DNA of 33,290 bases, from assembly GCA_003660235.1 (NCBI GenBank), contig QGON01000041.1:1-33290 (forward strand). Direction: 5' to 3'. The DNA is from a bacterium endosymbiont of Escarpia laminata. Lineage in GTDB: Bacteria; Pseudomonadota; Gammaproteobacteria; Chromatiales; Chromatiaceae. The notes below the pieces were generated by a model that did no database searches, had not been told where the DNA came from, and was given only the letters and a program-made list of their open reading frames with translations. The position numbers and the translations under genes are program-made. Shown here one piece after another: positions 1-33,290 of the stretch (position 1 is its first letter; each line of letters starts with the position of its first letter).

Positions 1-1
1 G

Positions 2-229
2 GTCGCCGTTCGCAGGCCTGTCCGAGATGCCTTGCATCTGATGGCTGGCAGCAAGGTTGAGTTCATCATGGGTGCGAACCATGAGGTTACGCTTCGCCCT
101 GTTACCACAAGAGTGGAGGAGGCGGGTGGTCGCGTGTCGCAACAGGGGAAGCAAGAACCCGTATCTGTTGAAGAGATAAATGCGACTATTAAAGCGCATA
201 TGAAAGACCGTTGCCATGAAGGCAGTTGA
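2..229 (+). CDS. AbrB/MazE-type antitoxin, 5' end cut by window edge
   Basis: The frame is open from base 2, so the gene begins outside the window; the first internal ATG at 32 is unlikely to be the real start. The visible part reads RPVRDALHLMAGSKVEF, typical of the swapped-hairpin AbrB/MazE/SpoVT DNA-binding fold, followed by a linker and the helix EPVSVEEINATIKAHMKD, which in such antitoxins contacts the PIN toxin. Its stop overlaps the toxin start by 14 nt (216-229), so the two are translationally coupled. By family the protein would neutralise the PIN ribonuclease and repress its own promoter, which is outside the window. The first visible residues (VAVRRP, where families usually read V-x-L/I-P-K/R-x) are slightly unusual. 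Confidence 0.8.
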   Translation, partial: VAVRRPVRDALHLMAGSKVEFIMGANHEVTLRPVTTRVEEAGGRVSQQGKQEPVSVEEINATIKAHMKDRCHEGS

Positions 230-617
230 TACGAATGTCCTGGTTCGCTTTTTGGTGAAGGATGACGAGCAGCAAGCAGCCATTGTCCATCGCCTGTTGA
301 ATCAGTATGAAGAACAAAAAGAGTCGCTTTTTGTACCGGTGCTGGTAGTTTTTGAATTATTATGGGTGCTTGAGGCGGTGTACGGAGTTGAGCGTGAGGA
401 AATGGTCCGTTCGGTCAACGATTTGATGGTGATGCCAGTCTTTGAGTTTGAGCAACAGTCCGCCGTTCGTGCATTCCTGTCATCAGCCGACCAATCGAGC
501 TGTGACCTGTCAGACTTGCTTATCGCGCATTCGGCTGCAGCAGCAGGTTGTGATACCACTTATACCTTTGACAAAAAGGCGTCGAAGTTTGATTTGTTCG
601 AAGCGATGACGGGTTGA
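216..617 (+). CDS. vapC: PIN-domain ribonuclease toxin (VapC-like)
   Basis: A 133-residue single-domain PIN protein, the usual VapC length. It begins MKAVDTNVLVRFLVKDD, giving the first acidic residue D5. E47 (VFELLWVLE), D97/D100 (SCDLSDLLIA) and D119 (YTFDKKASK) supply the rest of the metal-binding acidic cluster. Family members are Mg-dependent endoribonucleases that cut tRNA or rRNA and halt translation until the antitoxin is restored; the target here is unknown. The ATG at 216 lies inside the antitoxin gene and has only a weak ribosome-binding site, so coupled translation is likely. All expected catalytic acidic residues are present, so the toxin appears intact. The pairing of an AbrB-like antitoxin with a PIN toxin is common. 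Confidence 0.88.
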   Translation: MKAVDTNVLVRFLVKDDEQQAAIVHRLLNQYEEQKESLFVPVLVVFELLWVLEAVYGVEREEMVRSVNDLMVMPVFEFEQQSAVRAFLSSADQSSCDLSDLLIAHSAAAAGCDTTYTFDKKASKFDLFEAMTG

Positions 618-739
618 CCGCGATTGATGCGATTCATCTCATCCGACATGACCGAGACTGAGTAAAGGATTCACTCCGTATGATCCCAAGCCCGTGTGGT
701 CAAAAAACTCATCCGTATTGATATTTCAACATCTTAGCA

Positions 740-806
740 CCTATTGCAGGTGTCGCAATCCTTTTGTGCCTGGTCTCAAATGAGGCCTAAAATCGACGGA
801 TTAATT
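740..806 (+). repeat. IS leader repeat, copy 1
   Basis: This 67-bp stretch, beginning CCTATTGCAGGTGTCGCAAT, aligns without gaps to 1957-2023 and carries roughly fifteen mismatches. It sits 22 bp upstream of the transposase N-terminal remnant at 829, while copy 2 sits directly against a more internal fragment of the same transposase. The simplest reading is that it is the left end or leader of that insertion element. The sequence between the toxin gene and this repeat (618-739) shows nothing recognisable. Confidence 0.65.
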
Positions 807-828
807 CGAATTGGCGGTGGGGGAATTT

Positions 829-945
829 ATGGATTGGGCGCGCATTCTGGCCTACATTACCGGGGCAGTGGACCAGGAGCTCCTTCTGCGTAATGAGTTT
901 TCAGGAAACACAGTCAGATCAGGTTGCATATCAGAAGGCGCGTGA
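829..945 (+). pseudogene. N-terminal remnant of a DDE (rve) transposase
   Basis: The ATG at 829 opens a frame whose first 23 codons (829-897) read MDWARILAYITGAVDQ then ELLLRNE. That is the start I recognise of a family of integrase-core transposases. After codon 23 the match stops abruptly and the frame runs into unrelated sequence, ending at a TGA at 943-945. The 3' end of the GNAT toxin gene (stop at 931) overlaps this junk tail. The remainder of the transposase family appears at 2024-2423. The fragment is non-functional and marks an old insertion truncated when the toxin-antitoxin module arrived, or by later deletion. Confidence 0.75.
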
Positions 946-1428
946 GATTGTTTGAATTGGCAGGAACAGACTTGATGGATCTTCTTGAAGGGGAACGACA
1001 CCGGAATTTCGCTTGTAATAGTCGGCGGCCTCAGCATTTTTTGCATCAATAAACATCCCAATAATACCGGCGTGCTCTCTGATGGCAAGCGTTCGCCGCA
1101 TTGCATCTACAACCAATAGCTTTCCGAGGCCAGTTCGCTGGTTATCCGAAGCGATGGCGAGACGTGCCATTCTAGTGGTCGGTAGTGGGTTAGGGTAGTT
1201 TCTTAGACGTTGGTCTGGTATCTGAGAAGGTATGACCTCACAGACGGTTAGAGTAAAATAGCCCAGAATCCTATGCGGCGTTTCATCATCAATCAGCACA
1301 AATGTGCGCAAAATATCACGCTCAGCATGCTGGCGGGCCATATTCCGCAGAAAAAGGGTGAGGGCTTCATTGCCGCAATCAAATCCCTTTCGGTCATGCC
1401 GCTTTGAGAGCCGCTCAATCTTCAGCAT
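931..1428 (-). CDS. GNAT-family toxin (TacT-like acetyltransferase)
   Basis: A 165-residue GCN5-related N-acetyltransferase of the type II toxin class. I start it at the ATG at 1428 (MLKIERLSKRHDRKGFDCG), because the family begins with this strand and the upstream extension only overlaps the antitoxin. The acetyl-CoA pyrophosphate-binding loop is QRTGLGKLL, preceded by MARLAIASDN. The C-terminal ADYYKR supplies the conserved tyrosine, and SSLFLPIQTI is the family ending. Relatives acetylate the amino group of charged tRNAs and block translation. The antitoxin gene is directly upstream and overlaps by 14 nt. One stretch (YKRNSGVVPLQ, usually YxRFGFxPL) departs from consensus, so activity could be altered. 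Confidence 0.88.
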   Translation of the reverse strand: MLKIERLSKRHDRKGFDCGNEALTLFLRNMARQHAERDILRTFVLIDDETPHRILGYFTLTVCEVIPSQIPDQRLRNYPNPLPTTRMARLAIASDNQRTGLGKLLVVDAMRRTLAIREHAGIIGMFIDAKNAEAADYYKRNSGVVPLQEDPSSLFLPIQTISRAF

Positions 1429-1696
1429 GCAGTGACGACTGTTTATAGGCGGCGACTGCTGACTTGAGCTTATCGCTTGGTTCCGGTGGGCTATCCAGAA
1501 GATCAAGAAACAGGGCGGTATCCCGCGCACTCAGACGTACAAGGGTTTCTTGCTCGATGAGTTTCTGCGCCGCATGGTAGGCGGCCTGGGCTATAAACTG
1601 GTTGGCTGTTGCGCCAACGAGATGCGCTGCCACATCAATCATCTCTTTGACCTGGGGGGCGACGCGAGCCGAGATGCGAGCCTCTTTTACACTCAT
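1415..1696 (-). CDS. DUF1778 (TacA-like) ribbon-helix-helix antitoxin
   Basis: A 93-residue antitoxin. The N-terminal half (KEARISARVAPQVKEMIDVA then AHLVGATANQFIAQAAYHAA) matches the ribbon-helix-helix DNA-binding domain of DUF1778 proteins. The C-terminal half (LSARDTALFLDLLDSPPEP) matches the toxin-wrapping tail. Members bind and inhibit the partner GNAT toxin and autorepress the operon. It is the first gene of the pair, with its stop inside the toxin start, so the promoter should lie just right of 1696. The pair is bracketed by transposase debris and a tRNA relic, consistent with acquisition on a mobile element. Confidence 0.9.
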   Translation of the reverse strand: MSVKEARISARVAPQVKEMIDVAAHLVGATANQFIAQAAYHAAQKLIEQETLVRLSARDTALFLDLLDSPPEPSDKLKSAVAAYKQSSLHAED

Positions 1697-1756
1697 TTTC
1701 GCACACTTTTGGGTTGGACGGACGTGGTAACTTGTTGAAGAATAAAGATTATTAAA

Positions 1757-1813
1757 GCGCCAGTGAGACTACGAACCAGGTGATGGGAGGTTCGAATCTT
1801 TCCTGGCGCGCCA
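1757..1813 (+). pseudogene. Internally deleted tRNA-Arg(ACG) relic
   Basis: Positions 1769-1813 read as the 3' part of a tRNA: anticodon loop CTACGAA, 3' anticodon stem CCAGG, variable TGATG, T-arm GGAGG-TTCGAAT-CTTTC with two G-U pairs, acceptor CTGGCGC, discriminator G and CCA. The anticodon ACG indicates arginine. Position 1757-1763 is GCGCCAG, a perfect 7-bp partner for the acceptor, but only five bases (TGAGA) stand where the D-arm and 5' anticodon stem should be. The total is 57 nt, so the molecule cannot fold as a normal tRNA. It is either a deletion derivative of a real gene or an attachment-site scar. Confidence 0.7.
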
Positions 1814-1821
1814 TAAAAATC

Positions 1822-1856
1822 AAGGGCTTACGAGAAATCGTAGGCCCTTTTTTATT
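1822..1856 (+). terminator. Rho-independent terminator after the tRNA relic
   Basis: The arms GGGCTTACGA (1824-1833) and TCGTAGGCCC (1838-1847) form a 10-bp stem with one G-U pair around a GAAA loop, followed by a T-rich run with six consecutive Ts and then ATTT. This is a textbook intrinsic terminator placed 10 bp after the tRNA-like CCA, as expected of a tRNA transcription unit, and it supports the view that a genuine tRNA gene once stood here. Confidence 0.8.
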
Positions 1857-1861
1857 TGCGG

Positions 1862-1887
1862 GATATACTTCGGAGTATACTTTTTTC
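1862..1887 (+). other. Small AT-rich hairpin with T run
   Basis: The bases TATACT-TCGG-AGTATA form a short perfect inverted repeat followed within a base or two by six Ts. It may be a second weak terminator, but the stem is AT-rich and short, so this is only a possibility. The rest of the stretch up to 1956 shows no gene. Confidence 0.3.
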
Positions 1888-1956
1888 CCAATAATGCTGT
1901 TTTTTTTCATCGAAGTCCTATTTTCCGGAGGGTAGGTTTTAAAGGATGGTGCTGCG

Positions 1957-2023
1957 CCTATTGCAGGTGTCACAATCCTTTTGTACCTTGCCTCAGATGA
2001 GGTCTATAATTAGCTGACTAATT
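1957..2023 (+). repeat. IS leader repeat, copy 2
   Basis: Gap-free counterpart of 740-806, beginning CCTATTGCAGGTGTCACAAT. Unlike copy 1 it is not followed by a transposase start codon. The next base begins codon 45 or so of the transposase, so the element here lost the end of its leader and the first part of the gene in one deletion. Confidence 0.65.
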
Positions 2024-2423
2024 GACGCGGAGAGGATTACACTCGCTGAAATCGCGTATCGCCTTGGTCGTAAAGCCCTTGAGGATGTGGCTAATGCCGC
2101 GAAGCCCGATACCCTCCTGGGCTGGTCCGGAGGCTGATCGCACGTAAGTTCGATGGGTCCAAGTGACGCCGATATCCGGGCCGCCCCAGAATTGATGATG
2201 AAGAGGAAGTTTGGTCAAAGTTGATTCTATTTGGTGAGGCTTCCTTGAGGCGTGCACTCTGTGGTACCTCGTTCATTATCATGTCGAACGAAATCATCAA
2301 GGTAAAGACAATATACTGTTATTTCCAACCGCTACGAAAGCAATGAATGGTGTTAATGGATCAGTCGGTTGTAAGGAACAGCTAGGTGGGCTGCTCAAAT
2401 ATTACCATCGGGAAGCTGCATGA
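2024..2423 (+). pseudogene. Core-deleted DDE transposase remnant
   Basis: Translation from 2024 gives DAERITLAEIAYRLGRKAL then EDVANAAKPDTLLGW, ending at a TGA at 2135. After a one-base shift, LIARKFDGSK-stop-RRYPGRPRIDD continues. The frame then jumps directly to SKLILFGEASLRRAL and, after another one-base shift near 2257, to YLVHYHVERNHQGKDN, ending in GGLLKYYHREAA at 2421-2423. These are the start, middle and end of one integrase-core transposase with the entire catalytic DDE centre missing. The gene carries at least two frameshifts and two stops, so it is dead. Its 3' end is the left boundary of the tandem duplication that follows. Confidence 0.82.
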
Positions 2424-2437
2424 GTATTTGACCGGAC

Positions 2438-2494
2438 GGAATTTATTCTTGGCAACATTCTTGTGTAAAAAATAATCTGTCCTGTTTTCTATTA
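2438..2494 (+). repeat. Flanking repeat A, copy 1
   Basis: The first 38 bp match repeat B (3379 onward) at 31 positions, including an identical TAAAAAATAA block. Repeat A lies upstream of the barrel gene and B downstream, in the same orientation, so the gene is bracketed by related direct repeats. The same pair recurs in unit 2 (A at 3797, B at 4738). Confidence 0.55.
2449..2476 (+). promoter_or_regulatory. Candidate sigma-70 promoter of barrel gene copy 1
   Basis: TTGGCA at 2449-2454 (five of six consensus) and AATAAT at 2471-2476 (five of six) are 16 bp apart. Transcription would start about 40 bp before the ATG at 2524. The same boxes exist upstream of copy 2 at 3808-3835. The boxes lie within repeat A, so the transposon end may have supplied the promoter. 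Confidence 0.45.
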
Positions 2495-2523
2495 CCTTTT
2501 CTATCCTAAAGGAAACTTGAGCC

Positions 2524-3303
2524 ATGAAATGCCTGCTATCATTATTCATTGCCGTTTTTGGTTTCTTGAGCCAAGCTGTACACGCCGATGAAATTCCACA
2601 TTCCAACGGTCTGCTCGACTACATGGGTGGCGAACTCGACTCCGAAACAGCCCATGTGATTGGAGGTAACTATCACTTCGGTCTTTCCGGCCCCTTTTCT
2701 ATCCAGCTGGACGGTGCCTTGGGCGAGGTGGCCGATTCCAGCATGACCGGCTTCGGTATGCATCTCTATTGGCACGATTCCGAGGTCGGGTTGCTCGACG
2801 CCGACGCGTCGCGCCTGAATTGGAAGGGGAGCGGACTCAACCGCTACGCGCTGAATGGTAAATGGTACACATCAATCACCACCTTCAGCGGCAGCGTAGA
2901 GTACCAGAATGGAGATGTGGAGGAGAAGATCAATCTATTTGCCGGGTTGGATCTCTACCCGATAGATATTCTCTCTCTGAATGCCGGGGCGGCTCAGGTC
3001 GATGGTGAGGCGATGGCACAACTGGGTTTTGAACTGCAGCCTGCCCTAGACCGTTTACCGGAGCTGACACTGTTGGGCGGTGCAGCCAAGGGTGAGGGTG
3101 ACTACAGCTACTATTTCCTTGGGCTGCGCTACTATTTTGGCGCCAATGCCCCGTTGATTCAGCGCCACCGGCGTGAATTCCCCCAGTTCACTGGATCGCT
3201 ACGCTATGGTAGCGGCATACATAGTCTGAAGACGGAGATTGAACGCCGGGAAGCCCAGGTCGACGGCGGCGGAGCGAATCTTGATCAGGGGCCTCTCCTC
3301 TAG
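2524..3303 (+). CDS. Putative outer-membrane beta-barrel protein, copy 1
   Basis: A 259-residue protein that I do not recognise by name. MKCLLSLFIAVFGFLSQAVHA is a clear Sec signal peptide, cut before DEIP. The mature part alternates polar and hydrophobic residues with many Gly, Tyr and aromatic positions (HFGLSGPFSIQLDGALG, YYFLGLRYYFGANAP), as in small outer-membrane barrels; about ten strands could be drawn by eye. The 40-residue C-terminal tail is charged (HRREFPQF, EIERREAQ) and does not end in an aromatic residue, so it may be a periplasmic or surface extension. A ribosome site AAAGGAAA precedes the ATG by 7 nt. It differs from copy 2 at six residues, so the two are recent tandem duplicates, and both are intact. 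Confidence 0.8.
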   Translation: MKCLLSLFIAVFGFLSQAVHADEIPHSNGLLDYMGGELDSETAHVIGGNYHFGLSGPFSIQLDGALGEVADSSMTGFGMHLYWHDSEVGLLDADASRLNWKGSGLNRYALNGKWYTSITTFSGSVEYQNGDVEEKINLFAGLDLYPIDILSLNAGAAQVDGEAMAQLGFELQPALDRLPELTLLGGAAKGEGDYSYYFLGLRYYFGANAPLIQRHRREFPQFTGSLRYGSGIHSLKTEIERREAQVDGGGANLDQGPLL

Positions 3304-3378
3304 CCCGATTTGCCGAAACAGCATCTCAAAGGCTCTATTGGTCCACATCGGAGACTTCCATTTGGAAAAGAGGCGGAA

Positions 3379-3438
3379 GGGGATTCATTATTGGCTACTT
3401 TCCTGCGTAAAAAATAAATCCCCTTTGTGTCTACTATT
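3379..3438 (+). repeat. Flanking repeat B, copy 1
   Basis: Related to repeat A over its first 38 bp. Its ends, GGGGATTCATT and AATAAATCCCC, form an imperfect 11-bp inverted repeat with one mismatch, suggesting a small palindromic transposon-end or REP-like element rather than a terminator, since the loop is long (about 23 bp). The remaining sequence from 3304 to 3587 shows no gene. Confidence 0.5.
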
Positions 3439-3587
3439 CGACGGTGAGACGTGTTGTAAAGTTATCTGATAGAGAGTGCGTGAATGCAAGACCTGAACCC
3501 GTGCACTCCGTGGTTGATTTTTACTCACCACACCCTACAACTCACCAATCTGCTTAATCAAAACCGTGGTCTGTCCCCTGTTCACTG

Positions 3588-3782
3588 TTGGGTGAGGCTT
3601 CCTTGAAGCGTGCACACTGTGAGTGCCTCGTTCATTATCATGTCGAACGAAATCATCAAGGTAAAGACAATATACTGTTATTTCCAACCGCTACGAAAGC
3701 AATGAATGGTGTTAATGGATCAGTCGGTTGTAAGGAGCGGGTAGGTGGCCTACTCAACTATTATCATCGGGAAGCTGCATGA
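3588..3782 (+). pseudogene. Transposase C-terminal fragment in unit 2
   Basis: Duplicate of the 3' end of the transposase at 2233-2423. It reads GEASLKRAHCECLVHYHVER then NHQGKDNILLFPTATKAM and ends GGLLNYYHREAA. It is one base longer than the first copy near 3617, which keeps it in a single frame. No catalytic residues are present. Homology with copy 1 begins exactly at GGTGAGG (3591), so the left duplication breakpoint lies within the transposase gene. Confidence 0.82.
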
Positions 3783-3796
3783 GTATTTGACCGGAC

Positions 3797-3853
3797 GGAA
3801 TTTATTCTTGGCAACATTCTTGTGTAAAAAATAATCTGTCCTGTTTTCTATTA
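3797..3853 (+). repeat. Flanking repeat A, copy 2
   Basis: Counterpart of 2438-2494 in duplication unit 2, at an offset of 1359, nearly identical. Confidence 0.55.
3808..3835 (+). promoter_or_regulatory. Candidate sigma-70 promoter of barrel gene copy 2
   Basis: Same TTGGCA and AATAAT boxes with 16-bp spacing as at 2449-2476. The 5' leader differs from copy 1 close to the start codon: the ribosome site is TTGGAAA instead of AAAGGAAA, so translation of this copy may be weaker. Confidence 0.4.
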
Positions 3854-3882
3854 TCTTTTCTGCCCTATTGGAAACTTGAGCC

Positions 3883-4662
3883 ATGAAATGCCTGCTACCA
3901 TTATTCATTGCCGTTTTTGGTTTCATGAGCCAAGCTGTACACGCCGATGAAATTCCACATTCCAACGGTCTGCTCGACTACATGGGTGGCGAACTCGACT
4001 CCGAAACCGCCCATGTGATTGGAGGTAACTATCACTTCGGTCTTTCCGGCCCCTTTTCTATCCAGCTGGACGGTGCCTTGGGCGAGGTGGCCGATTCCAG
4101 CATGACCGGCTTCGGTATGCATCTCTATTGGCACGATTCCGAGGTCGGTTTGCTCGACGCCAACGCGTCCCGCCTGAATTGGAAGGGGAACGGACTCAAC
4201 CGCTACGCGCTGAATGGTAAATGGTACACATCAATCACCACCTTCAGCGGCAGCGTAGAGTACCAGAATGGAGATGTGGAGGAGAAGATCAATCTATTTG
4301 CCGGGTTGGATCTCTACCCGATAGATATTCTCTCTCTGAATGCCGGGGCGGCTCAGGTCGATGGTGAGGCGATGGCACAACTGGGTTTTGAACTGCAGCC
4401 TGCCCTAGACCGTTTACCGGAGCTGACACTGTTGGGCGGTGCAGCCAAGGGTGAGGGTGACTACAGCTACTATTTCCTTGGGCTGCGCTACTATTTTGGC
4501 GCCAATGCCCCGTTGATTCAGCGCCACCGGCGTGAATTTCCCCAATTCACTGGATCGCTACGCTATGGTAGCGGCATACATAGTCTGAAGACGGAGATTG
4601 AACGCCGGGAAGCACAGGTTGACGGTGGCGCTGCGAATCTTGATCAGGGGCCTCTCCTCTAG
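3883..4662 (+). CDS. Putative outer-membrane beta-barrel protein, copy 2
   Basis: A 259-residue near-twin of the gene at 2524. The residue changes are S6P and L15M in the signal peptide, D94N and S102N in the barrel, and one G-to-A in the tail. All catalytically neutral-looking positions and the full reading frame are kept, so both copies seem to be under selection or the duplication is very recent. It is convergent with the T6SS operon end (stop at 4938), with 275 bp between them. There is no evidence that it belongs to the T6SS beyond proximity. It could equally be a porin-like or adhesin-related barrel; the function is unknown. Confidence 0.8.
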   Translation: MKCLLPLFIAVFGFMSQAVHADEIPHSNGLLDYMGGELDSETAHVIGGNYHFGLSGPFSIQLDGALGEVADSSMTGFGMHLYWHDSEVGLLDANASRLNWKGNGLNRYALNGKWYTSITTFSGSVEYQNGDVEEKINLFAGLDLYPIDILSLNAGAAQVDGEAMAQLGFELQPALDRLPELTLLGGAAKGEGDYSYYFLGLRYYFGANAPLIQRHRREFPQFTGSLRYGSGIHSLKTEIERREAQVDGGAANLDQGPLL

Positions 4663-4737
4663 CCCGATTTGCCGAAACAGCATCTCAAAGGCTCTATTGG
4701 TCCACATCGGAGACTTCCATTTGGAAAAGAGGCGGAA

Positions 4738-4797
4738 GGGGATTCATTATTGGCTACTTTCCTGCGTAAAAAATAAATCCCCTTTGTGTCTACTATT
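4738..4797 (+). repeat. Flanking repeat B, copy 2
   Basis: Counterpart of 3379-3438 in unit 2, with the same imperfect GGGGATT inverted ends. It lies in the convergent intergenic region between the barrel gene and the T6SS operon, where no clear intrinsic terminator is visible for either gene. Confidence 0.5.
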
Positions 4798-4937
4798 CGA
4801 CGGTGAGACGTGCTGTAAAGTTATCTGATAGAGAGTGCGTGAATGCAAGACCTGAACCCGTGCACTCCGTGGTTGATTTTTACTCACCACACCCTACACG
4901 TTCCTCAGTGTTCACCATGTGCGGATCTTTTTCCACC

Positions 4938-6872
4938 CTACAACTCACCAATCTGCTTGACTACCAGACGGGGTACCTGTTTGCGTAAAGCTTCCTCGGC
5001 GGCGGCTTTTGTCGCGAAGAGCCCGTAAAGAATCCGGTATTTGAAATCTTTATCGTTTGCGCTGACAACCTTTATGGTCAGGACCGAATGGCGCTCCATG
5101 AGATCTTCCAGTTTGTCCAGCCGGTTGAGGGCAAAGAGTTGCACCGTATAGTGGGCTGCGTCCTGCTGTGACAGCCACCAGTCTCCCCACCTCTCCAGGT
5201 CAACCCGATCGGGTTTGAGATAGATATCCCGAACGACGCGAAAACCGGTATAGCGATCGGCTTGGGTTTGGGGCAGGGCGGCCCTGGCGGATGAACGCAG
5301 GGCGCTGGCTGAGTCGTTATAACTGCCCCCACGTACCACACGCTGTTCCGAGTCGGGAACGAAACGGGGTTTGCCATCGCCCAGGCTGTCGATGTGATTT
5401 TTATGCCAGTTGTCCAACACCCACTCCCGAACATTGCCGGCCATGTGAAACAGGCCGAAGGCGTTGGGATTGGTGCGTTGTGGCTTGCTGGCTTGCGGTG
5501 AGTCCTCGCCGCCGTGACGGGCATAGTGGGCATAACTGCCGAGATCTGTCTCGGCTACGGGATAGGGGCCGGTGCTGCCCGCCCGCGCCGCATACTCCCA
5601 CTCCGCTTCGGTGGGGAGGCGATAGCCCTTGCCTGTCTGCTTCGAGAGCCAGACCGTGTAGCGTTTGGCGTCGTCCCAACTGATGTTGACTACAGAAAGA
5701 TCATCACGATTCCACGGCTGCTCGGGACACTCTCCGGTAACGGCCCGGCAGAACCTGGCGTACTCCCGATAGCTGACCTCATGGGTTGAGATGGTGAAAG
5801 GGTAGGCGATGTTGACTTGGTGTACGGGTTCTTCCTGCGTTTTATCGCTGCTGCCCATGGCAAAAAGTCCACCGGGAAGCACTGCTAGCCAAGGCCCGTT
5901 TTCACCTAATTGCAGACGATCCCGGCACTGAAGCCGATGTCGGCTGGAATACTTTGGACGACACCCTGGTGGAACGGGTATTTCCACATTTGTTGACTGT
6001 TTCCGTGAGGGGGAGGCTGCCGGTTTTTCTTCGATATTCTGTTTCACCGCCTCGCGGAAAACGGATTGTTTGTTCGGAGCTTCGATGGATGATGCCATCT
6101 TCTGTTTCGGGGCTACCGCAGTCACAGGTTTGGGTGGTGTCGGGGTGACAGGTTCGGGTGTGGTTTTGGGGGCCGGTTTTTCGACAGGAGTTTGGGGGGG
6201 GGAAACCGGGCGGAGTTTCTTCTCCGGGGTCGGCATGACAATCAGCGCTTTTTCCGCGATGTCGTTTTGCAGCTCTAATCGGCGGCCAAAATCCAATAGC
6301 GATTTCACCTTCTCCCCATTACTGCTGGTAGCCAGTCCGCGCTCCTCCTCAAGCCGTGACTGGAAATCGGTTTCCAGGTCGCGAAACCATCGTGATGATC
6401 TCGCCTCCGCTATAGCCTGTGCTCCCCGGCTTTGCCACTCTTGCAGAAGCTGCTCCCGGCTCTCCTCACGCCAGTCGTCTGATTGCACGAACGCTTGTAG
6501 TACCGTTGTTAGTGTCTCCTCCGTTTGCGGAATCATGGGGGGTGGGGGAGGTTCAACCATGGGGGGAGGCGGTTGTGTTTCAGCCGGCACAACAGGCAGT
6601 GTCGATGGCGGTTCCTCATCCCCGGTGAAGAGGAGAAACAGTCCGACCCCCGCCACCAGTAACAGACTACCGGCAGCGGCGGCGAGAGGGAGGATGGAAC
6701 GGTTTGTAACAGCGGGTGCTTTCCTATCAGAAGCCGGAGCAATCTTGTCCGTTGGAGACAGGGCATCCAACAACCCGGTACGCCGGGCGCGATAGCTCTC
6801 CCGGTCGATACGGCCCTCTGCGAATTCCCGTGCCAGTTGCCGTAGTCTGATTTTGGGCTGCGTGTCGCTCAT
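4938..6872 (-). CDS. T6SS-linked membrane protein with FGE-sulfatase-like and SPOR domains
   Basis: A 644-residue bitopic inner-membrane protein. It has a short charged cytoplasmic N-terminus (1-59), one transmembrane helix (about 60-83), and a periplasmic Pro-rich and helical linker (84-300). A FGE-sulfatase (SUMF1-like) domain spans about 328-549, with YRLPTEAEWEYAAR at 417, GNVREWV at 479, VRGGSY at 513 and GFRVVR at 543. A C-terminal SPOR-like domain (about 572-640, HYTVQLFALNRLDKLEDL, FKYRILYGLFATKAAAEEAL) is of the kind that binds glycan strands lacking stem peptides. Both cysteines of catalytic formylglycine-generating enzymes are replaced in the RGGSYNDSASAL region, so this is probably a binding domain. 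Last gene of the operon, 3 nt after ppkA. The coding strand has a C9 run at 6194-6202. Confidence 0.85.
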   Translation of the reverse strand: MSDTQPKIRLRQLAREFAEGRIDRESYRARRTGLLDALSPTDKIAPASDRKAPAVTNRSILPLAAAAGSLLLVAGVGLFLLFTGDEEPPSTLPVVPAETQPPPPMVEPPPPPMIPQTEETLTTVLQAFVQSDDWREESREQLLQEWQSRGAQAIAEARSSRWFRDLETDFQSRLEEERGLATSSNGEKVKSLLDFGRRLELQNDIAEKALIVMPTPEKKLRPVSPPQTPVEKPAPKTTPEPVTPTPPKPVTAVAPKQKMASSIEAPNKQSVFREAVKQNIEEKPAASPSRKQSTNVEIPVPPGCRPKYSSRHRLQCRDRLQLGENGPWLAVLPGGLFAMGSSDKTQEEPVHQVNIAYPFTISTHEVSYREYARFCRAVTGECPEQPWNRDDLSVVNISWDDAKRYTVWLSKQTGKGYRLPTEAEWEYAARAGSTGPYPVAETDLGSYAHYARHGGEDSPQASKPQRTNPNAFGLFHMAGNVREWVLDNWHKNHIDSLGDGKPRFVPDSEQRVVRGGSYNDSASALRSSARAALPQTQADRYTGFRVVRDIYLKPDRVDLERWGDWWLSQQDAAHYTVQLFALNRLDKLEDLMERHSVLTIKVVSANDKDFKYRILYGLFATKAAAEEALRKQVPRLVVKQIGEL

Positions 6873-6875
6873 AGC

Positions 6876-9800
6876 CTACCCTTTGATCTCACGCAGGAGC
6901 CGGAATCCAGTCGCCTTGTCGGCACCACCTCCGTGCTTCTGGCTGAGGTTGATACTGCAGGTGTCCGCTGGTGAGTTAAAGTGGCCGCCCCTGACCTTGG
7001 TCCCGTTTGGACTGTTTACCCACTCCTGCAGGTTGCCGACAAAATTGAACAGGCCCCAGGCGTTCTGCGGTGCCACATTGACTTCGATGGGCGCGCCACC
7101 CTTGACCACCGAACCACCACTGCGCAGCAGACAATTGAAGTCCGAACCGGTGGGCTGACGCCCCTTTGCCTTGGCGGCATGTAGCCATTCATCCTCCCGT
7201 GGCAGCCGGTAGGTGTGGCCGGTCTTCCCGGTCAGCCACTTGGCGTAGGCTTGAGCCGTCTGCAGTGAGATATTGTTCAAAGGCAACTTGGTATTCTTGC
7301 CTGAACGGGGTTTGCACTTGCCGCTCAACCGACAATAGGTATTGTAGTCGCCGACGGAAATCTCGTAGCGGCCGATGGCGTAGGGTGTGGCATTTCCTGC
7401 GCCGGCCGGTACCACCACCATAATGGGGCCGCGTCGCTTGCCGTCCAGCAGATCGTAACAGCGGAACTTGCTGCTGCGCTTGCCGTAACCGGCATATTTT
7501 GGATTACAGCGGTCTTTGGAGACGGGCTGTTGTAACGCCTTCAGTTTTTTCTTGAAGGTGGCATTGTCGTTCCAGAGTTCGATAGCCTGTTCCACCTTGG
7601 CGATGGCCTGTTTGCGATCCTTCGCCTTCAATGCTGTCTGGTGTTCGGAAAAGTGTTTTTTTGCCTGATCCTGGCGTGCCTTCAGGGTCTTCCCGAGACG
7701 TGCCAGATCGGGGTGTCCCGACTCCTTTTTCTTTGCCTCCTGCAACAGCTTTTGGGCCTCGCTGAGGCGTCCGGCGTCGACAGCCGTTAAACCGCGTGCA
7801 GCAATAATTGACGGTTTCAGCGGCTTGGTGATCACGACTTTTGTCAATGCCCGGTTATCGGGAAAGAGTTGTCTGGCCACCGCGAGCAGGGAGGTGGCAA
7901 TCGCCGGATTCTTTGCGTTTTCAATGCGCTTGATAAGCAGTGCGACATATTTTTTCTCGGCCACCGGGTACTGCTCGGGGTATTTTTGTTGCAGCTTCTG
8001 TAACTCGGCCTTCTGTGCGTGGAGTTTTTTCGGTGGCTGTTTTTTCAATGCCTTGCCAACCTTTTGAAATTCGACTTTGCGTTGGAAATCCCCCAGTTTT
8101 TCGGTAAGTTCCGGCATTTCCGGCGCAATCGTCAGACCGTGACGAACCAGTTTAATGGCTGCGGCAAAGTCATCTCTCTTAGCCCGCCTCTTTGCCAGAC
8201 GGAGATAGGCTCCACCGATGGCCTCGGGTCCGGTGACCTGAAGAAAAGGATCATCCGCCGGTAATTCTTGTTGCAACTCCTGCAACGTCTTGCTGGCCTG
8301 GGTGACGTCGTTTGCCTTGGCCTGGGTGAGCAGGGATTGTTTGGCACCCTCTACCCGGGCCAGCCGGATGCGTTCCCTGTTCTCTTGCTCCCAGGCTGAC
8401 TCCGCCGAGGTCAGCAGGCCGCGTTCCGCCTTGAAGCGGTTCGTCATGGTAGGGGCAAAACGTTTACCCTGACTCAACAGGGCACCCGCCTTGGCGAACT
8501 GGTCGGCGCTACGTTCTTTCTCTGCCTGCTGCAGGTAGAGTCGGCCGATTCTCTCTCTCTGTTTGCTGAGCCAGGGGTCGTCAGCCTCGATCAGGTTATC
8601 GAGACTGTTTAGTGCGGTGTTCAGTTCCCGTTCCCAGGCAGCAGTGAATTTTGCCCCGGTGGTCAACTGTTCGATGGTCTGTTTGCGCTCGGCGATCTCC
8701 TGAGCCAGCAGTTCCGGGGCGCGCTTGCCGTCGAGCAGACGTTTCTGCTGTCCCCGCATATAGTCGCTGGAGAGTTGGCCGGTAAACTGTTTCAACAGGG
8801 TATTGGCGTCGCTCCACGCTTCCTGGGCGATCAGGCGTTCAAGCTGCGGCTGAAGCAACTTGCGCAAACCCGCTTCAGCCTGGTTGAGCAGAGGATCGCG
8901 GGGTTGGATCAAACGCAGCTGCTCAAGTGGTTTTTCCAGTTCCCGATAGCCATCGAGCGTGTCGATCCCGGGGAGCCTCTGTTTGAGATCCCGATGCAGG
9001 TCGACCAACAGAGCCTGGGCCTCCTCTTTGTTGCGCATCAGATGGATTCTGGCCGCCAGATTCTCCAGCGCTATGTCGTCAGGGAACTGTTTCAGACCCG
9101 TTTCCGCCAGGATGGCGGCGCGGTCCACGTCGTTTTTCGCCAGGAGATCGCTTGCCTGTTGGCTGTAGGCATTGGCGAGACGTGGATCAGTGAGCAGCGG
9201 ATGTTCGGGATCAAGCTGGCGCAGGATCCCGAGAACATCTGCCATATCATCCATCACCGGATCGGGCAGCAGACGCCCGGCGGTCAGGTTTTCGTTGAAA
9301 CGGCTATCCAGGCGATTGAGCAGGTCGTTGCGGGCATCTTCCATACGCTGGGTGGTGCGAAAGACCTGGATCGAATCGGTAAAGAGGGCGCCGGCCAGGG
9401 CCATCTGCCGTTCTGCGGCGGCATAATCGTAACTCCCCTCCTGGGGGGAGAAGGCGGCATCAGCCAGACTGATGTAATAGGTGAGGATCGCCTCACGGGC
9501 GCTTGTGATCACTTCGCGCTTCTGATCTGGAGGGAGTTTTTCCGTTATTTGCAGGCCTTCCCGAACCTGATTCTGGGTGCCTTGGTTGATGATGCCGATG
9601 AGGCGGGCCACCGCTTTGGCGGATAATAACCGTTGGGATTCTGGACTGAGCTCAGTGGCGTTTTCCAGCAGCTGGGGGATTTGGGCAAGCTTGGCGCTCT
9701 CAATCTGTGCCGCCAGTTCGGTTGCGCGCTGCTTCTCCAGATAATCCGGCACCAGCAGCCAGCCCAGCAGTCCGGCACCCATCACGGAGAGTCCGGCAAT

Positions 9801-11192
9801 CAGCGGCAGGCGGGATTTCTTCGGGGTCAGTTCGTCGAGAAACTGTTCGACGCTGGGGGTACGGTCTTCACGTTCGAAGGCCAGCCCCCGCTGCAGCCCC
9901 TTCCACTGGCGCCGGCTCAGCCCCTTGACCCGTTCCGGGCGCAATCCCTTGTTTTTCGCCTCAGTGGCGGGCAGACGGCCGAAGGGGCGGCCGCCGGTGA
10001 AGAGTTCATAAGCGACGATGGCCAGGGCATAGATGTCGTCCCGGGGATCGGGATCCTTGCCCTCCAGCATTCCCAGGCTGGCGTAAGTGGGGGTAAGTGC
10101 CCCCAAGGTGCTGGCGTCAAAGGCGGTGACATCGCTGCCGGCCTGGGGGATCTTCGGCTTGGCCGCCCGGGCGATACCGAAATCGAACACCTTGACCTCG
10201 CCATCCTGGGTAAGAAAGACGTTGCCGGGTTTGAAGTCGGAGTGAATGATGCCTGGTTTGTGGTTATGGGCGGCCCCCAGTGCCAGACTCATCTCGGTGA
10301 TCAGTTTCAGCGCCTGCTCCGGCGGCATGCCGGTGCCGCGCAGCTTCTTGATTACCTTGTCGAGGGGGCTGCCCTCAAGGAACTCCATGGCAATGAAGTA
10401 GTTGCCGTGTTCGTCCTTGTCGAAGTCGAAGATGCCGATGACATTGGGGTGTTTCAGATCCTGGGCCTTGCGTGCCTCCCGCTGCAGTGCCATCAGGGAG
10501 GCGGCGTGCTGCTTGAAACTCTCGTTCAGCAGCTTGAGGGCCACATAGGGTTTGCGGTCCTTTGCCTCGACCTTGCGTTGATCCAGTGCCTTGAAGACCA
10601 CGCCCATGCCGCCGCGGCCGATCTCCTCCACCAGTTCGAAACGCTGGTTGAGAATGTCGCCTACCTCGGGTTCGTGGCTGATCCTGTGTGACGCAGTGGT
10701 GGTTCCCATACCGCTGGTATTGGCCCAGGAGGGAGTGTTGGAGGTCTGGGAGGGTGAGGTGGGTGGAGTTGTATGCCCGGTGGCAATCCTGGTGGCCTCG
10801 TCGTCGACAGGGGGGCGAGACGCTTGGCCGGTGGCGATGCGCGTCGCTTCGTCATTGATCACGGCTCCCTTGCCTGGGCTGGTGACTACCCGGGTCGCAT
10901 CGTCGCTGCCGACGATGCGGGTGCTCTCGTCCTGTTGGTTCTTTTCGTCAACGCCGGACGGTGGCACCGGGGTTTCCGCTTCGGCGGGGGCTGGTTTCTT
11001 GATCCGGGCCAGCAGCATGGCGTGGATCTGGGGCGGCAGATGTCCTGCGTGAAAGCCTTCGTCAATCGCCTCAATCAGTGCGGGAATCTGCTCTGGGGTC
11101 TCTTCGGCGATTCGGGACAACTGTTCGACCAGCTCGTCGGCGTTTATGCTGCCTTGACTGAGTCCGTTCAACAGGGTCCTGAAGTCTGTCAT
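6876..11192 (-). CDS. ppkA: T6SS Ser/Thr protein kinase PpkA with periplasmic FGE-like domain
   Basis: A 1438-residue transmembrane kinase. Residues 1-180 form a small helical domain plus a linker with four Asp/Glu-rich threonine motifs (T91, T100, T117, T134, pattern D/E-x-T-R-I/V). The kinase domain spans about 184-455: glycine loop GRGGMG at 192, K220, catalytic HSDFKPGNV at 317 and DFG at 337. A transmembrane helix lies near 463-480. The periplasmic part (481-1250) is helical and TPR-like, followed by a FGE-sulfatase-like domain (about 1255-1438; YRLPREDEW, GNLQEWV, VRGGHFN, GFRLLRE). In the FGE region one of two catalytic cysteines is kept, so enzymatic activity is unlikely. PpkA-type kinases switch the T6SS on by phosphorylating Fha or TssL. 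The start overlaps the pppA stop (ATGA). Confidence 0.93.
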   Translation of the reverse strand: MTDFRTLLNGLSQGSINADELVEQLSRIAEETPEQIPALIEAIDEGFHAGHLPPQIHAMLLARIKKPAPAEAETPVPPSGVDEKNQQDESTRIVGSDDATRVVTSPGKGAVINDEATRIATGQASRPPVDDEATRIATGHTTPPTSPSQTSNTPSWANTSGMGTTTASHRISHEPEVGDILNQRFELVEEIGRGGMGVVFKALDQRKVEAKDRKPYVALKLLNESFKQHAASLMALQREARKAQDLKHPNVIGIFDFDKDEHGNYFIAMEFLEGSPLDKVIKKLRGTGMPPEQALKLITEMSLALGAAHNHKPGIIHSDFKPGNVFLTQDGEVKVFDFGIARAAKPKIPQAGSDVTAFDASTLGALTPTYASLGMLEGKDPDPRDDIYALAIVAYELFTGGRPFGRLPATEAKNKGLRPERVKGLSRRQWKGLQRGLAFEREDRTPSVEQFLDELTPKKSRLPLIAGLSVMGAGLLGWLLVPDYLEKQRATELAAQIESAKLAQIPQLLENATELSPESQRLLSAKAVARLIGIINQGTQNQVREGLQITEKLPPDQKREVITSAREAILTYYISLADAAFSPQEGSYDYAAAERQMALAGALFTDSIQVFRTTQRMEDARNDLLNRLDSRFNENLTAGRLLPDPVMDDMADVLGILRQLDPEHPLLTDPRLANAYSQQASDLLAKNDVDRAAILAETGLKQFPDDIALENLAARIHLMRNKEEAQALLVDLHRDLKQRLPGIDTLDGYRELEKPLEQLRLIQPRDPLLNQAEAGLRKLLQPQLERLIAQEAWSDANTLLKQFTGQLSSDYMRGQQKRLLDGKRAPELLAQEIAERKQTIEQLTTGAKFTAAWERELNTALNSLDNLIEADDPWLSKQRERIGRLYLQQAEKERSADQFAKAGALLSQGKRFAPTMTNRFKAERGLLTSAESAWEQENRERIRLARVEGAKQSLLTQAKANDVTQASKTLQELQQELPADDPFLQVTGPEAIGGAYLRLAKRRAKRDDFAAAIKLVRHGLTIAPEMPELTEKLGDFQRKVEFQKVGKALKKQPPKKLHAQKAELQKLQQKYPEQYPVAEKKYVALLIKRIENAKNPAIATSLLAVARQLFPDNRALTKVVITKPLKPSIIAARGLTAVDAGRLSEAQKLLQEAKKKESGHPDLARLGKTLKARQDQAKKHFSEHQTALKAKDRKQAIAKVEQAIELWNDNATFKKKLKALQQPVSKDRCNPKYAGYGKRSSKFRCYDLLDGKRRGPIMVVVPAGAGNATPYAIGRYEISVGDYNTYCRLSGKCKPRSGKNTKLPLNNISLQTAQAYAKWLTGKTGHTYRLPREDEWLHAAKAKGRQPTGSDFNCLLRSGGSVVKGGAPIEVNVAPQNAWGLFNFVGNLQEWVNSPNGTKVRGGHFNSPADTCSINLSQKHGGGADKATGFRLLREIKG

Positions 11193-11944
11193 ATCCGTTC
11201 GGGCTGCCCCGTTTCGGCCCGGGCTACCACTACGGTGACGTTGTCCCTGGCCCCGCGCTCTAGGGCGAGGTCGATGAGCCTTTGACAGTAGTCCCCTGGG
11301 AGCAGCTGCATGGCCAGAATCTCCCCGATCTCCCGGTCTGCCACCTCCTTGTTGAGGCCGTCGCTGCAGAGCAGGTAGAGGTCGCCTGGCTCGACCCGGG
11401 TATCGTCCATGTCCACATAGAGCGCTTCCATCGCCCCCACCGCGCGGGTGACCACATTGGAGGCGGGATGGTTCTCCGCGTCCTCCCGCAGTAGCAGGCC
11501 CTCTGCCACCAGCTCCTCTACCTGGGTGTGATCCTGGGTCAGTTGGGTCAGTTCGCCATCGCGGAAACGGTAGCCGCGGCTGTCACCGGCCCAAAGCAGC
11601 AACAGATGGGTGGCATGGGCCAGCATCACCACTACAGTGGCGCCGATGGTGATATTGCCGCCACGGCGGGAGGCCTCCGCCAGCAGTTGCCGGTTGATGT
11701 CGAGCAGGGTCTCTTCGAGCAGGTCCACTTTTTTGCTCAGTGTTTCCGGCAGGTTCAGCTGCTGCATCCGCTCCACAATCATGCCGCTGGCCAGGTCGCC
11801 CGAACTGTGTCCCCCCATGCCGTCCGCCACCACCCAGAGGCCCGATTCAACCCGGTCGAGACAAGCATCCTCGTTCAGCTTGCGCACCTTGCCGACGTTG
11901 CTCAATGCGGTGGATTCCCAGTATACGGCGGTCGTCCCGTTCAT
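11189..11944 (-). CDS. pppA: T6SS PP2C-family protein phosphatase PppA
   Basis: A 251-residue PP2C (PPM) phosphatase, of normal family length. Metal-binding motifs are all present: NEDACLD, VVADGMGGHSSGDLASG, WAGDSRGYR, LLCSDGLNKEV and GARDNVTVVVA. It removes the phosphate that PpkA places on Fha or TssL and so turns secretion off. Its ATG overlaps the tagF stop (ATGA), and its own stop overlaps the ppkA start the same way, so kinase and phosphatase are made in linked amounts. It has no signal peptide or membrane segment and should act in the cytoplasm. Confidence 0.95.
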   Translation of the reverse strand: MNGTTAVYWESTALSNVGKVRKLNEDACLDRVESGLWVVADGMGGHSSGDLASGMIVERMQQLNLPETLSKKVDLLEETLLDINRQLLAEASRRGGNITIGATVVVMLAHATHLLLLWAGDSRGYRFRDGELTQLTQDHTQVEELVAEGLLLREDAENHPASNVVTRAVGAMEALYVDMDDTRVEPGDLYLLCSDGLNKEVADREIGEILAMQLLPGDYCQRLIDLALERGARDNVTVVVARAETGQPERI

Positions 11945-12759
11945 TTGGCTTCCGTTTCTGCGGGTTTGCTGGTCTCCGGTTCACTCCCGTTGTCACGCTC
12001 CAGGATGGGTGAGGGGGGCAGAGGAACCCGGTATTGACTCCAGTTCCAGTTGACCCAGTTACCATCGAGCAGGGCGGCAAAGCCCTGAATCGGCGGCAGG
12101 CCCTCGGAGATCAGCAGGGAGGGACGGACCCGTTCCGAGCCTTCGCTCCACCAGAGGCTGTAGGCGGAAAAGGCCCGTTCCAAAAGGGTCTGGTTGAGGG
12201 CGTCGCTCAGCGGGAATACGGATTCGAGGGAGGGGAGTTCGAACTGCCATGCCGCTCGTCCCATGCTATCGCTGCTGACGGCTCCGGGACGGGGGGGAAT
12301 CTCTGGTGGTGGCAGATCGGTCAGGGCCTGATCGAATGCCTCCAGGGGGATCTCTCCCGCCAGGGATCCCAATGCCAGCTCCTCACAGCGTGAAAACCAT
12401 CGGGCATCATCATGCAACAGGGCAGTCAGGTTGCCCCCAGGTGCCAGGGGGGCAGCCACCGTGAGTGGGAAGTAGCGGCCGACCCGATCCACGCTGGGCA
12501 TCAGGATGCCGCACCAGGCGGTCTCGCCGCATAATCCGGTTGAGAGGGCAAAGCGCCAGATCGGGCTGGTGAGGTAGATGTCGAGCCAATCCTCACCGAG
12601 TTGCTCACGGCTGTCCGCCACTGCGCTCTGCAGCCAGCGGTCCCAGGGGTCGGTAAAACCACGGGGCAGGCGGCGGGTGAGAAAGTCGCCGTGGCTCGGC
12701 AACTTGCCGAAAAAACCGCTGGCTGGTGAGACCTTTCTGGTTAGAGTTTCGCCGGACAA
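11941..12759 (-). CDS. tagF: T6SS accessory protein TagF
   Basis: A 272-residue protein with the family hallmark GFFGKLPSHGDFLTRRLPRG at residues 15-34, then DPWDRWLQ and the WRFALSTGLCGETAWCGIL core with SVDRVGRYFPL. TagF is a posttranslational repressor that keeps Fha inactive in Pseudomonas-type systems. The start must lie upstream of the GFFGKLP motif. No ATG is available there, and the TTG at 12759 has GGAGG seven bases before it, inside the end of tssM, so I choose it; the overlap with tssM is 19 nt. It is a free-standing TagF, not fused to PppA as in some other bacteria. Confidence 0.93.
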   Translation of the reverse strand: MSGETLTRKVSPASGFFGKLPSHGDFLTRRLPRGFTDPWDRWLQSAVADSREQLGEDWLDIYLTSPIWRFALSTGLCGETAWCGILMPSVDRVGRYFPLTVAAPLAPGGNLTALLHDDARWFSRCEELALGSLAGEIPLEAFDQALTDLPPPEIPPRPGAVSSDSMGRAAWQFELPSLESVFPLSDALNQTLLERAFSAYSLWWSEGSERVRPSLLISEGLPPIQGFAALLDGNWVNWNWSQYRVPLPPSPILERDNGSEPETSKPAETEAK

Positions 12760-15700
12760 CGGAATGCCTCCAGCTCAGGCATGCGGAACGGGTTGATGAT
12801 GCTGTCCGCCCGCAGTTCGAAACGGGCCGTTTGTCCCCCGAGGCTGAAGCTCACCAGGAAACGGTCGGCCATCGCGGTATCTTTTACCTCAGCCTGATCG
12901 AGCAGTTTGAACCAGGCCCAGACACCATCTTTGGTCTCGGCGGAGGTGCGGCCTTTCAGGTTCTCGAAGAGGATTCTGACCTGTCCGCTGGCGTCAGGTG
13001 CGGGCCACTGCATGCGGGTGCTGCGGGCCGGGCCGTGGCGGTAGCTCAACTTCTGACCGTCAAGATCGAGCAGGAATCGACTGACCTCTGCATCGAGGTA
13101 GGCGGGCTTGAGGCTGAAGGCGATCTTGGGCCGCTTGCCGCCTTCAGCGAAGAAGACCTCGCGGATACGGTCTGCGCGCTCAAATTGGCGCAGGGTGTTC
13201 GCCGATACGCCCATCGGATGGCCGCTGGCCTTTTTCCAGTGCCAGGGGCTGCGGTTGGTGTCGGCGAAGGGCTTGATGTTCTCCTTAAAGAATCTGTCCA
13301 TCACCTGGCCGGGGCCGAAGAAGCGTGCGAAGTCGCTTAGGGTGACCTCCTTCTCGGTCTCCTTGGAAAGTGGGTAGCGGCCCTGGATGCCGCGGCGGCA
13401 AAGCGGCAACACTTCCGCCTGCCAGCGTTTGGCCAGTTCGTTGCGGGAACTGCCCACCACCACGCCCCAGCCCCGTTCGGTGAGTGCGAAGATCCACTCG
13501 TTGACCGGGCGGGGCAGACGCTTGGCCCGGCGTTGCAATCGCTTGGTCGGATCTTTGGAGCCGGAGGCGCGCTGTTTGGCGGCGGCAAGTGCAGCGCCAC
13601 CGCCAGCGGACTCCAGGTCTGCCAGGGAGGCGTGCAGGTCGCCTAGATCACCAATCAGACCTTCCAGCGGTGCAGGGCTGTCACCCTGGGCCTTGGTCAG
13701 CTCGATGAGCCGTTCGAGGGTCTCCTCAACCTGCAGTGCAACCGGATCGAGGGATTTTCCAGGGGTCTCTACGCCGGACTTTCCGGCCGCCCGCATCAGC
13801 CGCTCCAGGCGGTTTTTCTTCTGGTAGGCGCTCGTGCTCAATTCAGCAGCAATTTCCGCTATCCCCTTGGCCTTGTCGGCGGCGGCAGCCATTTTTTCAT
13901 CAGCCGGGACTTTGCTCAGGGTGGTGTTGTCCGCCACCGCCCGCAGCAGCTTGCGCAGAGGAGAGGAGGGACCGGAGACCACGTCCATCACCTCCACGCT
14001 CTGGGGGAGTGAACGTATCTTGACGATACGCATCTCTTCGAGCAGACCGCGCCAGGCGGCAATATAGTCCTCTGCGTAGAGGTCTTTGACCGCCTTCACC
14101 AGGCGCAACGCCTCGGCATCGCTGATCTCGCCGGCGTCCGCATCAGCCAGGATCCAGTTTTCGCTCAGTGCCGCCTCCGCCTGTTCCAGGGTTTGAGGCA
14201 GAAAGATGCCGTAGAATCCCCGGCGGGTGTAGAGGACAGGGATACGTCTCTTCTCCAGGCTCCCTTCGTTCACGCCAAAGACCAGGTCGCCGTGACGCCC
14301 CAGGGCAGTGCCGAGCAGGAAGTCCTTGCTGCGATCCGCAGCCGCCCGCTGGCGTATCTGGTTGTAGATCTGCTGCGACAGGGGTATTTCGGTCAGTATC
14401 TCCCGTGCCTGGGCCACCAGCTTGAGGTTCATGGGCAGGGGTTTGAAACGGGTGGAGAGCAGGCTATCCAGGTGGTTCATCAATCGGTTCTGGGCCTCGC
14501 TGTCGCCAGCCAGCCGGTTGCCCCAGTCCACAGACATGAAGAGTTTGATCTGCTCTGGGTCCAGATGCTCGGGCCGGCCCAGCATCAGGTAGCTCTTCAA
14601 TGCTTCCCGCAGCAGCTCTTTCTGCTCCCGGTTTTGCAGATAATCTTCGAGCCGGGCGCCCAGGCTGTAGAGGAAACGCCCTTGCAGGGTTCGCCGGTAG
14701 GCAGAATCGGTGGCGGGGCCCAGTTTTTTGCCCTGATAGAGCCCCATGCCCATGAGAAGGGGAGTCTCTTCCGGATAGACTTCGGTGGCAGCACGCAGAT
14801 CGTCCAGGGGTAGCAGGAGTTTACGGAAATCGGTGACGCGGTAGTCCAGGTCGGTGATCGACTGTTGGTAGTTCGCCAGGTTATTTTCCAGATTGCCGAC
14901 TGTCACCTGGTTACGGGTGAAACTGGTGGTCCAGGCCAGCGCGGTGAGGATGGTCAGCAGGATCGCCCCGCTATAGGCGCCACGTTGCATCCAGGCCCGG
15001 CGCAGCTCAACCTTCTTGTCACTGCCGGCAAGGCTCGATTCCGGAAAGATGACGCTACGGAACAGATCCTGGATGAAGTAGCTGCGACCGCGCCCGCTGA
15101 AGGCAGGCAGCCGTATGCGGTCGAGGCCGAAGTTCTGGGCCAGGTTGCCCAGCAGCCGGTCGATGGGTGTGCCCTCCTGGGTGCCGCTGGTGAAGTAGAT
15201 GCCACGTAGTAGTTGCCGATCCTCGAAACGGCTGGGACGAAAAACGCCGTCGAGAAAGCGGCTGAGAGGCTCTTTCAGAGAGGCCATCTCCTGGGGAAAG
15301 GCGAATATCAGATTGCGTCGCTGGATGTCACGTTCCTGGTGCAGGCGGGCCAGCACCCGGTCGTTGAGGCGACGCAGCAGGGCATCGAATTCGTCGGGAA
15401 AACGGCTTACCGCCCCCTCGGTGCTCTCTGCCGCCTCCAGGGGCAGGGTCATGCCCCAAACCTGGGCCCGGTCCTCGCGGCCCATGTCCTCGAAGAATTC
15501 GGTGAAACCGCCGACCAGGTCGGATTTGGTGAACAGCATGTAAACCGGTGCCTTTACCCCCAGCCGTTCGTTCAGTTCCTGGATGCGGCTGCGCACAGAA
15601 CGGGCATGCAGGCTACGCTCCTCCTCGGTCTGCAACATCATGTCGGAGAGGCTGACCGCGATGAGGATGCCGTTGATGGGACGGCGCTTGCGGTGTTTTT

Positions 15701-16325
15701 TCAGCAGGTCGAGAAAGCCGAGCCAGGCCGCAGAGTCGACGGCCTCGTGGCTGTCCTGGGTGGTGTAGCGCCCGGCAGTATCGAGCAGCACTGCATTTTC
15801 GGTGAACCACCAGTCGCAGTTGCGGGTGCCGCCCACGCCACGGATGGCATCTTTGCCGAAGCGCTCGGAGAGCGGAACATTGAGTCCCGAGTTGATCAGG
15901 GCGGTGGTCTTGCCTGATCCCGGTGGACCGATGATGATGTACCAGGGCAGCTCGTAGAGGTACTGACTGCCGCTTTTTCCCTTGCCGCTCTTTTTCAACA
16001 CCCCCAGGGCTTCATCGAAACGCTCCTGCAGGATCGATAGCTCCTCTGCCGACTGTTCTGCACCCGGCGCCGCGTCGGACTGGCTGATCTCTTCCATCAT
16101 CGCCTTGTCGGCCTTCTGTGCCCGCAGCTGATGCCACAGCAGATAGAGTACCCATAACAGGAGGAGGAAGACGATCACCAGACCCCGCACGATCATGCCT
16201 TCCAGCGGCACCATGCCGGCGATGGCGATCAGGGGGCCGATGAACCAGATGATGATACTCAGGGCGATCAGCCCGAGCAGCTGGATTACCCAGCGCTTTT
16301 TGAAGAACCCTGCGACCTTACTCAT
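12741..16325 (-). CDS. tssM: T6SS inner-membrane protein TssM (IcmF)
   Basis: A 1194-residue core component, of normal length. Two N-terminal transmembrane helices (about 15-40 and 48-66) precede a cytoplasmic domain with Walker A GPPGSGKTT near residue 134 and the CDWWFTENAVLLDTAGRY region carrying the Walker B/DTAG motif. A third transmembrane helix (GAILLTILTALAWTTS) leads into the long periplasmic part that binds TssJ and spans toward the outer membrane. I prefer the ATG at 16325, which overlaps the tssL stop as TGATG, over the GTG at 16328. Together with TssL and TssJ it forms the trans-envelope complex that docks the baseplate. Walker residues are intact, so it may bind nucleotide. Confidence 0.96.
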   Translation of the reverse strand: MSKVAGFFKKRWVIQLLGLIALSIIIWFIGPLIAIAGMVPLEGMIVRGLVIVFLLLLWVLYLLWHQLRAQKADKAMMEEISQSDAAPGAEQSAEELSILQERFDEALGVLKKSGKGKSGSQYLYELPWYIIIGPPGSGKTTALINSGLNVPLSERFGKDAIRGVGGTRNCDWWFTENAVLLDTAGRYTTQDSHEAVDSAAWLGFLDLLKKHRKRRPINGILIAVSLSDMMLQTEEERSLHARSVRSRIQELNERLGVKAPVYMLFTKSDLVGGFTEFFEDMGREDRAQVWGMTLPLEAAESTEGAVSRFPDEFDALLRRLNDRVLARLHQERDIQRRNLIFAFPQEMASLKEPLSRFLDGVFRPSRFEDRQLLRGIYFTSGTQEGTPIDRLLGNLAQNFGLDRIRLPAFSGRGRSYFIQDLFRSVIFPESSLAGSDKKVELRRAWMQRGAYSGAILLTILTALAWTTSFTRNQVTVGNLENNLANYQQSITDLDYRVTDFRKLLLPLDDLRAATEVYPEETPLLMGMGLYQGKKLGPATDSAYRRTLQGRFLYSLGARLEDYLQNREQKELLREALKSYLMLGRPEHLDPEQIKLFMSVDWGNRLAGDSEAQNRLMNHLDSLLSTRFKPLPMNLKLVAQAREILTEIPLSQQIYNQIRQRAAADRSKDFLLGTALGRHGDLVFGVNEGSLEKRRIPVLYTRRGFYGIFLPQTLEQAEAALSENWILADADAGEISDAEALRLVKAVKDLYAEDYIAAWRGLLEEMRIVKIRSLPQSVEVMDVVSGPSSPLRKLLRAVADNTTLSKVPADEKMAAAADKAKGIAEIAAELSTSAYQKKNRLERLMRAAGKSGVETPGKSLDPVALQVEETLERLIELTKAQGDSPAPLEGLIGDLGDLHASLADLESAGGGAALAAAKQRASGSKDPTKRLQRRAKRLPRPVNEWIFALTERGWGVVVGSSRNELAKRWQAEVLPLCRRGIQGRYPLSKETEKEVTLSDFARFFGPGQVMDRFFKENIKPFADTNRSPWHWKKASGHPMGVSANTLRQFERADRIREVFFAEGGKRPKIAFSLKPAYLDAEVSRFLLDLDGQKLSYRHGPARSTRMQWPAPDASGQVRILFENLKGRTSAETKDGVWAWFKLLDQAEVKDTAMADRFLVSFSLGGQTARFELRADSIINPFRMPELEAFRCPAKL
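12757..12771 (-). promoter_or_regulatory. Ribosome-binding site deciding the TTG start of tagF
   Basis: On the coding strand GGAGG stands seven bases before TTG. It is embedded in the last codons of tssM (LEAFRCP). No ATG or GTG occurs in frame before the conserved N-terminal motif, so this rare-codon start is well supported. Confidence 0.7.
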
Positions 16326-17662
16326 CACTTCTCCAGGATTATCTCGACACGGCGGTTTCTGGCCCGGTTCTCCGACGAATCGTTGGGCACACGCGGTTCG
16401 TTATCGGCACGGCCATCGGCAACGATCTCACCCTTGATCGCAGCATCCTGGCGCAGGATCTCCGCCACCGACTCGGCCCGTCCCATGGAGAGGTGCCAGT
16501 TGGAGGGGAAGCGCAGGGTGTGGATCGGAATGTTGTCCGAGTGTCCGGCCACCAGGACAGGGCCGTCGACATTGGCCGCCAGGGCCTCGGCGATGCGTTG
16601 CAGCAAGGGTCTGAAACCCGGCTTCACCTGATCGCTGCCGGAGCCGAAGAGTCCCTTGTTGCGCAGGCGGATGACCACGTCGGAATCGTTGTTGATCAGC
16701 TCCACCAGTCCCTCCCGGACCTCAGGTTCGAGGAAGCCGGAGACCCGGTCGTAGAGGTCGTCCTTCACCGGTGGTGGAGGCGGTGGGGCGGAGTCGATCT
16801 CCGGTGGAGTCTCACGACCCACCGCGTAGACCTCTTTGAAAACGGGGGCGGAGGTGTCGTTGATGAAGTAGCTGAAGACCAGAAAGGTGCTTAGCAGCAG
16901 CACGCCGGAGAGTGCGGCCACCACCCAGAGCGGGATGTAGTGGCGCAGGGTGTTGTCGCCCATCTGTTCGCCGCGCCAGTGGACCGAAAGATCCTGCTCG
17001 TATTCACCGCGCTGCATGCGGATGGTGCGATAGACGCTGTCGCGGATCTGTTCCAGGGTCCGGCTGCCGCCTTCGATAATGCGGTATTTGCCCTCGAAGC
17101 CCATGCTCAGGCAGATATACATCAGCTCCAGCATCTCCAGAAAACGGGCCGGATCCTTGAGCATGCGCTCCAACATCTGGAAGAACTTCTCACCGCCCCA
17201 AGCCTCCTTGTGGAAGAGGATCAGCAGGCTCTCCGTGCTCCAGGGACTGTTGCTGCCCCAAGGGGTGTTGAGTACGGTTTCATCGATCACGGTGCAGAGT
17301 GTGTAGCGGGCGGCAAAGACGTTCTCCTGGTCGATCCCGGCGGAAACGGCCCGTCTTTCGAAGGCGCGCAGTTCGTCCTCCATGCGTCGGCGCAGGCCGT
17401 TGACGTCCGGGTGGCTGGGGGCGTTGCGCAGTTTGCCCAGCAGAGAGAGCAGGGGGGCGGCGGCGGTCACCAGGGGATTGAGGCCCCGGTCGACAGCATA
17501 GTGGGCGGGCGGTGGAACCGGCGTCCGGGGCTGCATTGGCGGTGGTTCGGTCCGGGGTGTGGCAGGCCCCGCCCCCGGCCTTCTGCCGCCGGGCATGGGA
17601 CGGATCACCGTACGGTCGCTGTCATCACCGTCCGCGTCGAAAAAGGGGTCGTCGGTAGTCAC
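16325..17662 (-). CDS. tssL: T6SS protein TssL (DotU) with C-terminal OmpA-like domain
   Basis: A 445-residue evolved TssL. The cytoplasmic DotU helical domain (about 60-235, with TLCTVIDETVLNTPWG and MYICLSMGFEGKYRI) is followed by a transmembrane helix at 241-266 and a Pro-rich periplasmic linker. An OmpA/peptidoglycan-binding domain (about 325-445) carries GHSDNIPI, NWHLSMGRAESVAEIL and NRARNRRVEI. The N-terminal segment DSDRTVIRPMPGG includes T18, matching the phosphothreonine site described for Agrobacterium TssL, where PpkA phosphorylates TssL and Fha binds it. The start is GTG, 6 nt after tssK, preceded by AAAGGGTGAT. The peptidoglycan-binding domain anchors the membrane complex. Confidence 0.95.
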   Translation of the reverse strand: MTTDDPFFDADGDDSDRTVIRPMPGGRRPGAGPATPRTEPPPMQPRTPVPPPAHYAVDRGLNPLVTAAAPLLSLLGKLRNAPSHPDVNGLRRRMEDELRAFERRAVSAGIDQENVFAARYTLCTVIDETVLNTPWGSNSPWSTESLLILFHKEAWGGEKFFQMLERMLKDPARFLEMLELMYICLSMGFEGKYRIIEGGSRTLEQIRDSVYRTIRMQRGEYEQDLSVHWRGEQMGDNTLRHYIPLWVVAALSGVLLLSTFLVFSYFINDTSAPVFKEVYAVGRETPPEIDSAPPPPPPVKDDLYDRVSGFLEPEVREGLVELINNDSDVVIRLRNKGLFGSGSDQVKPGFRPLLQRIAEALAANVDGPVLVAGHSDNIPIHTLRFPSNWHLSMGRAESVAEILRQDAAIKGEIVADGRADNEPRVPNDSSENRARNRRVEIILEK

Positions 17663-17668
17663 GGTTGA

Positions 17669-18778
17669 TCACCCTTTGATAGCCCAGAATTCGAGTTCGA
17701 GACCGGGAAACTCGCCACCGATGTGGAAGGCGAATCCGCCGGAACTCTTGAGCTGTTTCCATAGTTCGCTGCTGCGATCGAGTTCAAAATAGGTCAGTCC
17801 GGCATGGTAGGGAATCTGCCGGGGCGCAACCGGCAACGGCCGTAGCGCGACGCCTGACAGTTGCAGATTTACCAGTTCGCGGATCTGCTCCACCGGTCCG
17901 ATCTTGATCTGTGCCGGGAAACGGTTGCGCAGGGTCTCGGTAGGCATTTGGGAGCCCACGGCCAGCACGAAGTTGGCACTGTCGATCAGGCTGCGGTCGG
18001 CCAGCGTCGCGACCCGGATACCGTATTTACGCTCCTGCAGGGGGATCGCCACGGCGTTCTGTTCCAGCACCATGAAGTCGGCGATCTCTGCCGCCCCGCC
18101 CCGGCCGGAGGCGGTGATGCGCCCGGCGAGGGCTTCGCCCCGGTGGTGCAACAGCCCTTGCAATTCATCGAGAAAGCCGTGCAGCCGGCGATGGGCTCGG
18201 CAATCGAGGGCCGGAGGCAGGAAGGCTTCGTCGAGTAGCAGGTTCATGTCGGCCCGCAGCTCCACGATCCGTGCCAGAGGCATACAGATGAACTGGCTGC
18301 GGTCTTCGCCGTCGAGCATCAGACGCAGGCGCAGGCTGCCGGTCTGAACCAGGGCCTTGGTATCGGCGCCGTCGTTGCTGTCGTCCACCTCCTGCTCCCT
18401 GGGCAGGTAGCGGGCCAGCACCTCCGGGATGTCGTTGCGGTCGGCTTCCACGGCCCCCTGTCGGCGGGCGGGCAGGGCCAGGTGGATCAATGTGTCGTGG
18501 GTGTTCTCCGGTATCTCAAGTATGGGTGGAGGTGTGTCCTCTCCAGGGATGTCGAAAGGGGTGCCGTCGGGCAATACACCTTTGCAGTGGGAGACCGACA
18601 ATTTTCCCTGGGTCAGCAGATCCTGGTCGATGCTCAGTTCCCGGATGCCCCAGCCGTAGGCTCGGAGTGGCGCGCAGCGCGATTCCAGCAGGTTTTCCAG
18701 ATAGCGATCGTGCTGCTGGAAGTGGTGGGGCCGGAGGAACATGCCTTCCGACCAGATGATTTTGTTGCGCCAGGTCAT
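17669..18778 (-). CDS. tssK: T6SS baseplate protein TssK with apparent internal deletion
   Basis: TssK links the baseplate wedge to TssL/TssM. The start MTWRNKIIWSEGMFLRPHHF is classic, so I use the ATG at 18778; the TTG at 18796 is unlikely. The N-terminal shoulder domain and the C-terminal head (from VLEQNAVAIPLQERKYGIRV to the end) are normal. Between them, residue 236 (AAEIADFM) joins directly to residue 237 (VLEQNAV), whereas relatives have about 75 more residues there, forming helices of the trimer neck. The protein is 369 residues against about 440-450 normally. The frame is maintained across the junction near 18070. Either the gene is an in-frame deletion mutant or the assembly collapsed here. 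Confidence 0.92.
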   Translation of the reverse strand: MTWRNKIIWSEGMFLRPHHFQQHDRYLENLLESRCAPLRAYGWGIRELSIDQDLLTQGKLSVSHCKGVLPDGTPFDIPGEDTPPPILEIPENTHDTLIHLALPARRQGAVEADRNDIPEVLARYLPREQEVDDSNDGADTKALVQTGSLRLRLMLDGEDRSQFICMPLARIVELRADMNLLLDEAFLPPALDCRAHRRLHGFLDELQGLLHHRGEALAGRITASGRGGAAEIADFMVLEQNAVAIPLQERKYGIRVATLADRSLIDSANFVLAVGSQMPTETLRNRFPAQIKIGPVEQIRELVNLQLSGVALRPLPVAPRQIPYHAGLTYFELDRSSELWKQLKSSGGFAFHIGGEFPGLELEFWAIKG

Positions 18779-18792
18779 ATCCGGGTTCCGGG

Positions 18793-19317
18793 TCAAAAAT
18801 TGAAAAGTGGCTCTTGGGATTTCTTCTTTTGTTCTTCCTCTTCTGGAGACTTGGTCTCCGAAATGGAAACCTCACCGCGTCCGAGCAGGATGGTATAGGC
18901 GTTGACTTGATGGAGTGCGATGGGGGCAGTCGCTCGCCAGATAGCGTTGTTCAAGTCGCGGAATGCGGCCATGACGCCGATAAAACGGGTTTGGGGATCG
19001 AGTTCCCGCAGTAGCGGAAGTGTCTTGCCTGGCATGATCTTGAATTCATCCCTTGCCACCAGGTCGGCGCCCAGTACTGCGATGTCGTCGTCATACAAGG
19101 TAAAAAAATCGGTGTCTTCAAAGATACCCGGGGTCTTAAGCTCGTAGAAGCGGACCACCACCGGCGAAGGGGTGCCCTCGGCGTTAGGGTTGACATGGAG
19201 CGAGGCGAGGAATTTGGCGGCGAGCTGGGTCGGGGGAGGTGCCTTCTTTTCACCGCACCCGGCAAAGAAGAGGGAGAGTGTCAGGGTGATGAACAGAAGC
19301 AGATGGCGGAACCGCAT
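18793..19317 (-). CDS. tssJ: T6SS outer-membrane lipoprotein TssJ
   Basis: A 174-residue lipoprotein. MRFRHLLLFITLTLSLFFAG then C21 gives a signal peptide with lipobox FAGC. The mature part (VVVRFYELKTPGIFEDTDFF, LGADLVARDEFKIMPG, RFIGVMAAFRDLNNAIWR) has the transthyretin-like TssJ pattern. It sits in the outer membrane, with the soluble domain capping TssM. The ATG at 19317 is preceded by AAGGAG at six bases and is clearly right; the upstream frame to 19560 is non-coding. It is the first gene of the tightly packed operon. The C-terminal tail is an unusual acidic-to-basic stretch (SPEEEEQKKKSQEPLFNF), likely disordered. Confidence 0.94.
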   Translation of the reverse strand: MRFRHLLLFITLTLSLFFAGCGEKKAPPPTQLAAKFLASLHVNPNAEGTPSPVVVRFYELKTPGIFEDTDFFTLYDDDIAVLGADLVARDEFKIMPGKTLPLLRELDPQTRFIGVMAAFRDLNNAIWRATAPIALHQVNAYTILLGRGEVSISETKSPEEEEQKKKSQEPLFNF

Positions 19318-19485
19318 GTTTTCTCCTTGGATCATCAATACCCAAATCCCAAACCGGTTCGCTGACCGCGAAGCGGTGTTCAGGGTCTGTTGCTGGTATT
19401 CCCTAATACCTAGTCTACCCGGCACATTATCATTGCGCACTTTACGTTGATAGGTGAATCGCGGCGGGTACCCCTTTCGATAAAG

Positions 19486-19514
19486 AGTATAACGGATTCC
19501 CGGAAACGCACTCC
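19486..19514 (-). promoter_or_regulatory. Weak candidate promoter of the tssJ operon
   Basis: TATACT (coding strand, 19491 to 19486) is a good -10 box, but the sequence 17 bp upstream (GGAGTG) is a poor -35. The leader to tssJ would be about 160 nt. It could need an activator, or the operon may be read from tagH instead. The region 19318-19877 otherwise holds no gene. Confidence 0.3.
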
Positions 19515-19601
19515 CTAATTTAGCGATTAGTTGACAACAACAGATTACTGGCTTAATCAATTCAGAAAGTAATTATTCAGCTTGGCCCTGAATAGGTGCT
19601 T

Positions 19602-19755
19602 TTTTGTAGGTTAGATGCGCATTGCTCCAATCTTTCGTTTTGCCATCTAACTTCGCGCGCATCGTAACCCAACGGTGGTTTGTCGGGTTACGATGCGCGC
19701 AAGGTGCAGTATCGTATTCTGGTCTTGTGCTGTCGCGCGACTAACCCGACCTATG
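19602..19755. repeat. MITE/REP-like palindromic element between tagH and tssJ
   Basis: The core is a perfect 16-bp inverted repeat, GCGCGCATCGTAACCC (19655-19670) and its complement (19685-19700), around a 14-nt loop. Outer segments GTAGGTTAG (about 19606) and CTAACCCGACCTA (19741-19753) are themselves related in inverted orientation. Such GTAGGTTnGG/CTAACCCGACCTA palindromes are a familiar class of dispersed repeats in proteobacterial genomes, in my recollection. It contains no ORF. It splits tagH from the rest of the operon and may act as an attenuating hairpin. Confidence 0.7.
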
Positions 19756-19877
19756 TTGAATTGCGCTGAACAGCTCCTTCAGAAACACTGTATTTTGAAT
19801 AGGTCAGATCAAGCGTGGCGAATCGGGCCTACATCATGCTCTCTGAATCTACAGGTTCGGGTTAAATCAAGGTTCGA

Positions 19878-21176
19878 TCAGTCTCTGCGCGCCCTGGTCA
19901 GCCTGGCGATCTGGTCCTCGTAGGCACGGGCGAACTCTTCGCCGAAGAGATCCTGAAAATTGTCTTCGGCCTCCGCCAGCAGTTCTTTGTGTTTCTCCGC
20001 ATACTGCTCCCAGTACCAGGCATTTTTGCTCTCCAGCAGGCTGCGTCCCCCTTTTTGCTGGAAGTAGCGCTCCAGTTCCTCAGGCTCGAAACGCTGCAAC
20101 ATGGCGGAGAGGGCGCCCTGCATGCCGGCCATTACCGCCATCTGATGGGCCGAGATGTCGTCCACCGCTTCCCGGATTGCATCCATGGGGGAGAGGTAGG
20201 CGGTGTTGTCCGGCCTGAACAGGTGGGTGAGCGCCTCTTCGACGCCGACGGTAAATTTCAGCGGATTGTTCTCCACCGGCCTGATGGTGGTGAGCTGCAT
20301 GCGGAACTGGCTCTTGATCTCGGCGCGTGCGCGCAGCACCCCCATCAGACCCTCCACCATCTCCCGCATCAGGGCGCCCAGTGTACGCAGGGTTTCCGGT
20401 GCGGCATCCGTTGGGATGTTGAACTGCGGCATGCCGGCGCCTTCTAGGATCAGGCGCAACGCCTCTTGATCCTGAACGGACGCCGGAGCGGACGTGACTG
20501 CGGGTTTGGCTGCGGGTGGTGCAGGGTGTGGTTCAGATACAGGCTCTGCAGCCGGTGGTGGTGTCGGCGACGGCCCTTCTGTCAGTAAGTCCCAATCCTC
20601 GGGGATGGCTTGCGGTGGTTGGAAAAATTCGTTTGCCGCCGGCACATCATCCCGTTCCGAACCGGTGATGGGAGAGGCGACAGGTTCCGGCGGTGCGGAA
20701 AAGAGGGAGTTGGTGGTGGGCGTGGTGTCCACCCGATCGTCGTCCGCCTCTCTCTCATGGAAAAAAGCGTCAACGGCGGGCGGTGCTGCAGGGGCCGGGG
20801 GCGGTGCGGCAAAAGGATTGTCTTCGCCGAAGGCAGGGACGGCAGCCCCTGCGTCTCCCTCCAAAACGATCTCGATCTCATAGTCGCCGATCAGCAGACG
20901 GTCGCCGTTGCTCAGTGGCGCGCTATTGCCGCGCCCCAACGGCTGCTCGCTGCCTCCTACATAGATACCGTTGGTACTGGTGTCGGTGATGTAGAAGCTG
21001 CCGTCGCGAAAGGCGATGGCTGCATGTTTGCCGGAGATGAAACGTTCGGGATCGGGCAGCACGAAAAGGTTAGCGGCAGAACGTCCCAGGGTGCCGCCCT
21101 GTTCGTCGAAATTAGCCGACAAAGGAGTGACAGGCGGCTGATTGCGGTAGGTGGTGACGTTCAGACAGAGTTTCAT
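19878..21176 (-). CDS. tagH: T6SS FHA-domain protein TagH (Fha)
   Basis: A 432-residue scaffold protein. The N-terminal FHA domain (about 27-105) has GRSAANLFVL, RFISGKHAAI and TDTSTNGIYV, which include the phosphothreonine-binding Arg, Ser, His and Asn. A long Pro/Ala-rich linker (110-240) is followed by the C-terminal TagH-specific domain (ALRLILEGAGMPQFN, FRPDNTAYLSPMDAIREA, NFQDLFGEEFARAYEDQI). It binds phosphorylated PpkA or TssL and promotes assembly. I start at the ATG at 21176, where family members begin; an upstream TTG at 21200 would add eight residues. It is transcribed with the operon direction but is separated from tssJ by 560 bp. It is divergent from the TPS locus. Confidence 0.94.
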   Translation of the reverse strand: MKLCLNVTTYRNQPPVTPLSANFDEQGGTLGRSAANLFVLPDPERFISGKHAAIAFRDGSFYITDTSTNGIYVGGSEQPLGRGNSAPLSNGDRLLIGDYEIEIVLEGDAGAAVPAFGEDNPFAAPPPAPAAPPAVDAFFHEREADDDRVDTTPTTNSLFSAPPEPVASPITGSERDDVPAANEFFQPPQAIPEDWDLLTEGPSPTPPPAAEPVSEPHPAPPAAKPAVTSAPASVQDQEALRLILEGAGMPQFNIPTDAAPETLRTLGALMREMVEGLMGVLRARAEIKSQFRMQLTTIRPVENNPLKFTVGVEEALTHLFRPDNTAYLSPMDAIREAVDDISAHQMAVMAGMQGALSAMLQRFEPEELERYFQQKGGRSLLESKNAWYWEQYAEKHKELLAEAEDNFQDLFGEEFARAYEDQIARLTRARRD

Positions 21177-21260
21177 GGGTGGTAGAGACTGATGATCCAA
21201 TTGGGTTGGGACAATTTTGCTTCCATGATCCGGGTCAGGATCGGTATAACCAGACGGGGC

Positions 21261-21290
21261 GTTATACGGATTACCTGATCAGTGGATCAA
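21261..21290 (-). promoter_or_regulatory. Candidate tagH promoter
   Basis: On the minus strand TTGATC (21290 to 21285, four of six) and TATAAC (21266 to 21261, five of six) are 18 bp apart, giving a leader near 78 nt. A short inverted repeat TGATC-AGTG-GATCA overlaps the -35 box and could be an operator. Confidence 0.45.
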
Positions 21291-21359
21291 TCTTCGTATA
21301 TCTTCTGCAACTGATCGGTAAATATCAATGATAATCGCACCTTTCGTTAGCTGCTTCGG

Positions 21360-21387
21360 TTGTCTTTGCCGAACATGAGCATATACT
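21360..21387 (+). promoter_or_regulatory. Candidate tpsB promoter
   Basis: TTGTCT (21360-21365, four of six) and TATACT (21382-21387, five of six) with 16-bp spacing point rightward, giving a leader of about 60 nt to the ATG at 21454. The two divergent candidate promoters are about 70 bp apart, so one regulator could act on both the T6SS and the TPS locus. Confidence 0.45.
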
Positions 21388-21453
21388 TTCCCAAGTATCG
21401 TAAGCTTTATTGGGGTTTGCGAAAAGGCGTGTCGACGGGCTGGGGATGAGGCA

Positions 21454-23487
21454 ATGAGTGTAGTCGGTGTGAGACAACGCAGCCGGAGATTGATCCGGGT
21501 CCTCACTCTCGTCTTGGCGTTCTCCGGCATCGGACAGGTTCAGTCCGCTGGTCCACTCATCCCCGGTCCTGCAATGCCGCGGGAGATGGATGCTCCGGGG
21601 CCGGTGCTGGACATCCCACTGCCCGAAGAGGGGGCGGAGGAGGCCATCAAGGGTTTCCGTGTCCCACTTAAACGGGAACGGGTCCCGGACGAGAATCGGG
21701 TCGAGGTCAATCGTCTGAGTGTCAAGCGGCTCATCCCCATCCAGCAGTTCGAAGGCAAGTGCGCCAAGACCGAACGCGGTTTTACCTGCGACATCAATCT
21801 GCAGGACGATGCACTGCAGCAGGTGCTCGACGAGGTGCTGAAGGCTTACCGCAAGCAGTTCGCCATGTTCGACCAGGCGGGCATCAAAGTACGGCTCACC
21901 TTCGATGTCGACTGCAACCATACTGAATATGGCGAGTTCTGCGCCGTGCCGGTGCAGGATCCTGCGCTGGACCAACTGCTCAAATCGGTTCTGCAGGAGT
22001 ATGAAAACCAGTTTTCCATCTTCGACCTGGAGGATGTCTCCGTCCGGGTGACCAACTTTTTCCGCGAGCGCGACAGAATCCTGGATACCGCCTTCCTGCC
22101 CCCTCAGACAGTGGAGGATGCCTCGGTGGAGATCCATCTTCTCGAAGGCCGGCTGGGCAAGGTGGCGGTCAAGGGCAATCAGCGTTATGCGCCTGAAGTC
22201 TTGTTGAAACCCTTCGACAAATTGGCGGATGAGCCGGTCACCCGCAGCGAAATCACCCAGTCTCTGCTCAACGTCTGGGACTACCCCGGACTGCGTCTGG
22301 CGGAGCGCCGTGCCCAGTTGACCTTCTACCCCGACGAAGAGGTGGGCAAGACCGCGTTGGAACTGGAGGTCTTCGAAGAGAAGTACCCTTTCAATCTCGG
22401 TTTTTCGTTGGACAACTCCGGCTCTGAATATTCCGGCATCTACCGCGGTCGCCTGACCCTGGACTGGAACAACCCCACCGGCGCTGCCGACCGGCTCTCG
22501 GCATCGCTGCTCGGCAACGCCAGTCCCAGTAACGGCCGCTTCTATGCCCTTGACTACATGCGGCCGATCATGACACCAGACTACCATGTCAGGATGGGAG
22601 TCAGTCGCAATCAGTTTGATATTGGCCAGGAACTGGAGGTGTTCGAGATCGACGGCGTGACCGAGCAGATGTACCTCACCCTCGACCGGGTCTTCTGGCA
22701 GACATTCCGCGCCCGTCTTGCCGCCTCTGCGGGGCTGACGCTCAAAGATGCCCAGACCCGCCAGACGAATATAGTCACCGCCCAGGACAAATTGTCGGTG
22801 TTCAACTTTGGTCTCGATTTCCTCGATTCCGACGAACTGCTGGCACCGGCGGGGCGCTCCAACCAGCTGCGTCTGAACGTCGCCTACCACCGGGGAGTCG
22901 GGGGCCTGTTCGGGGCGATGGAAGGAGAGAATGCCCCCAATTCCAGCCGTACCGGCGGCGACGGGACAAAAGCCGGAGGCAGCTTCGGCAAGTTCGTCTT
23001 CGGTGCGGTGCGTAAACAGCAGTTTTTCGCCGACACCATGCTCTGGCTGCGAGTGAACGGGCAGTATTCGCCGGACCTGCTGGTCTCCCTGGAACAGATG
23101 GCCCTGGGCGGCCCAAGTAGTGTGCGGGCCTATCCCACTGCCGAGTTCCTGCGCGACAGTGGTTACTTTCTCTCCCTGGAGTGGTCATCGAATCTGCCAT
23201 TTTTCAAGGAGACTGTGGTTCCCGCTTGGATCGCCGGCTCCACCGCCACCACCTGGGGGCGGGCGATTACCGTATCGCTCTTTGTGGATCATGCCGGCGG
23301 CAGGCTCAACAATCCTCTGGACAACGAGGATGAATCCATCGCCCTCAGCGGCGCCGGGTTTGGATTGGGTTTCAACACCTCCCGCTTCAGTATGAACATG
23401 TCGCTGGCTACACCCTTGGGGGATCGTGAGCCGAGCAATGGAAGAGATCCGCAGTTTTTTGTGAACATGCTGTTCCAGCTTTTTTGA
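21454..23487 (+). CDS. Two-partner secretion transporter TpsB (FhaC/ShlB family)
   Basis: A 677-residue Omp85-superfamily outer-membrane transporter; classical members are about 550-590. The signal peptide (1-32) is followed by a Pro/Glu-rich linker, a POTRA region (about 86-240), a second POTRA (about 236-308) and a 16-strand barrel. The L6 loop motif is GGPSSVRAYPTAEF, and the last residue is Phe, the usual barrel ending. NFFRERDRILDTAFLPPQ and EGRLGKVAVKGNQRY are the standard POTRA1 end and POTRA1/2 junction. POTRA1 is enlarged by an internal 41-residue repeat (109-149 and 160-200, 18 identities) carrying four cysteines (C103, C112, C154, C163). It exports the adjacent TpsA protein by recognising its N-terminal TPS domain in the periplasm. 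Confidence 0.93.
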   Translation: MSVVGVRQRSRRLIRVLTLVLAFSGIGQVQSAGPLIPGPAMPREMDAPGPVLDIPLPEEGAEEAIKGFRVPLKRERVPDENRVEVNRLSVKRLIPIQQFEGKCAKTERGFTCDINLQDDALQQVLDEVLKAYRKQFAMFDQAGIKVRLTFDVDCNHTEYGEFCAVPVQDPALDQLLKSVLQEYENQFSIFDLEDVSVRVTNFFRERDRILDTAFLPPQTVEDASVEIHLLEGRLGKVAVKGNQRYAPEVLLKPFDKLADEPVTRSEITQSLLNVWDYPGLRLAERRAQLTFYPDEEVGKTALELEVFEEKYPFNLGFSLDNSGSEYSGIYRGRLTLDWNNPTGAADRLSASLLGNASPSNGRFYALDYMRPIMTPDYHVRMGVSRNQFDIGQELEVFEIDGVTEQMYLTLDRVFWQTFRARLAASAGLTLKDAQTRQTNIVTAQDKLSVFNFGLDFLDSDELLAPAGRSNQLRLNVAYHRGVGGLFGAMEGENAPNSSRTGGDGTKAGGSFGKFVFGAVRKQQFFADTMLWLRVNGQYSPDLLVSLEQMALGGPSSVRAYPTAEFLRDSGYFLSLEWSSNLPFFKETVVPAWIAGSTATTWGRAITVSLFVDHAGGRLNNPLDNEDESIALSGAGFGLGFNTSRFSMNMSLATPLGDREPSNGRDPQFFVNMLFQLF

Positions 23488-23545
23488 CAGTATCTGATGG
23501 GCATTGCTATTGTTAGAATTAAAGCGAGAAATACCATCCATTATT

Positions 23546-23574
23546 TTGATAAATATAAAATTATTATGCTTAAT
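23546..23574 (+). promoter_or_regulatory. Candidate promoter for tpsA
   Basis: TTGATA (five of six) and CTTAAT (four of six) are 17 bp apart within a very AT-rich stretch of the 230-bp tpsB-tpsA spacer. If used, tpsA would have its own transcript with a leader of about 137 nt; otherwise it is read through from tpsB. Confidence 0.35.
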
Positions 23575-23717
23575 AAATAGAAATTCAGATGCTTGTCCGC
23601 GTTGAATTCAGGTCAAATAAGACACTATGTAAAACGGGCAATGCCAAAAAATAGTCCATACTAATTATTAAGCGAACTGTCACGTGGTGAGGTCGGAGAT
23701 CGTCGGAGAGTTCAGCC

Positions 23718-26700
23718 ATGAGAAGGCGCCATCAGCGAAGGAAAAAGGCACGCGTAGGCCAGGCTGCTACTGGTCGGGGTGAGGCCTGCTTCGCCATAAA
23801 AGAGTTAACACACTACATACGGATGGCAATCGTCCTGCCAGCCAGTCTGCTGCTTGCCCAGCCGGGTATGGTCATGGCTGGCCCCCAAGGGGGACAGGTA
23901 GTCGGCGGTCAGGGCGCGATCAGCGCACCCAACGCCAACACCACCCTGATCCAGCAGCAGTCCCACAACCTGGCTCTGGAGTGGCAGAGCTTCAACGTCC
24001 AGGCCCAGGAACTGGTGCGATTCCAGCAACCCTCCGCCTCAGCCGCCGTCCTCAACCGCATCCTCGACCAGAACCCCAGTCTGATCTTCGGCACCATTGA
24101 AGCCAACGGCCGGGTTTTTCTCGCCAATCCCAACGGCCTTATTTTCGGCCGTACCGCCACCGTCAACGTCGGCAGCCTCATCGCCGCAGGCCTGGACATG
24201 GATCCAGGCAAGTTCATGGAGGGCAAATATGAACTGGGTCTGGCTGACGGCCAATCCCCCGGCAGCGTAATCAACCGAGGTTTGATCAAGGCCGCCACCG
24301 GCGGCAGCGTCGTTATGGTGGGCGGTACTGCAAGCAATGAAGGGCTGATCGTTGCCGACGTGGGTTACGTCCACCTTGCCTCCGGCCGCAAGGCCGTGGT
24401 CGATTTTGACGGTACCGGGTTGATCCGCTTCCGCGTCGACGAGACAGTGCTGGGCAATGACAGCGGCGCACAGGCGGCTGTCGCCAACTCCGGTGAGATC
24501 CATGCCGAAGGCGGCACTGTGATCCTCGCCGGCCACACCGCCCGCGACGTCTTCAGTCAAGTGGTCAACAACACAGGTGTCGTACGTGCCGGGAGCATCG
24601 ACAAATCCGGCGGCAAGATCCGGCTGACCGGGTTTGGCGGGTTGGTGGCCAACAGCGGCAGGTTGGATGCGTCGGGTACCAAAGGTGGCAGCATCGAAGT
24701 TGCAGGCGACCGCATTACACACAGCGGAGTTATTGTTGCCGACGGCAGTGCCGGTGATGGTGGCCGGGTGAAACTGGAATCGGCGGATACCACGCTTCTG
24801 ACCGATAACAGCACCACCAGCGCCCAATCCAAGGCGGGAGGTAAGGGCGGTAGCGTGCAGGTGTTGGGCGGCCGCGTCGGCCTGTTCGGCAACACAACGA
24901 TTGACGTCTCTGGCCATAATGGTGGCGGCGAAGTGCTGGTCGGCGGGGATTACCAGGGGAGTAATCCGGATGTACCGAATGCAGATCGAACCTATGTCGG
25001 GGCCGATGTGCAGATCAGGGCGGATGCCACTGGTGAGGGGGATGGCGGCAAGGCCATCGTTTGGGCGGATGACTTTACCAAGTTTTACGGAACCATTAGT
25101 GCAAAAGGCGACAGCAATTCAGGCAGTGGTGGTTTTGCCGAGGTTTCCGGCAAAGAGGGTTTGATCTATCGAGGAACAACTGATTTATCTGGAGCAGATG
25201 GCCGTCAGGGGACTCTCCTCCTTGATCCCGGCACGATCACAATTGCTGGTGGAAGTTCAGACGGTAGTGATAACGAAGCCGGCGATTCAGCAACCGTGCT
25301 CTCTCATAATGGCGATACAACCGTAGCATTTGCAGAGATTCCGGCCAGTTTCACCGTGTATGAATCCGAAATCGAAGGAACGGATGCCGATATCATCCTG
25401 CAAGCCACTGATGGCATCTCCACCTCTGGAACATTCAGTAATGGTGGCGAAGGGAGTGGCATACTCCTGTTGAATGATGGTCGATCCCTGGCTCTGATTA
25501 CTCGCAATGCAGCATTAGAAGGGAGCACAGGCATTGATGTCTCTGCGATAGAAATCCGTGGGCAAGGAGGTGGAGATATCATCATTCAAACCGGATCAGA
25601 TGGTGGTGATGCGGGTACAGCAAACATTGCGGTTGGTACCCTGGCTTCCGGATCCGGGTCGATCACGATCAATTCAGAAGGCACCGTATCTGTCAGTGGT
25701 GCACTCTCGACAAGTGGAAACATCGGTATCACAGCAGGTGACGCTGTAACTTTTGCGCTGGACAATACGACGGAGAATGTGGCGGCCGGCATGTTGACAG
25801 TAACGGCTACTGACGTGGATGGGTTTGACACCATCAACAGTCTTGGCAGTACCAACGTGATACTACAACCGGATGCAGTAACGGACACGGTTGGACTGGC
25901 AGTGACGGACGGGACGGGCTTCACCCTGACCACCGACGACATTGCCGAATTGAAGGCGGGTAGTGGCACAGTGACCATCGGCCAGGCTGGTGGCACGGGT
26001 GCCATCAGCCTGGGTGGTGCGGTGGATCTGGCCGGTGACAAGGTGACCCTGCGAGGCGGCCGGATCAACGATGCCATCAACACCATCAGTGCCGACACGC
26101 TGACGTTGGATCTGGATTCCAACGGGGCGGGTGCAAATACCCTGAGCACCACCGTATCCACGCTCTCCATTGATTCTTCCGACGGCAATGATGCCATCAA
26201 TCAAAGCGTGACACTGGTGGATACTGGTGCGGTGGTTCTAGGTATCCTTGATTTGGGCGGCGGTACTCTGAACCTGACCGCCGGCGGCGCTATCACCGAT
26301 GGCAATGCGGATGCTGCTGGCGCAGATACCACGGTAAATGTGACGGCTGGTGCTCTGAACATCCTGGGCAATCAGGCGGTGACCGACATTGAGACAGCGG
26401 TTAGCACCCTGGATCTGACCACCGCAGCCACCTCCATCAGCAACACAGGCGCATTGACCCTGGCCGACTCCACGGTGACGGGTCAGTTGGACCTGACCGG
26501 CAGTGCGGGCATCACCATAGGCACTCTGTCGGCCACCGGCCTGACAGTGAATCTCACCGCCGGAGGCGCTATCACCGATGGCAATGCGGATGCTGCTGGC
26601 GCAGATATCACGGTAAATGTGACGGCTGGTGCTCTGAACATCCTGGGCAATCAGGCGGTGACCGACATTGAGACAGCGGTTAGCACCCTGGATCTGACCA

Positions 26701-29700
26701 CCGCAGCCACCTCCATCAGCAATACAGGCGCATTGACCCTGGCCGACTCCACGGTGACGGGTCAGTTGGACTTGACCGGCAGTGCTGGCATCACCATAGG
26801 CACCCTGACGGCCATCGGCCAGACGGTGAACCTGACCGCCGGAGGCGCTATCACCGACGGTAACGGTGCCGGAACCAACATCACGGCATCAACCATTAGC
26901 CTCACTGCCACCTCCGGTATCGGCGCGACGAATGCCATTGAAACCGCTGCCACATCCCTGTCGGTGGACAACAGTGGCGCTTTTGATGTGCGAATTTCAA
27001 ACAACCAGGCGAGTGCCACCGAGGTGACCTCACTGAGTACGGTGGGGGCTAATCTAACCTTCAGTCAGGCTGGTGGCGGTGACTTGAATGTGACCGGAGC
27101 TGTCACCAGTGGCAACCACCCAGGGACCGATGGTGGCAACATTCTGATCAATGCCACCGGCAATCTGACCCTTAATGGAGACCTGGATTCCCGGGCGGGT
27201 AGTGGCGGCAACAGCACCCTGTCCGGACTCACACTTGGCAACGGGGTGCAGATTAGACTGGGTGCCGGCGACATCACCGTGATCGGCGGTTCCCCGGATA
27301 CTGTGATCGCCTCCGACATCATCCACTCCGAAGCCGGGCATGGTGATATCAATCTGGTCGCCGACCGCGATATCGTTATTCAGGCCACTTTGCAGACAAC
27401 CCTGGCCACTCTGGATATCATCCTGAGCGCGGATAGTAATAACGATGGTGACGGTGGTGTGCGGGTGGATGCCGGCGGTTTGATCGACTCGGCCCGAGAC
27501 GTGATCATTACCGGTTCCGACCTTTCCGATGGCAACGATCCCAATGGAGTCGGCGGATTGAACAGTGTCTACGTGGCCGCAGATGGTGCCAATAATCAGA
27601 TTCAGGCCGCTGGGACCATTACCCTGCAAAGCAGTGGTGTTGCCCCCGCAGGGTCGGATATTCAACTGGATGGGCGGGTTGCCGCCAGTGGAACCGGTGG
27701 TATGACCGTGAATGCCCTGGACCAGATTCTGCTCAATACTGCGCTCACCGCAGGCAGTGGCGGAATCGCCATGCAGGACAACGTGGTTCTGACCGGCAAC
27801 AGTAGTCTGACCGCAGCCGATGGGCCGATCAACTTCTCCGGCACCATTCAAGGACAGGGTTCCGCCTGGGATCTGGCCGTGAATGCAGGCAACGGTGTTG
27901 TAACCCTTGGTGGTGCTGTAGGTGCTGGCAACTTGGTCGGGGCCATAGACATTGATGCCGGAACTCTGGTTCAGAATGGTGACATTACCGCTCAGGGCCA
28001 GGTTGATCTGACCTTGGCCAACGCCTTTGCCCTTGGGTCCATCACTGCGATCGGCCAGACGGTGAACCTGTCCGCAGGCGGTGCCATTACCGACGGCAAT
28101 GCCGATGTGGCTGGTGTGGATACCACGGTGAATGTAACCGCTGGAACCCTGAATATCCTGGGCAACCAGGCGGTGACCGACATTGAGACAGCGGTTGGCA
28201 TCCTTGATCTGGCCACGGCAGCGACCTCCATCAGCAATACCGGCGAATTGACTCTGGCCGACTCCACGGTGGGTGGGCAGTTGGATTTGACCGGCAGTGC
28301 CGGGATCGTTCTGAATAATCTGGACGCGGCGGGTCAGATCGTGAACCTGACTGCTGCGGGTGATGTAACCGATGCGGTAGGAACGGGGATTACTGCTGCG
28401 ACCATGACAGCTGCTCTGACGGGAGTATCCTCGGACCTGACCCTGGATTCGGGGAATCATAACATCACCCAGTTGGGGGCGGTGACGGCTCCTGGTGGTT
28501 TTACCCTGGATAATGGCAATAACGGCATTACTTTGACCGCTGCGGTACAAGCCGCCAACAACGTCATCAATATTGGTGTGGGCACCGGCACTCTGGTTAC
28601 CAATGCGGCGGGAACCCTCTCCGCCGGAACCGGCGCCATTACCCTGACCGGTGACGGAATGACCCTGGATGGCACCATCATCGGAACCGGGACCCTTCTG
28701 GTGCAACCCACCACCGTGGGGCAAAATGTCGGTATCGCCGGCGGCGCGGGTGCCTTCTCTCTCACGACTGAGGAAATAGCCGAATTCCAGAATGGGTTCA
28801 GCGGAATCACCATCGGTCGTGCCGACGGAACCGGAATCATCACCATCAATGCTGTCACTTTCAACGATCCCACTACCCTTCGTGCTCCCGCCGGGGCTGG
28901 CGCTATCGTGGTGGATGGCCAGATCAGCGGTGACGGGGATGCGTCGATCACCCTGGATGGCCCGGGAGCCACGACCACGCTAAACGCTGATATTGTCACT
29001 GCCGGCAACGCGATCACGATCAGCGATAACGTGATTCTTGGCACTCCGGCCACGGTGACCCTGGATACCACCAATGGTGGAGCAGTTGTGCCCGGTGCAA
29101 ACATCGGTATCAGTGGAACGGTTGATGACGACGGCGTTGCCAGTGTGCTGATGCTCAACGGTGGTGCCGGGGGAACTGTGACGCTGTCTGGTTCGGCCGG
29201 AGCGGGTACGGCCCTGGACGGCTTGACGATCGGCAATGCTGCACAAGTGGAACTGGCCAACGTGATCGCCGATGGCGCCATCGTGGTGGCTGGCGGCAAC
29301 CTCGATCTGAATGGAACCATCTACACCAGCAGCACCGGAGCATTGACCCTCACCGGCGCGGTGGATCTGGACAGCGGTGGCATCATCACCCTGACCTCCG
29401 GTGGCGGAGCGGGCGATGACATCACCATCACCGGCGTGGTGGAAGATGCCGACAGTGCGGATACCCTGGTGCTTAATGCAGGCGTATTGGGCAACGTGGA
29501 TCTGCAAAGTGCCGTCGGCGGAACCAATATGCTGGCTGCGCTGACTGTCAGCAGTGCGGCACAGGTGGATACGGGTGCTGTAACCACCGTCGGCGCGCAG
29601 AGTTACACAGCTGACGAGATCGACTTTAACGCCGGAGCCGGTTCCATTTCAGGCACGAGCATCGTTCTGCAGCCGGTTGCCGATGGCACTTCGATTGGAG

Positions 29701-32700
29701 TGGGAGGCGGTGCCGGCACTCTGGATATCTCCGATACCGATATTGCTGCCTTGGGCGATGGATTCGCTTCGATTTTCATCGGCCGGGTGAGTGGCGTCCA
29801 CGCCATCGTAGTGGGCGACTCTACCTTCGTGGATCCGGTAACCATTCGGGCGCCAGCCGGTGCTGGCAGTATCACGGTAAACGGTCAGATCACGGGCAAC
29901 GACAACGCTTCGATCACGTTGAATGGTCCGGGAGCCACTACCACGCTGAACGCCGATATCGTCACTGCGGGCAACGCGATCACGATAAGCGATAACGTGA
30001 TTCTTGGCATCCCGGCGACGGTGACCTTGAACACAACCAATGGAGTTACGGCCGGCGCGGACATCAACATTACAGGTACGGTCAATGATGACGGTACTGC
30101 CAGCGCGCTGGTGCTCAATGGTGGCGCCGGCGGGACAGTGATGCTGTCTGGTGCGATCGGGGCAGGCACAGCCGTTGACAGCTTGACAGTCAGCAATGCG
30201 GCCCAAGTGGATCTGGCCAACATGATCGCCGACACCGCCATCGCAGTGACCGGCGACAACATCGACCTGAATGGAACCATCTACACCAGTAACACGGGAG
30301 CATTGACCTTCACCGGCGCGGTGGATCTGGACAGTGGTGGCGCCGTCACCTTGACCTCTGGTGGTGGAGTGGGTGACGACATCACCATTACCGGCGCGGT
30401 GGAAGATGCCGACAACGCTGACTCCTTGGTGCTCAACGCCGGAGTGGCGGGTATTGTGGATCTGCTAGGCACGGTTGGTGGGAACAATGCTCTGGCGGCA
30501 TTGACGGTAATCAATAGTGCCGGCATCACGTTGCCTGCACTGGGGATTGCCGGCGATCTTATTGTCAACTCCGCTAGTGCCATCATCGACAATGGCGTCC
30601 TGGATATCGGCGGTGATGCGCAGTTCACCACCACAGCAGCCAACGGCTCGGTGATCCTGGACCAGGCCAGTGATATCGATGGGGCATTGATCGTGACCAC
30701 CGACGGCACGGGCAGCACCAGCGTGACGAACCTGACCGACGCCATTGATCTTGGGACGATCACCACTGCACAACTGACAATTGGTGCAGCGGGCGCCATT
30801 ACCGACAGCGGCGTACTGGAGATCGGCGGCGATGCCCAGTTCACCACCACGGCGGCCAATGGCTCGGTGACCTTGGACCAACTCAGTGACATCGATGGGA
30901 CTTTGATCGTGACCACCAACGGCACGGGCACCACCAGCGTGATGAACCTGACCGACGCCATTAATCTTGGCACGATCACCACCGCACAACTGACGATTGG
31001 TGCAGCAGGTGCCATCACCGACAGTGGCGTACTGGACATAGGCGGCAACGCCCAGTTCACCACCACGGCGGTCAACGGCTCGGTGACCTTGGATCAGGCC
31101 AGCGACATCGACGGTGCCTTGATCGTGACCACCGACGGTACGGGCACCACCAGTGTGGCTAACCTGACCGACGCCATCGATCTTGGCGCGATCACCACTG
31201 CACAGCTAACGATTGATGCAGCGGGCGCGATCACCGACAGCGGCGTACTGGACATAGGCGGCAACGCCCGGTTCACCACCACGGCAGCCAACGGCTCAGT
31301 GACCTTAGACCAGGCCAGCGACATCGACGGTGTCTTGACCGTAACCACCGACGGCACAGGCACCACCAGCGTGACGAACCTGACCGATGCCATCGATCTT
31401 GGCGCAATCACCACTGTACAGCTGACGATTGGGGCTGCGGGTGCCATCACCGACAGCGGCGTACTGGACATAGGCGGCAACGCCCAGTTCACCACCACGG
31501 CGGCCAACGGCTCGGTGATCCTGGATCAGGCCAGTGACATCGATGGTGCCTTGATCGTGACCACCGACGGCACAGGCACCACCAGCGCGACGAACCTGAC
31601 CGACGCCATCGATCTTGGCGCCATCACTACCGCACAACTGACGGTCGGTGCAGCCGGAGCCATCACCGACAGCGGCGTACTGGACATTGGTGGCGATGCC
31701 CAGTTCACCGCCACGGCGGCCAACGGTTCGGTGACCCTGGATCAGGCCAGCGACATCGATGGGGCATTGATCGTGACCACCGATGGCACGGGCACCACCA
31801 GCGTGACGAACCTGACCGACGCCATTGATCTGGGCGCGATAACTACCGCACAGCTGACGATTGGTGCCGCGGGCGCGATCACCGACAGCGGTGTGCAGGC
31901 GGTGTTGGGTGCCGCCTCCTTTGTCACGCAAAACGACGTGGGAGCGGACATCACACTGGATGACGGTTCCTCCACCTTCGGTTCCATCACGATCCGAGTG
32001 CTGAACGCGGCAGGGACAACCACAGCGCCCGGAGTGATCACTATCACCGAACCGGGCTCAATGGACATTACCCAAGTGCAGACTGCTGGCACGGCGAATC
32101 TGACGGCGGGTACGATCAATGGGATTGGCAACATCACTGCGACCAGCTTGGGCCTGACAGTAACCAGTGGGGGCATTGCCCTGCAGGCACTGAATCTGAG
32201 CGGAAATATTGCGGTCAGCGCTGCCGGAGCCATCACCGATAGCGGCGTACTGGATATTGGTGGCAACGCCCAGTTCACCACCACGGCGGCCAACGGCTCG
32301 GTAACCCTGGATCAGGCTAGTGATATCGATGGTGTCTTGATCGTGACCACCGACGGCACGGGCACTACCAGCGTGACGAACCTGACCGACGCCATCGATC
32401 TTGGCACGATTACCACCGCACAGCTGACGATTGGTGCAGCGGGTGCCATCACCGACAGCGGCGTACTGGACATAGGCGGCAACGCCCAGTTCACCACCAC
32501 GGCGGCCAACGGCTCGGTGACCCTGGATCAGGTCAGTGACATCGATGGTGTCTTGACCGTAACCACCGACGGCACAGGCACCACCAGCGTGACGAATCTG
32601 ACCGACGCCATCGATCTGGGCGCAATCACCACCGCACAACTGATGATTGGTGCAGCGGGTGCGATCATCGATAGTGGCGTACTGGACATAGGCGGCGATG

Positions 32701-33290
32701 CCCAGTTCACCACCACGGCGGCCAACGGCTCGGTGACCCTGGACCAGGCCAGTGATATCGATGGTGCCTTGATCATAGCCACCAACGGCACTACCAGCGT
32801 GACGAACCTGATCGGGCCTATTGATCTGGGCGCAATTACTACCGCACAACTGACGATTGGTGCCGCAGGTGCCATCACCGACAGCGGCGTACTGGACATA
32901 GGCGGCGATGCCCAGTTCACCACTACGGCAGCCAACGGCTCGGTGACCCTGGACCAGGCCAGCGACTTCGATGGGGCCTTGATCGTGACCACGGATGGCA
33001 CGGGCACCATCAGCGTGACGAACCTGACAGGCCCCATCGATCTTGGCGCAATCACTACCGCACAGCTGACGATTGGTGCTGCGGGTGCTATCGCCGATAG
33101 TGGTGTGCTGGACATAGGCGGCGATGCCCAGTTTACCACCACGGCGGCCAACGGCTCGGTGATCCTGGATCAGGCCAGTGACATCGATGGAGCATTGATA
33201 GTAACCACCAACGGCATGGGCGCCACCAGCGTGACTAACCTGACCGGCGCCATCGATCTTGGCGCGATCACTACCGCACAGCTGACGATT
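23718..33290 (+). CDS. Giant TpsA exoprotein (filamentous haemagglutinin family), 3' end beyond window
   Basis: I followed the frame from the ATG at 23718 at intervals to the last base; it is open for 3191 codons with no stop. GGAGAG precedes the ATG. A long basic N-terminus (MRRRHQRRKKAR) precedes a hydrophobic segment ending GMVMA near residue 53, an extended signal peptide of the TPS type. The TPS haemagglutination-activity domain follows (about 55-300) with the signature NPNGLIFG at residue 137 and VNVGSLIA. Around residue 502 LLLDPGTITIAGG marks the usual transition to repeats. The rest is Gly/Thr/Ala/Asp-rich and cysteine-poor, the pattern of right-handed beta-helix adhesins, in three repeat families (annotated separately). 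It is secreted through the upstream TpsB to the cell surface. Adhesin, bacteriocin-like toxin (CdiA type) and haemolysin are all possible; the deciding C-terminus is not seen. Confidence 0.93.
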   Translation, partial: MRRRHQRRKKARVGQAATGRGEACFAIKELTHYIRMAIVLPASLLLAQPGMVMAGPQGGQVVGGQGAISAPNANTTLIQQQSHNLALEWQSFNVQAQELVRFQQPSASAAVLNRILDQNPSLIFGTIEANGRVFLANPNGLIFGRTATVNVGSLIAAGLDMDPGKFMEGKYELGLADGQSPGSVINRGLIKAATGGSVVMVGGTASNEGLIVADVGYVHLASGRKAVVDFDGTGLIRFRVDETVLGNDSGAQAAVANSGEIHAEGGTVILAGHTARDVFSQVVNNTGVVRAGSIDKSGGKIRLTGFGGLVANSGRLDASGTKGGSIEVAGDRITHSGVIVADGSAGDGGRVKLESADTTLLTDNSTTSAQSKAGGKGGSVQVLGGRVGLFGNTTIDVSGHNGGGEVLVGGDYQGSNPDVPNADRTYVGADVQIRADATGEGDGGKAIVWADDFTKFYGTISAKGDSNSGSGGFAEVSGKEGLIYRGTTDLSGADGRQGTLLLDPGTITIAGGSSDGSDNEAGDSATVLSHNGDTTVAFAEIPASFTVYESEIEGTDADIILQATDGISTSGTFSNGGEGSGILLLNDGRSLALITRNAALEGSTGIDVSAIEIRGQGGGDIIIQTGSDGGDAGTANIAVGTLASGSGSITINSEGTVSVSGALSTSGNIGITAGDAVTFALDNTTENVAAGMLTVTATDVDGFDTINSLGSTNVILQPDAVTDTVGLAVTDGTGFTLTTDDIAELKAGSGTVTIGQAGGTGAISLGGAVDLAGDKVTLRGGRINDAINTISADTLTLDLDSNGAGANTLSTTVSTLSIDSSDGNDAINQSVTLVDTGAVVLGILDLGGGTLNLTAGGAITDGNADAAGADTTVNVTAGALNILGNQAVTDIETAVSTLDLTTAATSISNTGALTLADSTVTGQLDLTGSAGITIGTLSATGLTVNLTAGGAITDGNADAAGADITVNVTAGALNILGNQAVTDIETAVSTLDLTTAATSISNTGALTLADSTVTGQLDLTGSAGITIGTLTAIGQTVNLTAGGAITDGNGAGTNITASTISLTATSGIGATNAIETAATSLSVDNSGAFDVRISNNQASATEVTSLSTVGANLTFSQAGGGDLNVTGAVTSGNHPGTDGGNILINATGNLTLNGDLDSRAGSGGNSTLSGLTLGNGVQIRLGAGDITVIGGSPDTVIASDIIHSEAGHGDINLVADRDIVIQATLQTTLATLDIILSADSNNDGDGGVRVDAGGLIDSARDVIITGSDLSDGNDPNGVGGLNSVYVAADGANNQIQAAGTITLQSSGVAPAGSDIQLDGRVAASGTGGMTVNALDQILLNTALTAGSGGIAMQDNVVLTGNSSLTAADGPINFSGTIQGQGSAWDLAVNAGNGVVTLGGAVGAGNLVGAIDIDAGTLVQNGDITAQGQVDLTLANAFALGSITAIGQTVNLSAGGAITDGNADVAGVDTTVNVTAGTLNILGNQAVTDIETAVGILDLATAATSISNTGELTLADSTVGGQLDLTGSAGIVLNNLDAAGQIVNLTAAGDVTDAVGTGITAATMTAALTGVSSDLTLDSGNHNITQLGAVTAPGGFTLDNGNNGITLTAAVQAANNVINIGVGTGTLVTNAAGTLSAGTGAITLTGDGMTLDGTIIGTGTLLVQPTTVGQNVGIAGGAGAFSLTTEEIAEFQNGFSGITIGRADGTGIITINAVTFNDPTTLRAPAGAGAIVVDGQISGDGDASITLDGPGATTTLNADIVTAGNAITISDNVILGTPATVTLDTTNGGAVVPGANIGISGTVDDDGVASVLMLNGGAGGTVTLSGSAGAGTALDGLTIGNAAQVELANVIADGAIVVAGGNLDLNGTIYTSSTGALTLTGAVDLDSGGIITLTSGGGAGDDITITGVVEDADSADTLVLNAGVLGNVDLQSAVGGTNMLAALTVSSAAQVDTGAVTTVGAQSYTADEIDFNAGAGSISGTSIVLQPVADGTSIGVGGGAGTLDISDTDIAALGDGFASIFIGRVSGVHAIVVGDSTFVDPVTIRAPAGAGSITVNGQITGNDNASITLNGPGATTTLNADIVTAGNAITISDNVILGIPATVTLNTTNGVTAGADINITGTVNDDGTASALVLNGGAGGTVMLSGAIGAGTAVDSLTVSNAAQVDLANMIADTAIAVTGDNIDLNGTIYTSNTGALTFTGAVDLDSGGAVTLTSGGGVGDDITITGAVEDADNADSLVLNAGVAGIVDLLGTVGGNNALAALTVINSAGITLPALGIAGDLIVNSASAIIDNGVLDIGGDAQFTTTAANGSVILDQASDIDGALIVTTDGTGSTSVTNLTDAIDLGTITTAQLTIGAAGAITDSGVLEIGGDAQFTTTAANGSVTLDQLSDIDGTLIVTTNGTGTTSVMNLTDAINLGTITTAQLTIGAAGAITDSGVLDIGGNAQFTTTAVNGSVTLDQASDIDGALIVTTDGTGTTSVANLTDAIDLGAITTAQLTIDAAGAITDSGVLDIGGNARFTTTAANGSVTLDQASDIDGVLTVTTDGTGTTSVTNLTDAIDLGAITTVQLTIGAAGAITDSGVLDIGGNAQFTTTAANGSVILDQASDIDGALIVTTDGTGTTSATNLTDAIDLGAITTAQLTVGAAGAITDSGVLDIGGDAQFTATAANGSVTLDQASDIDGALIVTTDGTGTTSVTNLTDAIDLGAITTAQLTIGAAGAITDSGVQAVLGAASFVTQNDVGADITLDDGSSTFGSITIRVLNAAGTTTAPGVITITEPGSMDITQVQTAGTANLTAGTINGIGNITATSLGLTVTSGGIALQALNLSGNIAVSAAGAITDSGVLDIGGNAQFTTTAANGSVTLDQASDIDGVLIVTTDGTGTTSVTNLTDAIDLGTITTAQLTIGAAGAITDSGVLDIGGNAQFTTTAANGSVTLDQVSDIDGVLTVTTDGTGTTSVTNLTDAIDLGAITTAQLMIGAAGAIIDSGVLDIGGDAQFTTTAANGSVTLDQASDIDGALIIATNGTTSVTNLIGPIDLGAITTAQLTIGAAGAITDSGVLDIGGDAQFTTTAANGSVTLDQASDFDGALIVTTDGTGTISVTNLTGPIDLGAITTAQLTIGAAGAIADSGVLDIGGDAQFTTTAANGSVILDQASDIDGALIVTTNGMGATSVTNLTGAIDLGAITTAQLTI
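26292..26849 (+). repeat. TpsA 93-residue repeats, two tandem copies
   Basis: Two copies of a 279-bp unit (26292-26570 and 26571-26849), almost identical in DNA, beginning ITDGNADAAGADTTVNVTAG and containing ALNILGNQAVTDIETAVSTL. A third copy starts at 26850 but diverges after a few codons. Confidence 0.9.
28086..28313 (+). repeat. TpsA 93-residue repeat, dispersed copy
   Basis: A further copy of the ITDGNAD unit about 1.2 kb after the tandem pair. It keeps the phrase NILGNQAVTDIETAV but is shortened and altered after GQLDLTGSAG. The separation suggests an older duplication. Confidence 0.8.
28764..30518 (+). repeat. TpsA long repeat, two copies of about 320 residues
   Basis: Copy 1 spans about 28764-29558 and copy 2 about 29730-30518. 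The offset is 966 bp in the first part and 960 bp after a two-codon difference near 29085. Shared text includes GATTTLNADIVTAGNAITIS, DNVILG and NGGAGGTV. The repeat unit is thus about 322 codons including a less conserved join. Confidence 0.85.
30576..31871 (+). repeat. TpsA 72-residue repeats, array one (six copies)
   Basis: Six head-to-tail 216-bp units starting at 30576, 30792, 31008, 31224, 31440 and 31656. The unit runs GAITDSGVLDIGGNAQFTTT, then NGSVTLDQASDIDG, TTDGTGTTSVTNL and TDAIDLGAITTAQLTIGAA. Copies differ by a few residues; the first is the most divergent at its start (SAIIDNGVLD). Confidence 0.95.
31872..32225 (+). other. Non-repeat spacer inside the 72-residue array
   Basis: A 354-bp in-frame segment begins GAITDSGVQAVLGAASFVTQ and then leaves the repeat pattern (DITLDDGSSTFGSITIRVLN, NGIGNITATSLGLTV) before the array resumes. 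It is unique in the window. Confidence 0.85.
32226..33290 (+). repeat. TpsA 72-residue repeats, array two (continues past window)
   Basis: Units start at 32226, 32442, 32658, 32868 and 33084. The third is 210 bp, having lost two codons in the TGTTS stretch. The last is cut by the window edge after AQLTI. The total copy number is therefore unknown. Confidence 0.95.

What the first reader, a model, noticed from the sequence alone, without database searches (positions are those of the whole stretch)
4938..11192. Paired periplasmic FGE-like proteins, one with SPOR, as a possible peptidoglycan-sensing input to the T6SS kinase
PpkA ends in a FGE-sulfatase-like domain, and the next gene (3 nt away) encodes a second membrane protein with a paralogous FGE-like domain plus a SPOR domain. 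Both FGE domains are preceded by the same C-x-PKY...C-x-D-x-L motif. In the region of the two catalytic cysteines of true formylglycine-generating enzymes, PpkA keeps one and the SPOR protein keeps none, so they look like binding modules. No TagQRST genes are seen in the window. SPOR domains bind denuded glycan strands, so the pair could report cell-wall damage to the kinase. The sensing role is inference.
Basis: partly seen in the sequence, partly recalled or inferred. Interest (0 to 1): 0.78.

Follow-up and report, generated by a model that had tools for sequence, protein, structure and literature searches.

The report
Paired wall-facing partner of a kinase
Next to the kinase that can switch on a bacterial harpoon weapon sits a second membrane protein with a matching dead-enzyme domain and a cell-wall-binding domain; the same pair also occurs in bacteria where no such weapon was detected, so it looks like a portable envelope-sensing module, though what it senses is untested.

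Summary
PpkA (6876-11192) ends in an FGE-like domain; 3 nt downstream a single-pass membrane protein (4938-6872) carries a second FGE-like domain and a SPOR domain (28.4 bits, cut-off 21; nearest solved structure DamX). The partner has no FGE catalytic cysteine; PpkA's lone one is kept with another PpkA-only cysteine in 26 of 26 PpkA domains, so it is probably structural. In trees partner domains form one clade and PpkA domains another, both apart from 56 other FGE-like domains. Twelve partner loci were found (8 genera, 6 families; SPOR in 9); all 12 follow a PpkA-type FGE end. The reverse fails: of 24 FGE-PpkA loci that could be judged, 7 have the FGE partner, six of them fetched because of it; 12 of the other 17 have a short SHOCT-like gene there. 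Four genomes with the pair gave no match for TssM, TssB or TagF; in one, the locus follows a cyclase-FHA gene. So it is not a T6SS-only input. TagR of Pseudomonas-type clusters is itself FGE-like, a precedent for an FGE protein acting on PpkA, but this is not TagR. A dedicated envelope co-receptor is the best reading; denuded-glycan sensing is untested. Structure prediction did not finish.

The parts
6876..11192 (-). ppkA: Ser/Thr kinase, 1438 aa, one membrane span, C-terminal FGE-like domain
9939..10640 (-). kinase domain of PpkA (residues 185-418)
   Evidence: Pfam Pkinase 6e-32
9750..9806 (-). membrane span of PpkA (residues 463-481)
   Evidence: hydropathy
7515..9737 (-). stretch between span and FGE-like domain (residues 486-1226; limits approximate), weakly TPR-like
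   Evidence: TPR matches under the cut-off; homology to other FGE-PpkAs
6885..7514 (-). FGE-like domain of PpkA (residues 1227-1436)
   Evidence: clade of 26 PpkA domains
4938..6872 (-). partner gene: SHOCT-like segment, membrane span, conserved region, Pro-rich linker, FGE-like domain, SPOR; 644 aa
6759..6851 (-). SHOCT-like segment of the partner (residues 8-38)
   Evidence: alignment A4; the window protein has no Pfam SHOCT hit, a homologue in G314 has 27.4 bits against 27
6630..6686 (-). membrane span of the partner (residues 63-81)
   Evidence: hydropathy
6258..6509 (-). conserved region after the span (about residues 122-205), helical by look
   Evidence: aligned with L273, L073, L087, L084, L268, L280
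5223..5966 (-). FGE-like domain of the partner with the N-terminal Cys pair (residues 303-550)
   Evidence: Pfam 2.7e-44
4941..5189 (-). SPOR domain of the partner (residues 562-644; Pfam 573-632), 7 residues shorter than in its three nearest relatives
11189..11944 (-). pppA, PP2C phosphatase
11941..12759 (-). tagF
12741..16328 (-). tssM (IcmF)
16325..17662 (-). tssL with OmpA-type domain
17669..18796 (-). tssK, 375 aa, lacks about 75 internal residues found in relatives
18793..19560 (-). tssJ lipoprotein
19878..21200 (-). fha (FHA + T6SS_FHA_C), the expected reader of PpkA phosphorylation
   Evidence: role from the T6SS literature

Best explanation
The partner and the periplasmic end of PpkA form a two-part, inner-membrane-anchored receptor. 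Each brings an FGE-fold domain without the FGE catalytic pair; the two domains are neighbouring families and most likely bind each other or a common ligand in the periplasm and so set the dimerisation, stability or activity of the kinase inside. The SPOR domain, where present, ties the receptor to peptidoglycan, probably to glycan stripped of peptides, so that the state of the wall can bias the switch. PpkA then phosphorylates an FHA-domain output: in the window the T6SS Fha, countered by PppA and TagF. It works like TagR acting on PpkA but is not TagR, and it is portable: the same kinase-phosphatase-partner set sits beside a cyclase-FHA gene in a genome without T6SS markers. Shown: architecture, pairing, two related clades, SPOR match and conserved residues, shared cysteines, presence where T6SS markers were not found. 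Inferred: topology, binding between the two, control of the kinase, glycan binding, the cue.
For: Adjacent genes, 3 nt apart; the consensus scan shows no minus-strand promoter-like or terminator-like site between them (weak evidence). Partner with PpkA-type FGE end in 12 of 12 loci; in the window's genus 4 of 4 tagF-positive genomes have it and 2 of 2 tagF-negative lack it. Partner clade 99/93, PpkA clade 100/99, both apart from 56 other FGE domains 99/95. Shared cysteines. Distances of the two domains track each other over 11 pairs, r 0.91, 0 of 5000 permutations as high (species tree not controlled; G142 left out). TagR, needed for T6SS assembly in P. aeruginosa upstream of PpkA (passages of PMC6657622, and PMC6082577), has the same fold family. 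SPOR: match at E 0.1 or better in 9 of 9 cut-out C-termini, DamX profile match 5.6e-6, the place of RlpA Q270 is Gln in 8 of 9 and the place of R309 is Arg or Lys in 8 of 9 (residue roles from passages of PMC6895207; placed by eye; R302 and R311 not placed).
Against: No interaction, localisation or activity data. SPOR is missing in 3 of 12 partners, so wall binding cannot be essential to the pair. 17 of 24 judged FGE-PpkA loci have no FGE partner, so the PpkA domain can work without it. Matching distances are also expected from shared descent. SPOR of G439 and G327 was not seen by Pfam in the whole-protein scan at 0.01, and that of G859 is under the cut-off. The window copy of SPOR lacks 7 residues that its nearest relatives keep. 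No structure model was obtained.
Confidence: 0.5

Rival explanations
1. Placement rather than sensing: SPOR holds PpkA (and so the T6SS or another output) at the septum or at wall-remodelling sites, and the kinase is controlled by something else.
For: Nearest solved SPOR is DamX; SPOR proteins act at division sites (abstract starts; DamX localisation recalled). In Acidovorax TssW is needed for the localisation of PpkA (passages of PMC12607579).
Against: SPOR lacking in 3 of 12 partners. Nothing tested here separates placement from sensing.
Confidence: 0.2
2. Stabiliser, like RtkS of Serratia: the partner is a constitutive subunit needed for PpkA stability, with no cue.
For: RtkS binds the periplasmic part of PpkA and PpkA level falls without it (passages of PMC6082577). 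The gene next to FGE-PpkA is often only a small SHOCT-like one.
Against: Does not explain the added FGE and SPOR domains or their conserved residues.
Confidence: 0.2
3. The FGE-like domains are enzymes of another kind (PvdO- or sulfoxide-synthase-like).
For: Best PDB sequence match of the partner is PvdO (1.6e-30); PvdO model match in NCBIfam.
Against: Match is far under NCBIfam's PvdO cut-off (135.8 against 500 bits); the PpkA domain matches the PvdO model with 31.7 bits only. Active-site residues of PvdO-like enzymes were not examined.
Confidence: 0.05
4. The partner is a true TagR that lost TagQST and gained an anchor and SPOR.
For: Same fold family, similar place downstream of ppkA.
Against: The 4 TagR rows stand apart on a long branch in the quick tree (their place there is unsure) and have gaps at the two N-terminal cysteine columns. 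The ppkA of L197 has no FGE domain and its kinase domain is 33% identical to the window's.
Confidence: 0.05

Closest known systems
TagR of the P. aeruginosa H1-T6SS (TagQRST-PpkA)
   Same: FGE-fold protein encoded downstream of ppkA; acts upstream of PpkA
   Different: no SHOCT-like segment, no SPOR; reported as periplasmic, recruited by the outer-membrane lipoprotein TagQ; separate in the tree; its PpkA has no FGE end but a VWA domain (passage of PMC1262709; in L197 a VWA match under the cut-off)
RtkS of Serratia marcescens
   Same: second protein acting on the periplasmic part of PpkA
   Different: reported as unlike known signalling proteins (passage of PMC6082577); not compared by sequence here
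DamX and other SPOR proteins
   Same: C-terminal SPOR; DamX is the nearest solved SPOR; anchor and long linker recalled
   Different: no FGE domain, division proteins, not paired with a kinase (recalled)
Ser/Thr kinases with C-terminal FGE/DUF323 domain
   Same: kinase plus FGE-like domain in one chain, noted in 2005 for chlamydial kinases (passage of PMC1262709)
   Different: no mention of a second FGE protein with SPOR in the passages seen
PvdO and FGE enzymes
   Same: fold family
   Different: FGE catalytic cysteine pair absent; membrane-anchored, kinase-linked

Membership tests
T6SS PpkA (threonine phosphorylation pathway) | kinase domain, single span, next to pppA, tagF and fha in a T6SS cluster | tested here: met
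T6SS PpkA (threonine phosphorylation pathway) | phosphorylates Fha and activates secretion | not testable with these tools
   none
TagR | FGE-like domain, gene downstream of ppkA | tested here: met
TagR | soluble or outer-membrane-associated protein without inner-membrane anchor | tested here: not met
   span at 63-81 after a charged N-terminal segment, hydropathy only
TagR | groups with TagR sequences | tested here: not met
   quick tree, 4 TagR rows apart
TagR | TagQ, TagS, TagT partners | tested here: inconclusive
   none recognised in the window; TagQ search of the genome gave a 54-residue partial hit, E 9.2e-5; TagS and TagT not searched genome-wide
Formylglycine-generating enzyme | two catalytic cysteines | tested here: not met
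   positions of the catalytic pair recalled
SPOR domain | Pfam model over its cut-off | tested here: met
   28.4 bits against 21
SPOR domain | SPOR fold | not tested
   structure job not finished
SPOR domain | binds denuded glycan | not testable with these tools
   two contact places mostly kept
SHOCT domain | Pfam model over its cut-off | tested here: not met
   no SHOCT hit in the window protein at 0.1; one homologue, G314, passes with 27.4 against 27
RtkS | sequence relationship | not tested
   no RtkS sequence was at hand

The most novel reading that the evidence does not exclude
A portable envelope-sensing kinase module: FGE-tipped kinase, PP2C phosphatase and an FGE-SPOR co-receptor read the peptidoglycan state and are wired by FHA domains to different outputs, T6SS firing in some bacteria and a class III nucleotide cyclase in others.
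Probability: 0.3. Interest if true: 0.78.

Novelty: new variant of a known kind. Interest (0 to 1): 0.6.

Why it matters
What makes a T6SS kinase fire in bacteria without TagQRST is largely open. This gives a concrete candidate receptor with a testable ligand class (peptidoglycan glycan), links TagR and FGE-tipped kinases through one fold, and points to natural versions, in genomes without detected T6SS genes, in which the receptor can be studied apart from the secretion machine.

Tried and rejected

Ideas dropped: that the partner follows every FGE-bearing ppkA; that the partner is TagR; a T6SS-only role. Weakened: that PpkA keeps half an active site. A ShlB-type gene next to FGE-PpkA clusters looked like a pattern, but in 135 loci strong matches came only from G360 (L073, L288) and G358 (L095), with a weak one in L082, and the stretches of the window's relatives do not reach that far; it is only noted.

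Corrections to my notes: entry 3 gives 0/59 for both N-terminal cysteines in other FGE domains; one search shows that in full only for the first. Entry 2 calls the short TssK a possible frameshift; one search shows an in-frame absence of about 75 residues. In the first tree the row gen_L013, labelled generic, was the G142 partner itself; it was removed later with three long-branched generic rows, and the TagR rows were left out. About 116 generic domains were at hand (4, 39 and 73's count); 60 went into and 56 into. One of the 5 TagR regions (L210) was not put into the tree.

Literature: I saw no held paper that describes an FGE domain in the T6SS PpkA or a SPOR protein acting on it. Searches: listings of the best rows only; no paper found. 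Hsu 2009 and Casabona 2013, the TagR papers, are not held, so whether they name the TagR fold could not be checked.
Full report
What is there. The window holds part of a T6SS cluster on the minus strand: fha, tssJ, tssK, tssL, tssM, tagF, pppA, ppkA and, 3 nt after ppkA, the partner gene. TssB matches lie on another contig of the same genome. PpkA has a kinase domain, one span (463-481), a long weakly TPR-like stretch and a C-terminal FGE-like domain. The partner has a SHOCT-like charged N-terminus, one span (63-81), a conserved region, a Pro-rich linker, an FGE-like domain and a SPOR domain. That the C-terminal parts lie in the periplasm is inferred from hydropathy and domain type.

SPOR. Pfam scores 28.4 bits (cut-off 21) in the window, 30.6, 28.8 and 26.4 in three relatives, 21.1 in G314 and 17.0, under the cut-off, in G859; the whole-protein scans of G439 and G327 gave no SPOR hit at 0.01. 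Cut out, 9 of 9 C-termini match SPOR at E 0.1 or better. A profile of the nine finds DamX at 5.6e-6 and nothing else better than 0.27 among solved structures. The place of the glycan-contacting Gln of RlpA is Gln in 8 of 9 (Ser in G142), the place of its R309 is Arg or Lys in 8 of 9 (Leu in G859) (residue roles from passages of PMC6895207; placed by eye, the other two arginines not placed). The window copy lacks 7 residues that its three nearest relatives have.

The FGE-like domains do not carry the FGE catalytic pair. The partner has no cysteine in that region; PpkA has one, present in 26 of 26 PpkA domains together with a further PpkA-only cysteine, also 26 of 26. At its column 5 of 56 other FGE-like domains have Cys, so lack of cysteine there is no special sign. 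Two N-terminal cysteines are shared by partners (12 of 12 each) and PpkA domains (23 and 25 of 26, the rest gaps).

One family each. A careful tree of 94 domains puts the 12 partners together (99/93), the 26 PpkA domains together (100/99) and 56 other FGE domains on the far side of a branch (99/95) (the smaller tree agrees: 96/86, 100/99, 99/89). If the root lies among the others, partner and PpkA domains share an ancestor. The others come from the window's order and from named loci; wider sampling could change this.

Co-occurrence. Searching the 210 held genomes of the window's order, full-length matches over 300 bits came from 6: four of the window's genus, G142 and G859. Searching 369 genomes of the class at 1e-72 gave 9, of which 7 are partners, the window's own included: G360, G439, G327, G314, G524, G406 besides; G370 and G239 are ordinary FGE proteins. 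So 12 loci, 8 genera, 6 families by the tool's group codes. All 12 have a PpkA-type FGE end directly upstream on the same strand; in G142 that end is split over two ORFs, in G327 only 154 residues lie inside the fetched stretch. The kinase domain was seen on the same contig in 9 of 12 (window, L039-L042, L073, L296, L297, L298; for the last three the reading frame agrees with that of the FGE end in the overlapping stretch); in G859 a kinase lies on another contig; in G327 and G406 I did not look further upstream. SPOR is present in 9 of 12 and absent in G360, G524, G406. In the window's genus 4 of 4 tagF-positive genomes have the partner and 2 of 2 tagF-negative do not.

The other direction. 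Around tagF I read 40 regions from the class (of 49 places in 46 genomes), 60 from the order of a Marinobacterium genome, one of them from a further Pseudomonadales genome, 19 more from the window's order plus the G859 partner contig, and four relatives fetched for their partner. FGE-bearing PpkA occurs in 11 of 40, in 6 of 60 (one, L202, cut by the edge), and in 8 loci of the window's order. Leaving out L202, 24 can be judged: 7 have the FGE partner (window, L039-L042, L273, L073). Six of these seven were fetched because of the partner or are the window; of the other 18, one has it. A SHOCT-like gene or N-terminus stands directly downstream in 18 of 24; not found in L078, L083, L183, L188, L204, nor in the listed G142 ORF. 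Nine are free proteins of 59-94 residues; G115, G051 and G246 have a span and the conserved region, 202-229 residues; G332 has the same, 211 residues, behind a PpkA without FGE. So the partner looks like a stepwise extension of a small gene: SHOCT-like, then span and conserved region, then FGE, then SPOR. The order of steps is inference.

Where T6SS was not found. G439, G327, G314 and G524 (94-98% complete) gave no match for TssM, TssB or TagF (the same class sample), yet carry the pair. In G439, G524 and G314 pppA lies just before the kinase; in G439 the gene before is a class III cyclase fused to FHA, in G524 an ORF with FHA cut by the edge. Their kinase domains are 47.5-54% identical to the window's; two T6SS PpkAs of other families have 50.5 and 55.6%, two of the window's family 75%, and the Pseudomonas-type PpkA 33%. 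G406 has TssM and TssB on one contig and the pair on another. So the kinase-partner set is not bound to T6SS, and the FHA protein is the likely exchangeable reader. That the cyclase is the output is inference from gene order in one genome. Absence rests on three marker families and drafts that are not complete.

TagR. In L197, the one read in full, the order is ppkA, a gene with a nucleotide-binding motif, a membrane protein, the FGE-like protein of 586 aa and a lipoprotein-like gene, which fits tagT-S-R-Q (gene numbers in a passage of PMC6657622; domain types recalled). Pfam gives FGE-sulfatase 3.7e-26 and 3e-27 for two of the five. TagR and TagQ are needed for TssK assembly in P. aeruginosa, and the TagQRST-PpkA pathway answers outer-membrane damage (passages of PMC6657622, PMC11881912, PMC6082577). 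This makes an FGE protein acting upstream of PpkA a known kind of thing. The window's partner differs by anchor, SPOR, cysteines and place in the tree.

How it most likely works. See best explanation. Pairing and clade structure are well supported; binding and control of the kinase are likely; wall sensing is plausible but open, with placement at the septum as the nearest rival. Patchy SPOR speaks against wall binding being the core function.

Verdict. A real and unusual receptor-like pair, a new variant of the TagR-PpkA theme, wider than T6SS. Interest 0.6.

Noticed in passing
17669-18796 (tssK, gap at about 18068): TssK lacks about 75 internal residues in frame compared with L040 (375 against 450 aa; the other two relatives of the genus have 444-450 aa); either a real deletion, which may disable the baseplate, or an assembly error.
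   Followed up: partly
4941-5189: The window's SPOR domain lacks 7 residues (21 nt, in frame) that its three nearest relatives keep.
   Followed up: partly
L039:16028-16966: In G154 a second copy of the partner's C-terminal part (end of FGE plus SPOR) follows the partner, with a run of unread bases before it.
   Followed up: no
21454-23487 and 23718-33290, + strand: A ShlB/FhaC-type secretion gene and a very long ORF with DUF5649 repeats stand beside fha; similar ShlB genes stand beside FGE-PpkA clusters in G360 (L073) and G358 (L095).
   Followed up: partly
L296:1096-2001: Class III cyclase-FHA fusion directly before pppA-ppkA-partner in G439, where no T6SS marker was found.
   Followed up: partly
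L186, L190, L196, L207, L229: Small proteins of 94-98 residues with the SHOCT-like motif and a C-terminal hydrophobic stretch directly follow pppA in T6SS clusters where no kinase match was seen in the fetched stretch.
   Followed up: no
L054, L056, L057 (own genome): Three other FGE-like domains of this genome are fused to STAND or NACHT ATPases.
   Followed up: no
2524-3303 and 3883-4662, + strand: Two ORFs of equal length (259 aa) without Pfam match at 0.001 lie side by side downstream of the partner; possible duplicates, not compared.
   Followed up: no
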